Below are positions 1 through 64,000 of a stretch of 64,000 nt of DNA, one piece after another (positions within the stretch are counted from its first letter, which is position 1; each line of letters begins with the position of its first letter). Origin of the DNA: an uncultured Alphaproteobacteria bacterium (GTDB lineage Bacteria; Pseudomonadota; Alphaproteobacteria; Rs-D84); the NCBI GenBank assembly GCA_944389535.1, contig CALXMS010000006.1:1-64000 (forward strand). The letters are read 5' to 3'. Position numbers and translations under genes: made by a program. The notes below the pieces were generated by a model. That model was not told the origin of the DNA and searched no databases. It saw nothing but the letters and a program-made list of their open reading frames with translations.

Positions 1-82
1 AAAGGAACCCCTCAGCCAGTATTACAGAGATAATTCTACGTAAGAAGTGTTAGTATTTCAAGTATTTATATTTTTAGATTTT

Positions 83-260
83 CCCTGTTGTTCGCGAATA
101 ATTCCCTGATGTGGTCTGAAAAAATCCCTGTTATTTTTGTAGGGAATTTTGGGGCGGGTAGGGCGCAAACGCTTAGAAAACCGCAGGTATATTCTAGTGC
201 AGGTTGTGCGAATTTTGGTCAAAATGCCCGTTTTTTGCAAAAATTCCCTGTTTTTCCCTG
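83..260. repeat. Scattered CCCTG motifs in gene-free left edge
   Basis: The first 440 bases hold no convincing gene. Five copies of a pyrimidine-rich CCCTG motif, usually preceded by TT and followed by TT, occur at about 83, 104, 126, 246 and 256. The spacing is irregular, so this is not a tandem array. A 78-codon open frame covers the stretch but shows no ribosome site and no protein-like composition. The role is unknown. Confidence 0.35.
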
Positions 261-291
261 TTTTTTATTGCGCGCCGTATGTGTTTTAGCC

Positions 292-335
292 GATTTTGTA
301 TGTGCCACAGAGGAAGTTATTTGAATGCGACCAGA
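292..335. repeat. Direct repeat copy 1 flanking the acetyltransferase gene
   Basis: A roughly 44-base segment containing TATGTGCCACAG, then a TATTTGA-like stretch and CGACCAGA, recurs at 1033-1078. The first 17 bases of the core are identical in both copies and the rest is diverged with small gaps. The two copies bracket the GNAT gene. They could be ends of a small mobile unit or leftover recombination sites. No transposase is visible. Confidence 0.5.
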
Positions 336-376
336 AAATTCAAACCGTCGCAAATGCGGCGGTTTTAATTTTCTGG
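331..376. repeat. Long near-perfect hairpin
   Basis: The arms CCAGAAAATT and AATTTTCTGG, then AAA/TTT, then CCGTCGC/GCGGCGG with one G-T pair, form a stem of about 20 pairs around a 4-base loop with a single mismatch. No T-run follows on either strand, so it does not look like an ordinary intrinsic terminator. It starts inside the last bases of direct repeat copy 1. The second repeat copy has no equivalent hairpin. Confidence 0.6.
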
Positions 377-440
377 TATTTAAACAAATAAATAGATTTT
401 ATATGTTGTTTTTGTTATCTTCCTCCTAAGAGGTTGGTAA

Positions 441-1016
441 ATGAATATGTTATCAGATTATATAAATGGAGAACGGGTGCATTTGCGACGTTCTTTACCA
501 TCGCATGCAAGTGCTATATGGCAATACGTCAAAGATAATCAAGATTTCTTTATGAAATGGCAGAATAGTTGTTGGAAAAATGAAAAAGAAATTTTTGATT
601 ATTTCACTAAATTAAATAGTAATAAAGACAGCAAAGATTTTTATTACTCAATTTTTCTTGGTGATAGAATAATTGGTACTGTAAATTGTTGGGATGTTAG
701 TATGTGGCGGATGGCATGTCAGTTGGGTTATGAAATAAACCCAGAATATGCCGGACATGGATATATGACCGAAGCAATCAAACTTTTGGTAACAGAACTT
801 ATAAGTGCAGGTTTCGTGCGTATAAAAATAGAATGTGCAACAGAAAATATTGCAAGTATTAGGTTGACAGAGAAAGCAGGCTTTGTTTGCGAGGGCATAA
901 TGAAGAAAGATGTTTTTATGAAATCGATAAATCGTTTTTGTGATACTGCGGTTTTTGCGATAGTTGACGAAGATAATGCAGCTAACCTTGAAGAAAGTAG
1001 GAAAAAGACTTTGTAA
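441..1016 (+). CDS. GNAT family N-acetyltransferase (RimJ/RimL-like)
   Basis: The 191-residue protein has the layout of the RimJ/RimL branch of GNAT acetyltransferases, which transfer acetyl from acetyl-CoA to an amino group. The acetyl-CoA binding region is visible as NPEYAGHGYMTEA (around residues 100-112), followed by the ECATENIASIRLTEKAGF segment typical of the family's last core strands. The ribosome site AAGAGG lies 7 bases before the first ATG; a second in-frame ATG two codons later is possible. The gene stands alone between two copies of a direct repeat, in what looks like an accessory island. The substrate (protein N-terminus, antibiotic or other amine) cannot be told from sequence. 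Confidence 0.8.
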   Translation: MNMLSDYINGERVHLRRSLPSHASAIWQYVKDNQDFFMKWQNSCWKNEKEIFDYFTKLNSNKDSKDFYYSIFLGDRIIGTVNCWDVSMWRMACQLGYEINPEYAGHGYMTEAIKLLVTELISAGFVRIKIECATENIASIRLTEKAGFVCEGIMKKDVFMKSINRFCDTAVFAIVDEDNAANLEESRKKTL

Positions 1017-1032
1017 AAATATTTGTAAAATT

Positions 1033-1078
1033 GATATTTTGTATGTGCCACAGGGCGTAATATTTGATCCCGACCAGA
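1033..1078. repeat. Direct repeat copy 2 flanking the acetyltransferase gene
   Basis: This copy matches 292-335: it begins near TATTTTGTATGTGCCACAG and ends CGACCAGA. It lies just after the stop codon of the GNAT gene, so the repeat pair encloses about 700 bases containing only that gene. Confidence 0.5.
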
Positions 1079-1181
1079 GATAAGAAAAGCAGTGCTTTAA
1101 AATAAATTTATATTATGGACATATTGCTTTTGTAGCATAGTAAACATATGTTATTATTAATAATAACTGCAAATACGGATA

Positions 1182-1856
1182 ATGAAAATGAATTTCTTTA
1201 GAAAAAAACGTAAATATGGTCATATCATATCTTTAGGATATAATTGTGAGGTATCTTTTCAGTTTTTTTTGCAATATCATTTTGTTGAAAGCGCTTTGTT
1301 TGCGTGGGCGAATACAACAAACTGTAGAAATGTTATAAATGTATTAAAAAATCCTGATATATTGCTATCCAATGGATTAGAAAAAGTAGGGGTTATGTTT
1401 AGAGATGTTGCCAGTGGCATATTATTTCATGGTAAAGATGATCTTAATGATTTACAGAAAATTGAAGAAGAGTTATACTCAAGAATAGAATACTTGAAAC
1501 AAAAATTTTTTAAAACTGCGGTAGACGGTAAAAAAAATTTATATATATTTAAATATCCATCATCATGCGATGATATACAAACAGTAAGAAAAGATATTTT
1601 AGATTTATATTATATACTAAAACAAGTTGTGAGAAACGATTTTGACTTATTGATAATATTAGAAAGCAGAATGTACTCTAATATAAGGTTTGATATAGAT
1701 AAAATTTTTATAAGAAGGGTAAAGTTCTTTACACCTGTTTATCGTGTTACAACACCACCATATGATAGAAAATATTTTGGTAAAATATTTCAGGAGTTTT
1801 GTCCTGATTTTGAATTACCTAAAAATAAAATATTTAAATTCGAAGAAGTTAATTAA
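1182..1856 (+). CDS. DUF1796-like papain-fold cysteine peptidase candidate
   Basis: The 224-residue protein is AT-rich and lysine-rich. Near its N-terminus it has ISLGYNCEVSFQ followed by ALFAWA. This resembles the start of the DUF1796 (putative papain-like cysteine peptidase) family, where SLG-x-x-C precedes a pFDW-like motif. The Cys at about residue 25 would be the nucleophile. A later histidine typical of the family is not obvious, so activity is uncertain. There is no signal peptide or membrane span. Such proteins often occur with polysaccharide or surface-glycan genes; here the neighbours are island genes of mixed type. A second ATG lies two codons downstream and no strong ribosome site is visible. 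Confidence 0.5.
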   Translation: MKMNFFRKKRKYGHIISLGYNCEVSFQFFLQYHFVESALFAWANTTNCRNVINVLKNPDILLSNGLEKVGVMFRDVASGILFHGKDDLNDLQKIEEELYSRIEYLKQKFFKTAVDGKKNLYIFKYPSSCDDIQTVRKDILDLYYILKQVVRNDFDLLIILESRMYSNIRFDIDKIFIRRVKFFTPVYRVTTPPYDRKYFGKIFQEFCPDFELPKNKIFKFEEVN

Positions 1857-2012
1857 TAATTTTATTATACTGATTTTTAAATTAAATATATGTGCCGTTT
1901 ATTTAGAATTCTGGTACAAATTTTAATTCAGAAAGTATAAATACGGTTGAATATGTGTTTTGTATCATGTAAAATTATGTTTAATGACTTTAACGGTTAA
2001 GGAGTGAAAAGC

Positions 2013-2354
2013 ATGTTTCATTCGTCAAGATCATTGTATTGGATAGCAATATTAGTTTTATGTAGTTGTGCTACAAATAATTCAGGAATTATTAGCGGTA
2101 CTTTGACCATGGGGCATGAGGTAAGATCTTTTGTACCAGACGGACAAAATAAAGAGTATTGGGTGTTAGATAAATCTGATGAATTATATAACCAATATCA
2201 AAAAATAGCTTTAAAAGACAACGAAGCTTATATCCCGGTTAAAGCACAGTTAAAAGTAATAGAATTACCAAAAATGCAAGAAGGTTTCGGCGCAGAATAT
2301 GATGGCACATATGAAGTGGTCGAAATAATTTCAATAACCCCTATAAAAAAATGA
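2013..2354 (+). CDS. Lipoprotein with NlpE C-terminal-like OB domain
   Basis: The 113-residue protein starts with a hydrophobic segment ending in a lipobox (LCSC, lipidated Cys at about residue 19). The rest, from GTLTMGHEVRSFVPDG through YWVLD to GFGAEYDGTYEVVEI, follows the pattern of the small beta-barrel domain found at the C-terminus of NlpE-type envelope lipoproteins. ATG 2013 is preferred over the upstream GTG because AAGGAG sits 8 bases before it. The stop overlaps the ATG of the next gene (ATGA at 2351-2354), so the two are probably translationally coupled. It is likely attached to the inner or outer membrane facing the periplasm. The function is unknown; copper or stress sensing is known for NlpE but not shown here. 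Confidence 0.6.
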   Translation: MFHSSRSLYWIAILVLCSCATNNSGIISGTLTMGHEVRSFVPDGQNKEYWVLDKSDELYNQYQKIALKDNEAYIPVKAQLKVIELPKMQEGFGAEYDGTYEVVEIISITPIKK

Positions 2355-2925
2355 GGTATATCATAAAAAAACATCTGTAATTATATTTTCGTTACTCCCA
2401 ACAATCGCGTTTGCCGCAGAGAACGATAACTGGAGAGTTTATTTAAGAGCTGACGCCGGAATAACATATTCTGATTTAACTGTTGATGAATACGACCTGG
2501 GTGGATTTCAGGGCATGTTTAATTTTGCGGCAGGTGCTCAAAAGGAACGCTGGCGCGTAGAATTGGCGTACCAAGAGCGCGCAACGGTAAGCGAATTATT
2601 TAGCTCTTTGTTAACTCAAACCATGGCTTCGATGGAACAACATGCATTTTTATTGAACGGCTATTATGATGTTTTATCTTCTAAATATTTGGCTTGGTAC
2701 ATTGGTGCAGGCGCTGGTTTAAATGCTTATGAAAAAACAATTACATATCAAACTTCTGGAATTGAGAAAATAGAAGACGGTTTTTCTTCGATATTCGGGG
2801 CTTTTACAGGGGTAAGCTTGAATTTTGAACATGTCGGTATAGATTTAGGAGTCGATTATTATTACACATATAAACCAAACTTAAATTCTTTGGTACCAAA
2901 AATCGGGTTGCGTGTAATTTTCTAA
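2351..2925 (+). pseudogene. Outer-membrane beta-barrel protein, frameshifted in the signal peptide
   Basis: An open frame from about 2347 to 2925 encodes an opacity/OmpA-type small barrel: alternating aromatic strands (WRVYLRADAGITYSD, LAWYIGAGAGLN, VGIDLGVDYYYTY) and a final Phe (RVIF). It has no ATG in the right place. The ATG at 2351 overlaps the stop of the upstream lipoprotein gene. It would give a signal peptide MRYIIKK-TSVIIFSLLPTIAFA if one A were added to the A7 run at 2365-2371. As written, that ATG hits a stop after nine codons. This could be a real inactivating or phase-variable slip in the A-run, or a sequencing or assembly error. An internal ATG at 2515 would lack any export signal. 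Confidence 0.65.
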
Positions 2926-2954
2926 TTTTTTAACTTATTTTTTATAAATGTATT

Positions 2955-2983
2955 AATGGCCAGTTTTTGATAAACTGGCCATT
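2955..2983 (+). terminator. Hairpin after the barrel gene
   Basis: A 12-base-pair stem, AATGGCCAGTTT/AAACTGGCCATT, lies about 30 bases after the barrel stop codon. It has only a weak T-rich tail, so it may be a transcript end or RNA-stability hairpin rather than a strong intrinsic terminator. Confidence 0.5.
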
Positions 2984-2988
2984 ATGAT

Positions 2989-3017
2989 TTGATTTAACGT
3001 AGTTTTTGTGATATAAT
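2989..3017 (+). promoter_or_regulatory. Promoter for the lysozyme-like gene
   Basis: TTGATT (2989-2994) and TATAAT (3012-3017) are separated by exactly 17 bases. The same -35 box and spacing occur upstream of the DNA cytosine methyltransferase gene at 35053-35081. Transcription would start near 3024 and run into two terminator-like hairpins before the start codon. Confidence 0.65.
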
Positions 3018-3031
3018 AAAAAAGAAATTTG

Positions 3032-3087
3032 TCGGGGAATATTCCCGATTTTTTTTTGTTTACAGGCCTTGTATATAAGGCCTTTTT
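3032..3087 (+). terminator. Two tandem terminator-like hairpins in the leader of the lysozyme gene
   Basis: Hairpin 1 (TCGGGGA/TTCCCGA, 3032-3048) is followed by nine T. Hairpin 2 (AGGCCTT/AAGGCCT, 3064-3083) is followed by a T-run. Both lie between a good promoter and the start codon at 3103, so they would attenuate transcription unless read through or prevented. Confidence 0.6.
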
Positions 3088-3102
3088 TAATGGAGATGTT
3101 TT

Positions 3103-3618
3103 ATGAAAGATAAAAAATTTGAATCCGCAGTCAAAAAACTTTTTATACATGAGGGGGGGTATACCACCGGAGATAATCAAATTAAAGATTTTCCGACTAA
3201 TATGGGGATTCAGCAAAGGACTTTAGATATATATAACTTAAAATATTCTGAAAAGAACTTTCCAAAAAATGTTAAGGATTTGAATGCACGTCATGCTTAT
3301 GAAATATATAAGAAGTTATATTGGGACAGTACGAAAATACCAAAAATACAAAATGAACGTATTAGAAATGCTGTATTTGATATGAATGTAATGGGCGGAG
3401 CAGGGCGCGTAATTCAAAGAGCTTTAAACGACAATCTAGGAATTGATCTTGTTATTGATGGAATAATAGGAGATAAAACAGTTGCTGCAATAAATTCGAT
3501 TGATGACGTTTCACAATTTATGGAAGTTTTAAAGCAAAAAAGAATTGAATATTTAAAACGTACACCGAATTGGATAACTGCCAGAAACGGTTGGATAAAA
3601 AGAACAGATTCTTATTAA
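3103..3618 (+). CDS. Lysozyme-like GH108 family protein (phage-type muramidase)
   Basis: The 171-residue protein matches the GH108/DUF847 secretion-activator fold. HEGGY at residues 16-20 carries the likely catalytic Glu17, PTNMGIQQRTL corresponds to the family's GGPTN-GIT segment, and AVFDMNVMGGAGRVIQRALN followed by DGIIGDKTVAAIN forms the C-terminal peptidoglycan-binding-like part. It would cleave peptidoglycan glycan strands. There is no signal peptide, as is common for phage-derived lysins and for ZliS-type proteins. No holin or phage structural genes are nearby, so it is a solitary lysozyme-like gene. It sits behind its own promoter and two terminator-like hairpins, which suggests tight control. 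GGAG lies shortly before the ATG. Confidence 0.75.
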   Translation: MKDKKFESAVKKLFIHEGGYTTGDNQIKDFPTNMGIQQRTLDIYNLKYSEKNFPKNVKDLNARHAYEIYKKLYWDSTKIPKIQNERIRNAVFDMNVMGGAGRVIQRALNDNLGIDLVIDGIIGDKTVAAINSIDDVSQFMEVLKQKRIEYLKRTPNWITARNGWIKRTDSY

Positions 3619-3710
3619 GGATAACCTTCATAAAAACACAGATTGAAATTTTTTATAATAATAGTATAATTAAAATAAATAAAATTCTGTATGTAGAAGG
3701 GAGAAATAAA

Positions 3711-4325
3711 ATGCCAAAAGTTAAAAATACAAAAGCCAAAACAGATAAATCTAGTAAAGATGTTCTTGTTAAAGCCTCTGTTAAACGTTTATATAACCAA
3801 AGTGCACCTTTGTTAATTTGCGAAGCGTTATTATTCGGTATCGCCGCGATATTTATGGTAATTAAACCCGTTGCCATTCTGACAGCGCTTACTTTTGTTA
3901 TAGGTATAGCATTGGTATTATTTGGGCTATATCGTACAATAGCAGGATTTATTGTCTCTCATGATATAGGTGGTGGTTGGTTTGATGTGGTATTTGGTTT
4001 AGTAAATGTGGTATTGGGGGTATTGTTCTGCATTTACCCAGTCGGGTCTGTAATTAGTTTAGTTTATGTTTTTGTGTTACTATTTTTATTCAAATCGTTA
4101 AGAGCTTTGATATTCTCTATAAACATGATACGGGCAAAATTCGGGCATTATTGGTTTGATTTTGTAATGTCTATCATATTGATTGCGCTGGCGGTATTTC
4201 TGTTAGTATACCCGGTTGCGGGGGCAGTAGTCATGATATATTATTTGGCGATAACACTATTATTATATGCAGCCGCGGATGTATATATGTACATAGAATT
4301 ATTGCGGTTAAAAAAATTAGTATAA
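3711..4325 (+). CDS. HdeD/DUF308-like membrane protein
   Basis: The 204-residue protein has a basic N-terminal tail of about 30 residues followed by about six hydrophobic segments in three pairs. Each pair has a glycine-rich pattern such as ALTFVIGIALVLFGLYR and DVVFGLVNVVLGVLFCIYP. This internal repetition is characteristic of DUF308/HdeD proteins, inner-membrane proteins that in E. coli are linked to acid resistance. ATG 3711 follows GGGAG at good spacing and keeps the soluble tail short; a longer frame runs back into the previous gene and is unlikely. TATAAT-like sequence near 3664 could drive it. A strong hairpin at 4362-4387 ends the unit before the tRNA. Confidence 0.65.
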   Translation: MPKVKNTKAKTDKSSKDVLVKASVKRLYNQSAPLLICEALLFGIAAIFMVIKPVAILTALTFVIGIALVLFGLYRTIAGFIVSHDIGGGWFDVVFGLVNVVLGVLFCIYPVGSVISLVYVFVLLFLFKSLRALIFSINMIRAKFGHYWFDFVMSIILIALAVFLLVYPVAGAVVMIYYLAITLLLYAAADVYMYIELLRLKKLV

Positions 4326-4361
4326 ATAACACGTTTGTTTTTTAGTTTTTACGCATAAATT

Positions 4362-4387
4362 AAAACCGGTCATGAAAGACCGGTTTT
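4362..4387. terminator. Bidirectional terminator between the hdeD-like gene and tRNA-Arg
   Basis: AAAACCGGTC and GACCGGTTTT form a 10-base-pair stem with a 6-base loop. Flanking A and T stretches let it work on both strands, ending the membrane-protein transcript on the plus strand and the tRNA transcript on the minus strand. Confidence 0.7.
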
Positions 4388-4394
4388 AAATTTC

Positions 4395-4471
4395 TGGCGC
4401 GCCCTGCAGGATTCGAACCTGCGACCTGCGGATTAGAAATCCGATGCTCTATCCAGCTGGGCTAAGGGCGC
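4395..4471 (-). tRNA. tRNA-Arg (anticodon TCT)
   Basis: Read on the minus strand it starts GCGCCCTTAGCC, has the TTTCTAA anticodon loop (TCT), a GGTTCGAATCC T arm, an acceptor closing as AGGGCGC, and an encoded CCA. Length is 77 bases. It reads AGA codons. Its 3' end faces the accessory genes at 1-4360, the classic side for island integration, though no second copy of the tRNA end was found in the window. Confidence 0.95.
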
Positions 4472-4566
4472 GTTAGCGCAATTCTATAATATTTTTATAT
4501 AAATTTCAAGCCTATCAAAGTTTTTTCGTTATGAAATCGTTCCTGTGGGGAATCTTAGAGCTTTTG

Positions 4567-4575
4567 TGCTATAAT
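4567..4575 (+). promoter_or_regulatory. Extended -10 promoter of the tspO-like gene
   Basis: TGCTATAAT is an extended -10 element (TGn-TATAAT), about 30 bases before the ATG. No good -35 box is seen at the matching distance, which is usual for extended -10 promoters. Confidence 0.5.
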
Positions 4576-4605
4576 TTAAACGTGAAATATAAAAGAGGTT
4601 TTAAT

Positions 4606-5076
4606 ATGAAGAAATTTTGGTTGTTCGTTTTAGCTATGGTTATATCTTTTTTGCCAGGAATTATAGGTATGATGTTTTCCCCAAGCGGAATGTCAGACGT
4701 ATGGTATAATATGTTAAACAAATCGGTATTAACGCCAGATGGTTGGGTGTTTGCGGTTGTTTGGCCAATTCTTTATCTTTTATTAGGTATTGCGCTTTAT
4801 TTAATATTTATTGATAAAACGCGCTATAGTAAAATCAAATCGTATTGGTTGTTCATAGCAAATATCGTATTAAATGCGTTGTGGTCTTATACGTTTTTCG
4901 GTTTACATTTGATAGGTATTTCTTTAATCGTTCTTATTGTTTTAATCGGATTTACTATATGGATGATGCGTAACTTTAAACTTATTAGTAAGGCTTCGTA
5001 TTGGTTGATTTGGCCTTATTTAATATGGTTGTTTTTTGCTTTGTATTTAAATGGTGCCATTTCCTTGTTGAACTAA
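4606..5076 (+). CDS. TspO/MBR family membrane protein
   Basis: The 156-residue protein has five hydrophobic segments and is rich in Trp, as is typical of the tryptophan-rich sensory protein/TspO family. Members bind tetrapyrroles and act as regulators or transporters in stress responses. Family-like segments include LTPDGWVFAVVWPILYLLLG (residues about 43-62) and ALWSYTFFGLHLIG. ATG 4606 has GAGG at a suitable distance; the longer frame from 4531 would start upstream of the promoter and is rejected. It is monocistronic, with a bidirectional terminator after it. In alphaproteobacteria TspO has been linked to oxygen and porphyrin signalling; nothing here shows the ligand. Confidence 0.75.
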   Translation: MKKFWLFVLAMVISFLPGIIGMMFSPSGMSDVWYNMLNKSVLTPDGWVFAVVWPILYLLLGIALYLIFIDKTRYSKIKSYWLFIANIVLNALWSYTFFGLHLIGISLIVLIVLIGFTIWMMRNFKLISKASYWLIWPYLIWLFFALYLNGAISLLN

Positions 5077-5080
5077 AAGA

Positions 5081-5104
5081 AAACCGCCAGTATTGGCGGT
5101 TTTA
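5081..5104. terminator. Bidirectional terminator between tspO-like and ftsB-like genes
   Basis: AAAACCGCCA and TGGCGGTTTT form a 10-base-pair stem with loop GTAT, placed between two convergent genes. The stem runs up to and slightly into the end of the minus-strand gene. Confidence 0.75.
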
Positions 5105-5428
5105 AAGTTTTAATATCTGTACATTTGGGTCGCCAATGTTCAAATATTTTAAACCCAGTTCTTCAACATAATCGTAACTATAACCTTGAATAAGTTCTAT
5201 GTGGCGTTTTATCGCTTTTAATTCTGCTTGTTCTGCCGCAAGCTGTTCTTGTTCACCGTTAAGACGCCAAATGTTTATAATAAATCTTTGAACATTTACT
5301 TCGCCCCAGAACATACGAATAAACATAAATACCGCAAATATTAGTAACAATATACCGAATTTACCGTATATACCGTCAGACCAAGCACGCCTCATAAAGT
5401 TAAAGAAATTTTTGATTTTTTCCTTCAT
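5102..5428 (-). CDS. FtsB/DivIC-like septum formation initiator
   Basis: The 108-residue protein has a short basic cytoplasmic N-terminus, one membrane span (FGILLLIFAVFMFIRMFW, residues about 24-41) and a periplasmic coiled coil rich in Q, E and L (GEQEQLAAEQAELKAIKRHI). This is the layout of FtsB, which with FtsL and FtsQ forms a complex at the division site. The start at 5428 is preferred: a TATAAT box (minus strand, 5441-5436) ends 7 bases before it and TTGATT lies 18 bases further up, so the mRNA is probably leaderless. The ATG at 5437 would overlap the -10 box. It is divergent from the dus gene with only 19 bases between start codons. In many alphaproteobacteria ftsB is near eno or pdhA; not here. 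Confidence 0.7.
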   Translation of the reverse strand: MKEKIKNFFNFMRRAWSDGIYGKFGILLLIFAVFMFIRMFWGEVNVQRFIINIWRLNGEQEQLAAEQAELKAIKRHIELIQGYSYDYVEELGLKYLNIGDPNVQILKL

Positions 5429-5447
5429 AGGTGGCATTATATCACAA

Positions 5448-6374
5448 ATGTTATTAAATAATCAAATTTTTGGTGCACCCCTAGCAGGAATTACGGATAA
5501 ACCATTTAGGCGTATTATTCGTACGTTTGCTTCAGAGGTCCCTTTGTATACGGAAATGATTTCTTGTCATTCGTTGGTTGAGGCACATAAAAATTGCCCA
5601 AGAAATTTTGATAGGTATGATGATGAGGGAAATATCGGCACCCAAATATTTGGCGCAGATGCTGGTTTAATGGCAGATGCTGCGCGTATATTACAGGATT
5701 CTGGTGCCGCATGGATTGACATTAATATGGGGTGCCCTGTACCAAAAGTTGCCACAAGAAGTGGGGCCGGGGCAAACCTGATGCGAGATCATCATTTGGC
5801 GGAAAAGATAATAAAAGCGGTTGTTAAGGCCGTTCAGATTCCCGTGTCCATCAAAACCAGACTTGGCTGGGACGAGGCACATGTTGATTGGAAAGATTTA
5901 ATGCAAATTGCGGCAGATTGCGGTGTTTCTTTTGCCGCACTGCATGGGCGTACAAGAGCTCAATTATACACTGGTGCATCAATATTACCAAAAATTACAG
6001 ATGATGTTAAAATACCTATCATAGGTAATGGGGATATTATGACATCCGAAGATGTAAGACGGGTAAAAAGCCTTGGTTACGTCGGAGCTATGATAGGTCG
6101 TGCCATGTTGGGTCGACCGTGGTTGTTGGGGGAATTGTCCGGTGATACACAGGTCCCCACTGAAATAGGTCCAATTATTTTACGTCATTTGGAATATATG
6201 TTAGAATATTATGGCAGCAAAACAGCAATACCAATGTTTAGAAAACATGTCGCTTGGTATTCTTCCGGAATGTCAAATTCTACGAATTTTAGGGTGAAAG
6301 TAAATCAGATATCAGATGCAAAAGAATTAAAAAAAGAAATTTGTAAATTTTGGGGTTGCGAAGCAGTTATATAG
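5448..6374 (+). CDS. dusB: tRNA-dihydrouridine synthase (DusB-like)
   Basis: The 308-residue FMN enzyme reduces uridine to dihydrouridine in the tRNA D loop. Visible family motifs are GAPLAGITDKPFR near the start, NMGCPVPKV with a following Gly-Ala rich stretch (the catalytic Cys region), HGRTRAQLYTG, and the phosphate-binding IGNGDIMTSEDV and IGRAMLGRPW. The C-terminal helical domain is present but short. ATG 5448 starts directly at the conserved core; the longer frame from 5412 would overlap the divergent ftsB-like start. In alphaproteobacteria dusB often precedes ntrB-ntrC; here a rodZ-like gene follows instead. Confidence 0.85.
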   Translation: MLLNNQIFGAPLAGITDKPFRRIIRTFASEVPLYTEMISCHSLVEAHKNCPRNFDRYDDEGNIGTQIFGADAGLMADAARILQDSGAAWIDINMGCPVPKVATRSGAGANLMRDHHLAEKIIKAVVKAVQIPVSIKTRLGWDEAHVDWKDLMQIAADCGVSFAALHGRTRAQLYTGASILPKITDDVKIPIIGNGDIMTSEDVRRVKSLGYVGAMIGRAMLGRPWLLGELSGDTQVPTEIGPIILRHLEYMLEYYGSKTAIPMFRKHVAWYSSGMSNSTNFRVKVNQISDAKELKKEICKFWGCEAVI

Positions 6375-6408
6375 ATTCTATGATGAGAATTAACATAAGG
6401 GATAAAAT

Positions 6409-7269
6409 ATGACTGAAAATACAAATATAGAAACGCAAAATGAAATTACTGTCGGCGAAATGTTGCGTAACGCTCGTACTACGGGTCGTCGCAAGCGTGA
6501 AATTCAGACAATATCCAAGCAATTATGTATTCGTGAAGAATTTTTACAGGCGTTGGAAGACGGAAAATATGACATTATTCCAGAAACGGTTTATATATTA
6601 GGTTTTGCTCGTAATTATGCGATGGAATTAGGATTGGACCCTGAAGAAGTTGTTGCAAAATTAAAGAAAGAAATGGGTTTAGTATCTGAGGTTGAAGAAA
6701 ATGAAGAAAACGATGTTGCAGAAAAAAATGTCGGTAACGAAGAAGTAAAAAACGAAAAATGGTATCATCGTGTTTGGACAAAGGGCTTAAAATTTGTTCG
6801 TAATAACTGGGTTTGGTTTGCGGCTGGAATAGGGGCTTTGTTAATAATTATTGCTGTAATATTAGTAGTATCCTTATCTTCCGCATCTGATATGAATGCG
6901 ACATCAGATAATGCTTCTATAGTACAAGCAGAAAATATAATAGAACCAGAATATAATGTAACTGTTAGAGAAAAATTTGGAACCGAAAACATTGAAAATG
7001 CGGCGGTTATATTGCAGGCTACGCAAGAATCTTGGGTAAAGGTAGAAGATGCTCGTGGAAATACTGTATTCAGTCGTGTTTTAGTTCCTGGTGACGTTTA
7101 TTATGTACCTTCTGGTGACGGGTATTCTGCTGTGTTTGGAAATGCGGGCGGTGTAGACGTATGGGTAAACGGTATTTTGGCGCCGAAACAAGGGGCTGAC
7201 CATGTACGCGTAGCGGATATTTCCATGAATCCCGAAAAACTATTACCGGCCGTAAGTACTGTGGAATAG
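6409..7269 (+). CDS. RodZ-like helix-turn-helix membrane protein
   Basis: The 286-residue protein has a cytoplasmic helix-turn-helix of the HTH_25 type ([20 protein letters not shown] to [14 protein letters not shown], residues about 14-80), an acidic linker, one membrane span ([20 protein letters not shown], about 133-152) and a periplasmic DUF4115-like beta domain ([18 protein letters not shown] onward, about 197-280). RodZ links MreB filaments to the cell-wall elongation machinery and shapes rod cells. GGGATAAA precedes the ATG. It follows dusB by about 35 bases and probably shares its transcript. A terminator at 7275-7297 closes the unit. Confidence 0.8.
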
Positions 7270-7274
7270 GACTA

Positions 7275-7297
7275 ATCCCGCAATAGCGGGATTTTTT
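7275..7297 (+). terminator. Intrinsic terminator after rodZ-like gene
   Basis: AATCCCGC and GCGGGATT form a stem with loop AATA followed by a T-run. It lies 6 bases after the stop codon. Confidence 0.85.
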
Positions 7298-7309
7298 ATT
7301 ATATTGCTA

Positions 7310-7337
7310 TTGAATTTTGTTATATTTTATCTATATT
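7310..7337 (+). promoter_or_regulatory. Promoter giving a leaderless uvrA transcript
   Basis: TTGAAT (7310-7315), a 16-base spacer and TATATT (7332-7337) end 8 bases before the uvrA ATG. No ribosome-binding sequence is present, so transcription probably starts at or next to the start codon. No obvious LexA operator was recognised. Confidence 0.5.
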
Positions 7338-7345
7338 TGTACATT

Positions 7346-10204
7346 ATGAGTGGCGTAATAAAAATTCGCGGTGCACGCGAAAACAATCTTAAAAATATAG
7401 ATTTAGACATACCAAAAAATAAATTGGTAGTCTTTACAGGCGTTTCCGGATCAGGAAAATCATCGTTGGCCTTTAATACCATTTACGCAGAAGGTCAACG
7501 CCGTTACGTAGAATCTTTGTCTTCTTATGCGCGTCAGTTTTTGGATATGCAGAAAAAACCAGACGTAGATTTAATTGAGGGGTTGTCTCCGGCAATTTCC
7601 ATAGAACAGAAAACTACATCTAAAAATCCGCGGTCTACGGTCGGTACGGTTACAGAAATTTATGATTACCTGCGTTTATTGTGGGCTCGTATAGGTGTGC
7701 CTCATTCGCCCGTTACTGGTTTGCCCATTAAGTCTCAGACGATACCAGAAATGGTCGATTGGACGATGAAAATACCTGCGGCGACAAAGATTTTTATAAT
7801 GGCGCCATTGGTAAGAGAACGAAAGGGCGAGTATCGTAAAGAAATTGCTTTTTTGATAAAGCAGGGGTATCAACGGGCGATTATTGACGGTGATTTATAC
7901 GATTTATCGGCGGTACCCCCGTTGGATAAAAACAAAAAGCATTCCATATTTGTAATTGTTGACCGGTTACAGATGCCGCTAGTTGCTGCTTCAGAAAGTG
8001 ACGTGGCGGAATTTAGATCTCGTATGTATTCTTCTTTTGAGGGAGCTTTGCGTTTAGTCCCTGGTTCTGTATTGGTTCGCAGACTTGATAACAATGAAGA
8101 TATACTATATTCGCAAAATTATGCTTGTCCTGTAAGTGGTTTTACTGTACCTAAAATAGAGCCCAGATTATTTTCTTTTAACGCCCCAATGGGTGCGTGT
8201 ACGGCGTGTGACGGGTTGGGGGTACAGTTAAATATGTCACCCGACTTAGTTATACCAGATCCATCAAAGTCTATTTTAGATGGAGCAATAGCTCCATGGT
8301 CTCGTGGCGGAATGCTTAGTCAGTTTGATCACCTTTTGGACGCTTTGCATAAAAAGTATAAAATTCCGTTATCTAAACCGTGGCATACGTTGACACAGCA
8401 GCAAAAAGATTTGATTTTATACGGCAGCGGTGACGAACCGATAAAAATAAATTGGAACGGTTTTGTGTATGAAAAACCTTATGAGGGTGTTATCCCAAAT
8501 ATAGAGCGTCGGTGGCGAGAATCAGATTCAGAAGCGGTACGCTCAGAATTGGCAAAATATCAATCTGAAAAACCTTGTCCTGTTTGTCATGGTAAGAGAC
8601 TGAATATTCAGGCACTATGCGTAAAAATTTATGGGCTTGATATTATGGATGCCTGTGATATGGCGGTGGACCAATCTTTAGAATGGTTTACCGCGTTACC
8701 AAAGCATTTAACGCAGAAAGAAAACGATATTGCTCGCGTGATTTTGCGTGAGATTACCAGTCGTTTGCAGTTTTTAAAAAATGTTGGACTGGGGTATTTG
8801 ACTTTGTCTCGTATGGCCGGAACGTTATCTGGAGGAGAAGCACAACGTATACGATTGGCGTCACAGATTGGTAGTGGCTTATCTGGTGTACTTTATGTTC
8901 TTGATGAACCTTCTATCGGATTGCATCAAAGTGATAACGACAAGTTACTGGATACGTTAAAGATGTTACGTGATAAAGATAATACAGTTGTCGTTGTTGA
9001 ACATGATGAAGATGCTATGCGCGCTGCGGATTTTTTAGTTGATATAGGACCCGGAGCAGGTATTAATGGCGGGCATGTTGTTGCGGCTGGTACACCAGAA
9101 CAGGTAATAAAGAATAAAGATTCTTTAACAGGGCAATATCTGTCTGGTAAGCGAAAAATAGAAGTTCCTAAAAAGCGTCGTGATGGTAACGGTCATGTAA
9201 TTTCTATTCAGGGTGCGCGTGAAAATAATTTAAAGAATATAAACGTTGATTTTCCTTTAGGTAAATTCATCGCATTAACGGGGGTGTCTGGGTCTGGTAA
9301 ATCAACTTTATTACTGGATACTTTATATCCTGCTTTAATGAGGGCTTTATATAACTCTAAGATAGAAATGGGGGCACACGACATCATTCGTGGTATGGAA
9401 AATGTTGATAAAGTTGTTGATATAGATCAATCACCAATTGGGCGCACCCCAAGAAGTAATCCAGCAACGTATACAGGCGTGTTTTCTAATATTCGTGATT
9501 TCTTTGCTGGGCTGCCAGAAGCAAAAGCACGTGGTTATGGACCTGGACGTTTTTCGTTTAACGTAAAAGGTGGTCGCTGCGAAGCGTGTCAAGGTGACGG
9601 GCAAATAAAAATAGAAATGAACTTTTTGGCTGACGTTTATGTCGAGTGTGATAAGTGCCATGGCGCCAGATATAACGATGAAACTTTGGCGGTAAAATAT
9701 AAGGGTAAATCAATTGCTGACGTACTAAATATGACGGTAGAAGAAGCATATAGATTTTTCAGCAGCGTGCCGCAAATCGCAAGAAAATTAGAGTTATTGA
9801 AACGGGTTGGTTTAGATTATATTAAACTGGGTCAAAGTTCACTGGATTTGTCCGGTGGCGAAGCACAGCGTATAAAATTATCAAAGGAACTGGCGGCGCG
9901 AAGCACCGGACAGACCGTATATATATTGGACGAACCGACAACGGGACTGCATTTTGCTGATATAAAACTATTACTGTCCGTATTGCACGAATTGGTAGAG
10001 CAGGGTAACACGGTTATTGTAATTGAGCATAACTTAGAAGTTATTAAAACTGCAGATTGGATTGTTGATCTTGGCCCCGGTGGAGGCGCTGATGGTGGAC
10101 GCGTTGTTGCAACTGGAACGCCGGAACAGGTTGCGAACAACCCAAATTCTTTGACTGGGCGGTATTTAAAAAAGTATCTGGACAAACCAGATAAGAAAAA
10201 ATAA
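7346..10204 (+). CDS. uvrA: UvrABC excinuclease subunit A
   Basis: The 952-residue protein is a full-length UvrA, the damage-recognition ATPase of nucleotide excision repair. Both ABC modules are visible: Walker [15 protein letters not shown] (about residue 31) and [14 protein letters not shown] (about 646), signatures [12 protein letters not shown] and [12 protein letters not shown], and Walker [11 protein letters not shown] and [10 protein letters not shown]. The zinc-binding CPVCHGKR and [17 protein letters not shown] clusters are present. ATG 7346 begins the conserved [17 protein letters not shown]; the frame from 7304 is too long and precedes the promoter. Translation looks leaderless. 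It forms a complex with UvrB, which is not in this window. Confidence 0.98.
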
Positions 10205-10235
10205 AGTTTAATTATAATCAATAAGGAGAAAAACA

Positions 10236-10757
10236 ATGTTTGGTTTCGGTAAAAAAAAGAAAGCAGAACAAGTAGTTGATACAACCACTGCAGAAAATTT
10301 GAATTCGCAGATTGATGAAAAAGAACTGAAAAAGATGGAAAGCAAAATCCCTAGCGGGATGAAAGAAACAGCCGAGCGTATGATGAGCGGTCAGTTCGAC
10401 ATGAATGATATGTTGGCTCAGCTTAAACAAATAAAAAAGATGAGTAGTTTTAGCGGGTTATTAAAAATGGTACCTGGTATGTCTGGGGCTGTTAACGCTA
10501 TGAAAGAAAAAATTAAAGACGGAAGCGTTGATGCGCAGATAAAGATATTAGAGGCAATGACACCGGCAGAACGTGCAGAACCAGAAAAAATTTTTGCCAA
10601 CGCTAAAACCAGAATCGCAGAACAGGCGGGTTGCACAGTTCGCGATGTTGAACATATAATAAAACAGTATACAAAAATGCGTCAGCAAATGGCTATGATA
10701 CAACGTATGGGGGGAATGGAGGCAGTTATGCAAAAAATGAAACCGACAGGAAATTAA
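10236..10757 (+). CDS. Stand-alone SRP54/Ffh M-domain-like protein
   Basis: The 173-residue protein matches only the methionine-rich M domain of Ffh, the signal recognition particle protein. GQFDMNDMLAQLKQIKKM (about residues 53-70) and LLKMVPGMSGAVNAMK mirror the Ffh DFLEQLQQI-KMG-LLGMLPG segment. The helix set AMTPAERAEPEKI to TRIAEQAGCTVRDVEHII mirrors the SRP RNA-binding part. The usual R-I-A-x-GSG is here RIAEQAG, so RNA binding may be altered. The N-terminus is a short basic stretch (FGFGKKKK); no NG GTPase domain exists upstream, where uvrA ends 31 bases before. AAGGAG precedes the ATG. The next gene starts at the base after its stop. It may be a divergent ffh fragment with its own role. 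A full ffh is presumably elsewhere. Confidence 0.75.
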   Translation: MFGFGKKKKAEQVVDTTTAENLNSQIDEKELKKMESKIPSGMKETAERMMSGQFDMNDMLAQLKQIKKMSSFSGLLKMVPGMSGAVNAMKEKIKDGSVDAQIKILEAMTPAERAEPEKIFANAKTRIAEQAGCTVRDVEHIIKQYTKMRQQMAMIQRMGGMEAVMQKMKPTGN

Positions 10758-11066
10758 ATGAATTGGAAAAATATATTTATAGTAAAAAAAATTAGATATT
10801 TATTTGATTGGACGCCTTTATATGTAAAGATTCCGAAACCTCGTTATGAAGTATATTCGGACGCGGGGAAAGTTTTATTAGGATATGAAGTAGAGGTAAA
10901 ATATTTACATCATGGTGTTAAAAAATTGTTGTTCCCAACAGAGGAAAATAAGTTAGGTTTAGTGTCTAGAGAACGTGCTTTGGAAAAAGCGATTAATTTT
11001 TATAAGACAACCAGAACAAAAATCAATCTTGCTAATCAAAAGAATACAAGATTGATAGAAAAGTAA
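10758..11066 (+). CDS. Conserved-looking small protein of unknown function
   Basis: The 102-residue basic protein is not recognised. It starts immediately after the stop of the SRP M-domain gene (TAAATG) and so is probably translationally coupled to it. It has no signal peptide or membrane span. Its middle (KPRYEVYSDAGKVLLGYEVEVKYLHHG) suggests a small beta-rich fold, and the C-terminus is a Lys-rich helix. Its place between an SRP-related gene and the rRNA methyltransferase gene rlmE hints at a ribosome- or translation-linked role, but this rests only on context. Confidence 0.55.
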   Translation: MNWKNIFIVKKIRYLFDWTPLYVKIPKPRYEVYSDAGKVLLGYEVEVKYLHHGVKKLLFPTEENKLGLVSRERALEKAINFYKTTRTKINLANQKNTRLIEK

Positions 11067-11089
11067 TAACACTATATCAAAAAAATACG

Positions 11090-11749
11090 ATGAAAATCCT
11101 TAATAAGAAAATTGCCGCAAAAAAATCTTCTGCCGCATGGATTCAAAGACAGGCGGCAGATCCCTATGTCGCTTTAGCACATAAAGAAGGGTACAGGGCC
11201 AGAGCAGCATATAAACTGATTGAAATGAACGAGCGTTTTAATTTTCTTAAAAACGGTCAAGTAGTTGTGGATTTAGGAGCAGCACCTGGTTCATGGTCGC
11301 AATATGTTATGCGCAAATTTCCGCGGTCAAAAGTTTTTGCAATGGACTTATTAGAAATATCCCCGATTCCCGAAGTCGAATTTTATAGAGGAGATTTTAC
11401 AACCGATGAAGCATTGAATTGGCTGATAGATAAATTACACTTATCTAATGATGAGGCCGCGCATGGTACAGTTGATGTGGTTTTATCGGATATGGCGCCT
11501 AATACAGTCGGACATAAAAAAACAGATCATCTACGACAGATGGTTTTACTTGAATATGCATTTGATTTTGCAAAACGGGCTTTGAAACCTGGTGGAACTT
11601 TCGTGGCGAAATCATTCACTGGCGGAACAACCGGAGAGTTATTAAAACAAATAAAAGAAAATTTTGACGCTGTTCATCATATAAAACCACCCGCATCCAG
11701 AAAAGATAGTGTAGAAATGTTTATTGTTGCGCTTGGGTATAAAGGTTAA
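11090..11749 (+). CDS. rlmE: 23S rRNA 2'-O-methyltransferase RlmE (FtsJ/RrmJ)
   Basis: The 219-residue protein methylates the 2'-O of U2552 in the 23S rRNA A-loop late in large-subunit assembly. The Rossmann methyltransferase core is clear: RARAAYKLIEMNERF, the SAM-binding VVDLGAAPGSWSQYV, DVVLSDMAPNTVGHK (catalytic Asp) and GTFVAKSF (catalytic Lys). The closing KPPASRKDSVEMFIVALG carries the last catalytic Glu. An N-terminal basic extension of about 30 residues precedes the core. It probably belongs to the run starting at 10236. It is convergent with rnhA with only 6 bases between. Confidence 0.93.
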   Translation: MKILNKKIAAKKSSAAWIQRQAADPYVALAHKEGYRARAAYKLIEMNERFNFLKNGQVVVDLGAAPGSWSQYVMRKFPRSKVFAMDLLEISPIPEVEFYRGDFTTDEALNWLIDKLHLSNDEAAHGTVDVVLSDMAPNTVGHKKTDHLRQMVLLEYAFDFAKRALKPGGTFVAKSFTGGTTGELLKQIKENFDAVHHIKPPASRKDSVEMFIVALGYKG

Positions 11750-11755
11750 AATATT

Positions 11756-12184
11756 CTATTTATAATTTTCTGCCGCATGCCGTGCAAGTTCATCACAACG
11801 TTCGTTCATTTCTTGACCTGCATGCCCCTTTACCCATACCCACTTTATATTTTTTTGCTGTGATAATTCGTCTAACTGTTGCCACAATTCTTTGTTTTTT
11901 ACGGGTTTCTTTTCCGCATTGCGCCAATTGTTATTTTTCCATTGACGCACCCATTTTTCCATACCATTTTTTACGTATTGACTGTCCGTATGAATTTCAA
12001 TTTCGTCATGTTTTTTCGCGGCTGATAAGGCTTTGATTACAGCGGTTAACTCCATCCGATTATTTGTAGTGGTTGATTCCCCACCGCTTCGTTCTGCGAC
12101 ATCTTTCCCATTTGTTGCTATGAAAGCCCACCCCCCCGGACCGGGATTTCCTAAACAACTGCCATCAGTCCAAATTTTTAGCAT
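11756..12184 (-). CDS. rnhA: Ribonuclease HI
   Basis: The 142-residue enzyme cuts the RNA strand of RNA-DNA hybrids, removing primers and R-loops. The catalytic acidic residues are visible: Asp in IWTDGSCLGNPGPGG (residue 7), Glu in NNRMELTAV (about 45), Asp in HTDSQYV (about 67) and Asp near the end in NERCDELA. Both the basic handle region (WVRQWKNNNWRN) and the KGHAG loop are intact. It is divergent from the transketolase gene, with 35 bases between the start codons. Confidence 0.96.
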   Translation of the reverse strand: MLKIWTDGSCLGNPGPGGWAFIATNGKDVAERSGGESTTTNNRMELTAVIKALSAAKKHDEIEIHTDSQYVKNGMEKWVRQWKNNNWRNAEKKPVKNKELWQQLDELSQQKNIKWVWVKGHAGQEMNERCDELARHAAENYK

Positions 12185-12205
12185 TTTTTCAAACTCGTTT
12201 TGTGA

Positions 12206-12211
12206 TATAAT
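12206..12211 (+). promoter_or_regulatory. -10 box of a probably leaderless tkt transcript
   Basis: TATAAT ends 8 bases before the tkt start codon and no ribosome site intervenes. The -35 region is only a T-rich stretch. The overlapping minus-strand sequence could serve the divergent rnhA gene. Confidence 0.5.
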
Positions 12212-12219
12212 ATCATAAA

Positions 12220-14004
12220 ATGAGATTTGATGCCAAACAATTAAAAGAAATGTCTAGGTCAGTGCGTGCGCATGCGCTGGATTCTTTACGTGGTGCAGGA
12301 TCTGGACACGTTGGTATAGTGTTGGGTGCCGCTGATATAATTACCACTGTTTATGCAAATTTTTTACGGCGTGGGCGTGATAAATTCGTTCTGTCTGCCG
12401 GACATGGCAGCGCTTTGCTTTATGCGGTATTAAAGCTGGCTGGTTATAAAATAGGTGATTTAGGCACGTTTAGAAAATTTGGGGGATTACCAGGTCATCC
12501 AGAATTGGGTGTTGATGGTGTCTCGGCAACAACAGGACCGTTGGGACAGGGTATAGGTAATGCGGTTGGTATGGCACTGGCAGAAAAAATACGTGGAACA
12601 GATGGTGTTGTATATTGTTTATGCAGTGACGGAGATTTGATGGAAGGGGTTTCGTCCGAATCGGTTACGTTTGCAGGACGATATCAGTTGGATAATTTGG
12701 TGTTAATCTGGGATGATAATGGCGTTAGTATTGACGGGGCGGCACTTACAGATGTAAGCATGTCAGAACGTATGCGTGCGGCCGGTTGGAACGTTATATC
12801 AATTCCAGGCAATGACTTTAATAAAATTAATCGTGCTTTACAAAAGGCAAGTGGTGCCGGTGTGCCGACATTTATTGCGGCAAATACCGTAATAGGTGAG
12901 GGGTCGAGTCTTTCTGGAACTTCGGCTGCACATGGGTTCGCATTAAGTGATTCGGAACTTATGCTATTGGTAGAAAAAAATATTTCACCAGAAGGCGACG
13001 ATTTATGGGTAACTGTTGCTAATGAGGCAAATGCGAAATACTCTTTGAATATACCAGATATAAAATTAACTGACGTTAAGATACCGAAATATGACAAAGA
13101 TATTTCTACGCGTGAATTATCTGGTATATACTTACAGTCGTTAATTGAAAGTGGTGCGGGTTTAATTGGTGGCAGTGCAGATTTAGGATCAAGCACGAAT
13201 GTAAAAACGAAGTATTCTATCGATATTCTTCCGCCAAAGTTCAAGGGGAATTATATAAATTATGGTGTCCGAGAACATGCAATGGGGGCGATAATGAACG
13301 GATTGGCGGCTTCTGGATTGCGGCCATACGGTTCTACTTTTTTAGCCTTTAGTGATTATATGCGACCAGCGATTCGCTTGGCGGCATTATCCGGGTTACC
13401 TGTAATTTATATTTTTACTCATGATAGCATAGCTGTCGGTACAGACGGTCCAACGCATCAACCCATAGAACAGCTGCCTTCTTTGCGGTTAATTCCGAAT
13501 TTAAATGTGTATAGGCCTTGTAACAGTGATGAGGTTGCATATGCATGGCAATCGGCAATTGCGAATACCGTATACCCGTCTGCGATTGTTTTATCGCGTC
13601 AGAAATTTAAGCAAATCGCGACGCCTAAGGATGCAAAAATTAATCGCGGTGGGTATATCATTTATCCTGCAACTGCAAAGCGTGTACGCGTTACTATAAT
13701 TGCAACAGGGGCGGAAGTTCCTCTGGCTGTATCTATAGCACAAAAAATCGGCAATGCGGTTCAGGTCGTAAGTATGCCGTCTGTGGCGGATTTTCGTCAT
13801 CAAGATGATAAGTATAAAAATAAAATTTTAGCTGGTTTTGTTGTGGCTATAGAGGCTGCAGCATCTTCTCCGTGGTTTGAATTTGCAGACGCGGTTGTTG
13901 GAATAGATTCTTTCGGTGTGTCTGGACCAGGAGATGAGGTATATAAATATTTTGGATTTGACACAGACGTAATTGTGCGCGATATTTTAAAAAAGTTAAA
14001 ATAA
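12220..14004 (+). CDS. tkt: Transketolase
   Basis: The 594-residue thiamine-diphosphate enzyme moves two-carbon units between sugar phosphates in the non-oxidative pentose phosphate pathway. Visible are GSGHVG (substrate His), FVLSAGHGSALLYAVL, TGPLGQGIGNAVGMALAEK, the ThDP/Mg motif SDGDLMEGVSSE with a later DDNG, the catalytic Glu region YGVREHAMGAIMNGLA, and HDSIAVGTDGPTHQPIEQL. It is about 60-70 residues shorter than typical bacterial transketolases, with trimmed linkers in the first half, but no key motif is missing. It probably works with RpiB (26321-25875). A YgjP-like metallopeptidase follows after 11 bases. Confidence 0.9.
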   Translation: MRFDAKQLKEMSRSVRAHALDSLRGAGSGHVGIVLGAADIITTVYANFLRRGRDKFVLSAGHGSALLYAVLKLAGYKIGDLGTFRKFGGLPGHPELGVDGVSATTGPLGQGIGNAVGMALAEKIRGTDGVVYCLCSDGDLMEGVSSESVTFAGRYQLDNLVLIWDDNGVSIDGAALTDVSMSERMRAAGWNVISIPGNDFNKINRALQKASGAGVPTFIAANTVIGEGSSLSGTSAAHGFALSDSELMLLVEKNISPEGDDLWVTVANEANAKYSLNIPDIKLTDVKIPKYDKDISTRELSGIYLQSLIESGAGLIGGSADLGSSTNVKTKYSIDILPPKFKGNYINYGVREHAMGAIMNGLAASGLRPYGSTFLAFSDYMRPAIRLAALSGLPVIYIFTHDSIAVGTDGPTHQPIEQLPSLRLIPNLNVYRPCNSDEVAYAWQSAIANTVYPSAIVLSRQKFKQIATPKDAKINRGGYIIYPATAKRVRVTIIATGAEVPLAVSIAQKIGNAVQVVSMPSVADFRHQDDKYKNKILAGFVVAIEAAASSPWFEFADAVVGIDSFGVSGPGDEVYKYFGFDTDVIVRDILKKLK

Positions 14005-14015
14005 ATTTATTATAA

Positions 14016-14723
14016 ATGTCAGAGAACGAATTCTGCTTATCATCAGGTGAAAGAATACCGATTATTATTACTACGCGTCGTGGTTTGCGGAATATAACTT
14101 TGCGTCCGAAAACAAGACCTTCACGAGAAATTCATATATCAAAACCATGGTTAACGCCAACGTCTGCCGCGCTTCTTTTTTTGGAACAAAAAAGGAAATG
14201 GTGTGAACGTATATTTAATAATGCACCGCAAAAAACTACATTGAAACCAAACGATGAAATAGAGTTTTTAGGGAATTCAGTGCTTTTATTGCATGACGAA
14301 AGTCGTCGTGGGAACGAGTTTATTAAAAAGACAGATGGACCATGTGTTTTAATTGTAGGCGGGACAATAGATATGTTTGAAAGGCGCATTAAAGATTTTA
14401 TACGATCTCAATTTTTAATATCTGTAAAACAAATGATACATGCGGTTCCACGTGAATTTTGGCCGCGTAGAATCGCTGTGCGTGACACTTCTTCACGATG
14501 GGGCAGTTGTTCTACAAGCGGTACGATGTCTTTTTCTTGGCGCTTAGCATTTGCGCCACAGGATGTAATGAGATATGTGGTTATGCACGAATTGGCTCAT
14601 CAGAAACATATGGATCATTCGCCGGCGTTTTGGAAACAGGTGTCGGAATTATACGGTTTTGGGGTGGAACGGGCAAAACGTTGGCTAAATGTACACGGTG
14701 CAGAATTACATAAATTTTTTTAA
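14016..14723 (+). CDS. YgjP/DUF45 family metallopeptidase-like protein
   Basis: The 235-residue protein has an N-terminal beta-rich half and a C-terminal zinc-peptidase half: RWGSCSTSGTMSFSWRLAFA followed by VVMHELAHQKHMDHSPAFW (about residues 190-208), which holds the HExxH zinc motif and the later third ligand His. This is the DUF45/SprT-like pattern of E. coli YgjP. In many alphaproteobacteria the family is chromosomal and conserved, but its substrate is unknown. It follows tkt by 11 bases and probably shares its transcript. There is no signal peptide, so it is cytoplasmic. Confidence 0.8.
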   Translation: MSENEFCLSSGERIPIIITTRRGLRNITLRPKTRPSREIHISKPWLTPTSAALLFLEQKRKWCERIFNNAPQKTTLKPNDEIEFLGNSVLLLHDESRRGNEFIKKTDGPCVLIVGGTIDMFERRIKDFIRSQFLISVKQMIHAVPREFWPRRIAVRDTSSRWGSCSTSGTMSFSWRLAFAPQDVMRYVVMHELAHQKHMDHSPAFWKQVSELYGFGVERAKRWLNVHGAELHKFF

Positions 14724-14912
14724 TAAAACTTGAAAACCAAAGTTTTTTCAGTATGATATGAAACATGAAGTTTGAAAATAATTTTTTTACAGCTTTTCAC
14801 CATTTTCATCATAGCGACTGTTTATAGCGCTTTGCGCTTTATTATGATATAATATTCAACACTAATAAGTAATGTCGTATTAAAACTATACGGCAAACAA
14901 CAGGATAAAAAA

Positions 14913-16205
14913 ATGGAACTTAAACCGACTAAAACTTTATCAGGCTTTATAGAATTGCAACCGGTACAACAGCGGTGTTTTGATTATTGCGCGACCCGTA
15001 TGCAAAACGTATTAAAAACGGCGGGCTTTACACATCTAGATTTGCCGGCAATTGAACGGGCAGAGGTTTTAACTGATAAAGATAATTGGGATGAAATTGA
15101 AACCCAGATGTTTTTGTTTCAAAAAGGCGATACAAAAATGGGGCTTCGTTATGATGGTACCGTTGGTTTGTCTCGTTATGTCGCTGGGAATCTGAATAAT
15201 TTAACCTTTCCGTTCAGAGCATATCAATTTGCGCGTAATTATCGCGGTGAGCGGCCGCAACGGGGGCGTTATCGCGAGTTCTATCAGATGGACTTGGATA
15301 TTATGGGAATTGATTCGTTGTCGGAAAATTATGATGCAGAAATTGTTGCTACGTTAGCAAAAGCATATGAATCCATATCTGAATTTATCGGACCCATAAA
15401 TATTCGTGTTGGTAACCGTAGATTTTGGAACGCGATGTTTGATAATTTGGGGTTGGATAAAGAACAAAGTAGAGCAGCATTTATTTTAATTGATAAGAAA
15501 GATAAAATTTCTGATTTCTATGACGGCTTAGTTGAAACAATAGGTAAAGCAGCCGCGACGGAAATAAATAAAGTTTTTTCAGACGGTTATAAAGCGTTCA
15601 AAGGTAAATCAAAAGAGTTAGACGCCGCAATAAAAGAAATGGACTCTTTCATAGTTTTACTTAATTCTATGGGAATAAAAAACGCTAAGATTGATTTAGG
15701 TATTATGCGAGGTCATGCATATTATACCGGTATTGTTTTTGAATTTTTCTTAGATAAATATCCAGAATTGGGGGCGATTGGTGGTGGTGGAAGATATGAA
15801 GATCTTGCATCTAAATTCTCCAAAACGAAAATCATTGGTGTTGGGGCCGCAGTTGGTTTTTCTCGTCTTATGGTTGCGTTGTTGGACGAAGGAAAAATAA
15901 ATTTATCTACGTTTGAAAATCCGATTCGTGCGGCTGTTCTTGTTATGGGACAAGATCAAGTACCTTATGCGATGAAAGCGCTTGCAAAATTAAGAGACAA
16001 AAACATTGTCGCTGTGCCTTATTTAGACGTGAATAAAAAGTTTAAAAATCAAATAGAATTTGCTGATAAAATTAACGCAGATTACAGCCTGATAATAGGT
16101 GATTCTGAAAGAGAAGCGGGCGTCCTTACGGTAAAAGATATGAAATCCGGGGAACAGCAGACTTTAAAACTGGCTGATGCGATTAAATTATTAAAGTTGA
16201 GATAA
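14913..16205 (+). CDS. hisS: Histidyl-tRNA synthetase
   Basis: The 430-residue class II synthetase attaches His to tRNA-His. Motif 2 region YRGERPQRGRYREFYQMD with LDIMG, the ATP-binding LRYDGTVGLSRYV, the histidine-binding LGIMRGHAYYTGIVFE and motif 3-like GGGGRYEDLASKF are visible, followed by a C-terminal anticodon-binding domain (AAVLVMGQDQVPYAMKALAK onward). It starts with a long AT-rich leader containing TATAAT near 14845 and GGATAAAAAA before the ATG. The prfA gene follows after 5 bases, so the two probably form an operon. Confidence 0.93.
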   Translation: MELKPTKTLSGFIELQPVQQRCFDYCATRMQNVLKTAGFTHLDLPAIERAEVLTDKDNWDEIETQMFLFQKGDTKMGLRYDGTVGLSRYVAGNLNNLTFPFRAYQFARNYRGERPQRGRYREFYQMDLDIMGIDSLSENYDAEIVATLAKAYESISEFIGPINIRVGNRRFWNAMFDNLGLDKEQSRAAFILIDKKDKISDFYDGLVETIGKAAATEINKVFSDGYKAFKGKSKELDAAIKEMDSFIVLLNSMGIKNAKIDLGIMRGHAYYTGIVFEFFLDKYPELGAIGGGGRYEDLASKFSKTKIIGVGAAVGFSRLMVALLDEGKINLSTFENPIRAAVLVMGQDQVPYAMKALAKLRDKNIVAVPYLDVNKKFKNQIEFADKINADYSLIIGDSEREAGVLTVKDMKSGEQQTLKLADAIKLLKLR

Positions 16206-16210
16206 AAGAT

Positions 16211-17275
16211 ATGGTAATAGACGATAAATTAAAAGATATTCAGATCAGAGCTGCAGAAATTGAATCTCAGATGAATTCGGGCGATGTTGACGGTGCTGAA
16301 TTAACAAAGTTGTCAAAAGAATACTCCCGGTTGTCTGAATTGTTACCTTTGATATCGGAATATTTTCAGACGAAGAAGGGCATAGAAGACGCTAATGAAA
16401 TGCTGCATGACGAAGAGTTAAAATCAATTGCGTCGGAACAACTGATGGAATTAAACCATAAATTACCTGAAATAGAAAAAAAATTGCAGATTGCGCTTTT
16501 GCCGCGTGACGAGGCAGATGACAATGGTGTTATTATGGAAATTCGTGCGGGGGTCGGCGGCGAGGAATCTGCACTATTTGCCGGTGATTTATATAACCAA
16601 TATAAATCTTACGCATTACGTAACGGGTGGAAAGTAGATGTTATCGAAGAAAATGCTACGTCATTGCATGGATATAAAGAAATTATATTTAAAATAGATG
16701 GGGCAGGGGCATATGGCAGAATGAAGTTCGAATCTGGCATTCATCGGGTTCAGCGTGTACCAGAAACCGAAGCTGGTGGCAGAATTCATACCAGCGCAGC
16801 ATCTGTTGCGGTTATGCCAGAAGCAAAAGATATTGATGTTGTCATAGATGATAAGGATATTCGAATAGATGTGTTTCGGGCGTCCGGGGCAGGTGGTCAG
16901 CACGTTAATAAGACAGACAGTGCGGTGCGAATCACGCATTTTCCAACAGGAATTGTCGTTACATGTCAAAATGAACGCAGCCAATTTCAGAACAAAGCGG
17001 CCGCAATGGATGTATTGCGTTCAAAATTATATGAAATGCAGCGCGAAGCGCAGGTAAACGCAAGTAATGCGTCTCGAAAAACCATGGTTGGTTCTGGTGA
17101 TCGCAGCGAAAAAATCAGAACGTATAATTTTCCAGAACAGCGCGTTACAGACCATCGCATAAAATTAACTTTGTATAAGTTAGACGATATCCTTGCCGGC
17201 GGTCCTGCGTTGGATGAAATGATTGATGCGCTGATTGCTGCCGATCAATTGGCACGATTGGCCAATATGGATTAA
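16211..17275 (+). CDS. prfA: Peptide chain release factor 1
   Basis: The 354-residue protein ends translation at UAA and UAG. The GGQ motif that triggers peptide release is in RASGAGGQHVNKTDSAVRI (about residues 225-243). The conserved PETEAGGRIHTSAASVAVMP lies just before, and the N-terminal coiled-coil domain and C-terminal PALDEMIDALIAADQLARLA are present. A codon-recognition tripeptide region is in the expected domain, and the overall length and lack of a programmed frameshift site argue for RF1 over RF2. The usual downstream partner prmC (the GGQ methyltransferase) is absent here; a structured leader for a secreted protein begins instead. Confidence 0.93.
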   Translation: MVIDDKLKDIQIRAAEIESQMNSGDVDGAELTKLSKEYSRLSELLPLISEYFQTKKGIEDANEMLHDEELKSIASEQLMELNHKLPEIEKKLQIALLPRDEADDNGVIMEIRAGVGGEESALFAGDLYNQYKSYALRNGWKVDVIEENATSLHGYKEIIFKIDGAGAYGRMKFESGIHRVQRVPETEAGGRIHTSAASVAVMPEAKDIDVVIDDKDIRIDVFRASGAGGQHVNKTDSAVRITHFPTGIVVTCQNERSQFQNKAAAMDVLRSKLYEMQREAQVNASNASRKTMVGSGDRSEKIRTYNFPEQRVTDHRIKLTLYKLDDILAGGPALDEMIDALIAADQLARLANMD

Positions 17276-17297
17276 AAAGTTTCTTATTTTTTTGGTA

Positions 17298-17326
17298 TTG
17301 CATAAGCTTTTTTCTGTTGATATACT
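17298..17326 (+). promoter_or_regulatory. Promoter of leader RNA 1
   Basis: TTGCAT and TATACT are spaced 17 bases apart. The matching position upstream of leader 2 has TTGTAT-17-TATAAT. In both cases the first shared hairpin of the RNA begins within about 2-3 bases of the expected transcript start. Confidence 0.6.
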
Positions 17327-17333
17327 TACTTTT

Positions 17334-17588
17334 GTCAGCAGGTATTCTGCTGATGGGGTGTGGAAACCCTTTATACGCGTCTTAAAACAAAGCTAAGGTC
17401 GCGGACCGTTTTATGGCCGCTTTAAATTTGGTTTTAGACGAAAAATAAAACTCCTGATTTGTATAAGGGTCAGGAGGGTCGTTAAATATAAAAATAAACG
17501 ACACAATTCGTATAATTGTTTCCAACCTCCTGACCACCATTATTTCTGGTGGTTTTTTGTTCGTATACAAAAAATGGAGGAAGAAACT
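17334..17588 (+). promoter_or_regulatory. Structured 5' leader RNA with attenuator-like switch (copy 1)
   Basis: The 255-base leader precedes a cysteine-rich secreted protein gene and is homologous to the leader at 25812-25576 (minus strand). Shared elements in order: hairpin P1 CAGCAG/CTGCTG (17336-17352); P2 GGGGT/ACCCT (17355-17370); a closing helix P3 CGTCT/AGACG (17378/17440) enclosing P4 GCGG-CC/GGCCGC; P5 CTCCTGA/TCAGGAG (17451-17476); P7 ACAATT/AATTGT (17503-17519); and a terminator ACCACC/GGTGGT plus T6 (17533-17558). GGTCAGGAGG (17468-17477) can instead pair perfectly with CCTCCTGACC (17526-17535), which takes the terminator's 5' arm. So P5, the long-range helix and the terminator exclude one another, as in termination-controlled riboswitches or attenuators. 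No known riboswitch class was recognised. The ribosome site TGGAGG follows at 17575. Confidence 0.7.
17533..17558 (+). terminator. Terminator-like hairpin inside leader 1
   Basis: ACCACC and GGTGGT pair around a 9-base loop and run into six T. It lies 31 bases before the start codon, so it would stop transcription before the gene unless the upstream antiterminator helix forms. Confidence 0.7.
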
Positions 17589-18170
17589 ATGACAAACAAA
17601 ATATGCGCGCATATGATATTATGCGCCATTGTGTCTATGGCGCCTTTAAATACATTCGGGGCAAGTGGTACCAGATGTCAGACCACTACAATGACGTGCA
17701 CTAAGGACTTGGTCCACTACACTGCAAGCTGCAGCGATACATATGGCAGCGGTCAAAAAACTTGCATAGATAGTAACGAAGGTCGTAGTTGTATGGTAAT
17801 AACAGGAGGGGTCTGCCCTGAGACAATACAGAATAACACTTGTGCTAACGTATGTGAATGTTATGAATATGGCGAATGTGTTTATACAAGTTGTAAATCT
17901 GGGTATTATATGCCGACAAACTCTCAGGGTGATTGTGTCGCTTGTCCGGCAAATGCCACATGTTCCGGCGGAACTGCACTTTTTTCTTGTAATGCAGGAT
18001 ATTATCGAAACGGTACGTCGTGTTCTCGTTGTCCTTCTTCTGGCGGCGTATACGGTACATCTGCCGCGGGAAGCACAAAAATAACGGATTGCTATTTACC
18101 GGCGTCTACAACTGGTTCCGATTCTACCGGAACGTTTACATATACTTCTAATTGTTATTATGTACAATAA
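17589..18170 (+). CDS. Cysteine-rich secreted protein with shared C-terminal module
   Basis: The 193-residue protein has a signal peptide (KICAHMILCAIVSMAPLNTFGA) and then about 24 cysteines. It contains two GYY repeats of the style CKSGYYMPTNSQGDCVACP and CNAGYYRNGTSCSRCP, resembling EGF/TNFR-like or GCC2/GCC3 disulfide repeats. The C-terminus, GTSAAGSTKITDCYLPAST, an SD-TGT-TYTSNCYY pattern and a short tail, is shared with the protein at 25575-24898. ATG 17589 has TGGAGG 8 bases before it; the frame's earlier ATG overlaps that site. It is exported and probably disulfide-bonded in the periplasm or at the surface. The function is unknown. Expression is likely controlled by the structured leader just upstream. 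Confidence 0.75.
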   Translation: MTNKICAHMILCAIVSMAPLNTFGASGTRCQTTTMTCTKDLVHYTASCSDTYGSGQKTCIDSNEGRSCMVITGGVCPETIQNNTCANVCECYEYGECVYTSCKSGYYMPTNSQGDCVACPANATCSGGTALFSCNAGYYRNGTSCSRCPSSGGVYGTSAAGSTKITDCYLPASTTGSDSTGTFTYTSNCYYVQ

Positions 18171-18172
18171 AA

Positions 18173-18199
18173 AAGGGCTTATGTTTTTTATAAGCCCTT
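18173..18199. terminator. Bidirectional terminator between two convergent secreted-protein genes
   Basis: AAGGGCTTAT and ATAAGCCCTT form a 10-base-pair stem around a T-rich loop, with A and T runs on either side. Confidence 0.8.
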
Positions 18200-18203
18200 G
18201 ATT

Positions 18204-19334
18204 TTAGAATATATATTTCATATTAAAACCACCACTCCAACCGGTTCGTCCACCGTCACGCCTGTTCAAATTTAAGGCCACATTAAATCGGTCAATGGAT
18301 TTTTCAATTCCTAGGCCATATTCTGCATAATCTTGACTGTTTAAATCATCAACTCGTATACCATTTACAATGATGTTTCCATCATTTTGTCCCATTACAA
18401 AAGCGTATTTAAAATTTAAAGAGGCAAACCAACCATTCCCAATGCATTTAATTGCGCGAAATTTCGGAGTAATTTCAAATAGATTTATGTTTTTATTGGA
18501 AATTACATCATCTGAAGATGAAATATAATTTGCAGACCCTATCCATGTATAACCAGTATATATACCAGGCTGTAATGTGAATGTTTTGTCTAGTTCTATG
18601 TTGTATGTAGCATTTAATGCCGCGCCAGCCCAAGCATTTGTGAATTCATCATTACCGTATATATTTTCTGCGTTATTGTATAGTGCACCAGCATCAGCAA
18701 TAAATGATAAATTAAAATTATGAACGTTATATCCCGTATAAATACCGAAATAACCGCCATTTTGATTTATATCAATGAAATCGTTTTGTTGATTTCCACC
18801 AACAAAACCGCCGAATACACCCCATTTTGATATGCCTTTTTTATGTTGGTGATCGCTGCCGGTTAGACCGAACATTATTAAATCTGTATCGGTATCCAGA
18901 TCGTCTATTCCTTCAAATTTAACATCGTCACCAAAATGCTGCCATGTAAGCCACAAGTTATTTACTTCTGGACGAGAATATTTGTCGTATTCAGCGTCTT
19001 TATCATCGCCACCATTCCGCCCCTTAGTATTTTTATTGTCTTCGTCACCTTCGTCTCTATATTCGCCGTATAATAGTGGTTGACCATACATAAGGGAGTC
19101 CCCATATAAATTTTGCGGCGTGCGTTTTTCATGTTTTACTAATTTGGCGCGTTCGCCAAGTGCCGCCATAGCGGTACCCTCAAAAATTTGCGCAGAATTA
19201 GTAAGAATAGAATGCTGAATAAATGAGATATTATTTGTTGTAAAAAAATTCGCGTAAATGTGCCGTTGATCTGCCAGCGCATTGGAAATAGAAAACAGCA
19301 AGACAAACAAGGTTATTAATGAAATTTTTTTCAT
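18204..19334 (-). CDS. Autotransporter-type outer-membrane beta-barrel protein
   Basis: The 376-residue protein has a signal peptide (ISLITLFVLLFSISNALA). A region of about 110 residues with an acidic, Lys/Asn/Gly-rich linker (about residues 90-120) follows. The rest is a C-terminal barrel of alternating strands (NLWLTWQHFGDDVKF, GGYFGIYTGYNV, TLQPGIYTGYTWIG) ending in Phe (MKYIF), the usual outer-membrane assembly signal. It resembles the barrel domain of autotransporters but has almost no passenger, so it may be a porin-like or adhesin remnant protein. It is convergent with the cysteine-rich secreted gene. The start ATG follows AGGGAGAG-like sequence. Confidence 0.7.
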   Translation of the reverse strand: MKKISLITLFVLLFSISNALADQRHIYANFFTTNNISFIQHSILTNSAQIFEGTAMAALGERAKLVKHEKRTPQNLYGDSLMYGQPLLYGEYRDEGDEDNKNTKGRNGGDDKDAEYDKYSRPEVNNLWLTWQHFGDDVKFEGIDDLDTDTDLIMFGLTGSDHQHKKGISKWGVFGGFVGGNQQNDFIDINQNGGYFGIYTGYNVHNFNLSFIADAGALYNNAENIYGNDEFTNAWAGAALNATYNIELDKTFTLQPGIYTGYTWIGSANYISSSDDVISNKNINLFEITPKFRAIKCIGNGWFASLNFKYAFVMGQNDGNIIVNGIRVDDLNSQDYAEYGLGIEKSIDRFNVALNLNRRDGGRTGWSGGFNMKYIF

Positions 19335-19602
19335 CTCTCTCCCTTTAGATAAGTATTTTTTCTTAATTATATCATATTTTTATCTTATCATAAGTAAAAA
19401 ACAGTGTTATTTAAAAAGCTTTATCTATATAAACCGCCATTTGTCCTGTTAAATCATATGTATTCATACTCAAAAACCTGTTTAATAAATATATGTACTA
19501 ATTAATAAAGTATTTTTATAATGCTATTTAAAATGGAGATTTCAAGAAATGAGATTAATTTTTATTGTTTAAAAGGCTGTTTTAGGGTATTATCAATGAA
19601 AA

Positions 19603-20163
19603 ATGGTTAAAGAAATCGATTTTTTTGTAGAAAAACCAATTGTTATGGTTGGTTTGATGGGGGCAGGGAAAACCAGCGTCGGACGCGCTTTGGCGCGTCG
19701 GTTGGGGATGCCGTTCGTTGACTCGGATAAGGAAATAGAGGCTGCTGCCGGTTGCAGTGTTGTTGATATATTCTCTATGTACGGTGAAGAAGAGTTTCGT
19801 CGTGCCGAACAGCGTGTAATTGCAAGAATCTTTGATACGCCACCTTCATTAAAGGTAATTTCTACAGGAGAGGGCGCTTTTATAACGCCTGTGGTACGCG
19901 AAATGGTATTGGGGCGCGCATTATCCATATGGTTAAAGGCAGATTTAGACTTGTTGGTAAAACGCACTAACTTTCGCGATACCAGACCGCAATTATTACA
20001 CGCCGATAGCCGAAAAATTTTGGCGCAACTGATTGAAGAAAGGTACAATATTTACGCAAAGGCCGATATTACCGTAGAAACCAGTGACGAAAGCCTACGA
20101 AAGACGTTGGATAAAGTTATTGCGGCAATAAAAGAATATAAAAAGGATAAAAAAAATGGCTAA
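19603..20163 (+). CDS. aroK: Shikimate kinase
   Basis: The 186-residue P-loop kinase phosphorylates shikimate on the path to chorismate and aromatic amino acids. Walker A is GLMGAGKTSVGRALA (residues about 17-31), the shikimate-binding DSDKEIE follows, and RDTRPQLL is the lid Arg region. The GGG motif that usually binds shikimate reads STGEGAF here, with Glu in place of the middle Gly. A TATTAT box ends 9 bases before the ATG and no ribosome site is seen, so translation may be leaderless. The mscL gene overlaps its end by 8 bases. aroB, often next in alphaproteobacteria, is missing here. Confidence 0.88.
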   Translation: MVKEIDFFVEKPIVMVGLMGAGKTSVGRALARRLGMPFVDSDKEIEAAAGCSVVDIFSMYGEEEFRRAEQRVIARIFDTPPSLKVISTGEGAFITPVVREMVLGRALSIWLKADLDLLVKRTNFRDTRPQLLHADSRKILAQLIEERYNIYAKADITVETSDESLRKTLDKVIAAIKEYKKDKKNG

Positions 20164-20710
20164 AAACAAGTTCTTTAACGAATTTCGTACTTTTATAGAA
20201 AGAGGCAGCGCCATAGATATGGCAGTAGGTATAATTGTCGGAAGTGTTATGACAAGTATGGTGAATTCGTTAGTAAAAGATGTTATTATGCCACCGATAG
20301 GTATGTTGCTGGGAAATATTGATTTTTCTCAATTTTTTATTGTTTTATCTGGCGGTGAATCAGGGGGTCATTATAATACAATAGCAGAAGCGCAAGCCGC
20401 GGGTGCCGCTACTATGAATATAGGTCTGTTTTTAAATACTGTGGTCAGTTTCATAATTACTATGTTTGCGGTGTTTGTGATGATTAAGATTATGAACAAG
20501 GTTCGCATAAGCAAATCTGTTATAACTCGTGTTTGTCCGTATTGTAAGTCTAAAATAAATGCGGAAGCATCCAAATGTCCAAATTGTTGTTCAAGTGTGA
20601 AACCAGAAATAAAATCTTCAAATGGACAAAGTAATTTGGAAAAAAACATAAAAGAAATAACAAAAATAGCAAAACAAAAAATTAATAAAATCGCACAAAA
20701 AACAAAATAA
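20156..20710 (+). CDS. mscL: Large-conductance mechanosensitive channel with C-terminal zinc ribbon
   Basis: The 184-residue protein forms a pore that opens on membrane tension during osmotic downshock. The N-terminal helix and TM1 (FRTFIERGSAIDMAVGIIVG, residues 9-28) and TM2 (LFLNTVVSFIITMFAVFVM) are typical MscL. The C-terminus is extended: a four-Cys motif CPYCKSKINAEASKCPNC (about 125-142) suggests a zinc ribbon, followed by a Lys-rich tail that is longer than usual. Zinc-ribbon tails are known in some MscL proteins. The start overlaps the end of aroK, implying co-translation. Confidence 0.92.
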   Translation: MAKNKFFNEFRTFIERGSAIDMAVGIIVGSVMTSMVNSLVKDVIMPPIGMLLGNIDFSQFFIVLSGGESGGHYNTIAEAQAAGAATMNIGLFLNTVVSFIITMFAVFVMIKIMNKVRISKSVITRVCPYCKSKINAEASKCPNCCSSVKPEIKSSNGQSNLEKNIKEITKIAKQKINKIAQKTK

Positions 20711-20935
20711 TACTTTTGTTAGATAAAGTAAAAATTTAATATTTAGTTTTTCGAGCTCTTTTTGTATATTTTTTATCAAAAAGGGTTCTTTTTTTGCATA
20801 TAAATGGGTGTGTTTTTCGGCTTTGGCATAGATAAAAAAAGAGGGCGGATGAATAAAATTTTCTGGGTATATAAATTGGCGTTTTTAAGCTGTAATAAAC
20901 TTAGAAAATATTGTTTTTTATGGTATAATGCATCT

Positions 20936-21060
20936 AATAAAACGGTGATGCAGGTAATTTCAAACCAAATTAATTATCCGTGGCGTTTTTGGCCCTGTCA
21001 GGATGTGAAAATAATCATGTTTATTTTTGAACAGGGAGCACCTAAAAAAGACAAATTGTA
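20936..21060 (+). ncRNA. Possible small structured RNA
   Basis: A TATAAT box at 20924-20929 with weak TTAGAA 17 bases upstream would start a transcript near 20936. The segment 20993-21036 folds as CCCTGT/ACAGGG plus an inner GAAAATAA/TTATTTTT helix with loop TCATGT. GGTG near 20944 could close with CACC at 21039-21042. The layout of a long, bulged rod is loosely like 6S RNA, but this is weak. There is no sharp terminator. Confidence 0.2.
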
Positions 21061-21157
21061 AAAGCGCATAATGTATATTATGTATAGTTATAGACATGTC
21101 AATGGCGCGGGGTGTTTGTTTTTGTTGTGTTTGTTTGGTTTTGCTTTTTCGTGTTGT

Positions 21158-21197
21158 TTAGAAATAATTTATACTTTATTAGAAATAATTTTACTTT
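21158..21197. repeat. Imperfect tandem repeat, two units of about 20 bases
   Basis: TTAGAAATAATTTATACTTT (21158-21177) is followed by TTAGAAATAATTTTACTTT (21179-21197), differing by one base of length. It lies in the T-rich gene-poor region. It could be a paired protein-binding site or simple-sequence noise. Confidence 0.5.
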
Positions 21198-21680
21198 GTT
21201 TGATTTATTAAATATATAATGTAACCGATTGATTTTATTTTTATTTTGTGGTTAAAACTTTCTGTGTCTTTTATGTTTTTTTGGGCGATCAAATCATTTG
21301 CCGTTATCTCGTTTGTCTGCCCTGTTCGGTTTTGTGTCAAATAGTAATCCTTTACTTGTGTTTATAGTTATTCAATCGTTTTATAAAAAATAACTATTAT
21401 CTAATTGTTTTTTAATGATATTTAATGTTTTTTATCTTAAATACTGTTTTTTTTGTTGTTGTTAGTATATCGGATTCTTGATTTGTACGTGTGATTTTTC
21501 AGTGTTTTTATGCGGATTTTTTCAAATAATTATGTATATATAAAATTTAAATAAAAAATCTAATTTCAAAATATTACACATATATAATAAAGTTGTTTAT
21601 TAATGTAGTGTTTTTACCGCTTTTGCCCGGGTAAAAATCTCTAATTGATTTTATTAAAAAAGGATATAAAATATCATTTG

Positions 21681-22397
21681 ATGAGATTGGATCAAGAATT
21701 GGTTAGCCGTGGAATTTATCCGACCCGTGCCAAAGCGGTGGCGGCGATTAAATCTGGTCTGGTTAAAGTAAATGATAAGATTGCCCAGAAACCAAGTCAG
21801 CAGGTCGTTGATACTGATACTATGACAGGGGGATCGTTGCCCTATTCTTCTGGTCGTGGTAGTTTAAAGTTAGCACGTGCTTTGGAGGTTTTTAACGTAA
21901 ATCCGTCTGGTTATGTTTGTTTGGATGTCGGGGCCAGTACAGGTGGTTTCACAGAAGTTTTATTAGCACATGGCGCGAAACGTGTAACTGCGGTTGATGT
22001 CGGTACCAATCAATTGATTGATGATTTAAAAAATGATTCCAGGGTTATATCATTAGAACAAACAGATATACGTGATTTAGAACCCATTGAGCCGGTTGAT
22101 TTAATTGTCATTGATGTTTCGTTTCTTTCTCTAACTAATATTATAGAAGCGTTGTTAAAATGGAATGCGCCACAGATAATTGCATTGATTAAACCGCAAT
22201 TTGAGGTTTCTCGTGCGGTTGCGGCTCGGGCTGGTGGGGTTATAAAAAGCGAAATTGAACGCGAAAATGCGGTAAAAAATGTAATTCAAAACTTTGAAAA
22301 AAATGGCTATAATCAATTAGGTATTGTTGAGTCGCCCATAAAAGGTGGTAGCGGCAATATAGAGTACCTTGCATACTTGCGCCGCGCGGCGCAATAG
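21681..22397 (+). CDS. tlyA: TlyA family rRNA 2'-O-methyltransferase
   Basis: The 238-residue protein has an N-terminal S4 RNA-binding domain (RLDQELVSRGIYPTRAKAVA, residues 2-21) and an FtsJ-like methyltransferase domain with the SAM motif CLDVGASTGGFTEVLL (about 81-96) and LIVIDVSFLSL. TlyA proteins methylate ribosomal RNA riboses (C1409 and, in longer forms, C1920). Some are called hemolysin A for historical reasons. ATG 21681 begins the S4 domain exactly; the longer frame from 21645 adds a poorly coding stretch. It usually follows dxs in alphaproteobacteria; here a gene-poor region precedes it. Confidence 0.88.
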   Translation: MRLDQELVSRGIYPTRAKAVAAIKSGLVKVNDKIAQKPSQQVVDTDTMTGGSLPYSSGRGSLKLARALEVFNVNPSGYVCLDVGASTGGFTEVLLAHGAKRVTAVDVGTNQLIDDLKNDSRVISLEQTDIRDLEPIEPVDLIVIDVSFLSLTNIIEALLKWNAPQIIALIKPQFEVSRAVAARAGGVIKSEIERENAVKNVIQNFEKNGYNQLGIVESPIKGGSGNIEYLAYLRRAAQ

Positions 22398-22479
22398 AAT
22401 TCTGAAATGACTTGAATTTATCAAGGTTTATGTATAAAATTTTCTCAGTTTATAATATTTTTAAAATAGGTACTAAAAA

Positions 22480-24876
22480 ATGGCAGATGATATAAAGAAA
22501 ATTCACGATCGTGAAACCAAATGGCAACAACGTTGGATTGAATCCGGTGTATTTACACCGAAAAACGATGGCAGTAAAAAGCCGTTCTATATGTTGGCGG
22601 AATTCCCCTTCCCGTCTGGTGCCGGTTTGCATGGTGGGCATATGTTGAACTATTCTGGCTGTGATGTTATGGCGCGTTTCCGTCGTATGCAGGGTTATGA
22701 TGTTTTGTATCCTATGGGATTTGACTCGTTGGGTATTTCCGCTGAAGCGTTCGCCACAAAAATCGGTAAGCATCCTTCTGTCGTTGTAAAAGATTTGGTA
22801 CAAAAGTTTACGAAAAGTATGATAGAAATGGGTTGGTCCATTGATTTGAAATCTCAAATAGCAACTTCTGACCCTGAATACATAAAGTGGACTCAATGGA
22901 TGTTTATCCAGTTCTTTAAAGCCGGTTTAGCATATAAATCCATGTTGCCGATGAATTGGTGTCCGCACTGTCGTACGACTTTAACAAACGAAGAATTGGA
23001 AGATGGTAAGTGCAATCGTTGTCATGGCCAAGTTGAAATTCGTGAAAAAATGCAGTGGAATCTGGCAATTACAAAATATGCACAGCGTTTACTGGACGAT
23101 TTGAAGTTTGTGGATTATCCAGAACGGGTAAAGCGTGACCAGATAAACTGGATTGGAAAGTCAACTGGTGCTGATGTGGACTTTATGGTGGGTGAAGATA
23201 AGATGACTGTTTATACTACCCGCCCTGATACCATTTTCGGTGTTACCTTCTGTGCCATTGCGCCGGAACATAAGTTATTAGCAAAGTGGTTGGACGAAGG
23301 AAAAATTACAAATGCAGATGAAGTTCGTAATTATATAAAAGAGTCTGCTGCTAAGTCTGAATTTGACCGTACAGATGTTACCAAAGAAAAAACAGGTGTT
23401 AAACTGGGCGGTATAATGGCGAAGAATCCTTATACTGGGGACGAGATACCTGTTTTCGTTGCGGACTATGTATTAGTAAATTATGCACATGGTACGATTA
23501 TGGCGGTGCCTGCGCATGATGAACGCGATTGGGACTTTGCAAAAAAGTTTGGCATTAAAATCATTCCTGTAATTTCTGGGGGCGAACCAGATAAAGTTTG
23601 GGAAGGTGATGGTGAACATATCAATTCCGGGTTTATGGATGGCATGAATAAGGTTGATGCGATTTCCGCAGCGATTAAATATGGCGAAGAACGTGGGTTT
23701 GCATGTCCAAAAACTCGTTTTAGAATGAGTGATTGGGGATTTTCGCGTCAGATGTACTGGGGCGAGCCTATCCCATTAGTGTATTGTGAAAAGTGTGGTT
23801 GGGTGCCAGTACCAGAATCTGAGTTACCGCTGATGCAGCCGTATATGGAAGAATATCAGCCAACAGAAGACGGTGAAAGTCCATTGGCGCGTGCAACGGA
23901 TTGGGTAAATACCACCTGCCCTTGTTGTGGTGGGGCAGCACAGCGCGAGACAGATACTATGCCGCAGTGGGCGGGTTCTTCTTGGTATTATATGAGATAT
24001 TTGGACCCACGTAATGATAAAGAATTCTGTTCTCGCGAACAGATGGAAAAGTGGATGCCAGTAGATCATTATAATGGCGGAAACGAGCATAATACTCGTC
24101 ACTTGATTTATTCGCGTTTCTGGCACAAAGCTTTGTATGATTTAGGTTTTGTAAATACAGTAGAGCCTTATAAGAAAAGAACGACAAATGGTCTGTTAAT
24201 GGGGACCGACGGTAAAAAGATGTCAAAATCCGCTGGTAATGGTTTTCAGGTTGATGAGAAGGTTGCTGAAATTGGTGCTGATGCGGCGCGCACAACAGTT
24301 TTATCTTTGGGGCCATGGGATACAAATGTAAATTGGTCCGAAGGTGCGTTGGCAGGGGTTCAACGTTTCTTAAAGCGCGTTGAAAACATGGCGGATAATT
24401 TAACTGATGAGCCAATGAATGCGGAACAAGAACGTCTGGTTCATCAATTAATCGCTGACGTAACAGAACGCCTAGAAAATATGCGCTTTAATACGGCTAT
24501 TTCGGCGATGATGGAGTTTATAAACGAATTTAGCGGTAAAATGCCCCGCCCTGCTTATGAGATATTGGTTCAAATGTTAAACCCGTTTGCACCACATATG
24601 ACAGAAGAAATCTGGGAAAAACTTGGTCATAAAGAAATGTTAGTATTTCAACCATGGCCAACATATGATGCGGCAAAGTTGGTAAAGGCAAATATGACGA
24701 TAGTCGTTTCTGTAAACGGTAAGCGTGCGGCAGATTTCCAGATCGGTGTTGACGCCACTAACGAAGAACTTACCGCGGCGGCCAAAGCGGCGGCGGCGCG
24801 TAAGTTGGAAAGTGCCGAAATTGTAAAGACGATTATAGTGCCAAATAAGTTAGTGAACTTTGTTGTAAAGAAATAA
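22480..24876 (+). CDS. leuS: Leucyl-tRNA synthetase
   Basis: The 798-residue class I synthetase charges tRNA-Leu. The HIGH-type motif is HGGHM in PFPSGAGLHGGHMLNYSG (about residues 44-61). The zinc-type CPHC/CNRC pair follows at about 165-185, the CP1 editing domain spans about 220-400 (TTRPDTIFGVTF, with MAVPAHDERDWDFAKKF), and KMSKS is in GKKMSKSAGNGFQVD (about 577). The C-terminal anticodon-binding domain ends IIVPNKLVNFVVKK. It is somewhat shorter than E. coli LeuRS and diverged in the HIGH region (LGISAEAFA in place of the usual FGLPAEQYA). tRNA-Leu(CAG) and (TAA) lie at 34642 and 34836. Confidence 0.92.
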   Translation: MADDIKKIHDRETKWQQRWIESGVFTPKNDGSKKPFYMLAEFPFPSGAGLHGGHMLNYSGCDVMARFRRMQGYDVLYPMGFDSLGISAEAFATKIGKHPSVVVKDLVQKFTKSMIEMGWSIDLKSQIATSDPEYIKWTQWMFIQFFKAGLAYKSMLPMNWCPHCRTTLTNEELEDGKCNRCHGQVEIREKMQWNLAITKYAQRLLDDLKFVDYPERVKRDQINWIGKSTGADVDFMVGEDKMTVYTTRPDTIFGVTFCAIAPEHKLLAKWLDEGKITNADEVRNYIKESAAKSEFDRTDVTKEKTGVKLGGIMAKNPYTGDEIPVFVADYVLVNYAHGTIMAVPAHDERDWDFAKKFGIKIIPVISGGEPDKVWEGDGEHINSGFMDGMNKVDAISAAIKYGEERGFACPKTRFRMSDWGFSRQMYWGEPIPLVYCEKCGWVPVPESELPLMQPYMEEYQPTEDGESPLARATDWVNTTCPCCGGAAQRETDTMPQWAGSSWYYMRYLDPRNDKEFCSREQMEKWMPVDHYNGGNEHNTRHLIYSRFWHKALYDLGFVNTVEPYKKRTTNGLLMGTDGKKMSKSAGNGFQVDEKVAEIGADAARTTVLSLGPWDTNVNWSEGALAGVQRFLKRVENMADNLTDEPMNAEQERLVHQLIADVTERLENMRFNTAISAMMEFINEFSGKMPRPAYEILVQMLNPFAPHMTEEIWEKLGHKEMLVFQPWPTYDAAKLVKANMTIVVSVNGKRAADFQIGVDATNEELTAAAKAAAARKLESAEIVKTIIVPNKLVNFVVKK

Positions 24877-24877
24877 A

Positions 24878-24900
24878 AAACGCCCATTTGGGCGTTTTTA
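24878..24900. terminator. Bidirectional terminator between leuS and the second cysteine-rich gene
   Basis: AAAACGCCC and GGGCGTTTT pair around ATTT. The genes on both sides converge on it. Confidence 0.8.
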
Positions 24901-25575
24901 ATTTGTATAGTAGCAATTTGAAGTATATATTCCAGACCCCGTGGCATCTGAAAGTGTACTGTTTGCCGGTATATAACACGATGTAATACTTGTACTGCCT
25001 GCGACCGATGTCCCTGGGGTTACACATTTTTGGCAACCACTGGGGGTGGTTGTGGGTCTGCCATAATAGCCATTGTCACATCTGTATGTTATATTGTTGG
25101 TTGGATAGCAATCATTACAGATAGCAATCGGTTCCGCCTGTTGTTGATATCCTGTATAAATGCTATCCGTCCATACTGCTTGTGGGCATGTTTTTTCGCC
25201 TGGTAAAGGACAATCGGCCCCTTCTGTACCGCATACAGCCCCATATGTTCCCCAATAGCATAACCTGTAAGCACTTTCGTAACCATGAGCGTATAGCCAC
25301 GCCTTTCCTAATGTATCAGCATACCTATCGCATAGTTCTTGATAGACTGTTTGTGCATATGCGCTCGGATATGCGCCTGCCCATGTACATATATTAGATA
25401 TCGCATCCTGTTCAGTGGTTACCGGATTAAAGTATTCAAACTCATCCATTAAAATTTGACAACAAGAACAATAGTCATTGCATTCGTCGCCGAAGGCTCC
25501 GGCCGCATGTACGTTTTTTTGGAAAATTATGAAAAGTGCTGTAAAGCCTAAAACATAATATAAAAATTTTTTCAT
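24898..25575 (-). CDS. Cysteine-rich secreted protein, paralogue sharing C-terminal module and leader
   Basis: The 225-residue protein has a signal peptide (KFLYYVLGFTALFIIFQKNVHA). A helical middle domain rich in Tyr and Cys (CSCCQILMDEFEYF through YRLCYWGTYGAVCG) is not found in the relative at 17589. The shared C-terminal module follows: CDNGYYGRPTTTPSGCQKC, GTSVAGSTSITSCYIPANS and SGIYTSNCYYTN. The two proteins therefore share the C-terminal module and the 5' leader but differ in the N-terminal domain. AGGAG lies 8 bases before the ATG. It is exported and likely disulfide-rich. The function is unknown. Confidence 0.75.
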   Translation of the reverse strand: MKKFLYYVLGFTALFIIFQKNVHAAGAFGDECNDYCSCCQILMDEFEYFNPVTTEQDAISNICTWAGAYPSAYAQTVYQELCDRYADTLGKAWLYAHGYESAYRLCYWGTYGAVCGTEGADCPLPGEKTCPQAVWTDSIYTGYQQQAEPIAICNDCYPTNNITYRCDNGYYGRPTTTPSGCQKCVTPGTSVAGSTSITSCYIPANSTLSDATGSGIYTSNCYYTN

Positions 25576-25812
25576 TGTTCAATCTCCTGTTGTTTTTAAC
25601 AAAAAACCACCAGATAAAATTAATGGTCTGGAGGTTGACTACAATCGTAAGAATTGTGCTGCTTATTCAATATATTCGCAAGCCCTCCTGACCTATAATC
25701 AGGAGTCTTTTTCGTCGTAATTTTAAAAACGGCGCTATTCTTCGCGCCATAAGTATGTATTCCGACGCTTACGTAGAGGTAGTCACACCCCGCCAGCAGA
25801 ATTCCTGCCAAC
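25576..25812 (-). promoter_or_regulatory. Structured 5' leader RNA with attenuator-like switch (copy 2)
   Basis: The 237-base leader of the second cysteine-rich gene aligns along its whole length with leader 1. On the minus strand: P1 TGGCAG/CTGCTG (25810-25794), P2 GGGGT/ACCTC (25791-25776), P3 CGTCG/CGACG (25767/25713) enclosing P4 GGCGC/GCGCC (25748-25731), P5 CTCCTGA/TCAGGAG (25705-25685), P7 ACAAT/ATTGT (25657-25641), and a terminator CC-CCAGA/TCTGG-GG plus T6 (25634-25601). GGTCAGGAGG (25693-25684) can pair with CCTCCAGACC (25634-25625) apart from one A-A mismatch, blocking the terminator. Compared with leader 1, P3 shows a T-A to G-C change and P1 and P2 show changes to G-U pairs, which keep the helices. 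A 64-codon frame spans it but has no proper start. Confidence 0.7.
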
Positions 25813-25818
25813 AAAAAT

Positions 25819-25847
25819 ATTATATAACACTAAATTTATAAATACAA
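25819..25847 (-). promoter_or_regulatory. Promoter of leader RNA 2
   Basis: On the minus strand TTGTAT (25847-25842) and TATAAT (25824-25819) have a 17-base spacer, matching the promoter of leader 1 in spacing and in position relative to the first hairpin. Confidence 0.6.
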
Positions 25848-25856
25848 ATAAAAAAA

Positions 25857-25874
25857 CGCCCTTTCGGGCTTTTT
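25857..25874 (-). terminator. Terminator after rpiB
   Basis: GCCC/GGGC with a TTTC loop (GAAA on the minus strand) is flanked by A/T runs, directly at the end of rpiB and just upstream of the leader 2 promoter. Confidence 0.65.
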
Positions 25875-26321
25875 TTAGGATATTTTTTTTATTCTTCTTA
25901 TTCTGCGCTCTATTGCATCAAACGGGCTTTCAAGAAATTCGCGTGTAATTAAAAAAGATACTTCTATATCTATATCGTCTGCCGCCAATGCTAATACGTT
26001 TATATCATCGTGAAAACGATCGTCACGTGCCTGGTTTGGACGGTCACATCTTGACGCACGAATGTGGCGATAGCGGTTCGCCGCAATTTGCATCCCTGCC
26101 CCAGTACCGCATATAAGAATACCGCGAGATTTTTCGTCGCCATTCATTGCATCCGCTAATGTTTTTGCAACATCAGGAAAATCTACGGGGCTATTAACAT
26201 CGTCTGTACCAAGGTTAACAACGTTATAACCAACTGCGTTTAACATTTCTATTAAATATAGTTTTAACCCTACCCCACGATGATCTGCAGCAATGTATAT
26301 TTTTGTTACTGTTTTATTCAT
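25875..26321 (-). CDS. rpiB: Ribose 5-phosphate isomerase B
   Basis: The 148-residue enzyme interconverts ribose 5-phosphate and ribulose 5-phosphate. Family motifs are IYIAADHRGVGLK at the N-terminus, LGTDDVNSPVDFPD, and ICGTGAGMQIAANRYRHIRA with RDDRFHDDINVLAL further on, which contain the active-site loop. The ATG at 26321 is preferred to the upstream one because AAAGGATAAAAAGA lies before it. It overlaps the end of the bactofilin gene by 8 bases, so it is the last gene of that operon. It would link to the transketolase at 12220. Confidence 0.92.
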   Translation of the reverse strand: MNKTVTKIYIAADHRGVGLKLYLIEMLNAVGYNVVNLGTDDVNSPVDFPDVAKTLADAMNGDEKSRGILICGTGAGMQIAANRYRHIRASRCDRPNQARDDRFHDDINVLALAADDIDIEVSFLITREFLESPFDAIERRIRRIKKIS

Positions 26322-26667
26322 TCTTTTTATCCTTTCGCTTGGCAAGTTTACATTCTAAACCCGTATTCCCGGTAATGTTTAAAGTAAAATAAGATAAGGT
26401 GCCGGTCATTTGCGCGTTACTGAATACGTTCGCTGTGTTTACAACCGCTGGACCATCCAATGTCCCATGCAAAAACAAATTAGTTGCAGTAACTTTCCCG
26501 ATTACTTTACCGCCACGTCCAATTACAACCGTTTCTGCAGTTATATTACCTATTACATGACCGTGAATTTGAACTGTGTGGTCTGTTTTTATATCGCCAG
26601 TTAATTTACAGCCTGCTCCTATAATTGTCGGAGACGTTTTTTCTTTCGCGTTTGTAAATGCCAACAT
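26314..26667 (-). CDS. Bactofilin
   Basis: The 117-residue protein is a small bactofilin (CcmA/BacA family), a beta-helix cytoskeletal polymer. The core runs from PTIIGAGCKLTGDIKTDHTV through QIHGHVIGNITAETVVIGRG to LFLHGTLDGPAVVNTANVFS, with the regular hydrophobic/glycine periodicity of the right-handed beta helix. The flanks are short and charged. It lies directly downstream of an M23 peptidase with 4 bases between. Bactofilin and M23 peptidase pairs control cell shape in several alphaproteobacteria (for example LmdC with BacA), so this pair probably localises peptidoglycan remodelling. Confidence 0.9.
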   Translation of the reverse strand: MLAFTNAKEKTSPTIIGAGCKLTGDIKTDHTVQIHGHVIGNITAETVVIGRGGKVIGKVTATNLFLHGTLDGPAVVNTANVFSNAQMTGTLSYFTLNITGNTGLECKLAKRKDKKNE

Positions 26668-26671
26668 GTTT

Positions 26672-27955
26672 TTATTCCTTTACAAATTTTGCGGGGTCAA
26701 AAGGAGCCCCTTTGTACCGAATTTCATAATGTAGATGCGGTCCCGTTGAACGTCCAGTAGACCCAGCAAGACCTATCACAGTCCCAGGACGAACCCAATC
26801 GCCACGAGTAACCATTATCTGAGACAAATGAGCATATAATGTTGTAAAACCTAATCCGTGATCAATTTCAACAGTTGTCCCGTAACCAACGCGTTCACCT
26901 GCAGAAACCACGCGTCCAGGAGCAACAGCCATTAATTCGGTTCCAATTTTCCCGGCAAAGTCAATCCCGCGATGTTTTTTCTGTTCGCCTGTAAAAGGGT
27001 CTTCTCTGGTGCCAAAATTTGAAGTAACGCGCGGTTTTTCAACAGGTGCACCTAGTGGTAATATTGTGTTTAATTTTGAAAGCCCGTTCCAAAGTTCCAA
27101 ATCGTCTGCTAATTTTTGATATTTTGGATCCATTTCTTTATCAAATTCTATAGGACTAAATGCAGAACCTACTAAAGGATTAGAATATTTATTTGCGTTT
27201 TGAATAAGTTTTGTTTGGTTCAGTCCCAATGATGCGATTGTGCTGCTGATACTTTTCATATTATCGCGTAATTCATCTATATTTTCGGTTGCCAATTTAG
27301 ATACGGCGTCAAAAAGTTTTGCGTCCGCGGAAACGATTTCTTGCATAGATTCTACTAATTGCGCGTTTTGCTTTTTTAAAGAATCGTTTTCCGCTCTTGT
27401 TAGTTCGAATTCTGTGGATAATTCAGATAATTTAGTATATTCAGCCACATAATCTTCGTTCGTAAACATTTCTGTTATACGAGTTCTTAAAAAGTCTAAT
27501 TCGCCCCAGGTTTTTAAACGAGTATTAATAAGATCTTCTTTTTTTTCGTCGCTTAAATTTTTTGTATTCAATATTTTGTCGTCGATTACATTAAGATCTC
27601 GCGTTAATTCGTTGTATTTTTTTAGGTATACCTGTAAATCCGTCATCTGGCGAGCGTGTAATTCTTTTGCTTCGGATAGTTCTTGCGTGCGTCTTTGCAA
27701 CATTGGGCGGTGATATACGAATACATATGTTGACCAAGCGGCCCAGACAATTAACCCGACTTTGCCGCAGAATTTTGTAAATCGCCAAAAACTGCTTTGT
27801 TTGAAAGTATAAACGTTACCACGCGGGGTGTCCATGACTGTAAATTCTCGTGGTGGAAATATACGACATATTCCACGCCATAGCGCACGAAAAGGTGACG
27901 TTATAAACGCCCATAAAGATGTAAAATGTCTTGTAATAAAGTTTATCATATCCAT
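26672..27955 (-). CDS. M23 family peptidoglycan endopeptidase, membrane-anchored (LmdC-like)
   Basis: The 427-residue protein has a cytoplasmic N-terminus of about 65 residues, one membrane span (VGLIVWAAWSTYVFVY, about 68-83), a long coiled coil (about 90-270) and a C-terminal LytM/M23 domain. The zinc ligands are visible in KKHRGIDFAG and in GPHLHYEIRYKG, so it looks catalytically active, unlike EnvC/NlpD-type activators. It is encoded just upstream of a bactofilin, a known pairing where the bactofilin positions the peptidase. Its start overlaps the end of the TrmN6-like gene by 10 bases, giving the operon methyltransferase - M23 - bactofilin - rpiB. Confidence 0.88.
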   Translation of the reverse strand: MDMINFITRHFTSLWAFITSPFRALWRGICRIFPPREFTVMDTPRGNVYTFKQSSFWRFTKFCGKVGLIVWAAWSTYVFVYHRPMLQRRTQELSEAKELHARQMTDLQVYLKKYNELTRDLNVIDDKILNTKNLSDEKKEDLINTRLKTWGELDFLRTRITEMFTNEDYVAEYTKLSELSTEFELTRAENDSLKKQNAQLVESMQEIVSADAKLFDAVSKLATENIDELRDNMKSISSTIASLGLNQTKLIQNANKYSNPLVGSAFSPIEFDKEMDPKYQKLADDLELWNGLSKLNTILPLGAPVEKPRVTSNFGTREDPFTGEQKKHRGIDFAGKIGTELMAVAPGRVVSAGERVGYGTTVEIDHGLGFTTLYAHLSQIMVTRGDWVRPGTVIGLAGSTGRSTGPHLHYEIRYKGAPFDPAKFVKE

Positions 27956-28629
27956 CCTAGGGTAGCCAAAGTATCATCGATAGTCAAGCCATCACGTAAA
28001 ATCGGTTCATAATTCATTGACAAACCCTTGTAAAGGGTTGTACCGCCTTTTGTTCCCATTCGTCCTCTTATTAATACCCTTTCTGCCGATGCTTTTGCCC
28101 CGAAAAGCGGTAATATAGTTATATCCCCACATTTTTCGTGCATTTCTGTAATTACGTCAGACATACGGTCCGCAGAAACTATTATGCAGAAATAACCACG
28201 CGGTTTAACCCGGGCAATGCAACGACGTACCCACATAGTTAAATTTGCATTGTGGTGGGCATTATGTTTTGCAGGTGTTCCACGAAAGTATGGCGGGTTT
28301 GTTATAACAACATCAAATGTTCGGTCTGTATGCCAAGATAGAATGTCTGTGTTAATTAATTCTATTTCTTGGTCGTTATATTCCGCATTTTTAGCACATT
28401 CATTCAACATCTCTGAAGAAACGTCAATTCCGGTTATGCGTACTTCGGGATTGTTAGCAAGTACACATAAACCCACTGCCCCGGTGCCTATTCCTACATC
28501 TAAAATAGTTTTTTTGCCTTTAGGGACAATAGACGCCAACCATACGGCATCAGAAGTAGGGTTATAGCGACCGCGAAATATTTTTACACGACCACCCATC
28601 AAGGTAAAAATTTCTTGTTTTTGAGCCAT
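27946..28629 (-). CDS. TrmN6-like tRNA1(Val) adenine-N6 methyltransferase family protein
   Basis: The 227-residue class I SAM methyltransferase carries TILDVGIGTGAVGLCVLAN (SAM motif I, about residues 42-60) and VVITNPPYFRG (motif IV, the NPPY of N6-adenine or glutamine methylases). The layout matches the YfiC/TrmN6 group that modifies A37 of tRNA1-Val, also conserved in alphaproteobacteria. The start at 28629 (MAQKQEIF) is chosen because TATTAT ends 6 bases before it, which would make the mRNA leaderless. An ATG at 28650 exists upstream but lies within or before the promoter. It is divergent from the membrane protein gene at 28668. Confidence 0.75.
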   Translation of the reverse strand: MAQKQEIFTLMGGRVKIFRGRYNPTSDAVWLASIVPKGKKTILDVGIGTGAVGLCVLANNPEVRITGIDVSSEMLNECAKNAEYNDQEIELINTDILSWHTDRTFDVVITNPPYFRGTPAKHNAHHNANLTMWVRRCIARVKPRGYFCIIVSADRMSDVITEMHEKCGDITILPLFGAKASAERVLIRGRMGTKGGTTLYKGLSMNYEPILRDGLTIDDTLATLGWI

Positions 28630-28667
28630 AGCTATATAATAATTCATCAAAACGAAAAGGCAAGTGT

Positions 28668-29675
28668 ATGTTTGATAGTACTATGATCGTGCAAAGTGCA
28701 GTAAGTGCGTTTAATAACGCGGCATTGTTGGCGCCGGCGTTCTTTTGGTATGCAGTGTTGGCAATACCATTATTTGTTATGGTATATGTTTACGGGGGAA
28801 GTTTTGTTGAACGCATAGGATGGACCGCTCGTAATATAAAAGAGCGTGTTTCCGTTACCACTGTTATTTTTACCCTTGCGTGGATTATATTGTTTGGGGG
28901 AAATTATAATGTATTACGTGATAATGCGACGCTATTGCCTTTTATGGTTGCGGCAATAGTTTTTGTTTGCTCTTTGTTTGTCGGGTCCAATTTCAAAAAC
29001 TTTAAGTTACCGAAATTTCGTGGTGCGCCACGTAGGCAGAAGTGGTTTATTAGTTTTGTATGGTTATTGATTCTTTTTGTAATAGGATTATCTGATACTC
29101 ATACTTGGTGGGGACCAATATTACAAATATCCGCTTTTGTAGTTGGGTTATTAATAGGAAATCGGGCAAAAAATGAAATGCGCCCTATTGCTGGAACTGC
29201 GCTGGTTATGTTAGCAACAACCGTTGCGATTTTGATGCAACCAGAATTTTTCCGCTTTGGTCAGTTAGGTGCGCTTACACCTGTGCATATATTATTTCTT
29301 ATTTTTATGGCCATGCTTGTTTCTGCAACTGTCGCGTTACGAAATATTAAACCTGTTGGTTTTATACATCATAGTGCGTTTGTAAAGCTAAAATGGTTGG
29401 CGCGTTTCATAACTGTGTTATGTATGGCTTTGTTCATTTTAACCGAGTCTGTTCCGGTATTTTTAGGTATGACGTTAATGTTCTTTATCTTATTCGCTAT
29501 GTCTATAAGACATGCAACAAGTTTACCAGAAAGAATAGATGAAAAGTTGTTTGCGATTACTCTTGGGGTTTTTGGGGTTATTACTACTCTTCCTGTTATA
29601 ACTGCAATGGGTATATTATATTGGATAAGTTTGCCCAGATCAGATGTATGGCGTCAAGTAAAGTTCATGTTATAA
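28668..29675 (+). CDS. Polytopic membrane protein of unknown function
   Basis: The 335-residue protein has about nine or ten hydrophobic spans (for example AFFWYAVLAIPLFVMVYVYG, FISFVWLLILFVIGL, FLGMTLMFFILFAMSI). No family was recognised, and it has no obvious transporter motif. HTWWGPILQ and conserved-looking charged residues in short loops might mark a substrate site. AAGG precedes the ATG. It stands alone, divergent from the methyltransferase operon and followed by the lpxA-lpxB pair about 80 bases on. Confidence 0.65.
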   Translation: MFDSTMIVQSAVSAFNNAALLAPAFFWYAVLAIPLFVMVYVYGGSFVERIGWTARNIKERVSVTTVIFTLAWIILFGGNYNVLRDNATLLPFMVAAIVFVCSLFVGSNFKNFKLPKFRGAPRRQKWFISFVWLLILFVIGLSDTHTWWGPILQISAFVVGLLIGNRAKNEMRPIAGTALVMLATTVAILMQPEFFRFGQLGALTPVHILFLIFMAMLVSATVALRNIKPVGFIHHSAFVKLKWLARFITVLCMALFILTESVPVFLGMTLMFFILFAMSIRHATSLPERIDEKLFAITLGVFGVITTLPVITAMGILYWISLPRSDVWRQVKFML

Positions 29676-29757
29676 TTGGTTATATTTATTTAATACCATT
29701 TTAAACTGGTATAATGTATCATTTCAGGCGAAATAAAAGAAAAATATAGGCCTAGAT

Positions 29758-30555
29758 ATGATACATCCAACCGCAATAATACACGAAGGCGCCGTTTTGG
29801 GCGCTGATTGTAAAATAGGACCTTTCTGCATTGTCGGACCGAACGTTGTTTTGGGGGATCGAGTAGAGTTGGTTTCAAATGTCGTTATAGACGGAAAAAC
29901 TTTCATAGATGATGATTCTATAGTATACCCTTTTGCTGTATTGGGGGTTATGAGCCAAGATTTAAAATGGCAAGACGAAGCAACAATGACGGGGTTGCGA
30001 ATTGGTAAACGGTGTAAAATTCGTGAATATGTTACAATTCATTCTGGAACGCCTGCATCAGACGGTACAGTTATCGGTGATGATTGTCAGATTATGGTAA
30101 ATGCTCACGTTGGGCATGACTGTAAAATTGGTAATAGCGTTGTCATGTCAAACTTAGTTCAGGTTGCCGGACATGTAGAGGTTGAAGATTTTGCAATTTT
30201 GTCTGGCGGCGTAATGGTATTACAGTTTGCTCGTATCGGACGTAACGCTTTTATTGGTGGAATGTCTGGTGTCGGTAATGACGTTTTGCCATATGCTATT
30301 TATGACGGGGTTCCACGTGCTGTGTACCGCACAATAAATCGTGTCGGGTTAATGCGACATGGGTTTACCAACGAAGATATGCATGCGATACATAACGTCT
30401 ATTCCGCAGTTTTTCGTGAAAGTGATGGAACTGTTGCGGAACGTTTGGCGCGCGTTCGTAAAGAAGTAAAAAACAATAAATATGCAATGGATGCGATAGA
30501 TTTTATTGAAAATAGATCAAAGCGCGGAATCGGTACGTCCAAAAATGCAGAATAA
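29758..30555 (+). CDS. lpxA: Acyl-ACP-UDP-N-acetylglucosamine O-acyltransferase
   Basis: The 265-residue left-handed beta-helix enzyme carries out the first step of lipid A synthesis. Hexapeptide repeats start at MIHPTAIIHEGAVLGADCKIG. The catalytic His lies in VNAHVGHDCKIGN (about residues 112-124), and the C-terminal helical domain (VGLMRHGFTNEDMHAIHNVY) is present. It overlaps lpxB by 8 bases, forming a compact lipid A operon. Genes that usually precede it (lpxD, fabZ) and lpxI, which often lies between lpxA and lpxB in alphaproteobacteria, are not here. Confidence 0.95.
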   Translation: MIHPTAIIHEGAVLGADCKIGPFCIVGPNVVLGDRVELVSNVVIDGKTFIDDDSIVYPFAVLGVMSQDLKWQDEATMTGLRIGKRCKIREYVTIHSGTPASDGTVIGDDCQIMVNAHVGHDCKIGNSVVMSNLVQVAGHVEVEDFAILSGGVMVLQFARIGRNAFIGGMSGVGNDVLPYAIYDGVPRAVYRTINRVGLMRHGFTNEDMHAIHNVYSAVFRESDGTVAERLARVRKEVKNNKYAMDAIDFIENRSKRGIGTSKNAE

Positions 30556-31687
30556 AAAAAAGCGAATTTTTATCATTGCTGGTGAAGTTTCTGGTGATGT
30601 ATTAGGTGCGCGCATTATGCGTGAAATGCCTGATGTAGAATTTGTCGGAATTGGCGGTGAAAATATGTCAGAAGCCGGTTTAAACTCATTATTTCCGATG
30701 TCTGATTTAGCGGTTATGGGAATTGTAGAGGTAGTTGCCCACGCAAAAACTCTGACGAAACGGATACACCAGACGGTCGAAGAAATAATCAAAACAAGAC
30801 CAGACTTGGTACTTACAGTAGATGCGCCGGGTTTTGCGAAAAGTGTCATAAAGCAAGTGCGCAAATCACCTGCTGGTAAAGAACTGATAAAAAATGGGTT
30901 GAAATTCCATCATGTGGTTGCTCCACAAGTATGGGCTTGGCGACCGGGACGAGCGAAAAAGTATGCCGGTATTTTTGATAAACTATACGCATTCTTTGAT
31001 TTTGAAGTCCCTTATTTTACAAAGTATGGTTTGGATACGGTTGCTGTTGGACATCCGATTTCTGACGGTTTGTTGGGTAAAAAGAGAAAAAGTAAAACTG
31101 ACGTCAGCGGTGAAAAAATTATTACGTTAGTTCCTGGCAGTCGTATGTCCGAAGTTAAAAGGTTAATGCCAATTTTTAAAGAAGTTGTACATCAGTTAAT
31201 TGCTAACGGTTATCGTGGTTATAAATTTGTTATGCCGACTGTAGAAACTACTGTTGATTATGTACGTGATTATGTAAAAAATTGGGACGTTAAACCTGAA
31301 TTAGTGGTATCTGCTGAAAGATATAATGTATATGAAAAAACATATATTGCTATTGCTGCAAGCGGCACTGTTTCTGCTGAACTGGCCATGTTACATATAC
31401 CAACAATAGTCGTTTATAAAATGAACCCTGTTACTGTATGGATAGGTCATTTATTGATAAATGTTGAATGGGTGTCTTTGGTTAATATTTTGTTAAATAA
31501 AAGCGTCTATCCTGAGTTGTTAGGTGGAAACGCAACTGTTGATAATATTATGAATGAATTTCAGCAATTAACAATACCATCGGTACGTGAAAAAATGATA
31601 TCGCAATTAAAGCAGGCAGACAACATGTGGCGTCGTGAAAGCGGTTCCCCTGCCGTTATCATAGCTAATTCTTTGCGTTCTGCGTAA
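30548..31687 (+). CDS. lpxB: Lipid-A-disaccharide synthase
   Basis: The 379-residue GT19 glycosyltransferase joins UDP-diacylglucosamine and lipid X to make the lipid A disaccharide. Visible are the N-terminal FIIAGEVSGDVLGARIM, LTVDAPGFAK, FHHVVAPQVWAWRPGRAKK (the conserved APQVWAW segment), LVPGSRMSEVKRLMPIFKE and AIAASGTVSAELAMLHIPTI. ATG 30548 begins directly before the conserved N-terminus and lies inside the end of lpxA, so translation is coupled. A frame from 30506 has no support. Confidence 0.95.
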   Translation, partial: QNKKKRIFIIAGEVSGDVLGARIMREMPDVEFVGIGGENMSEAGLNSLFPMSDLAVMGIVEVVAHAKTLTKRIHQTVEEIIKTRPDLVLTVDAPGFAKSVIKQVRKSPAGKELIKNGLKFHHVVAPQVWAWRPGRAKKYAGIFDKLYAFFDFEVPYFTKYGLDTVAVGHPISDGLLGKKRKSKTDVSGEKIITLVPGSRMSEVKRLMPIFKEVVHQLIANGYRGYKFVMPTVETTVDYVRDYVKNWDVKPELVVSAERYNVYEKTYIAIAASGTVSAELAMLHIPTIVVYKMNPVTVWIGHLLINVEWVSLVNILLNKSVYPELLGGNATVDNIMNEFQQLTIPSVREKMISQLKQADNMWRRESGSPAVIIANSLRSA

Positions 31688-31722
31688 CCGTAAAAAATTT
31701 AAATATTTGTTTAAATAACAGA

Positions 31723-34506
31723 TTATAATCCCAGACCTTCTGGTAAGTTTGATAAGACTCTTCCGTCGGCGGATCTGCATACGCCGTTAACCTCTTTGCC
31801 GCCCATAGGACAAACTTGGTTCGTTGAACTTGGTGAAATGGTACACCAATTAGCAATAGTTGGAACGCTGCTTGTCACATCAAATAAAGTGTGTTTCTGA
31901 GGATCGCATATTTCGTCATTTGATTCTTGGGTTGTTGCGGCATTTGTTACAGTTACAGGCACACCAGAGATACATTTTGGACTTTTACCCCATTTACTGC
32001 GTCTTCCGCCATTTTCCCAGCATAAGCATGCACCCCATGACTGAGTGTCTACATTTAAATCATAATCACGAGGACACATATTTTCATTTTTCCCGATCGC
32101 ATATATTTCAATCAAACTAGGTGATATTTGACTGTTGCCACCATATTCTTGTGATCCGGTAAATTCTGCTTCGCATAGCGCACTTTCTTTATATAAACCG
32201 CTTTTAATAAATTGTAATTCTATAAAGCGTCCCTGTAAGTTTATGCATTGGGTTGAAAGAGAGTCTACTATTTGATTATATATTTCTGTTGCAACACCGG
32301 TTGATCTTGGTACGTGATGCGATAATAAACGTGCTGTTACCATAGTTGTTGTACTATCGTCGTTAGTTTTTTCTATGTTTTCTGTAACATTGCTGTCCAA
32401 TAGTCCATACTTTCTATGCTTTCCGTTTAAACCGTTCTTTTTATATTGTCCTTCTGGATCGAAATAGTACACAGTTTCGTTATTATAAGCACCCCTGCTG
32501 GCAGTTATTACGTCAAATCCACCAAATGCGTCCTCCATCATGTCATCAGAACTGCAAGAGTCTATTTGTTTTAATTGTTGTGCGCATTTAGAAACAGGTT
32601 CTTCTTTCTTAGGGTTGCCATTTTCATCATATTCATATAGTGTAAACCATTCTAACGCCTCACCTGTTTTAAATAACCCGCTGTAAGGATAATAGAAATT
32701 TTCATAACTTGTACCGCCAAAGCTATCAAAGCATTGCTTTACCACAGCACGACATGCGGTTAAAGTATCGGTTTCTTGACGGTTGTTTATGTAGTCTGTA
32801 ACTATATTTTGACCGCCGGTTTGGTCATAGAACATCATATTACAAGAATTAATATAATCGCGGCACATTTCAGTTGACAATGCAACTTTATTTGGTTGCA
32901 GGCTCACACTGTCGTCACCAGTAAGTTCTGCCATTGCTGCGGTTAACGCCGCTTCCCCGTTCATGTAACATGCAGAAACAAAATCAAAACAGCCCTGTTT
33001 AATTTCACTAACTTTTGATTGTTGGGCATAATATATATCAAGCATTGCTTTGTCCAGATATTCTGCCCATACGTCATCGGCAATTTCTGTACATTTGTCT
33101 AATGCCGGTTCTGCAAATTTTTTTACGCGCGTTTCAAAGTTTTTAACAAAAGATCTGTTCGATGCGACTTTGGATAATTTTTGATCTGCCGCGTCAACGC
33201 CGTCGGCAAACTTTAACAAATTCCCAAGTTCATAAAAGTTTTCAACGCCGGCAATAGGTGCCCCTGTTGACACGTCTATGAATTCACCGTTGTCTAAGCA
33301 TTTGTGGTAACCTGCTCCACATACTTCTTCACTTAGTATTGCGCTTTCTACGTTTGCTAAACATGTCGCCATATCGCTTGAGTTATGGTTTTGACGGTTT
33401 TCTACACGTGCTAAATCTAACAAAGCGCTGCTTTCGCGAACGGCAGATTTCATTTCTTTCTGTCTGTTTTCTATGGCCGTTTCTACGGCGTTGCAATCTT
33501 GTTCAATCGCCATAAGATACGCAGTTATAGCGCGTTGTAATTGCGCATCTGTGCAATCAGCCTTTACTGCGTTACGACATTGCGGATAAACGGCATTGTA
33601 CAAGTTAAGACCGTTATATGTTGCAATTATCTGACCAGAATCAGCGTTACCGAATGCGTTTACAGTATCAAATGATAAGGTTATACTGTTTAAATCAGAA
33701 TATTTTCCGCTAACTGTTGTGTCGCCACCACGGATAGAATTCATAATGGCTTGTAATAATTGTTTTGATGCCGATGTGTCAGAAGTTAAAGCGTTTTCAC
33801 CTTCTGATGCGGTTTTCATAGCAGTTGCTTGGGCGGCTGTCATACCTACAACGTCAAGGTTTTCTGTAAATACCGTTAATTGATCGTTTGCATCTTGCAT
33901 AACGTCGCGAATTTCTTGCAGGTCAAATACGCGATTACTACAAGAACAACGACGATAATCATCATTCTTAAGTTGGCAGAATTGATCCATGCAGTTAAAA
34001 TACGCGCTTTTACATTGTTCGTATTCTGCCCCTGTTACAGTTTGGGATACTGCGTCTGCAACTGTGTCTATTGCTGCCCTTGATATTGTTGATTGCGCAG
34101 ATCTTGCACTTTCTGTAGAGGAGTTTGCGTTTCTGGCAGATACATTTGTCGCTGTTCTGGTAACGTTTGCGGCACTGCGAGATGTGGTATTGGTAGAAGT
34201 TGTATTACCGTTAATTGTTCTATTTGTGGATCCTCTGTCTACGGTTGTGGTTGCGCGTGCCGAAGAATTTGCTACGGGTGCGTTAGTGCGGGAAATTAAT
34301 CCCTGCCCTGAAGATGCCGCGTTACGAGAAGTAACAGCGCGCCCTACAACGCTTTTTGTTGATGCCGTACGGGAAGTGTTCACCGTTGATTGATTAGTTG
34401 TTTCTGTCGATGTTTGACGATTCGTGGCGTTTTCATCACGAACAGCAGCATTGGCAAAGCCAATGCATATTGCGCATAAGCTGATAAAAGACAGAATTTT
34501 CTTCAT
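31723..34506 (-). CDS. Large secreted protein of unknown function
   Basis: The 927-residue protein has a signal peptide (KKILSFISLCAICIGFANA). A low-complexity stretch of about 130 residues rich in Ser, Thr, Asn, Arg and Ala with irregular repeats (SARNANSS, SRSAANV, TRTATNV) follows. The rest is a cysteine-containing globular region with paired cysteines (CKSAYFNCMDQFCQL, CSCSNRVFDL, CFDFVSACYM, CAQQLKQIDSC) suggesting several disulfide-stabilised helical units. It resembles no family I recognise. It may be a surface or periplasmic structural protein. It is monocistronic, upstream of the lpxB end and near the tRNA cluster, and shares the signal peptide plus cysteine style with the products at 39395-43552. 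Confidence 0.6.
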   Translation of the reverse strand: MKKILSFISLCAICIGFANAAVRDENATNRQTSTETTNQSTVNTSRTASTKSVVGRAVTSRNAASSGQGLISRTNAPVANSSARATTTVDRGSTNRTINGNTTSTNTTSRSAANVTRTATNVSARNANSSTESARSAQSTISRAAIDTVADAVSQTVTGAEYEQCKSAYFNCMDQFCQLKNDDYRRCSCSNRVFDLQEIRDVMQDANDQLTVFTENLDVVGMTAAQATAMKTASEGENALTSDTSASKQLLQAIMNSIRGGDTTVSGKYSDLNSITLSFDTVNAFGNADSGQIIATYNGLNLYNAVYPQCRNAVKADCTDAQLQRAITAYLMAIEQDCNAVETAIENRQKEMKSAVRESSALLDLARVENRQNHNSSDMATCLANVESAILSEEVCGAGYHKCLDNGEFIDVSTGAPIAGVENFYELGNLLKFADGVDAADQKLSKVASNRSFVKNFETRVKKFAEPALDKCTEIADDVWAEYLDKAMLDIYYAQQSKVSEIKQGCFDFVSACYMNGEAALTAAMAELTGDDSVSLQPNKVALSTEMCRDYINSCNMMFYDQTGGQNIVTDYINNRQETDTLTACRAVVKQCFDSFGGTSYENFYYPYSGLFKTGEALEWFTLYEYDENGNPKKEEPVSKCAQQLKQIDSCSSDDMMEDAFGGFDVITASRGAYNNETVYYFDPEGQYKKNGLNGKHRKYGLLDSNVTENIEKTNDDSTTTMVTARLLSHHVPRSTGVATEIYNQIVDSLSTQCINLQGRFIELQFIKSGLYKESALCEAEFTGSQEYGGNSQISPSLIEIYAIGKNENMCPRDYDLNVDTQSWGACLCWENGGRRSKWGKSPKCISGVPVTVTNAATTQESNDEICDPQKHTLFDVTSSVPTIANWCTISPSSTNQVCPMGGKEVNGVCRSADGRVLSNLPEGLGL

Positions 34507-34641
34507 CTCTGATTAAATGTTAGCAAAATTGCGAAAATTAGAGCAAGCGTTTTTATAAATAAATATATTAAATATATTCTTAATATTTCAGATTTTTCTG
34601 TTGCAAAACGTCTAAAGATAATATAACATTACCAGACGTCT

Positions 34642-34728
34642 GCGGATATGGCGGAAATGGTAGACGCGCTAGTTTCAGGTACTAGTGGTAGCAATACCTT
34701 GGAGGTTCAAGTCCTCTTATCCGCACCA
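34642..34728 (+). tRNA. tRNA-Leu (anticodon CAG)
   Basis: 87 bases with a long variable arm (GGTAGCAATACC), anticodon loop TTCAGGT and encoded CCA. The acceptor arms GCGGATA and TATCCGC pair. It is the first of four tRNA genes in a cluster that probably forms one transcript. Confidence 0.96.
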
Positions 34729-34737
34729 AAGACTTTC

Positions 34738-34813
34738 GGGGTTGTAGCTCAGCTGATAGAGCGCTACGTTCGCATCGTAGAGGTCGTGGGTTTGAGTCCC
34801 ATCAGCTCCACCA
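34738..34813 (+). tRNA. tRNA-Ala (anticodon CGC)
   Basis: 76 bases. The anticodon stem-loop CTACG-TTCGCAT-CGTAG gives anticodon CGC, which reads GCG. The acceptor GGGGTTG/CAGCTCC has G-U pairs and CCA is encoded. Confidence 0.94.
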
Positions 34814-34835
34814 GGTATTAATTTTAAAGGTTGCA

Positions 34836-34922
34836 GGGGATATGGCGGAATGGTAGACGCTGAGGACTTAAAATCCTTTGGTTATTGCAACCGTGTGGGT
34901 TCGAGTCCCACTATCCCCACCA
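34836..34922 (+). tRNA. tRNA-Leu (anticodon TAA)
   Basis: 87 bases with a long variable arm, anticodon loop CTTAAAA (TAA), acceptor GGGGATA/TATCCCC and encoded CCA. It reads TTA and TTG, favoured codons in this AT-rich genome. Confidence 0.96.
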
Positions 34923-34929
34923 GAAATTT

Positions 34930-34952
34930 AAACCGCGACATTCGCGGTTTTT
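34930..34952 (+). terminator. Hairpin between tRNA-Leu(TAA) and tRNA-Val
   Basis: AAACCGCGA and TTCGCGGTTT form a stem with a short T tail within the tRNA cluster. It may separate the cluster into two transcripts or act in processing. Confidence 0.6.
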
Positions 34953-34961
34953 ATTCAAAAT

Positions 34962-35038
34962 GGATGTGTAGCTCAGCTGGTTAGAGCGCTTCGTTCACAT
35001 CGAAGAGGTCGTTGGTCCGAGTCCAATCACATCCACCA
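34962..35038 (+). tRNA. tRNA-Val (anticodon CAC)
   Basis: 77 bases. The anticodon stem-loop CTTCG-TTCACAT-CGAAG gives CAC. The acceptor GGATGTG/CACATCC pairs and CCA is encoded. Its 3' end borders the restriction-modification-like cassette, a common insertion position for mobile DNA. Confidence 0.96.
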
Positions 35039-35052
35039 CGTTTTTTATTTTC

Positions 35053-35081
35053 TTGATTTTTAAGTGATTTTCTGATATACT
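35053..35081 (+). promoter_or_regulatory. Promoter of the cytosine methyltransferase gene
   Basis: TTGATT (35053-35058) and TATACT (35076-35081) are 17 bases apart, the same -35 and spacing as the promoter of the lysozyme-like gene at 2989-3017. The expected start is near 35088. Confidence 0.65.
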
Positions 35082-35096
35082 TTTATGCGTGAATAA

Positions 35097-35153
35097 CGGA
35101 CAATATGTCCGCTTTTTTATTACCCCCGCAATTTCTCTGCGGGGGATTTTTTT
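35097..35153 (+). terminator. Two tandem terminator-like hairpins in the methyltransferase leader
   Basis: Hairpin 1 CGGACA/TGTCCG (35097-35111) is followed by C and T6. Hairpin 2 CCCCCGC/GCGGGGG (35123-35145) with a 9-base loop is followed by A and T7. Both lie between the promoter and the start codon, with AAGGAG at 35159-35164. They could attenuate expression of the methyltransferase and so set the dose of the whole cassette. Confidence 0.65.
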
Positions 35154-35172
35154 ACCCCAAGGAGAAATATTC

Positions 35173-36042
35173 ATGTACAAATATATCAACCTGTTTTCTG
35201 GCATCGGTGGCTGGGAACTGGGGCTACAAGACCTGCCAATGGAAAACGTGTTATCTTGCGAAATTGATAAATATGCACGACAAACCTTTCTTGCAAACTT
35301 TCCCGACCTGCCCTGTGTAAAAAATAATAATTATCCAACAGACATTCGTGAATTAAACCCGCAAGATATCCCAGAATTTGATATCTTGGTTGGCAGTCCA
35401 CCATGCCAGTCTTTTTCTATGGCAGGTCTTCGTAAAGGTTTGAAAGACGATAAAGATGATAAAGGTAATATGTTCTTTTACGTCTTGAATATCATAAAGC
35501 AACGTCGTCCAAAAGCATTTATATTGGAAAATGTAAAGGGATTACTTACTGCCGAAGGTGGCAGAAGTTTTCGCATAATTCACGACCTGTTTAAAAATGC
35601 TGGTTATTCATTTCATTACAAGGTAATAAAGGGATGCGATTGTGGTATACCGCAAATAAGACAGCGGGTGTTTATGGTTGGATTTCGTGGAGAAAATCAG
35701 GAAACCAGCAACTTTCAATTTCCAGAACCTGTCCCGCTAAAGTTTACTATGCGCGATGTGTTTAATTGTAAAACGTGTAATAGAGATATAGGCTGTACTG
35801 TCATGACCCACAGCAGTGGGAAGAAATTTGGTCAACCTCATAATTCAGAATATTACTTGGTTGATGGTGCGCCCAGAAAAATCACACTTGAAGAAAGTCA
35901 GAAAATTATGGGAATCCCAGATGATTTTATATTTCCAGTTCCTAAAAGTCAGAAATATAAGCAACTTGGAAATGGCATAATACCAGATTGTGTCAGATTG
36001 GTCGGACAATCTGTTGTTAAATACTTGCAAGATCATATCTAG
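35173..36042 (+). CDS. DNA (cytosine-5) methyltransferase
   Basis: The 289-residue protein is a Dcm-type methylase of a type II restriction-modification style. Motif I is INLFSGIGGWELGL (residues 5-18), the catalytic Cys loop is GSPPCQSFSMAG (about 76-87), motif VI is LENVKGL, motif VIII is QIRQRVFMVGF, and motif X is KYKQLGNGI. The target-recognition region (about 175-250) is short and includes CKTCNRDIGC, possibly a metal-binding knuckle. The recognition site cannot be read from sequence. It is followed 20 bases later by an EcoRII-N/PLD fusion gene, so it is the likely protecting methylase of that cassette. ATG 35173 follows AAGGAG and starts at the conserved N-terminus. Confidence 0.9.
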   Translation: MYKYINLFSGIGGWELGLQDLPMENVLSCEIDKYARQTFLANFPDLPCVKNNNYPTDIRELNPQDIPEFDILVGSPPCQSFSMAGLRKGLKDDKDDKGNMFFYVLNIIKQRRPKAFILENVKGLLTAEGGRSFRIIHDLFKNAGYSFHYKVIKGCDCGIPQIRQRVFMVGFRGENQETSNFQFPEPVPLKFTMRDVFNCKTCNRDIGCTVMTHSSGKKFGQPHNSEYYLVDGAPRKITLEESQKIMGIPDDFIFPVPKSQKYKQLGNGIIPDCVRLVGQSVVKYLQDHI

Positions 36043-36054
36043 GAATATTATAAT
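36025..36054 (+). promoter_or_regulatory. Promoter of the first EcoRII-N/PLD nuclease gene
   Basis: TTGCAA and TATAAT are 18 bases apart and the -10 box ends 8 bases before the ATG, inside and just after the methyltransferase 3' end. No ribosome site is present, so a leaderless mRNA is likely. Confidence 0.5.
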
Positions 36055-36062
36055 TTAGTAAC

Positions 36063-37085
36063 ATGCAAAAGTTAGTTATTAAATTATTTTCTTTTTTTAT
36101 ATTGTTTTTATCTGCGATACCAGCCTTTGCTTTTAATATAAGCGATTTACAGCAATGTCAGAGTATTGCTATTAAGAAAATGTCTTTGTCTGATACACCA
36201 CATAGAAAAAATAGTACTGCGACAGAGTTTTATGGAAATAAAAGTTTGCAAGACTTTTTCGGTGAAAATAAGGTTTATTTTGAGACAGAGTACATTTATA
36301 AAAACGATGACTCTGAAATTATATTAAATGGTGACGCAACTTGGTACCATATTCCACAGCCATACAATAAAAACAAGAAAAGGTATCGCTTACGTTATCA
36401 AAAAAACGATGTTATGTTAGCGTCTGCGCCTAATGATGTATTAACAATATGTCGCAAGGAAAATCAGCAGATTGTTATGTTGATAACTAAATCTGGCTCA
36501 GAAGTAGAAGCAGAATTATTCGAACTGTTAAGTATTAAGGGAATAGACAAAGATACTGAACAATCATTTTGGCAGCGGTTATGGGGAACGGGTTCAAAAG
36601 AAACATCGGAATATGAAATAGAAGAAGAAAAGTTATCCATACAAAAAATTCCGGAAAAATCATGGGTACGTGTTTACTTTACCCCAGGCAACGATTGTGA
36701 AAACAATATCATCGCAGAAATCAATCAGGCAAAGAAGATAGATATTGCAGTCTATTCTATTACCAATCAAAACATAGTTGATGCGTTGGTTGCTGCAAAA
36801 GACAGGGGTGCAAAAATAAGAGTAATTACAGATAGGTTGCAATCAAAAGGCAAGTATTCTTTGGTGGAAGAATTAGAATCAGCAGATATACCAGTTATAA
36901 CGAATGTAAAGCATAAGATAATGCACAATAAGTTCGCAATATTTGACGGCAGGCGTATAGAAAGCGGCAGTTATAACTGGACGGACAGTGCGACAAAATC
37001 TAATGCAGAAAATTGTATGTTCTTTGATCAAGAAGATAAAGCCTTTACCAAACAATTTAATTATTTATGGGATTTGTATAAATAA
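36063..37085 (+). CDS. Exported EcoRII-N-like/phospholipase D nuclease fusion (paralogue 1)
   Basis: The 340-residue protein has a signal peptide (residues 1-23, ending AIPAFA). A domain of about 130 residues follows (SIAIKKMSLSDTPHRKNSTA to the GI near residue 158). It follows the pattern of the N-terminal recognition domain of EcoRII-type restriction enzymes: A-I-K-R/K-L/M start, TWYHI, RYRLRY and a late hydrophobic strand before LLSIKGI. A linker with FWQRLWGT and SEYEIEEEKL leads to a Nuc/PLD-type nuclease domain with the HKD motif HNKFAIFDG and GSYNWTDSA. This is a single HKD domain, which would work as a dimer. Family knowledge: Nuc is periplasmic, and BfiI joins a PLD domain to a B3-like DNA-binding domain. 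Inference: a site-specific nuclease exported to the periplasm. Confidence 0.7.
   Translation: MQKLVIKLFSFFILFLSAIPAFAFNISDLQQCQSIAIKKMSLSDTPHRKNSTATEFYGNKSLQDFFGENKVYFETEYIYKNDDSEIILNGDATWYHIPQPYNKNKKRYRLRYQKNDVMLASAPNDVLTICRKENQQIVMLITKSGSEVEAELFELLSIKGIDKDTEQSFWQRLWGTGSKETSEYEIEEEKLSIQKIPEKSWVRVYFTPGNDCENNIIAEINQAKKIDIAVYSITNQNIVDALVAAKDRGAKIRVITDRLQSKGKYSLVEELESADIPVITNVKHKIMHNKFAIFDGRRIESGSYNWTDSATKSNAENCMFFDQEDKAFTKQFNYLWDLYK
36601..37085 (+). repeat. Near-identical nuclease-domain copy A
   Basis: Bases 36601-36779 match 38501-38679 with one difference. The rest of the nuclease half, to the stop codon, aligns with no gaps at an offset of 1900. The upstream halves of the two genes do not match at DNA level. 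This indicates recent duplication or gene conversion limited to the catalytic half. Confidence 0.85.
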
Positions 37086-37108
37086 AATAAAAATAAATTA
37101 ATAAAATT

Positions 37109-37134
37109 TATGGCCCCGATTTAATCGGGGCTTT
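37109..37134 (+). terminator. Terminator between nuclease gene 1 and the adenine methyltransferase gene
   Basis: GCCCCGAT and ATCGGGGC pair around TTA and are followed by six T. It lies only about 17 bases before the start codon of the next gene, so it may also attenuate that gene. Confidence 0.75.
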
Positions 37135-37150
37135 TTTAAAGGTTTTTGAA

Positions 37151-37948
37151 ATGCTAAGTAAAAAATTGCTACGTGCAAAGCGGGTAAAAAATGACGAATT
37201 TTATACGCGCTATGAAGACGTAAAAGCTGAATGCGACAATTATAGGTCGCATTTTTTTAATAAAATTATTTACTGCAACTGCGATACTGCAGATAGTGCT
37301 TTTGTTCGATATTTCCGTGAATTAAAAGCCAAAGGGCTGATACGTGATGTCTGGTTCAGCGGCGGGCTGGGTGGTGCCGATTTTCGCAGTTCAGAATCAA
37401 TAGAACGATTAAAACAGGCTGATTTAATTATAACGAATCCGCCTTTTTCTTTGTTTCGTGAGTTTATGGACTTACTGATAAAGTACGATAAAACATTTTT
37501 AGTAATTGGTAATAAAAACGCTGTTGCGTATAGAAATCTTTTTACACAAATAAAGAATAATAAAATTTGGTTTGGGGTCCGCAGGTGGACAGGTGGTATG
37601 AGTTTCGTTACGTCGGATAATAGTATAAAAGATGTCCCAGCAATATGGTTTACTAACCTAGAACATTCGTTTCACCCTGCTCCGTTGCGTTTAAAGAAAT
37701 CTTTTAATCATTTGGAATATGAGCAATATGAAAATGCGGATGCTATCAATATAAACAGGACAACAGATATACCAAATGATTATTGTGGTGTAATGGGGGT
37801 ACCTATCAGCTTTCTTGAAAAATATAATTCAAAGCAGTTTGAAATATTAGGCTTAGATAAAGATTTTACATATGACAAAGGTGCCGGTATTGTAAATGGA
37901 CAGCGAATATATACAAGAATTTTTATCAGAAAAAGCCCTTGCGAATAG
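37151..37948 (+). CDS. EcoRI-type adenine-specific DNA methyltransferase
   Basis: The 265-residue protein matches the EcoRI modification methylase family. KNDEFYTRYEDVKAECDNY is near the start (residues about 12-30), then IIYCNCDTADSAFVRYF, GGADFRSSESIERLKQADL and the catalytic TNPPFSLFREFM (about 95-106). WFTNLEHSF and GVPISFLEKYNSKQFEILG are towards the end. It is a little shorter than EcoRI methylase. It would transfer a methyl group to adenine N6. No EcoRI-type endonuclease is next to it. It sits between two nuclease fusions, so it may protect against one of them or be a solitary methylase. Confidence 0.85.
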   Translation: MLSKKLLRAKRVKNDEFYTRYEDVKAECDNYRSHFFNKIIYCNCDTADSAFVRYFRELKAKGLIRDVWFSGGLGGADFRSSESIERLKQADLIITNPPFSLFREFMDLLIKYDKTFLVIGNKNAVAYRNLFTQIKNNKIWFGVRRWTGGMSFVTSDNSIKDVPAIWFTNLEHSFHPAPLRLKKSFNHLEYEQYENADAININRTTDIPNDYCGVMGVPISFLEKYNSKQFEILGLDKDFTYDKGAGIVNGQRIYTRIFIRKSPCE

Positions 37949-37974
37949 TGGTATATATATTTCATACTGTTTAT

Positions 37975-38988
37975 ATGTTTAAAACTTTTATTGTCTTAAT
38001 TGTTTCTATTTTTATGGCGTTTAGCACGTATGCTTTTGAAGTACAAGATTTATCTTCTTATAGTGCAATCGCAATAAAAACCATGCAACCGACAGATACA
38101 ATTCGCCCCGATAAAAAATACGCTTTACAAATTACTGGTACAAAAGATTTGGAAAAGGTTTTAGGAACGGAAAAGAAAGAATTTAAAACATTGTATGTAT
38201 ATGTTGCTGATAAACAAGTTGAAGAATATAGCACAACAAAATGGTATTATTATTATCAACCCTCTTGGAAAGGTCGCGGTCGAGGAAAATTAAACTATAA
38301 ACGTAATCAAATAACAGAGTCCGGAAAAGCAGGAGATACCTTATTTGTCGCAAGAAGAAATGATGATGAGTTGTTATTCCTTATTGTTGAACAAGACAAC
38401 CCCATAAAACAAAAAATTTTATCAAGTTTAGGTCTAGAAGATAAGACGTCGTCAGAAAAACCGTCATTTTGGCAACGTTTATGGGGAACGAAGTCAGAAG
38501 AAACATCAGAATATGAAATAGAAGAAGAAAAGTTATCCATACAAAAAATTCCGGAAAAATCATGGGTACGTGTTTACTTTACCCCAGGCAACGATTGTGA
38601 AAACAATATCATCGCAGAAATCAATCAGGCAAAGAAGATAGATATTGCAGTCTATTCTATTACCAATCAAAACATAGTTAATGCGATAATAGACGCCAAA
38701 GAACGTGGTGCAAAAGTACGTGTTATTACCGACCGATTACAGTCTGCTGGTAAATATTCGTTGGCAGAAGAATTAGAATCCGCAGGTATTCCAGTTATAA
38801 CGAACATAAAGCATAAGATAATGCATAATAAGTTTGCGATATTTGACGGCAAGCGTATAGAAAGCGGCAGTTATAATTGGACGGACAGTGCGACAAAATC
38901 TAATGCAGAAAATTGTATGTTCTTTGATCAAGAAGATAAAGCCTTTACCAAGCAGTTTGATTATCTATGGGATTTGTATCAAAAATAA
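37975..38988 (+). CDS. Exported EcoRII-N-like/phospholipase D nuclease fusion (paralogue 2)
   Basis: The 337-residue protein has the same architecture as paralogue 1: signal peptide (residues 1-18, ending MAFSTYA), an EcoRII-N-like domain (SAIAIKTMQPTDTI, KEFKTLYVYVAD, TKWYYYYQPSWKG, RNDDELLFLIVEQ), the FWQRLWGT linker and an HKD domain (HNKFAIFDG, GSYNWTDSA). The nuclease half is about 95 percent identical in protein to paralogue 1, while the N-terminal halves are strongly diverged. That is the pattern expected if the two enzymes recognise different DNA sites. The start at 37975 is chosen because it begins the signal peptide and a CATACT -10-like box lies 6 bases before it; a start at 37939 would overlap the methyltransferase gene and add 12 residues. 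Confidence 0.7.
   Translation: MFKTFIVLIVSIFMAFSTYAFEVQDLSSYSAIAIKTMQPTDTIRPDKKYALQITGTKDLEKVLGTEKKEFKTLYVYVADKQVEEYSTTKWYYYYQPSWKGRGRGKLNYKRNQITESGKAGDTLFVARRNDDELLFLIVEQDNPIKQKILSSLGLEDKTSSEKPSFWQRLWGTKSEETSEYEIEEEKLSIQKIPEKSWVRVYFTPGNDCENNIIAEINQAKKIDIAVYSITNQNIVNAIIDAKERGAKVRVITDRLQSAGKYSLAEELESAGIPVITNIKHKIMHNKFAIFDGKRIESGSYNWTDSATKSNAENCMFFDQEDKAFTKQFDYLWDLYQK
38501..38988 (+). repeat. Near-identical nuclease-domain copy B
   Basis: This is the partner of 36601-37085, at an offset of 1900 bases with no gaps in the nuclease half. Confidence 0.85.
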
Positions 38989-39010
38989 AAACGGCGAAAT
39001 TGCCGTTTTT
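38988..39010. terminator. Bidirectional terminator after nuclease gene 2
   Basis: AAACGGC and GCCGTTT pair around GAAATT and are flanked by A and T runs, ending the cassette and the convergent small secreted gene. Confidence 0.75.
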
Positions 39011-39013
39011 ATT

Positions 39014-39331
39014 TTATCTTAAGCCTTTTGCACGACAGCATGCCGATGCGGCGCTGCGCCAATCAGAATATTTCTTTGACGGGGAACGTAAATCTTGCCA
39101 TGGTTGCCAGCCGTTACAACTTTTATTTTCACCTGTCCCAGTACATTTTACATATCTGCGTAATGTGCAAGTTTGATTTGATGTTTTACCTGTATCTGTC
39201 GTGCACTTTACTACCACGGTTTGATTTTTTGCATCATTTTTGCCCAATTCTTTAGAGGATAACAACTGATACGCGTCTGCACCGCATATTGTTGTACCTA
39301 TTACACATATTGCTATAAATAGTTTTTTCAT
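39014..39331 (-). CDS. Small secreted cysteine-containing protein
   Basis: The 105-residue protein has a signal peptide (KKLFIAICVIGTTICGADA). Its basic mature part has six cysteines (KCTTDTGK, QTCTLRRYVKCTG, KSCNGW, SACCRAKG) spaced for disulfides, and several Trp residues. No family was recognised. A possible ribosome site AAAGGGGG lies before the ATG. It faces the nuclease cassette tail to tail. It may be a small periplasmic or secreted factor; no function can be assigned. Confidence 0.6.
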   Translation of the reverse strand: MKKLFIAICVIGTTICGADAYQLLSSKELGKNDAKNQTVVVKCTTDTGKTSNQTCTLRRYVKCTGTGENKSCNGWQPWQDLRSPSKKYSDWRSAASACCRAKGLR

Positions 39332-39394
39332 AATATTATGTGCCCCCTTTCACTAACAATTATATAAACTTGCACATATATTTTCAATGAGTAT

Positions 39395-41143
39395 TTATTC
39401 GCCGTCTATGTCACGGGTTGTCCATGGTTCGTCATTCATAATTAAATAATACAACTCTGGATTTTCTGTGCCCGGGTTTCTAATTATTGGACGAACTACA
39501 AAAATATCTACATTACAGGCGTGGCTGTTTTGTTCTTCTTGAACCTCTTCCAAGTTAAAATGAAACTTATTAGCAAAATCCATCGCCTGTAAGAAAGCTG
39601 CATCATCATCTGCTGCACTATATGCGTCCCCAGCCCACATCAGCCACATACCGTGGTTTACAACGTTTTCTTGCCCCTGCAGGTCATCGGCCGATAATAA
39701 TGTTAAAGGTTTAAATTCAATATCACTGGTAAATTCGCCTGTACTTGTTTCTGTCCAGTCGTACATTCCGCCTATAAAGTTTAATGCACCGTATAATAAA
39801 CCGCCGGTTCGTTCAAGTTTGGCCAATGCACCTATATTGCTTAAAGAAGAATGAAATAACCAATCGCGTATTCGTCCAGACAAAGTACTGCTGCGAGCGA
39901 CTTTTGCTGCGCTTCGTAATTTCTTACCGCCGGTGCTTGCCGCACGTACGGCACGCCATGTGCGTGCAATTATATTTCCACGTTGGGCTGGGCGTAATGC
40001 ACGTAAAGCACGTCTATATTGATTTAACGAAGAAAATGTTTCGCTATATTGGCGGTACTGTCGGACTTGTTCATCCGCGTTTTCCATTTCACGCATGGTT
40101 TTTGTATAGTTTTCTATTTCTTTTGATTTTTCTGCGTATCGGGTAGCGTCTTTAACTCTATCTATATTTTTTAATTCTTCTGCGGCTTTTGCAGATTTTT
40201 GACTTAAACGTATATAGTCTCGTACAGAATCTGTGTTACGTAAAGTTTTTAAAGATGCGGATAAGCTTTTAAGAGTTTTTGATGCGCGTGCTGCTTTTGT
40301 CGTACCCAGTACGACCGTCCCTGCCCCGACTGTGGCGACTGTAATTGCCACATCAAGACCGATTTCTAAATAAGAAATCCACTGCAAATTAACGTCACCT
40401 GCAACGTAATAATCGTTTGAATCGTCTTCAAGGTTTACAGTTTCTTTCATTGCCTGGTTTATAATTGTTTTATCTTTGGTAAGCGCTGATTTTCCAGTGC
40501 ATTGTGAATTTTGTGGGAATAATGTATCAATATTATCTTCTATGTATTGTAAAGAAACCGTATTATTTTTATTGGGCCCCACAAAGTTATCAAGCGTACC
40601 GGATTCTACAACCATAATTGCATACCATGCGGGGTCCGTGTTTGTCCAAACCGCATCGTCATCTGGTGCGCCAACACGAGGATTTGGGTCAGATGACGGT
40701 AATTGTTGCTTTTCACCGATAAGTATACGTTGCTTTAATATTTTAGGTTGAGTTTCATAGTTTATTACGATTTCTCGACCACCTGGAAAAGTATAATATA
40801 TCGGTAAAAAAGTTATTGTATCATCATCTGCCAGGCCTATGAATTCTGGACAGTTTAAAACATCTGTTAATACGTCTTTGTTTTGAAGCGCTTGGTAAAT
40901 CCATTTTTGAACATCAGTTTCAGCGGCATATTCTAATTCTTCTGTGGCCGTATTTGCCAAAGCCGTTTCAAATATGGCAGTTGCACATTGTGTGTCATCA
41001 GGTTGGCGTTCCAATAGTTCGGAAGCAGGTATGAAATCGTCGGATTCTGTTGGTAGATCAATATTGTAATCCATTGTTGCGCAAAGCGCCACGTTTGTGG
41101 CGCAAAGCGCAAACAATAAAGATGTTAAAAATATCTTAATCAT
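39395..41143 (-). CDS. Secreted/membrane protein of unknown function, third gene of operon
   Basis: The 582-residue protein (from the second in-frame ATG; 588 from the ATG at 41161) has a signal peptide (IKIFLTSLLFALCATNVALC) and an acidic region with cysteines. A hydrophobic Gly/Ala span follows (LDVAITVATVGAGTVVLG, about residues 254-271), then a long basic, Arg/Lys-rich helical segment with coiled coil (about 275-440) and a C-terminal globular domain. The overall plan, exported N-terminus then a hydrophobic glycine-rich segment then a basic helical region, is like that of the gene upstream (41136-42635), and the two may be distant paralogues. No family was recognised. A channel, toxin or secretion-linked role is possible but not shown. 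Confidence 0.55.
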   Translation of the reverse strand: MIKIFLTSLLFALCATNVALCATMDYNIDLPTESDDFIPASELLERQPDDTQCATAIFETALANTATEELEYAAETDVQKWIYQALQNKDVLTDVLNCPEFIGLADDDTITFLPIYYTFPGGREIVINYETQPKILKQRILIGEKQQLPSSDPNPRVGAPDDDAVWTNTDPAWYAIMVVESGTLDNFVGPNKNNTVSLQYIEDNIDTLFPQNSQCTGKSALTKDKTIINQAMKETVNLEDDSNDYYVAGDVNLQWISYLEIGLDVAITVATVGAGTVVLGTTKAARASKTLKSLSASLKTLRNTDSVRDYIRLSQKSAKAAEELKNIDRVKDATRYAEKSKEIENYTKTMREMENADEQVRQYRQYSETFSSLNQYRRALRALRPAQRGNIIARTWRAVRAASTGGKKLRSAAKVARSSTLSGRIRDWLFHSSLSNIGALAKLERTGGLLYGALNFIGGMYDWTETSTGEFTSDIEFKPLTLLSADDLQGQENVVNHGMWLMWAGDAYSAADDDAAFLQAMDFANKFHFNLEEVQEEQNSHACNVDIFVVRPIIRNPGTENPELYYLIMNDEPWTTRDIDGE

Positions 41144-42635
41144 CGATACGGATTGTATCATCTATGACTAAATGTTCTGTTGATATTTCTAGTGTATCAG
41201 GATCATAAGCATAGAATCCTGCATACATATCTATGTCATCCTCATTCCAATCACAATTACCTTGATCTTTTACAGATGAATTAATAGTTGATTTTACTTG
41301 TTCCCATTGAGACTTTTCCATTATTAAAACATTACCGCGAGAACCATCGGGATTGATTTCATACAGTGCATAATCTGATTCATTAACACAATAGTTTTTA
41401 CCTAAGATTGGTTTAAATACTTTTGTATTCATGTCATCATTTGTCGTACCGTCACCACATACAGTATAGCATCCTTCGTTATGGTCAACATCTTGGCAAT
41501 TTATTATATCGTTAGATAAGTCCGATGATACAAGACTGTAAAGAGTTGTGCCTGTATTCTTTGCCATATTGCCACCGATTAAATAAACTAAAGCCCCTGC
41601 ATCTGCTAACAAAGTTGCCTTTTTGGTCAAATTGACACCAATTGTTTTGACGAATTTTTTTATACCCGTTTTTAATACACCCTTGCCAGCATATTGTGCG
41701 GCACCACGCATATTAGCTTTCATACCTAATTGTATTGCTGAACGCGCTAACATTCTTCCGCCAGTTTTGGATAGTCTTTTTGCCGCGGCTTTACCTCCAA
41801 CTTTAGCTATTCCCTTCGCGGATGCTTTTAAACCTGCACCAACAGCAGCGCGACCTGCTGTCACAGCGGCCCCACCAGCACCACCCGCATAAAAAGTCAA
41901 TATTGCTGCCACTGCTGTTGCTGCCCAACCAATTATATCAATCGTCATTTGCCAAGAGCGATTGTTTTCACAAAGCAATGCACCACGCTTTTGCATTGTT
42001 GTATCAAGAACATTTGATATCTCAATTAATACATCGTCCCAGTTTATATCTATGCCAAACTCTTCATCAACATCTTCACCTGTTAAGTCAACTAACGCTG
42101 ATTTATATTTGTATAAATTATCATTGTCGCCTAAGAAATCTAATACAAAAGCATCATCTAGTCTGGTCGTAGGATCTGCTTTGTTAGCGTTTATATAGGA
42201 TGTTGCTAAGTCTTCAAAAAATACTTTCTGTGCGTTTGTGTCTGGACCAAGTATACCATCAACAATTAGCGATAAAATTTGTAAATCATTATCAGAAAAA
42301 TCGCTTTGTGAACCATAGCGCATTCTGTTGCGAACAGATTGCCAGTTAATCGTTAATCTTATTTCTGGATTGTTATATATTACGGTATCTATGTTCTCTT
42401 TAAATAAGTCTGGATAATTAGAACATGTCGTTCTATAAGATGCCGCATTTGCAACGGCCCCAACATAATCTGGCGTTAAACCGCTTATGGCTTTTTCTAC
42501 TTGTAAATATAATTCACATGCAACTAGTTGATCACAGTCTGTATAGTTGGCGCATTCTGATGAAACAGCCGCACTTGCCGAACTTGTTAAACAGCATATT
42601 AATAATATATAAAAAATTTTTCTTAGATTGATCAT
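41136..42635 (-). CDS. Secreted/membrane protein of unknown function, second gene of operon
   Basis: The 499-residue protein has a signal peptide (FYILLICCLTSSASA), an N-terminal region with cysteines (SECANYTDCDQLVACELY) and a central hydrophobic span (IIGWAATAVAAILTFYAGGA). A basic Ala/Gly-rich repetitive segment follows (KASAKGIAKVGGKAAAKRLS), then a second hydrophobic patch and a C-terminal domain with cysteines (CYTVCGDGTTND). It overlaps the previous gene by 4 bases (ATGA) and the next gene by a few bases, so the three are one translationally coupled operon. Not recognised. Proteins with hydrophobic glycine-rich cores can insert in membranes; whether this one does is unknown. Confidence 0.55.
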   Translation of the reverse strand: MINLRKIFYILLICCLTSSASAAVSSECANYTDCDQLVACELYLQVEKAISGLTPDYVGAVANAASYRTTCSNYPDLFKENIDTVIYNNPEIRLTINWQSVRNRMRYGSQSDFSDNDLQILSLIVDGILGPDTNAQKVFFEDLATSYINANKADPTTRLDDAFVLDFLGDNDNLYKYKSALVDLTGEDVDEEFGIDINWDDVLIEISNVLDTTMQKRGALLCENNRSWQMTIDIIGWAATAVAAILTFYAGGAGGAAVTAGRAAVGAGLKASAKGIAKVGGKAAAKRLSKTGGRMLARSAIQLGMKANMRGAAQYAGKGVLKTGIKKFVKTIGVNLTKKATLLADAGALVYLIGGNMAKNTGTTLYSLVSSDLSNDIINCQDVDHNEGCYTVCGDGTTNDDMNTKVFKPILGKNYCVNESDYALYEINPDGSRGNVLIMEKSQWEQVKSTINSSVKDQGNCDWNEDDIDMYAGFYAYDPDTLEISTEHLVIDDTIRIDD

Positions 42636-43552
42636 TTTTTAGCTTCTTTTAATACTTCTGTGATTTTTGCAATTATTTGATTGCGGTCTACACTAGATGT
42701 AGAAGCTTGGGTACATTCAGGATTCTCAGGATATTTTAAACAAAATATTTCTTTATTTGCCCTTGCTATTCCTTGCATTCTTCTTAAATAATCTTCTTCT
42801 GGTTCAATCTCAATTGTTCTATAGGCTGACTTCCCTGCGTATGGTGCGTACCCCGCCGTATCATTTTGTATACGTTGCGTAAAAGTTAAATCTGCGGCTG
42901 TTTTTGGAAATTCCATTGCCACTAACTTATCATTATTACTATTACCTGAGTAAGATTGTAAATTTTCTAACTCTTGTTTCCTTTCCATCATGTCTTGCAA
43001 CCACGGGTCACCGTTCCACGTCGGTAATTGATTTTCTATTGAATAAGGGTTTTGAAATTCTACCTTTTGTGAACCTTGATTGTTATTCGGTGTAATCGCA
43101 CTTGGAAAGGCCACCTGTTTTCCAGTAGGCCCAGCAATAGCGTTGTTAGATACGTATTCTTCAAATTCAGTATCAATATAACCAGAACATGGCGTTACGT
43201 AGTTGTGATTAGGTAAACTTGCTAGTTGAACTATAAGCGTTGGTCGCGCCTCTTCTACGTCCATACCTGCACAGTTGTTTCTGGTTGAACAGTATGATGC
43301 AACCAATGCTTTTACAACATTTTGGCAGTCGCTGGCACTGATGTCTGTACCTTGAATGTAAACGGGTACCGGCAGCGTTTGGTTATAAGGACTGCTGGGA
43401 TCCCAGAATGGGTTAGAAGAATAATTCTGTACGTTTTGAATTTGCCCGTACTTAGAAAACGGCGTCGTTGCCGTAGGAAATGTAGTAGCAAATGCAGACG
43501 TTGCAATAAACGTAATTGACGCAGCAGTCACGAAGAAATTTTGTCTTTTCAT
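42632..43552 (-). CDS. Secreted protein of unknown function, first of three in operon
   Basis: The 306-residue protein has a signal peptide (NFFVTAASITFIATSAFA) and a Pro/Asn/Ser-rich linker region. There are four or five cysteines (SDCQNVVKALVASYCSTRNNC) and a charged C-terminal helix (RNQIIAKITEVLKEAKK). No family was recognised. A good ribosome site (GGAAAGAGA) precedes the ATG, and TATAAT-like sequence near 43580 could be a promoter. It is followed by two larger membrane-inserting secreted proteins in an overlapping operon and preceded by a prepilin peptidase 30 bases upstream, so a link to a pilus or secretion apparatus is conceivable. Confidence 0.55.
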   Translation of the reverse strand: MKRQNFFVTAASITFIATSAFATTFPTATTPFSKYGQIQNVQNYSSNPFWDPSSPYNQTLPVPVYIQGTDISASDCQNVVKALVASYCSTRNNCAGMDVEEARPTLIVQLASLPNHNYVTPCSGYIDTEFEEYVSNNAIAGPTGKQVAFPSAITPNNNQGSQKVEFQNPYSIENQLPTWNGDPWLQDMMERKQELENLQSYSGNSNNDKLVAMEFPKTAADLTFTQRIQNDTAGYAPYAGKSAYRTIEIEPEEDYLRRMQGIARANKEIFCLKYPENPECTQASTSSVDRNQIIAKITEVLKEAKK

Positions 43553-43582
43553 TTCTCTTTCCGTTATCCCTATTATTGATAA

Positions 43583-44053
43583 TTATATCAAAAACATCAT
43601 TACAATCAAAGTCAAAATTCCGCTGGCGATGAAAAACGGCGCGAATGGAATAAACTTCTGTTTTTTGTATTTACCCCATATTAAACCTGCTATGCAGGTA
43701 ATGACTAATGTTGCCGCTAAGCCCGTTGTCCCCAGCCATATTCCGCCTGTTGCCATCAGTTTTATATCACCCATACCAATTGGAATTTCATCAGTTTGTT
43801 TCTTTTTGTTTTTTATCGCCTTAAAAGATTGACCGATTATTGCAGATAAGAAATAACCAAAAAAAGCGGCAATTATTGCATCTCCGGCGGTAATGATATA
43901 CGGAAAAAAATGTACAACTATCAATCCGATAAGCAAAAGTGGGAATAAATAAATGTCGGGTATTATACGCCTGCGCCAATCTGCGACAGAAATGCGCCAT
44001 GCACAAAATGCTGCAGCCAACAAAAGAACAATGAATAATATATTGTAAATCAT
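43583..44053 (-). CDS. A24-type prepilin peptidase (CpaA/TadV-like)
   Basis: The 156-residue protein has about six membrane spans. Both catalytic Asp residues of the A24 aspartic peptidase family are in place: one in SVADWRRRIIPD (about residue 24) and one in the GxGD motif IPIGMGDIKLMATGG (about residue 95). It lacks the N-terminal methylase domain of PilD, as is usual for CpaA/TadV. It would cleave the leader of type IV-like prepilins. ATG 44053 is chosen to start the first span; the upstream frame to 44227 overlaps gcrA. No pilin gene is in the window, but three secreted unknowns follow on the same strand. Confidence 0.82.
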   Translation of the reverse strand: MIYNILFIVLLLAAAFCAWRISVADWRRRIIPDIYLFPLLLIGLIVVHFFPYIITAGDAIIAAFFGYFLSAIIGQSFKAIKNKKKQTDEIPIGMGDIKLMATGGIWLGTTGLAATLVITCIAGLIWGKYKKQKFIPFAPFFIASGILTLIVMMFLI

Positions 44054-44126
44054 ATTTTTCCCCCTTGCCTTTCGATTCGAAACTATGCTACAATTATATC
44101 GATATGTATAACAAGGATTTTTTAAA

Positions 44127-44693
44127 ATGAGTAAAGGTTGGGATAACGCAACGTTAAAAAAATTAAAGGCTCTTACTGGTAAGGGATTGTCCACTTCAGA
44201 AATTGGTAAGCGACTGGGGATGAGCAAGAACGCAGTTGTCGGTAAATTGAACCGTTTGGGTTGGAACCTTAAAGCGGGCGGTGTTACGGGCGCTGTTTCT
44301 AAAAAGCCGGTGGCAAAGAAAACGACGATGAAGACTGTGGTAGATAAAAAGGCTACTAAGGTTAATAAAAGTACGTCAAAAAAAGTTGCGGTTTCACGTG
44401 GCGTAACAGCGGATAAGAAAAAGCCATTACAGAAAGAACAAAAAGTATCTGGGAAAGCAGCTTCGGTAAAAACCAGCGGTAAATCGCTAAATAAAAATTT
44501 AGCGATGCATCAGCGAATAATTCAACATTCTTTAGAAATGGCAAATCTGAAACCGAATCAATGTCGTTGGCCAATCGGTGATCCTGATTCTGAAAATTTT
44601 CATTTTTGTGGCGAACAGGTATTTGTCGGGAAACCTTATTGTTATGAACATTGTAAGCAGGCTTATCAATTTACCCCGCCAAAAAAGAAGTAA
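44127..44693 (+). CDS. gcrA: GcrA cell cycle regulator
   Basis: The 188-residue protein starts with the GcrA signature SKGWDNATLKKLKALTGKG followed by SEIGKRLGMSKNAVVGKLNR, a helix-turn-helix that in Caulobacter binds sigma70-RNA polymerase and methylated GANTC promoters. A Lys/Ala/Thr-rich linker follows, then the C-terminal domain with CRWPIGDPDSENFHFCGEQ and CYEHCKQAYQF, the cysteine-rich zinc-type end of the family. GcrA occurs only in Alphaproteobacteria, so it is the best taxonomic marker here. Its partner methylase CcrM is not in this window. AAGGA lies before the ATG. Confidence 0.95.
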   Translation: MSKGWDNATLKKLKALTGKGLSTSEIGKRLGMSKNAVVGKLNRLGWNLKAGGVTGAVSKKPVAKKTTMKTVVDKKATKVNKSTSKKVAVSRGVTADKKKPLQKEQKVSGKAASVKTSGKSLNKNLAMHQRIIQHSLEMANLKPNQCRWPIGDPDSENFHFCGEQVFVGKPYCYEHCKQAYQFTPPKKK

Positions 44694-44728
44694 ACTTTAT
44701 CGGTGCATAAAAAAAGTGAGAGGGAAAA

Positions 44729-46825
44729 ATGGCAACTAGATCTTTAAAATTTATGGAATATAATATTGCCGGGAATGTTATTCGGGCTTATTATGACGCC
44801 GATGATAAGCTAATTTTTATTTTAGATAAAACTATCAGTGACGACAAACCAAACGTTTTGTTAGTTATAAATCCGGTTGGTGACCGTAAATGGGACGATA
44901 TTTTAGCAAATGATTATGGCGTTGATCTGGAAACTGTACGACCGAAGAAAAATAATAAATATCAAAAGCTGGATATAGAATATAGCGGTTTGTCTGAGTA
45001 TGACGATTTAATAAATGCTTATAAAGCTGGTTCAGATTTGTCAGAAGCATTAGAAAATTTAACTGTTTTCAGATATAATTCTGTTCGCAGGTCTGCGATG
45101 GAACGTTTGTCGGTTGCAGAATCAAATGCAGAGAAAGCACGTGATACAATTGTTAGAACAAAAGAAAGCATAGCCGAAATGCAGGATAAGCTAAAGCAGA
45201 TGCGTGCAAAATTATCTCAGCAGAAGAAGCAGATTGGTCGTGAACCAACAAAAAAGTCTGCATCTAAGATATTACGTACAGATGCACAGATAGACGCACT
45301 GAACGAAAAAATACGTCGTGCAAAAAAAAGATTAGATAATGCTCAGCGTCGTTTGATTGTTGCTGATGAAGACGCAGAGTTAGCGCGTGATATTTTAGAC
45401 AAAGACAAATCTGTTGGCATGGAAGTTGCAATGCCAAGACCGACGTCTGTTATTAAAAGTTCTGCATCTAAAAATGTTGCTACTTCAGCAGCAAACAGCA
45501 ATAAAAGCGTTCGTTTGCCTATATCTACAGAATATGCAGAAGATATAACAGTTACAGAAACAGCGGATATAAAACATAATGAACAAAAGGCGGAACAAAT
45601 GGCCGATGAAACAAAAAAAGAAGAAGTAAAACCTTTATTCGATGAAGATCCAGAGATATTAGATGAAGAAATTGCGTTTAAACCCATTGAATTTGGTGTT
45701 TCTAGTCCAATAGAAACAAAACCTATACCAGAGCAATCGGATGTGTATGAAAGTGTTGTTGAAGAAAAGCCATTGTCTTTTACGCCACCAGAACAGAATT
45801 CTGCGTCCGCATCTTCTGTAAACGTAAATCCGGTAAATGAACAGATAGATACTGCAGGCGGCACAGTAACGCAACCCGTTTTAGATACTATTAAATCTGT
45901 TAATATGCCTAAGGAAGAGCCAGCAAAGTTAGACAGTGAGTTGACAACAGATAATGGGGCGCCTGTAATTCAAAACAGCCCCTCATCAGATACGACCGCG
46001 TCATCAACTTCTGCGGTACGCCCTGTTCCACCGGCTGCAACTATTTCTAATGCTGCGGCGGCTGTAAGACCTGTTTCACCGATTACCGGAAGTGTTGCTC
46101 CGACTAATCCGGCACAGCGTAAACCTACGTTAGTATATTATATAATGTTGGTATTATTAATCGGTTTATCTATATTTACGTTATGGCTGTACCAGAAAAA
46201 CACCAGTGAAAAAACCCCTGATTTAATGACAACTGTGCCGACAACGGAAATAGTTGAAGAAACAACATCTACAGAATTGGATAGCCCTTTTATTATAGAA
46301 ACACAATCTGAAGATAATAATCAGACAATGGAAGTATCGGTTGAAGAAGCCCCGTATCAGCTTATTGAACCAGATTACGTAGAAGAAAATATTGATGGCG
46401 TTACTGAGAGTGATACGGCTTTTGTCGAGATAAATTCTGATGGAGTTGATCAGAATGCGGTTGTGGAAACTGAGTCTGTTACGCCAGTTGCAGATTTTTA
46501 CGTTGAACCGATATCAGTTCCTGAACCGGTTGTTACCGAACCAGAACCTGTGGTTACAATACCGACAGAAGAAGAAATCCTTGCAACCAAACCTTCATAT
46601 AATGTCTCTCAAAACGAAAATATGTTTATAGCAGATCCTGAATATGACACAGAGACTAATTATATACCATCCAATGATTCTGGTGCCGATTTACCGACCT
46701 GCCCTGATGGTACAGCGCCAGACATAAACGGTTGTTGTGCGGGAGAAATATATACAGATATGGGCAGCATGGGATTTAACTGTTGTCCTCCAAATGGCGG
46801 AGATTGTTTTCCACCGTTGTTATAA
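44729..46825 (+). CDS. Coiled-coil single-span membrane protein of unknown function
   Basis: The 698-residue protein has an N-terminal globular part of about 125 residues (residues 1-125) and a coiled coil (about 125-225, for example MQDKLKQMRAKLSQQKKQI). A long Pro/Ser/Glu-rich disordered linker comes next, then one membrane span (VYYIMLVLLIGLSIFTLWLY, about 470-489), and another Glu/Thr/Val-rich linker. A short cysteine-rich tail closes the protein (CPDGTAPDINGCCAGE, NCCPPNGGDCFPP). It has no signal peptide, so the N-terminus is cytoplasmic and the cysteine-rich tail periplasmic. No family was recognised. It follows gcrA by 35 bases. A spanning scaffold or cell-envelope organiser is a guess only. 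Confidence 0.6.
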   Translation: MATRSLKFMEYNIAGNVIRAYYDADDKLIFILDKTISDDKPNVLLVINPVGDRKWDDILANDYGVDLETVRPKKNNKYQKLDIEYSGLSEYDDLINAYKAGSDLSEALENLTVFRYNSVRRSAMERLSVAESNAEKARDTIVRTKESIAEMQDKLKQMRAKLSQQKKQIGREPTKKSASKILRTDAQIDALNEKIRRAKKRLDNAQRRLIVADEDAELARDILDKDKSVGMEVAMPRPTSVIKSSASKNVATSAANSNKSVRLPISTEYAEDITVTETADIKHNEQKAEQMADETKKEEVKPLFDEDPEILDEEIAFKPIEFGVSSPIETKPIPEQSDVYESVVEEKPLSFTPPEQNSASASSVNVNPVNEQIDTAGGTVTQPVLDTIKSVNMPKEEPAKLDSELTTDNGAPVIQNSPSSDTTASSTSAVRPVPPAATISNAAAAVRPVSPITGSVAPTNPAQRKPTLVYYIMLVLLIGLSIFTLWLYQKNTSEKTPDLMTTVPTTEIVEETTSTELDSPFIIETQSEDNNQTMEVSVEEAPYQLIEPDYVEENIDGVTESDTAFVEINSDGVDQNAVVETESVTPVADFYVEPISVPEPVVTEPEPVVTIPTEEEILATKPSYNVSQNENMFIADPEYDTETNYIPSNDSGADLPTCPDGTAPDINGCCAGEIYTDMGSMGFNCCPPNGGDCFPPLL

Positions 46826-46830
46826 AATAG

Positions 46831-46857
46831 AACCGCGTTTGATGTAAACGCGGTTTT
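46831..46857. terminator. Terminator between the coiled-coil membrane protein gene and acpS
   Basis: AACCGCGTTT and AAACGCGGTT form a 10-base-pair stem with loop GATGT followed by TTCTTTTT, near the stop codon. Confidence 0.8.
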
Positions 46858-46886
46858 CTTTTTAAAGCATGAAATAAATAAAATCT

Positions 46887-47264
46887 TTATAGTTTTTCTA
46901 TAACAACCATTGCGGCTGAATAATCGTCTTGATCCGTTATTGATAAATATACGGCCGCATTTCCTCCGGTCAGTTCTTTTAGTGCTGCTTTTGCACCACC
47001 TGCCAACAATAGTTCTGGTCGACCGGCATCGTCATGAGTTACAGAAACGTCTGAGAACGCAATGTCGTCACCAAATCCTGTACCCAAAGCTTTTAAACAC
47101 GCTTCACGTGCGGCCCAGAAATTAGCAAGATGCTTTTCAGCGTTTGCGTTATCTGCATCAGCATATTCCAGCTCTTTTTTTGTGAATATGCGTTGTTTTT
47201 TAAAGGCAGACCAATCTAAAAATCTGTCACATTCCACTAAATCAATTCCAATACCTACTATCAC
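46887..47264 (-). CDS. acpS: Holo-[acyl-carrier-protein] synthase
   Basis: The 125-residue enzyme transfers 4'-phosphopantetheine from CoA to acyl carrier protein. The Mg-binding IVGIGIDLVECDRF (residues 2-15) and FWAAREACLKALGTG (about 49-63, with Glu and Lys of the active site) are intact. The C-terminus ends with the expected YLSITDQDDYSAAMVVIEKL. GGGGG-type ribosome site precedes the ATG. It often lies in the lepB-rnc-era operon in alphaproteobacteria; here it stands alone next to tRNA-Pro. Confidence 0.93.
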   Translation of the reverse strand: MIVGIGIDLVECDRFLDWSAFKKQRIFTKKELEYADADNANAEKHLANFWAAREACLKALGTGFGDDIAFSDVSVTHDDAGRPELLLAGGAKAALKELTGGNAAVYLSITDQDDYSAAMVVIEKL

Positions 47265-47384
47265 GGAAAGACCCCCTAGTTATTTTTATTGATATGCGAA
47301 TACTAGTAACATTTTTCCGATTCGTGCAAGCAGAAAATATATTCTTGCTTTTAACTTTTTAGAATTGTATAAATATTCGTATGT

Positions 47385-47461
47385 CGGGGCGTAGCTCAGC
47401 CTGGTAGAGTACTTGCATGGGGTGCAAGGGGTCGCAGGTTCAATTCCTGTCGCCCCGACCA
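47385..47461 (+). tRNA. tRNA-Pro (anticodon GGG)
   Basis: 77 bases. Acceptor CGGGGCG/CGCCCCG pairs, anticodon loop ATGGGGT (GGG), T arm GGTTCAATTCC, encoded CCA. It reads CCC and CCU. Confidence 0.96.
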
Positions 47462-47518
47462 TAATTATATTTATCGGGTAAGTATAAAAATTCCCAAAAG
47501 ATAAAAGTTATATTTATG

Positions 47519-47938
47519 CTATCTGCATTGATCAGTAATTGTGTCTACAATTTGTTGTTCCATTGCAAATTGACGAGCAGAACTAAGTGCACATGGATCG
47601 CAATCTTTACGCAATTGCCCTGCTTTGCAAGTGAACGGTATACCGTCGCAATCTCCCGTTGTTCTTATCGATATTTTTTCGTTTACGTAATTTTCTACCA
47701 TTTTAATATAATTCTGTGGAACTTTATCTGGTGTATATGCCCATAGTTGGTAAATTGTGCTTATTACTTTTTTGACACATGGGTCTGAGTTAGTTATGCG
47801 TATTACGTTATCTGCGTTAGAGTTAACGTGTTGCGTCTGTTTTTCAGATTTTAAAGTCCAAATGATTATCCCCGTACATAAAACGATAACTAAAATAAAC
47901 AAGATATATCGCGAAATTTTAAAAGATGTAAGTTGCAT
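47519..47938 (-). CDS. Small membrane-anchored protein with cysteine-rich C-terminus
   Basis: The 139-residue protein has an N-terminal membrane anchor (ISRYILFILVIVLCTGIIIW, residues 8-27) and an exported domain of about 110 residues with six cysteines (DPCVKKVIS, GDCDGIPFTCKAGQLRKDC, DPCALS). Anchors without a cleavage site suggest attachment to the inner membrane. No family was recognised. It is monocistronic near tRNA-Pro, on the other strand. Confidence 0.55.
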   Translation of the reverse strand: MQLTSFKISRYILFILVIVLCTGIIIWTLKSEKQTQHVNSNADNVIRITNSDPCVKKVISTIYQLWAYTPDKVPQNYIKMVENYVNEKISIRTTGDCDGIPFTCKAGQLRKDCDPCALSSARQFAMEQQIVDTITDQCR

Positions 47939-48072
47939 CGATTGGATTCTCCTATTCCTTTATAATTTTATCATAATCGTTTGATACAAAAAATTCGTAT
48001 TTATTCCTGTATTAGTTTGATTTTTTTATTTCATTATTTTAAAATACTTTCCAGTAGTAAAAGAGGCGAAGC

Positions 48073-48957
48073 ATGTTTGTAACGGAAAAATTAAAAAGTT
48101 TTTCTTGGGTAAATATAGGTAACCCAGACCATGATGATTTTGAACGCCTGCAAACAGAATACAAAATTGATGAAGATACCATTTCTGATATTTTAGATCC
48201 AGATGAACAGCCTCGTTTTGAGGTTGAGGATGATTACAAAGTTATAATAGTACGTTTCCCGATAATAAATCGTGAATCAGATACGCTGTGGCATACGGAA
48301 CCATTGTCTATAATTTATTCTACCAATCGTGTTATAACTGTATGTCGTAAAAGATGTGATTTATTGGATAAGATAAAGAAAGACGAGAAAACTTCTAGGG
48401 AAGAATTCGTTTTGAATATAATTTATTATATAGCGGAATCTTATTTGCGTTTTTTAAAAGAATTAAATAAGAGAGTTCTGGCCTCTAAAAAAATTTTGCA
48501 AGAACGTGTCAGAAAAAAAGAGCTTATGTCTTTGTTAGAGGTAGAGAATAGTTATACTTTGTATATGGCTGGTTTAAAGGGTAACGTTGCTGTGCTTGAT
48601 AAACTAGAAAAAGTGCGCGGTTTTGTTAAGAACGAGGAAACAAAGGAACTTGCAGAAGATGCTCGTATTGAATTGTCTCAGGGTATAGAAGTTGTTACTT
48701 CTTATAGTAAAATGTTAAAATCCATAAAAGAAACGTTTGAAAGTGTTATTAATATGGATTCTAATACGTACATTAATCGTTTGACTATGTGGAATATAAT
48801 TTTGGTTGTTCCAACAGTGATAGTGGGGTATTACGGGATGAATGTTAAGCTTCCTTTTGCGGAAAGTGCTCAAACGGCGACGGCGATTTTTGTATTAATA
48901 ATGATATTATTGATTGGCTTTGCTATGTTTAGTTTGATAAGACGTCGAATATTTTAA
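48073..48957 (+). CDS. CorA-like divalent cation transporter
   Basis: The 294-residue protein has a cytoplasmic alpha/beta domain (about residues 1-110), a long helical stalk with coiled coil (about 120-235) and two C-terminal membrane spans. The signature YGMNVKLP (about 258-265) closes the first span, as in CorA-family Mg2+/Co2+ channels. The inner arrangement, with spans at WNIILVVPTVIVGYYGMN and AIFVLIMILLIGFAMF, is standard. GAGG precedes the ATG. The gene stands alone and ends at a bidirectional terminator. Ion choice (Mg, Co, Ni or Zn) cannot be told from sequence. Confidence 0.85.
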   Translation: MFVTEKLKSFSWVNIGNPDHDDFERLQTEYKIDEDTISDILDPDEQPRFEVEDDYKVIIVRFPIINRESDTLWHTEPLSIIYSTNRVITVCRKRCDLLDKIKKDEKTSREEFVLNIIYYIAESYLRFLKELNKRVLASKKILQERVRKKELMSLLEVENSYTLYMAGLKGNVAVLDKLEKVRGFVKNEETKELAEDARIELSQGIEVVTSYSKMLKSIKETFESVINMDSNTYINRLTMWNIILVVPTVIVGYYGMNVKLPFAESAQTATAIFVLIMILLIGFAMFSLIRRRIF

Positions 48958-48984
48958 AAAAATCGCCCTTAAAGGCGATTTTTT
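48958..48984. terminator. Bidirectional terminator after the corA-like gene
   Basis: AAAATCGCC and GGCGATTTT pair around CTTAA-type loop bases, flanked by A and T runs, between convergent genes. Confidence 0.8.
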
Positions 48985-49537
48985 AATTGTTTAGTGCTTT
49001 TAATATATTTTTAAAGTTATCGTTTACGTCACCGCTAACATCAACATCAGCAAACTTAATTTTATTTACAGTTCTTAACCAGTTAATGGCCGGCATTGTA
49101 GTGTTCCAGAATATATCCAGTCGTTTTCGTATTGCAGCAGCGTCTGCGTCGTCTGCGCGCCCTCCGCCCTCGTTTATTCTTTTTTGAATGCGTTTAACCA
49201 TAATTTCTTCTGGTACGTTTAAGTAAATTATTGTTATATTAAATTTGTCGGCATAATTATCCACCAGCCATTTCGCTTGGTCCAGTGTTCTTGGAAAACC
49301 GTCCATAAGAATATCAGAATTATCAGAAATGTTTTCTGCGACAAGTCTTATCAATGTTTCAAAAGATAAAAGTTCTCCGCGTGCCATTATGTCAGCAATC
49401 TCTTTATCCGTTGCTGCTGCATCACGCAACATTTTACCTGTTTCTATATATTTGTATTCATGACGTTCGCGCAGCATTTTGGCAAATGTGCCCTTACCTA
49501 CGCCTTGACCACCCATAAGAACAATAATGTTTTTCAT
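48983..49537 (-). CDS. Adenylate kinase-like NMP kinase
   Basis: The 184-residue P-loop kinase has IIVLMGGQGVGKGTFAK (Walker A, residues 3-19), the nucleotide-binding YIETGKMLR and MDGFPRTLDQAKWLVD (the adenylate kinase signature). The LID is short (KRINEGGGRADDADAA). The call is adenylate kinase or a close relative: the position next to rpsA is where cytidylate kinase (cmk) is usually found, but the DGFPRTLDQA signature favours adk. The start at 49537 begins the P-loop core; the frame to 49573 would overlap the rpsA terminator. Confidence 0.75.
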   Translation of the reverse strand: MKNIIVLMGGQGVGKGTFAKMLRERHEYKYIETGKMLRDAAATDKEIADIMARGELLSFETLIRLVAENISDNSDILMDGFPRTLDQAKWLVDNYADKFNITIIYLNVPEEIMVKRIQKRINEGGGRADDADAAAIRKRLDIFWNTTMPAINWLRTVNKIKFADVDVSGDVNDNFKNILKALNN

Positions 49538-49551
49538 GCTAAAAATTATAC

Positions 49552-49588
49552 CATAAAAAAAGAAACCCGACAAGCGTCAGGTTCCTTT
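49552..49588 (-). terminator. Terminator after rpsA
   Basis: On the minus strand AACCTGAC and GTCGGGTT pair around GCTT and run into TCTTTTTTT. It is placed between rpsA and the kinase gene. Confidence 0.75.
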
Positions 49589-49608
49589 TCAGATAAAATA
49601 TTTTTATC

Positions 49609-51309
49609 TTATTTCTTGCTGTTTTCAATTGCAGCCCCCAGAATATCTCCCAAGACAGAACCGCTGTCTGCTTGATTTGCATATTCTTTGACCGCTTGTT
49701 TTTCCAGCGTTACTTGTAACGCACGGATTGATAGTTTTACAACGTTGTTATCAACAGAAACAACAGATGCTTCAACTGTGTCACCGACGTTATATTTACT
49801 TGTATCCTGTTCGGATTTTTCGCGTGACAGGTCTGTACGACGGATTACGCCTTTGATGTCGTTTGGTAAAGCCAAAATCAATTCATCTGGCGTTATTTCA
49901 GATACAGTACCGGAAACAACAGCTCCTTTTTTCAATGAGGCGCTATTGTTATCTGCCCCTTCTGTCAATTGCTTTATACCCAAAGTGATGCGTTCTTTTT
50001 CTGGATTTATGTCTAAAATCTTGGCTGTTACTTCTTGACCGCGAACGAATTTTTTCAATTCTTCTTCATCAAGTTTGTTCCAAGATAGGTCAGAAATGTG
50101 AACCATTCCATCTAAATCTGGTGTCAGCGCAACGAATAATCCAAATTCGGTTGTGTTTTTGATTGGTCCTGTTACAACGTCGCCAACTTTGTGCGCTTCG
50201 GCAAATTCTTTCCATGGATTTGGTTGAAGCTGTTTATAACCCAAAGAAATACGACGTTTGTCTTGGTCTATGCCTAAAACGACAACGTTGATATCCTGGC
50301 CAACTTGCAGAACTTTGCTTGGATGGATGTTTTTGTTTGTCCAAGATAATTCTGACATATGAACAAGCCCTTCAATATTGTTACCTAAATCAATAAAGGC
50401 ACCATAATCTGTCAAAGAAGAAACTTTACCGGTAACGGTATCGCCAACGTTGAACGCACGAGACGCATTTTCCCATGGGTCTTCTTCTAATTGCTTTGCC
50501 CCCAATGATATACGATGAGATTCTGGGTCAAATTGGATTACTTTCACTTTGATCTTTTGACCAACATGAACAAGTTCGCGAGGATGGTTTACGCGTTTCC
50601 ATGATAAGTCTGTTACGTGTAATAAACCGTCAATTCCACCCAAATCAATGAATACACCGTAATCCGTAATGTTTTTAACAGTACCTTCGATTACAGCGCC
50701 TAAAGAGATATTTTTCATCGCTTCTTTCTGTGCCGCCGCAATGGTGTCAGCTTGGATTGCACGGCGAGATACAATTGCGTTTGTGCGCAACGCATCCATT
50801 TTTAAAACGCGGAATTTATCTTTCAAACCTATCAGAGACTTTGCATCGCGAATTGGTTTATGGTCAACCTGAGAAGACGGCATAAACGCAAATACGCCAT
50901 TAATGTCAACTGTATATCCCCCGCGAACGACATCAATGATTGTACCTTCTGGGTCAATACCTTCTGCAACGGTCTTTTCCAATTCTTTCCATGCTTTTTC
51001 AGCACGAGCCTTCGTATAAGACAGAACTGCTGTACCTTCACGTGATTCATAGCGTTCTACGAAAACGTCAATTATATCGCCAACTGACGGAACAGAAGCA
51101 CCGAATTCTTTTAAAGGAATGCGACCTTCTGATTTTAGACCCACGTCAACCATTGCGAAATCACCGCGAATGTCTTTGACTGTACCTTTTGTTGCGTATC
51201 CTTGCAAAGTTTCTTGGGTACCGTAATTTTTATCAAACATCTGGACGAAATCTTCGCCTGATAATGGATTAAATAAATCTTTGGATAAATCTTTCATATA
51301 GAAATTCAT
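49609..51309 (-). CDS. rpsA: 30S ribosomal protein S1
   Basis: The 566-residue protein is a full-length S1 with six S1/OB RNA-binding repeats (for example GTVKDIRGDFAMVDVGLKSE, GTVKNITDYGVFIDLGGIDG, GKVSSLTDYGAFIDLGNNIE), which unwinds and holds mRNA on the small subunit. The fourth and fifth repeats are conserved (PIKNTTEFGLFVALTPDLDG) and the last is degenerate as usual. Upstream is a promoter (51402-51430) and a hairpin at the 5' end of the RNA; S1 regulates its own synthesis in other bacteria and the hairpin could be part of that. A start at 51297 (MKDLSK) is an alternative to 51309, since no strong ribosome site is seen. Confidence 0.95.
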   Translation of the reverse strand: MNFYMKDLSKDLFNPLSGEDFVQMFDKNYGTQETLQGYATKGTVKDIRGDFAMVDVGLKSEGRIPLKEFGASVPSVGDIIDVFVERYESREGTAVLSYTKARAEKAWKELEKTVAEGIDPEGTIIDVVRGGYTVDINGVFAFMPSSQVDHKPIRDAKSLIGLKDKFRVLKMDALRTNAIVSRRAIQADTIAAAQKEAMKNISLGAVIEGTVKNITDYGVFIDLGGIDGLLHVTDLSWKRVNHPRELVHVGQKIKVKVIQFDPESHRISLGAKQLEEDPWENASRAFNVGDTVTGKVSSLTDYGAFIDLGNNIEGLVHMSELSWTNKNIHPSKVLQVGQDINVVVLGIDQDKRRISLGYKQLQPNPWKEFAEAHKVGDVVTGPIKNTTEFGLFVALTPDLDGMVHISDLSWNKLDEEELKKFVRGQEVTAKILDINPEKERITLGIKQLTEGADNNSASLKKGAVVSGTVSEITPDELILALPNDIKGVIRRTDLSREKSEQDTSKYNVGDTVEASVVSVDNNVVKLSIRALQVTLEKQAVKEYANQADSGSVLGDILGAAIENSKK

Positions 51310-51370
51310 ACAAAGCTTGCCATCGCCATCTTATCTGAATAAAGCGAGGTCTTGTGGGGTTAATCGGATT

Positions 51371-51394
51371 GATTTTGCGCCCACCCGCAAAATC
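51371..51394 (-). promoter_or_regulatory. 5' hairpin of the rpsA mRNA
   Basis: GATTTTGCG and CGCAAAATC form a 9-base-pair stem with a 6-base loop (GGTGGG on the minus strand), starting at about the first base of the expected transcript. It may protect the RNA or take part in S1 autoregulation. Confidence 0.55.
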
Positions 51395-51401
51395 AGAACG
51401 G

Positions 51402-51430
51402 ATTATAGAGTATTTTTTTTGAAAAAGCAA
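51402..51430 (-). promoter_or_regulatory. Promoter of rpsA
   Basis: On the minus strand TTGCTT (51430-51425) and TATAAT (51407-51402) are 17 bases apart. Confidence 0.65.
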
Positions 51431-51453
51431 GTGTTTACAAAAAGTTTGTCGTT

Positions 51454-51942
51454 TTATCTGCTTTTGTTGGTCGCAATAGACAATATTTCTTGTAACTGAT
51501 ACGAAGTTAATAACCTAAGTGCGCATACAGGGGTACCAGAAGAAGCATAGTTATGATAAACGTGCAGAACTTCCGACAAATATAATTGTTCTGGGTTTTT
51601 AATATTCCCTTTTTTATCAACTATGCCATTTAGTATATCTGTTTGTAAAGACCACGCCAAATCCATCACTAAACCAGAGTTTACATAGTTATGTGTGCTT
51701 ATGGATAGGTTTTGATTATATGGAATGTGGTATTTACGGTGTACTTTTATATATTCTGGAAGCTTTTTAAATAGGTGGCCCGTTCGTTGATCATATTCGT
51801 AATAATGCCCCGATAGAAGATAGTCCTGGGCCGCTAAGGAAGTTTTTATTATCATGCTGCGGTTATCATTAAAAAAACGTGGGTTAACGGTTTTTAGGAA
51901 CAACATACGTAATGCATAAATTGGAATCAACTTTTCTTTCAT
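51454..51942 (-). CDS. Hypothetical protein
   Basis: The 162-residue protein is basic, Tyr- and Leu-rich, and mostly helical by appearance (LIPIYALRMLFLKTV, LAAQDYLLSGHYYEY, LYLSEVLHVYHNY). It has no signal peptide, clear membrane span or known motif. GAAAGAAAAG near the start resembles a ribosome site. It lies on the same strand as thyA, 120 bases downstream of it, but with a terminator between. No function can be given. Confidence 0.5.
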   Translation of the reverse strand: MKEKLIPIYALRMLFLKTVNPRFFNDNRSMIIKTSLAAQDYLLSGHYYEYDQRTGHLFKKLPEYIKVHRKYHIPYNQNLSISTHNYVNSGLVMDLAWSLQTDILNGIVDKKGNIKNPEQLYLSEVLHVYHNYASSGTPVCALRLLTSYQLQEILSIATNKSR

Positions 51943-52020
51943 TATAAAACCCCTAAAATATTCTTTAACGGCATAATTTATATCACGATTATCTATGAAG
52001 TCAATCGTTTTAAGAAAAAA

Positions 52021-52038
52021 CGCCTATAAATATAGGCG
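52021..52038 (-). terminator. Terminator after thyA
   Basis: CGCCTATA and TATAGGCG pair around AA, with T-rich sequence on the minus strand after it, 25 bases past the thyA stop. Confidence 0.7.
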
Positions 52039-52062
52039 TCGTATATTTTTTAATAGTTTTTA

Positions 52063-53016
52063 CTATCTTGCAACATCACCGCGTAATTTTTCATGGCATA
52101 TATAGTTTTTTAATATGAAACCATTTGTTGCTGACCAATTTAACATACCGTTCCAGTTTTCATCTGGAATTTCAACGATTGGTAGATTGTATGGCTTTCG
52201 ACTTAATTGTTCTTTTACTTGTGGTATGTGGTTTGTGTATATATGAGCATCGTGCAGCTCGCCCTTTAGAATTCCTGGTTTTAACCCAGCTTCTTTTGCG
52301 TAAAGTAATAAAAGCAGCGCATAACTGGCGATGTTATAAGGTACCCCAAGAAACATATCACAAGACCTTTGCGTCCATATTAGCGATAGTTTGCCGTCTC
52401 TTACTACCAACTGATGCATAACATGACATGGCGGCAGCGCCATTTGGTTCATTGCTGTCGGATTCCATGCGCTGACAAGTATTCGGCGATCATTAGGTGT
52501 GTTTTTGATTTTATAAATAGCGTTTTTTACCTGATCTATACCAGGTTTTTTTGGGTTGAAATTGGCTTCTGGGTTTTCGTTTATCTTACGTGTACTCCAT
52601 TTGTATTCTCCGCCGAAATGCCGCCATTGGAAACCGTAAATTGGGCCTAAATCTCTTTCTTTATCCGTTATTAAGTTTTTTAATTCCGACTTTTCTTTTT
52701 CTGTTAAATTCAGTTTAGATAAAGCAATGTTATATTTCTTTTCTACTTTTACCGGATTCGCCCATTCGTCCCAAATATGACATTTTCTATTCTGTAACCA
52801 GTGCTTGTCAGTAATTCCGCGTAGAAAGAATTCCAGTTCTGTGGCTATGTTCTTTAACCCCATTTTTTTCGTCGTAAGAAGAGGAAAACCAGTTGACATA
52901 TCATGTTCAAAAACCGCTCCTGCAGATAGACCGATATCAGGTATGCCTGTACGGTTTTGACGAATGTCTTTACAATTAGTGATAATGTTATCTAATATAT
53001 CTAAGTACGCTTTCAT
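52063..53016 (-). CDS. thyA: Thymidylate synthase
   Basis: The 317-residue enzyme makes dTMP from dUMP using methylene-tetrahydrofolate. The catalytic Cys is in ALPPCHVMHQL (about residue 198), followed by the conserved WTQRSCDMFLGVPYNIASYA and DAHIYTNH. FPLLTTKKMGLKNIATELEFFLRG and the folate-site LGPIYGFQWRHFGG are intact. An insertion of about 45-60 residues (around 80-130, Lys- and Asn-rich) makes it longer than E. coli ThyA, a pattern seen in several other bacterial ThyA proteins. folA is not adjacent. Confidence 0.93.
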   Translation of the reverse strand: MKAYLDILDNIITNCKDIRQNRTGIPDIGLSAGAVFEHDMSTGFPLLTTKKMGLKNIATELEFFLRGITDKHWLQNRKCHIWDEWANPVKVEKKYNIALSKLNLTEKEKSELKNLITDKERDLGPIYGFQWRHFGGEYKWSTRKINENPEANFNPKKPGIDQVKNAIYKIKNTPNDRRILVSAWNPTAMNQMALPPCHVMHQLVVRDGKLSLIWTQRSCDMFLGVPYNIASYALLLLLYAKEAGLKPGILKGELHDAHIYTNHIPQVKEQLSRKPYNLPIVEIPDENWNGMLNWSATNGFILKNYICHEKLRGDVAR

Positions 53017-53039
53017 ATCATTTATCCCTTGTTATGGTA

Positions 53040-53066
53040 AAAAAACACGCATATTGTTATGCGTGT
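53040..53066 (-). terminator. Terminator after tig
   Basis: AAACACGCATA and TATGCGTGTTT pair around TTGT, followed by a T-run on the minus strand. Confidence 0.75.
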
Positions 53067-53071
53067 TTTTA

Positions 53072-54382
53072 CTAGTGAACGTTTGCTTGCTTAAACAGAT
53101 CTTCTGGTTTTACGTTTTTTTCTTTCGTTTTTACATGAGTCAGCATTGCATCCAAAGCCTTGCGTTCAAAAATCATACCGCGCAACATTGCCAAAGCATT
53201 CTGATTTTTATTATAGAATTCAAATACTTGTTTTGGATCTGGATATCTGGACGCTTCTGCCCATACGGCCTGTTGCAGGTCATCGCGTGAAACTTCAACT
53301 TTATTTTGAGTTCCCCACTCTGCCAGAATCAGACCTAATTTAACGCGACGTTCTGCTTCTTTGCGTTCTTTCTTTTCGTCCCATTTGTGATCTGTACCGC
53401 AATCGCCATCACAATTTGCATGTGTTCGATCATGTTCTTGTTTAGCCATATTTAGTTCTTGTTCTACTAATACATCTGGTAAATCAAGTTTTACTTTCTC
53501 GGCTAATATATCAAGCAATTCATTACGCATTTCACGTTTAGCGGCTTCTTCGTATTGGTCGTTAAGTATGGTACGTATATGTTCGCGCAATTTTTCAACC
53601 GTTTCGTGCCCGACGCTTTTAGCAAGTTCGTCATTCAATTCTGGTAATTTGTGTTTACGTACTTCATGTATCTTTACGGCAAATCTGGCGTCTTTACCCG
53701 CTAGATTAGAAGCATGATAATCTGCAGGGAATTTAACATTAACATCAAATTCGTCTCCTGCTTTATGTCCGATTAACTGATCTTCAAAGCCCGGTATAAA
53801 GGAACCAGAACCTAAGATTAAATGATGCTTTTCCGCGGTCCCGCCTTCAAAAGCGTCTTTACCGATAAAGCCCTTGAAATCTATTACAGCTGTATCGCCG
53901 TTCTGTGCTTTGTATTCGTCGCTTTGTTTTTCTGCGATACTGCGAGATTTGCGGATGTTTTCTAAGGATTTTTCAACTTCCGCTTCGTCTAGTTTAGCGA
54001 TCTTTTTTGTTACTGTGAATTTTTCTAAATCAATATCTGGCAAAGTCGGTAATACATCAAAATCTAGCGTATATTCTGCGTCTTTACCGATTTCCCAAGC
54101 GGCAAGATCTGCTTTTGGTGAACCCGCCAGACGTAGTTTTTTTTCTGTGATATATTCGTTCAAATCTTTGTTCATAAGTTTATCAATAGCTTCTGTTATT
54201 GCAGAAGTATTATATTTTTGGCGTAAAATATTTAACGGTATGTGACCCGGACGAAACCCCGGAAGTTTCGCTTTTTTGCCGTGTTCCATCAAGATTTCAT
54301 CGGCAGCGGCTTGTAAGTCTGCGGCTGAAATAAGTCCGGTTACTGTGTAATGTAAATCTTTGATTTTTTCTTTTTTGAACAT
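53072..54382 (-). CDS. tig: Trigger factor
   Basis: The 436-residue ribosome-bound chaperone has the N-terminal ribosome-docking domain with the GFRPGHIPLNILRQKY signature (about residues 46-61). The FKBP-type peptidyl-prolyl isomerase domain is GDTAVIDFKGFIGKDAFEGG through FIPGFEDQLIGHKAGDEF (about 152-200), and a C-terminal helical cradle completes the fold. A histidine/cysteine stretch (HDRTHANCDGDCGTDHKWDE) interrupts the C-terminal domain; this could bind a metal and is unusual. The start at 54382 begins the conserved domain; the longer frame to 54580 adds a non-trigger-factor extension. clpP, often next in bacteria, is absent. Confidence 0.93.
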   Translation of the reverse strand: MFKKEKIKDLHYTVTGLISAADLQAAADEILMEHGKKAKLPGFRPGHIPLNILRQKYNTSAITEAIDKLMNKDLNEYITEKKLRLAGSPKADLAAWEIGKDAEYTLDFDVLPTLPDIDLEKFTVTKKIAKLDEAEVEKSLENIRKSRSIAEKQSDEYKAQNGDTAVIDFKGFIGKDAFEGGTAEKHHLILGSGSFIPGFEDQLIGHKAGDEFDVNVKFPADYHASNLAGKDARFAVKIHEVRKHKLPELNDELAKSVGHETVEKLREHIRTILNDQYEEAAKREMRNELLDILAEKVKLDLPDVLVEQELNMAKQEHDRTHANCDGDCGTDHKWDEKKERKEAERRVKLGLILAEWGTQNKVEVSRDDLQQAVWAEASRYPDPKQVFEFYNKNQNALAMLRGMIFERKALDAMLTHVKTKEKNVKPEDLFKQANVH

Positions 54383-54468
54383 TGTACTTCCTCTAAAATA
54401 ATGAATTGCTGAGTGATTATACACAGTTTTTTTATAAACGCAATACAAACTTATAGGTTTTATAATAA

Positions 54469-54493
54469 AAAAATCCGCTGAAAGCGGATTTTT
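54469..54493 (-). terminator. Terminator after rpsI
   Basis: AATCCGCT and AGCGGATT pair around a few bases, with T/A runs on both sides, between rpsI and the trigger factor gene. Confidence 0.8.
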
Positions 54494-54512
54494 TTTTGTC
54501 CAAGCATAAATA

Positions 54513-55004
54513 TTAACGTTTGCTGAACTGTGTTGAACGACGTGCTTTGTGACGACCAAAATGTTTACGTTCAACAACACGGCTGTCGCGAGTCAAGAAC
54601 CCTGCCGCTTTCAGCGTTTTGCGCAAATCTGGTTCGGCTTTTTCTAGCGCCTTAGAAATACCATGCTTTACCGCGCCCGCCTGACCGGAAAGACCACCGC
54701 CCATAACGATTGCGTGTACATCGTATGCTGTATCACGTTTGGTAATGCCAAATGGTTGCGCAATTATCATCTGTAATACAGGACGACGGAAATATTCTGT
54801 CATAGGTATTCCATTAACGATTATTTGCCCTTTACCTGCAACTAGATATACGCGAGCGACAGAATCTTTACGTTTACCAGTTGCGTAAGTCGCATCGGAT
54901 AATTTTACTTCTGCAACGGCTTTTTTTGCAGGTGTTTTTGCAGGGGCCGCTTTTTTAGTTGTTTTCGTCGCTGCTTTTTTTACAGTCTTTTTTTCTTCTG
55001 TCAT
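54513..55004 (-). CDS. rpsI: 30S ribosomal protein S9 with Lys/Ala-rich N-terminal extension
   Basis: The 163-residue protein ends with the universal S9 tail ([11 protein letters not shown]), whose last residues contact P-site tRNA. The core includes [29 protein letters not shown] and [20 protein letters not shown]. About 35 N-terminal residues ([20 protein letters not shown]) form a basic low-complexity extension found in some alphaproteobacterial S9. It overlaps the stop of rplM by one base (TAATG), giving the classic rplM-rpsI operon. Confidence 0.96.
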
Positions 55005-55477
55005 TATTCGCCCCTTTTATTTTTACGGTTCAGTTCTGCAAAATTGATGACTGTTGGGTTCTGTGCTGCATGTTTGTGTTCTGCCCCGGCATATATATGC
55101 AATTTTGTTAAACGTTGGTTAGCCAAAGCAACTGCAGTGCGACGCCCCATCATACGTTTTACCGCATTGAAGATAAGTTTTTCCGGTTTTTCTTTACGCA
55201 TTTGACCCAGCGTGCGTTCTTTTATGCTGCCAGTCCATAAAGAATGCCAGAAAAATTTAGTTTTATCCGCTTTTTTACCAGACAAAGCAATTTTATCTGC
55301 ATTTATTATGATTACATGGTCACCGCAGTCCATATTCGGTGTCCAAGTCGGCTTATTCTTACCGCGTAGAATGTTAGCGGTATAAGCCGCCAAACGTCCC
55401 AGCGTGCAATCAGTTGCGTCAATCAGATACCATTTAGCATCTAATTCGCATTTTTTTAACGATTTTGTCGCTGCCAT
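55004..55477 (-). CDS. rplM: 50S ribosomal protein L13
   Basis: The 157-residue protein has the L13 landmarks [19 protein letters not shown] (residues 12-30), [37 protein letters not shown] and [20 protein letters not shown] followed by [16 protein letters not shown]. It binds 23S rRNA early in large-subunit assembly. It is the first gene of the rplM-rpsI pair. An A-rich stretch with AAAAAGGTAAAAAA lies before the ATG. The regulatory protein S9-L13 leader seen in other bacteria was not recognised. Confidence 0.97.
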
Positions 55478-55640
55478 ATTTTTTTACCTTTTTTATTAAA
55501 ATTAGCGGGACAATTATGCCCCGCAGTACTAGAAATGTCAAGAAAAAACTGATGTGGTATTATTGTACCGCTTTTTGCTTGTGCTATCTGTTAGATTAAT
55601 TTAAAGAATTGTGAACGATATAATTTTATAAATTCTTTTA

Positions 55641-56921
55641 TTATATCGGTAATACAATTCTTACTTTTAAACCACCAAGATCGCTATCTTCTAAGAACAT
55701 TTGCCCGCCATGATTTTCAATAGCAGTTTGGGCAATGGAAAGTCCCAAGCCAGTTCCACCGGTTTTCTCGCTGCGAGATTCGTCAAGGCGAACAAACGGT
55801 CTCATGGCGTCTTTCTTTTTGTCGTCTGGTATGCCCGGTCCATCGTCTTCAATTATAATTTCTACCTGCTCTTCTGAATCATGTTCTGTAATGCGTATTT
55901 TCTTTTTCGCATAACGTGCCGCATTTTCAATTATGTTACTAAACGCCCTTGCTAATGCCATTGGACGAGCATAAAATTGAACAGGTTCTTCTGGAAATTC
56001 TGTTATAATTTTTTTATCTGGCGCTGCATCCCTGGCAATTCGTAATAACATTGCCGGTAATTCGGTGGTTTGTTCTATTTCTGGTATTTCGCCGCGCGCA
56101 AAGGCCAGATATCCGTTCACCATTTCCGTCATGCGATCAATGTCTTGCAATAATTCTTCTTGAGACGCTTCACCAGTTTCAACCGCAAGTCTCATGCGCG
56201 TCAATGGTGCCTTTAAGTCGTGGCTTACCGCGTTTAGCATGTCAGTTCTTGTCCGGTTATAACGATTTAAACGTTCCTTCATGGTTATCATTGCAGTCGC
56301 CGCTTCGCGTATTTCTTTTGATCCAGTTGGTTGAAAACCGGGTGCGTCAAGCCCGCGACCAAAACGGCCGGCGGCTTTCGCAATGCGACGTATGCTGCGC
56401 GTATGCATTATGATAAACGGAGTAATTAATATTGATACTATTAATATTGAACCGATTAACCAAATTATGAATACTTCCGTACTAGTAGAATATATACGAT
56501 ATAAAGATGTACCAAAAGTGGTAATTTGACCGTCTGTATTTGGTACGTCAATAAAAACTAAACGTTTCCCCTTGTCTATATATATCTGTGCGGGTCTTTT
56601 TAGGTTTTTTGAAAGTTCGTTTGCCAGTAAACCGGCTTCGCGAGAGTCGTTGTCGTTTTTGCTTGGGCGATTTAACTTTGGGTTTATTGATACATTTATC
56701 CCCATGTCTCGTGCCATAGTAGTTGCAGTATCTATATCGCCGTTGTCAATAAAGTTCATCATAGTAACGACTTCAACTGCTAAACTACGCGCCAGAGTTG
56801 CATGAACTCTTGCCCAATGGTTACCAAAAAACACATTTGCAATGATTACCTCCGCAATTATCAGAGGAATTAAAATCATTAAAATAGTGCGCCATAAAAA
56901 GCTGCGAGGTATTAATCTCAT
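55641..56921 (-). CDS. Sensor histidine kinase (EnvZ-like)
   Basis: The 426-residue membrane kinase has two spans (residues about 10-32 and 147-170), a periplasmic loop of about 115 residues and a HAMP linker. A dimerisation helix follows with the phospho-His in AVSHDLKAPLTRMRLAVE (His234), and the HATPase domain has NIIENAARYA (N box), EDDGPGIPDD (G1) and GTGLGLSIA (G2). It phosphorylates the adjacent response regulator, whose stop codon overlaps its start by 4 bases. The layout is closest to EnvZ-like kinases; the stimulus is unknown. Confidence 0.92.
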   Translation of the reverse strand: MRLIPRSFLWRTILMILIPLIIAEVIIANVFFGNHWARVHATLARSLAVEVVTMMNFIDNGDIDTATTMARDMGINVSINPKLNRPSKNDNDSREAGLLANELSKNLKRPAQIYIDKGKRLVFIDVPNTDGQITTFGTSLYRIYSTSTEVFIIWLIGSILIVSILITPFIIMHTRSIRRIAKAAGRFGRGLDAPGFQPTGSKEIREAATAMITMKERLNRYNRTRTDMLNAVSHDLKAPLTRMRLAVETGEASQEELLQDIDRMTEMVNGYLAFARGEIPEIEQTTELPAMLLRIARDAAPDKKIITEFPEEPVQFYARPMALARAFSNIIENAARYAKKKIRITEHDSEEQVEIIIEDDGPGIPDDKKKDAMRPFVRLDESRSEKTGGTGLGLSIAQTAIENHGGQMFLEDSDLGGLKVRIVLPI

Positions 56922-57586
56922 TTTTTTTCACCGTCGTTGTTATCTTCTGGGCGAATACAAATTAATTTATATCCGCGTCCACGAATTGTAATTATATCTA
57001 AGTCTGATAATACAACATTTAATTTGTTCCGCAAGCGTTTTGCAACCATAGGTGCTGCCGGGGCAATATTACCAACAGGTGTCGTTAACTGGCGTAATAG
57101 TTTCTTTTCTTCACCAGACAAAGGTAATATACGCGGCATTATAGATGGATTGCCCGGGGTTGTTATGAAAAATTCTTCGTCTGTAAATACCAACCCACCC
57201 GGTAAATTTACGTCTGGGACGTTTTCTGTTTTTATTATGTTGTTTAAGCGCAAAACAAGTTCTTTTAATTGAAATGGTTTTGCCAGGTAATCATTGGCAC
57301 CGCCGGATAAACCATCAATAGCGTTTTCTGCACCTGTCATTGCCGTTAACATTATAACTGGCGTTTTGTTGCCCGCTGACCGTATCTCTTTTAAAAATGT
57401 TAAACCGTCTTCTCCGGCCATCATTCTGTCAAGAACAATTGCGTCAACGCTAATTCTGTTAATGGTTTCTTTGCCCTGTTCTGCGCAACTTGCGGTTAAG
57501 ACATTAAAAGAATTGTCGCGCAAACCGCGTGCCAACGTTTTGCGCAACATGTCGTCATCATCTATAATTAAAACGGTCTTATTCAT
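56918..57586 (-). CDS. OmpR-family response regulator
   Basis: The 222-residue protein has a receiver domain with the phospho-acceptor Asp53 (VLDRMMAGEDGL), acidic pocket (VLIIDDDD) and Lys (AKPF). The C-terminal winged-helix DNA-binding domain ends RGRGYKLICI, and the linker is a little shorter than usual. It is translated just before the kinase (ATGA overlap) and is probably its target. Genes it controls are not visible from sequence. Confidence 0.92.
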   Translation of the reverse strand: MNKTVLIIDDDDMLRKTLARGLRDNSFNVLTASCAEQGKETINRISVDAIVLDRMMAGEDGLTFLKEIRSAGNKTPVIMLTAMTGAENAIDGLSGGANDYLAKPFQLKELVLRLNNIIKTENVPDVNLPGGLVFTDEEFFITTPGNPSIMPRILPLSGEEKKLLRQLTTPVGNIAPAAPMVAKRLRNKLNVVLSDLDIITIRGRGYKLICIRPEDNNDGEKK

Positions 57587-57607
57587 ATAAAATATAGTGT
57601 TATAAGG

Positions 57608-58531
57608 TTATTTCCTTAACGGTTCTACTGCGTATTCGCCAGGCTGTATGGTTAACATCGCATTAGCCCCAGTAATTCCGGCATCTTCTGTTACGGCTGC
57701 GCGGAATTGCATGCCACCTGTTGTAAATTCTGTTTTAAATAATGCGTAACCTGTTCCCCCACCTGTTGTTGGACCCTGCATTCCTAAGGAATAGTAACCG
57801 CCTATAATTCCATAGTCTAAATCAATATAGTCAATGTTGACCAACAAAGATACATTACTTAGACCGTCACTAGTCATGTTACAGGTGAATTCACGATTAG
57901 ATAAAGTTGCCTGGGAATTTAGTGGAACAACAATATCCATAATTGTTGGCTCGCATGTACGTGCGACACCGTTTACTAAGAATTCATATGTCATCCCAAC
58001 GGTTGCTTTTGATAACCCAGTTGACAGGCTGACCTTAGAAACTGTTGCTTTCGGTATTTTTACTAAAGCATTTGCGATTCCACTGCGCACAGGAAAAGAA
58101 ATGCCTGATTGTAAACAATCACGTGAAAAAGGGTCGGCTTCGCAAATGTATACGCGTGAATATTCGTTCATCATAAACATGTTTGCTAAACTATTAAACA
58201 AGAATGTTCTGGTGATTCTGTCGTTCAAGCGTGTACAACCAAAGTTTCTACATATTATCATCGGTCTATCACCAAATGCAACGCCTGGGTGCATCATGGA
58301 TTCGATTTGTCGTGCTTCTTCAATGTTTAAGTCGTAATCTAGACTATCTGCACGTTCCATAAATTCGGTTTCAGGAACGAAGTTCGGATCGTCTGGATAT
58401 GCGTAATAAGAATTAACAGGCGTTTCCGTATATATCGTCTGGAAGTTATCATAGACTATTTCTTCTGTTGCCGCCATTGCGTTAGACGTTAAGAAAATAG
58501 TACACAATGTCATTAAAATGAATCTTGTCAT
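57608..58531 (-). CDS. Secreted protein of unknown function
   Basis: The 307-residue protein has a signal peptide (ILMTLCTIFLTSNAMAA). Residues about 20-90 are acidic and Tyr-rich. The remainder looks beta-rich with a glycine-rich stretch (GGYYSLGMQGPTTGGGTGYA) and four or five cysteines that could form disulfides. No family was recognised. It could be a small surface protein. The gene follows the two-component pair's promoter end: the response-regulator gene starts 22 bases downstream on the same strand, so the three may be one transcript. Confidence 0.55.
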   Translation of the reverse strand: MTRFILMTLCTIFLTSNAMAATEEIVYDNFQTIYTETPVNSYYAYPDDPNFVPETEFMERADSLDYDLNIEEARQIESMMHPGVAFGDRPMIICRNFGCTRLNDRITRTFLFNSLANMFMMNEYSRVYICEADPFSRDCLQSGISFPVRSGIANALVKIPKATVSKVSLSTGLSKATVGMTYEFLVNGVARTCEPTIMDIVVPLNSQATLSNREFTCNMTSDGLSNVSLLVNIDYIDLDYGIIGGYYSLGMQGPTTGGGTGYALFKTEFTTGGMQFRAAVTEDAGITGANAMLTIQPGEYAVEPLRK

Positions 58532-58673
58532 ATCAAAGCCCTTTTCTCTCTGATAAATCTTAGAACATTATCGCCCTATGTGTCAAAGCAAAAATTTCTG
58601 TTGAAAATTACATAAAAATTGTTCTATAAGTAACGATATAAAGATAATGTGCTATTAACAAAAGGCGATAAAT

Positions 58674-59333
58674 ATGGTAGATATAATGATTGACGGTGAA
58701 GCCGGAAAGCTGCACGCGGTTTATAATAAGTCAGATGTAACTGCTGCCCCTTTGGCGGTTGTGCTTTCTGGAAACCCTCGTCAGAAATATCATATGAATG
58801 ATCGCGTTTCATATGCGATGTTTAGGGCCTTTATGGATATCGGTTTTTCGGTTGTACGTTTTGATTATCGCGGTGTCGGTTATTCTGAAGGAACAATCGG
58901 TACGACATCTGAAAATATGTTAGATATAGCAACAGTAATTGACTGGATTCAGAATAAAAACGAGGATAGCGATCGTATATGGTTGGCAGGGAATCAATTA
59001 GGTGCATGGTATGTTTTACAGGCTATGATGCGGCGACCAGAAGTTTCTGGTTTTGCATTGGTTTCTCCTGATCCGTCTATTTCTGACTTTGCATTTTTAT
59101 CACCGCGCCCAAATAGAGGATTGTTGTTACAGGGGGCAAGTGAGTCAGACGAAGCAAAAGGTTTTGCCACACACCTGACGCAGATTCTTAAAAAGCAAGC
59201 GCAGATAGACTTAGAAACAATTCGCGTTAAAAACGCAGATGAGCATTATTCTCAGCCCGCTGATTTACGTCAAATGTATAATGATTTGAAAGCATACGTC
59301 GGACGTGAAAACGCAGATAATAAATTGTTATAA
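58674..59333 (+). CDS. Alpha/beta-hydrolase-fold protein lacking the catalytic Ser
   Basis: The 219-residue protein follows the COG2945-like alpha/beta hydrolase pattern: PLAVVLSGNPRQKYHMND, FSVVRFDYRGVGYSEG, then IWLAGNQLGAWYVLQAM, where the nucleophile elbow usually reads GYSFGA. Here it is GNQLGA, so Ser is replaced by Gln. The later acidic and His regions (LLLQGASESDEAK, DEHYSQP) are also altered, with His kept. It therefore looks like a non-catalytic member, perhaps a binding or scaffold protein. It starts a run of six to seven genes (ruvB, HD hydrolase, ybgC, tolQRA). Confidence 0.7.
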   Translation: MVDIMIDGEAGKLHAVYNKSDVTAAPLAVVLSGNPRQKYHMNDRVSYAMFRAFMDIGFSVVRFDYRGVGYSEGTIGTTSENMLDIATVIDWIQNKNEDSDRIWLAGNQLGAWYVLQAMMRRPEVSGFALVSPDPSISDFAFLSPRPNRGLLLQGASESDEAKGFATHLTQILKKQAQIDLETIRVKNADEHYSQPADLRQMYNDLKAYVGRENADNKLL

Positions 59334-59342
59334 AGAAAAAAT

Positions 59343-60335
59343 ATGCAGAACAATACTGAACGTTTTTTAGATCCAAATATTCCAGATGAAATGGCCTCTT
59401 CTATTCGTCCACGCGCGTTATCAGATTTTATTGGTCATGACGCGTTGAAACAGAATTTATCTGTATTTATTGCTGGGGCGAAATCCCGTGGGGAAGCAAT
59501 GGATCATGTATTATTATACGGACCTCCTGGGTTGGGGAAAACCACACTTGCTCATATAGTGGCAAATGAATTAGGAACTAATTTTAGGGCTACGGCGGCA
59601 CCTATGTTAACTAAACAAGGGGATTTAGCCGCTATATTAACTTCTTTGGAACCGATGGACGTGTTATTCATTGATGAAATTCATCGGTTACCGACGGCGA
59701 TAGAAGAAGTTCTGTATTCCGCAATGGAAGACTTTAAGTTAGATATTATGCTGGGTGAAGGACCGTCTGCGAAAAGTGTTCGTATTGACCTGCCCCCGTT
59801 TACGTTGGTAGGTGCAACTACTCGTACAGGTTTGTTATCTAACCCATTACGCGATAGATTTGGAATCGATTTGCGTTTATCTTTTTATTCGTCAGATGAT
59901 TTAGCACGTATAATTATGCGTAGTGCAAATATCTTGGGAACGCCAATTGATGAAATCGGCGCAAAAAAGTTGGCACTTAGTGCTCGTGGTACGCCCCGTA
60001 TAGCAAACAGGCTGTTAAAGCGTGCACGCGATTTTGCAACAGCGTTGGGACGGGATTCTATTTCTGCAGACACGATTAAGACGACTTTGGTTCAATTACA
60101 TATAGATGATAGCGGTTTAGATGAACTAGATCGTGAATATATGACAGCTATTATAAAACATTATGCTGGTGGGCCAGTCGGTATTGAAAATTTGGCCGCA
60201 GCTTTGTCTGAACCAGCTGACACGATTGAAGACGTTATAGAACCGTATTTGATGCAATTAGGTTTTATTCAGCGTACGCCGCGTGGGCGTATTGTGACGG
60301 ATGCAGGTTATAAACATTTGGGACTAGAAAAATAA
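59343..60335 (+). CDS. ruvB: Holliday junction branch migration helicase RuvB
   Basis: The 330-residue AAA+ motor drives branch migration with RuvA. Walker [13 protein letters not shown] (about residues 60-71), Walker [11 protein letters not shown], sensor 1 [20 protein letters not shown] and the C-terminal winged helix ([20 protein letters not shown]) are intact. It follows the hydrolase-like gene by 9 bases. ruvA and ruvC, usually just upstream, are not here, so ruvB has been separated from them. Confidence 0.96.
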
Positions 60336-60341
60336 TCTGTT

Positions 60342-60950
60342 ATGGAAAATTTAGTTGATTTTTTTACCGTTGCAGAAAAGCTAGAATGCGAATATAGAAT
60401 AATTCGTATGTCTGACGATGCCCTGCAATCTGTGGCGTCGCATTCTTGGAATATGGCTATGATGGCCATTGCTGTTCAGCCTTATTTAAAAAATGACGTT
60501 GATATGGCGAAGGTTTTAAAAATGTGTGTATTACATGACTTACCAGAAGCAATATCGCATGATATTCCATTGCATCAGCAAAGCGATGACTGCCTTACAA
60601 ATAAAAAAATGCAAGAAGCTTGCGCCATTAGCAAGATAGAAGGTATGCTTAATAATTCTGACGTATCAAGTTGTTTTGAAGAGTATGAAAAGCGTATGTC
60701 ATCAGAATCTAAATTGGTAAAAGCGCTTGATAGATTGGATACAACTGTTCAATATTTGTGTGCGAAGGATTTATCTTATATTTGTAAATATAACGATAAT
60801 TTCTATTGGAAGTTATTTTTTTCTGAAGATTTCGCAAAAAGTTTTGACTTTGAACCAGTTTTACGTAAACTTTTTGAAGAAATTAAAAATCGTGTGACGT
60901 TTCGATTAAAAAATGAATTAAACATTGACGCAGATTCTTTTAAAGGGTAA
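60342..60950 (+). CDS. HD-domain phosphohydrolase (YfbR/5'-nucleotidase-like)
   Basis: The 202-residue protein has the HD metal-binding pattern: H in SVASHSWNMAMM (about residue 32), HD in CVLHDLPEAISHDIP (about 67-68) and a later D in ALDRLDTTVQY. This is the layout of the HD_3 family, including the deoxynucleotide 5'-nucleotidase YfbR. A nucleotide-pool role fits with ruvB and dnaE nearby but is not shown. It is spaced 6 bases after ruvB and 6 bases before ybgC, so it is in the same transcript. Confidence 0.75.
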   Translation: MENLVDFFTVAEKLECEYRIIRMSDDALQSVASHSWNMAMMAIAVQPYLKNDVDMAKVLKMCVLHDLPEAISHDIPLHQQSDDCLTNKKMQEACAISKIEGMLNNSDVSSCFEEYEKRMSSESKLVKALDRLDTTVQYLCAKDLSYICKYNDNFYWKLFFSEDFAKSFDFEPVLRKLFEEIKNRVTFRLKNELNIDADSFKG

Positions 60951-60956
60951 TTTAGC

Positions 60957-61340
60957 ATGAAAACTCACAAATTTCCGTTTGCGATTGCATATGCGGACAC
61001 AGATGCCGGGGGTATCGTTTATCATGGACGATATATAGAAATTGCAGAACGTGCGCGCATGGATGTATTACGTGGAATAAAGTATCCGGATGGAGACGTT
61101 GGTTTTGTTGTTCGTGATTTAAATATCAGGTACATTAAACCATTATTCTTGGCGGATACCGTAATTGTTGAAACGGTGGTTACAAAATTGGGTGCGGCGT
61201 CACTGTCCGTTGAACAAAAGTTCGTGAAAGATGGTGATGTTTATGCTATACTATATGCGACTGCGGCATACATAGGCGGAAATTTACAGCCAAAGCGTAT
61301 CCCGGAAAGTGTCGCCGTTAGGTTTAGAGAATTTTTATAA
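60957..61340 (+). CDS. ybgC: Tol-Pal-associated acyl-CoA thioesterase YbgC
   Basis: The 127-residue hotdog-fold thioesterase has the catalytic Asp region YADTDAGGIVYHGRYIEIAERARMD (residues about 12-36). YbgC is commonly the first gene of the tol-pal operon and is linked to phospholipid metabolism; here it precedes tolQ by 17 bases, consistent with that role. The C-terminal strand pattern is intact. Confidence 0.9.
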   Translation: MKTHKFPFAIAYADTDAGGIVYHGRYIEIAERARMDVLRGIKYPDGDVGFVVRDLNIRYIKPLFLADTVIVETVVTKLGAASLSVEQKFVKDGDVYAILYATAAYIGGNLQPKRIPESVAVRFREFL

Positions 61341-61357
61341 AACAAAGGGTAAAAATA

Positions 61358-61858
61358 ATGACTAATACGTTTTCTTTGTTAAATCTTTTTACAGGGGATA
61401 TAATGACTCTGTTTATTTCGCTGGTATTGGTTTTTGGCAGCATATTGTCATGGGCTATTATTATTGAGAAAATTCGTTTGTGGCACTTACAGAAAAAAAA
61501 TCCGGTTCGTGTAAAAGCTGGGGACAATTTATCTTTGATAGCAGATAAACTGATACGTCCGTTTGATAAAAATTTATGGTTTTTATCAATGGTTTCATAT
61601 GTCGCACCTTTTATAGGTTTGTTCGGAACGATATGGGGCGTAATGGATTCATTTGCATCAATCGGTGTAAACCAGTCTGTATCTATCGGTGTCATTGCAC
61701 CCGGATTGGCGACAGCATTGGGAACTACGGCGCTTGGTTTGATTGCGGCTGTGCCGGCAGCTATTGCTTATCAATATTTTAGTAAGAAGTCAGATGACTT
61801 ATATGATAATCTGATCGAAAGTTGCAAAGAACTTAAAGATTCAAAGTTAAAAAAATAA
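61358..61858 (+). CDS. tolQ: TolQ-like proton channel subunit, shortened
   Basis: The 166-residue protein belongs to the TolQ/ExbB/MotA family and powers TolA through the proton motive force. The first span (TLFISLVLVFGSILSWAIII, about 17-36) and the conserved last two spans (FIGLFGTIWGVMDSF, GLATALGTTALGLIAAVPAA) are present. It is about 60 residues shorter than E. coli TolQ because the cytoplasmic loop between spans 1 and 2 is reduced. The neighbours ybgC, tolR and tolA argue for TolQ over ExbB. Confidence 0.85.
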   Translation: MTNTFSLLNLFTGDIMTLFISLVLVFGSILSWAIIIEKIRLWHLQKKNPVRVKAGDNLSLIADKLIRPFDKNLWFLSMVSYVAPFIGLFGTIWGVMDSFASIGVNQSVSIGVIAPGLATALGTTALGLIAAVPAAIAYQYFSKKSDDLYDNLIESCKELKDSKLKK

Positions 61859-61871
61859 TCGGGGGCATATA

Positions 61872-62276
61872 ATGTCACGCAGAAGATTTCGAAATTCAGA
61901 CGCAACCATGTCTTTAACGCCTATGATTGACATTATGACGGTGTTGCTGGCGGTATTTATGGTAACAACCCCTATGTTGACGACAGGGATTGATTTGAAT
62001 TTACCAAAAGCAGGAAATTCGGCTTTGACAGGTACTGATCACGCAATTCAGATAAGTGTGGATGCGTCTGGACGTTATTATGTTGGTAAAACAGAGATGT
62101 CGCGCGATGATGCTGTAAAGCGGGTAATCGCGATGCGCGGGGAAAACCCAGATTTAACAATCATGATTAACGGAGACGCATCGGCAGATTATGGTGCTGT
62201 TATGTCTATTATGGGTAAATTGAAAAGCGCTGGTTTCCAAAAAGTTGGTTTAAGAACTCAACTGGAAATGGAATAA
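61872..62276 (+). CDS. tolR: TolR-like proton channel subunit
   Basis: The 134-residue protein has the single TolR span with the proton-carrying Asp in LTPMIDIMTVLLAVFMVTTP (about residues 17-36) and a periplasmic domain (KTEMSRDDAVKRVIAMRG). It works with TolQ and TolA in outer-membrane constriction during division. GGGGG precedes the ATG at close range, and the following tolA starts 6 bases after its stop. Confidence 0.92.
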   Translation: MSRRRFRNSDATMSLTPMIDIMTVLLAVFMVTTPMLTTGIDLNLPKAGNSALTGTDHAIQISVDASGRYYVGKTEMSRDDAVKRVIAMRGENPDLTIMINGDASADYGAVMSIMGKLKSAGFQKVGLRTQLEME

Positions 62277-62282
62277 TATATA

Positions 62283-63062
62283 ATGAGTCCAAGTAATAGA
62301 TTTTCATCGGAAAATTTATTGATGTCTATATGTGGACATCTATTGCTGATTGCCATAATGTTGACATCTTTTGCATTGGTTGTAGACCGTGCAATGCTTG
62401 TTGCACCAGACAGAATAGAAATATTAGAAATCGATTTAAACGCTGTTCGCGTGGGTGGCGATGAAACGATACTTCATAACGTAAATGCGGATGCAGAACC
62501 TGAACCAGAACCAGAGCAAAATGATAAACCTGCCCCTGCCCCCGTTCCTGAACCTGTAGAAGAGCTGTCAGATGAACCAATTGTTGCACCTACGTTGATA
62601 GAACAGACGCCGAAAGAAGAAGAAAAAACAGAGCCTGTTGAAGAAACCGTTGAACCAAAAACAGAAAACGCAAAGGAAACAGAAACGGCACCGAAAAAGA
62701 AAAAGACAGTTGTTCGCGTTAATCGTGAAGTTGTATCGCTTGATAGAACTTTGACTGTATCTGTGGTGGACGCGTTGCGTGTCGCAATGACTCGTTGTTG
62801 GACCATTGATACTAGGCGTCCGGACATTTCTGATATTCGTGCAGTTGCACATTTAACCATGCGTAGAAATGGAACTGTTCGTGACGTTTGGTTTGAATCG
62901 GCAGCTCGTGCAGAAACAGACCCTGCGTTTGCATACGTTTTGAATACAATTAAAAGTGCTATAGATGTATGCCAGCCATTTAAAATGTTGCCGGTAAGTG
63001 AATTTGATAAATGGGAAAAAATCCAACTTACGTTTTATCCGACACAGGGTAAAGTCATGTAA
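62283..63062 (+). CDS. tolA: TolA-like protein with short linker
   Basis: The 259-residue protein has an N-terminal membrane anchor (LLMSICGHLLLIAIMLTSFALV, residues about 12-33), an acidic Pro/Glu-rich linker (about 60-140) and a C-terminal domain from about 150 that contains RVAMTRCWTIDTRRPD and ends KIQLTFYPTQG. This is the TolA layout with a much shorter helical linker than the 421-residue E. coli protein. It bridges the inner membrane to TolB-Pal. tolB and pal are not next to it. Confidence 0.85.
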   Translation: MSPSNRFSSENLLMSICGHLLLIAIMLTSFALVVDRAMLVAPDRIEILEIDLNAVRVGGDETILHNVNADAEPEPEPEQNDKPAPAPVPEPVEELSDEPIVAPTLIEQTPKEEEKTEPVEETVEPKTENAKETETAPKKKKTVVRVNREVVSLDRTLTVSVVDALRVAMTRCWTIDTRRPDISDIRAVAHLTMRRNGTVRDVWFESAARAETDPAFAYVLNTIKSAIDVCQPFKMLPVSEFDKWEKIQLTFYPTQGKVM

Positions 63063-63063
63063 A

Positions 63064-63090
63064 TACAGCACTCTAACGAGTGCTTTTTTA
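63064..63090 (+). terminator. Terminator after tolA
   Basis: AGCACTC and GAGTGCT pair around TAAC and are followed by a T-run, just after the tolA stop. Confidence 0.85.
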
Positions 63091-63126
63091 TAAAAAAATC
63101 TTGTTAAATATTTTTTTATTTTACTG

Positions 63127-63156
63127 TTGCCCTATACGTCTTTTTTTTGCTATTGT
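63127..63156 (+). promoter_or_regulatory. Possible promoter of a leaderless dnaE transcript
   Basis: TTGCCC and TATTGT are 18 bases apart, and the -10 box ends 6 bases before the ATG. No ribosome site is present. Confidence 0.4.
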
Positions 63157-63162
63157 GCCGGT

Positions 63163-64000
63163 ATGGAAAATCAATTCGTTCATCTTCGGACGCATTCCAG
63201 AATTTCTATTGGTGCAGGGACGCTGAAAATAAAGCAAATTCCGGAATTGTGCGTAAAAAATGATATGACGGCATGCGCGTTGACCGACACGAATATGATG
63301 TCTGGATGCGCAGAATTTTCCGATGTTATGCCTAAGAATAAAATACAACCAATAATAGGCATTGAAATTACGTTAAATCATCATAATGCAGATCCTAAAA
63401 TTTTACGAACAACTTCTCTTTCCAGAATCGTTTTACTGGCACAAAATCATGAAGGGTATTTAAATTTATGTGAGCTTAGTCGCGTAATGTATATGCGGCA
63501 AGAAAATCATCACTTGGGACCTTATATTACTTTTGATGAACTGGCTTCGCATTCAGCTGGTTTGATTTGTCTATCTGGTGCGCATACGGGACCTATTGGT
63601 ATGTCTATATTAAATGGTCAGGATGCCCAGGGGTATCAATATGCCCAACAGTTTTTAGATATATTCGGGGATAGATTTTATATGGAAATTCAGCGGCATG
63701 GCCTGGATGAAGAGATAAAAACCGAACCAGAATTTTTAAAAATTGCGCTAGATAAAAACATACCGCTTGTCGCAACAAATGATGTAATGTTTGCAACGTG
63801 TCATGATTATGAGGCGGCAGATGCCTTAAGTTGCGTGTTGGGACAGACGAAAGTCATTGATCCTGATAGACCGCGTAAATCGTCGGAACAATATTTTAAA
63901 TCTGCCGATGAAATGGTTGAATTATTTTCTGATTTACCAGAAGCTGTTGAAAATACGGTCGTCATTGCTAAACGATGTGCTTTCATGGTAAACGTTCACG
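63163..64000 (+). CDS. dnaE: DNA polymerase III alpha subunit, N-terminal part (runs off the window)
   Basis: The frame stays open to the window edge and covers about 279 residues. It starts MENQFVHLRTHSRISIGAG, the PHP-domain opening of DnaE (usually FVHLR-HS-YSL-GA). KNDMTACALTDTNMMSGCAEF and IPLVATNDVMFATCHDYEA are further PHP landmarks, and the replicative polymerase domains would follow beyond the window. In most bacteria dnaE is essential. Typical full length is about 1150 residues. The start is placed at 63163 because it directly begins the conserved domain. Confidence 0.93.
   Translation, partial: MENQFVHLRTHSRISIGAGTLKIKQIPELCVKNDMTACALTDTNMMSGCAEFSDVMPKNKIQPIIGIEITLNHHNADPKILRTTSLSRIVLLAQNHEGYLNLCELSRVMYMRQENHHLGPYITFDELASHSAGLICLSGAHTGPIGMSILNGQDAQGYQYAQQFLDIFGDRFYMEIQRHGLDEEIKTEPEFLKIALDKNIPLVATNDVMFATCHDYEAADALSCVLGQTKVIDPDRPRKSSEQYFKSADEMVELFSDLPEAVENTVVIAKRCAFMVNVH

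Follow-up and report, generated by a model that had tools for sequence, protein, structure and literature searches.

A leader RNA family of secreted-protein genes in Candidatus Enterousia and its likely kinship to phage antisense switches

Introduction

Two genes for cysteine-rich secreted proteins lie on opposite strands of the 64,000-nucleotide stretch of DNA analysed here (the window), each preceded by a long structured leader. What kind of RNA do these leaders encode, and on what does it act? An initial annotation regarded them as a new class of cis-regulatory RNA that controls secreted disulfide-rich proteins.

Two homologous leaders with a closed multi-branch fold

The leaders at 17334-17588 (+, copy A) and 25812-25576 (-, copy B) are homologous over their full length, with 181 identities in 224 aligned positions. 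Their global alignment scores 84.5 compared to -8.0 +/- 5.6 for dinucleotide shuffles (maximum 7.5, n=300), and their flanks do not align (scores 5 and -2). All strings quoted in the initial annotation were found in both copies, as were a 17-base promoter spacing, read from the sequence, and a terminator-like hairpin ahead of the ribosome-binding site (RBS). Both leaders are predicted to fold far more stably than shuffled sequences (z -6.7 for copy A and -5.0 for copy B). Their parts are listed in Table 1.

Table 1. Parts of the two leaders and their genes in the window
Feature	Position	Strand	Remarks
Promoter, copy A	17298..17326	+	-35 TTGCAT, 17-base spacer, -10 TATACT; from the sequence
5' hairpin P1, copy A	17334..17354	+	Transcription probably starts at its first G; in 111 sequences, the helix is 99.0% paired
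Strand A, copy A (GGGGUGUGGAAACCCUUUAUACG)	17355..17377	+	Counterpart of C4 a1/b1; pairs with strand B
P3, copy A	17378..17440	+	Variable hairpin between A and core; CGUC/GACG base 96% paired
P4 hairpin, copy A	17451..17476	+	CTCCTGA/TCAGGAG; 98.2% paired
C4/sRNA-Xcc1-like core, copy A	17468..17535	+	Outer stem GGUCAGGAGG/CCUCCUGACC and two hairpins; core stem covariation
Strand B, copy A (CACAAUUC-GUAUA-AUUGUUUCCAACCUCC)	17502..17530	+	Antisense strand; complementary to A and, family-wide, to the RBS of the own gene
Terminator-like hairpin and T6, copy A	17533..17558	+	ACCACC..GGTGGT; 3-base overlap with outer core stem
Strand C, copy A	17575..17591	+	SD TGGAGG..GAAAC..ATG; complementary to strand B
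Regulated gene, copy A	17589..18170	+	Cysteine-rich secreted protein; ORF
Promoter, copy B	25819..25847	-	TTGTAT, 17 bases, TATAAT; from the sequence
P1, copy B	25792..25812	-	Family helix P1
Strand A, copy B	25768..25791	-	Family A-B pairing and sequence
P3, copy B	25713..25767	-	Fold and sequence
P4, copy B	25685..25705	-	Family P4 helix and sequence
C4/sRNA-Xcc1-like core, copy B	25625..25693	-	Core stem; R3 27.9 bits at 25596-25692
Strand B, copy B	25630..25658	-	Family A-B pairing and sequence
Terminator-like hairpin and T6, copy B	25601..25635	-	ACCTCCAGACC common to terminator and core stem
Strand C, copy B (AGGAGATTGAACAATG)	25573..25588	-	Complementary to strand B UCAACCUCC and AUUGU; by eye
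Regulated gene, copy B	24898..25575	-	Cysteine-rich secreted protein; ORF, no Pfam match

The anatomy of five hairpins proposed initially is incomplete: The local hairpins exist, but two long-range helices were not listed, P2b (UGGAAAC/GUUUCCA in copy A, UGACUAC/GUAGUCA in copy B) and Pb (UAUACG/CGUAUA and CGUAAG/CUUACG, respectively). Both helices are swapped on both sides between the copies, i.e. they covary completely. This means that the leader is a closed multi-branch domain and not a row of hairpins. The closed fold comprises P1, the long-range helices P2a, P2b and Pb between strand A on the 5' side and strand B on the 3' side, and the hairpins P3, P4 and P5.

Across 111 distinct family sequences, 96.3% of the cells in the closed A-B fold are paired, compared to 70.3% with shuffled 3' letters and 34-50% with slid partners. 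The covariation that the initial annotation had asked for was observed, as 42 of 43 pairs display changes on both sides. In the A-B helices, pairing amounts to 99.5% and 99.4%, with 2-5 and 4-6 types of pair at each position; the alignment is biased toward the tested pairs, most of which were contained in its model. However, the covariance model R1 rests on only four copies, and as many as 5 or 6 types of pair are found at single positions of the variable helices P2b and Pb. An alternative core stem, GGNNGGAGG/CCUCCNNCC, is absent from the alignment model and covaries too. Therefore, the 3' strand of P4 has two mutually exclusive partners, P4 and the core stem, and strand B likewise has two. 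In copy A, the alternative partner of the P4 3' strand is 17526-17535, and all three strands covary. Three strings are conserved in the domain (CACAAUUC, GACGAAA and GAAUAU), and P3 beyond its CGUC/GACG base is lost or very short in many members. In 108 family members, the -35 and -10 boxes are found at a fixed distance before a conserved G, which is present in 96% of the sequences and is likely the transcription start.

Could the repeated unit be a DNA element through which gene cassettes are carried or exchanged, such as an integron attC-like site, another recombination site or a mobile hairpin repeat? There are many dispersed copies on both strands, and sRNA-Xcc1, to which the family is related (see below), was first described in an integron cassette, according to PMC12444791 (citing Chen et al. 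2011). However, the cells of helix P1 contain 140 G-U and only 4 A-C combinations on the transcribed strand, which identifies the element as an RNA encoded on this strand. Furthermore, promoter, start site, terminator and start codon occupy fixed places, and the copies are highly divergent in sequence and conserved in pairing. Based on the G-U/A-C asymmetry and the fixed promoter, a DNA element was rejected as highly improbable.

Distribution and downstream genes

In the 0.88-Mb Candidatus Enterousia-type genome to which the window belongs, a DNA search revealed two more close copies, and R1, built from these four copies, detected eight clear copies. Two further matches in the window were discarded: A reverse-strand R1 match at 17441-17553 is a palindromic self-match and not an extra copy, and a match of the subtype-2 model R3 (see below) at 5073-5167 is a stretch that ends in an ordinary terminator after an ORF. 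With R1 and a broader model, R2, the family was found in each of the 34 congeners scanned first, and in the order as a whole in 182 of 190 genomes and 20 of 22 genera. Thus, as anticipated initially, further homologues upstream of genes for cysteine-rich secreted proteins occur throughout the lineage. The exact core pattern was present in assemblies of Candidatus Enterousia scatequi, excrementavium and intestinigallinarum, among many named ones; an exact scan of viral contigs yielded no Enterousia-type copy with that strict pattern. The carrier lineage is thus Candidatus Enterousia of the Alphaproteobacteria. The literature found that names Enterousia consists, judged by titles and abstracts, of gut-microbiome and genome surveys.

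Between 1 and 36 R1 matches were counted per ~0.9-Mb genome. Weak matches of the L053, L054 and L056 type were not regarded as copies. Genome G032 contains about 25 copies of a second subtype (counted from listed places; see below) in addition to 34 R1 matches. Thus, up to about 59 copies occur in a genome of ~1 Mb, each with its own predicted promoter and terminator. To our knowledge, this would rank among the largest RNA-leader regulons for the genome size. Some elements are arranged in tandems of two or three (L087:1510-1927 (-); contigs C39 and C86 of G051, i.e. L078 and L069), and in L087, a Cro/C1-type helix-turn-helix gene follows one of them. In another alphaproteobacterial family (G429), a member at L319:1501-1705 (-) is located ahead of a lipoprotein gene; its core strand ACUCCCC is complementary to the RBS of this gene, GGGGAGUUUGA.

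The start codon is mostly located about 10-35 bases past the element. Using a crude predictor, a signal-like N terminus was assigned to 89% of 91 leader genes and 36% of other genes, and at least 4% cysteine was found in 56% of these 91 and 3% of other products. A strong Shine-Dalgarno (SD) sequence precedes 69% of leader genes compared to 13% of other genes, a comparison that is biased and only supportive, since the leader-gene starts were chosen partly by their SD. In the window (12000-32000) and in L086-L145, SD sequences appear to be rare in most genes and common at leader genes, with the same bias in start choice. The gene product of copy A displays weak similarity to Ephrin_rec_like, EGF and VSP, in all cases below the cut-offs. 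A decayed cysteine-rich paralogue with an in-frame stop adjoins copy D (L003:1800-2460 (-)); no leader was seen in front of it.

The leader could be thought to be merely inherited with one amplified paralogous gene family and to lack a regulatory role of its own, as the four closest copies in the own genome precede genes with a common C-terminal domain. This is contradicted by both the unrelated families encoded downstream and the maintenance of pairing through massive sequence change, so that this explanation is hardly credible. The products comprise cysteine-rich proteins without Pfam match, a trypsin-like protease, OMP-like and repeat proteins as well as helix-turn-helix proteins and unknown cytoplasmic proteins. 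Hence, the assignment to disulfide-rich proteins has to be widened: Genes for cysteine-rich secreted proteins recur, but the predicted targets are secreted proteins in general, plus some cytoplasmic ones.

Kinship to sRNA-Xcc1 and C4

No Rfam family was found at gathering score for the leaders. At a relaxed threshold, the core of copy A yielded a full-length match to sRNA-Xcc1 (RF02221; 36.7 bits over model positions 1-87, E 2e-5). The gathering cut-off is 53 bits and the best score in the order is 50.3. Such sub-cut-off matches were found in 12 of 14 genomes of the order that were searched, and family members score between 26 and 50 bits. Both alignment and covariation support the presence of the sRNA-Xcc1 core fold in the family, an outer stem enclosing two hairpins followed by ACC. 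Among about 105 members, 65 have GG at the 5' end of the core and 50 have ACC after the stem. These are sequence prerequisites for a maturation by RNase P, which in C4-type systems yields an RNA of ~77 nt.

True sRNA-Xcc1 loci were detected in 62 of 398 Pseudomonadota genomes sampled, 39 of them over the cut-off. Their flanks display a 5' strand A, the core with strand B, and then a repeat of A at the RBS (strand C). The genes downstream encode Bro-N, KilA-N, P22_AR_N, Rha and SymE proteins. R1 matches an sRNA-Xcc1/Bro-N locus over its full length (E 4.9e-6), and R2 finds a P22_AR_N locus exactly at the sRNA-Xcc1 match (E 1.5e-4). At L147:379-742 (+), a tmRNA gene is located about 760 bases from an sRNA-Xcc1 element and its Bro-N antirepressor gene; this neighbourhood is possibly a prophage attachment site.

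Sub-threshold sRNA-Xcc1 matches in Enterousia led to a second, more phage-like subtype with a core of ~90 bases that is closer to sRNA-Xcc1 and has its own terminator. In Enterousia congeners, subtype 2 (L327-L348, e.g. L332, L336 and L338) is located upstream of other secreted, often cysteine-rich genes. Its model, R3, recognizes the window copies (37.3 bits for copy A, 27.9 for copy B), other subtype-1 copies and phage-type loci (up to 38.4 bits). Subtype 2 thus bridges the Enterousia leaders and sRNA-Xcc1.

The C4 family (RF01695) was searched for in 14 genomes at E<=0.1 without a match; controls yielded none either, though the model does find phage P1. The lack of C4 matches in these genomes points to kinship to the sRNA-Xcc1 branch. 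With no C4 match and sRNA-Xcc1 scores below the cut-off, the leaders are formally members of neither family by sequence. The C4-type architecture is nonetheless recognizable: An upstream target site (a1b1) is found in strand A, where P2b and Pb covary and are 99% paired, and a downstream one (a2b2) at the RBS of the next gene in both subtypes. The phage antirepressor operon as target was found at sRNA-Xcc1 loci elsewhere; in the order, secreted proteins take its place. The phage P1 record has the order a1, b1, C4 RNA, a2, b2, icd, and Rfam assigns C4, c4-a1b1 and a sub-threshold isrK to this locus.

The claim of a new cis-regulatory RNA class was half right. The leader is structured and cis-linked, has a promoter of its own as well as a terminator ahead of the start codon, and is outside the Rfam cut-offs. 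On the other hand, it is kin to known RNAs, as its 3' half scores as sRNA-Xcc1 and its plan is that of phage C4/IsrK switches. Although it is unlisted in Rfam and stands out by its copy number and its targets, the RNA switch appears to be a variant of the phage antisense switches already known.

Strand B complementarity to strand A and to the ribosome-binding site

Strand B (CACAAUUC..AACCUCC) has three possible partners: the 5' strand A, its own core and the downstream RBS, strand C. An earlier test of B against the RBS with a wide target window had yielded p 0.0014 at a median rank of 0.32. The test was repeated with a tighter window, controls for SD class and genome, and a reversed-B control. 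In subtype 1, strand B pairs better with the RBS of its own gene than with permuted RBSs of other leader genes (p<=0.0002), whether the permutation was free or confined to the same SD class, the same genome or both. The reversed-B control was not significant (p=0.15). Complementarity between B and C outside the SD is significant on its own. It should be noted that the B-C complementarity in subtype 1 is significant on average and weak or absent for some genes. For copy A, a duplex of -14.2 kcal/mol is predicted.

In subtype 2, the downstream B-C effect has p 0.0018 and the upstream A-B complementarity p 0.0002. In some members, 9-11 bases next to the start codon or spanning it match perfectly, e.g. 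CAUUUUCAAUU with AAUUGAAAAUG in L332. At sRNA-Xcc1 loci (n=23), B fits both the A and the C of its own locus far better than permuted partners (p 0.0002 each). At L146 and L166 (1501-1588 and similar), sRNA-Xcc1 loci with RBS complementarity are located directly upstream of SymE-family genes. This suggests that the symE/sRNA-Xcc1 pair of the Xanthomonas integron cassette may work by a C4-like antisense mechanism.

These complementarities bear on two other readings. The first is a riboswitch for a metabolite or ion, with the A-B multi-branch domain as aptamer and the core stem as antiterminator that competes with the terminator hairpin. Mutually exclusive pairing that overlaps the terminator and conserved unpaired strings would fit such a riboswitch. 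However, the conserved strings are accounted for by the C4/sRNA-Xcc1 core, the A-B helices are almost freely variable in sequence, and a match of B to each gene's own RBS would be needless for an aptamer. Curated Rfam models of riboswitches and T-boxes yielded no match at gathering score in the window and none at E<=10 in the two leaders. Since neither an Rfam match nor a common metabolic theme among the downstream genes was found, a riboswitch or T-box was rejected, and no evidence for a small-molecule riboswitch emerged; this reading is improbable.

The second reading is a transcription attenuator that acts purely in cis, where terminator and core stem compete, the outcome is set by folding kinetics or a protein, and neither RBS pairing nor trans action is involved. 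Of 101 members, 95% have a U run of at least 4 behind the terminator hairpin, for which the median is -11 kcal/mol, the core stem overlaps the terminator by 2-3 bases, and P4 CI RNA also works through termination (PMC4825925). By contrast, the significant complementarity of B to the own RBS speaks against attenuation alone, and at the loci inspected, sRNA-Xcc1 relatives have B-C complementarity without a terminator between core and gene. Attenuation as the sole mechanism is therefore considered unlikely.

Proposed mechanism

The structure, the A-B and B-C complementarities, the gene context and the homology to sRNA-Xcc1, all read from the DNA, support the following reading: With a probability of roughly 0.75, the leader is a tripartite antisense switch of the same kind as C4, CI, IsrK and sRNA-Xcc1, which probably derives from phages and was amplified and rewired to secreted proteins. 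Pairing of strand B with A would yield the closed multi-branch fold. Within the core, strand B would be part of a C4-like fold with three stems, and RNase P could excise this fold as a small RNA. Pairing of B with C, either in cis or through a released core that acts in trans, would block translation, whereas sequestration of B by A would free the RBS and presumably represent the ON state. Some transcripts would end at the terminator that separates B from C and thus fail to reach the gene, and the core stem may weaken this terminator through its overlap. The predicted stability of the closed A-B fold exceeds that of the core fold by a median of 8.7 kcal/mol, so that core formation may be rare without help from kinetics, cleavage or a trans RNA. 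Transcription rate, trans RNAs, RNase P or a protein may shift the balance between the states. The module was probably taken from phages in the Enterousia order, amplified and attached mainly to genes for secreted proteins.

A tentative extension is that this domesticated phage-immunity RNA is the main secretome regulator of the order, and that dozens of A-B-C modules cross-talk in trans via released B cores or A leaders. If so, one RNA network would set which surface or secreted proteins each cell displays, much as immunity RNAs set lysogeny versus lysis.

The antisense switch would join three RNAs kept apart in databases, sRNA-Xcc1, C4/a1b1 and the unlisted Enterousia leader family, as one kind. 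It predicts how sRNA-Xcc1 acts on symE, for which a 2025 study mentions only a 'divergent mechanism' (PMC12444791). It would also illustrate strikingly how a phage-like immunity RNA can become a regulator of the host secretome, in animal-gut bacteria beyond present genetics. Two Infernal models would allow any laboratory to annotate the switch family.

Comparison with known systems

Like sRNA-Xcc1, the Enterousia leaders have an outer stem GG..CC(ACC), two inner hairpins, an AAUA-rich loop, strand A upstream and strand C at the RBS. In contrast to sRNA-Xcc1, their terminator follows the core instead of being located between A and core, and their targets are secreted proteins and not phage regulators or SymE. 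A literature search of limited coverage yielded no paper that ties sRNA-Xcc1 mechanistically to C4.

As summarised in PMC5320573 and PMC12197685, C4 is processed by RNase P and acts by blocking a ribosome-binding site. With C4 of phages P1/P7 and its sites a1b1 and a2b2 (RF01695, RF03163), the leaders share the order A, core, C, gene, the RBS pairing, and a core of three stems with GG at the 5' end and ACC at the 3' end. They differ in their genes and their many copies, and neither R1 nor R3 detects the P1 locus. Acinetobacter baumannii Group 1 sRNAs are also amplified: 21 C4-like copies, apparently processed at GGW, are reported for one genome in the available text of PMC5320573. However, these RNAs match Rfam C4, and neither a linkage to secreted genes nor an A-B-C plan is described in that text.

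IsrK is part of its own mRNA and acts on it, and P4 CI pairs with seqA and seqC (PMC4825925). In both Gifsy-1 IsrK/STnc1160 and P4 seqA-CI-seqC, A and the B RNA are parts of one transcript, are complementary to each other and to a downstream site, and terminator readthrough is involved (PMC4825925), as proposed here for Enterousia. A match to the isrK family was not seen in Enterousia, and in contrast to IsrK and CI, the terminated RNA of Enterousia subtype 1 would contain both A and B.
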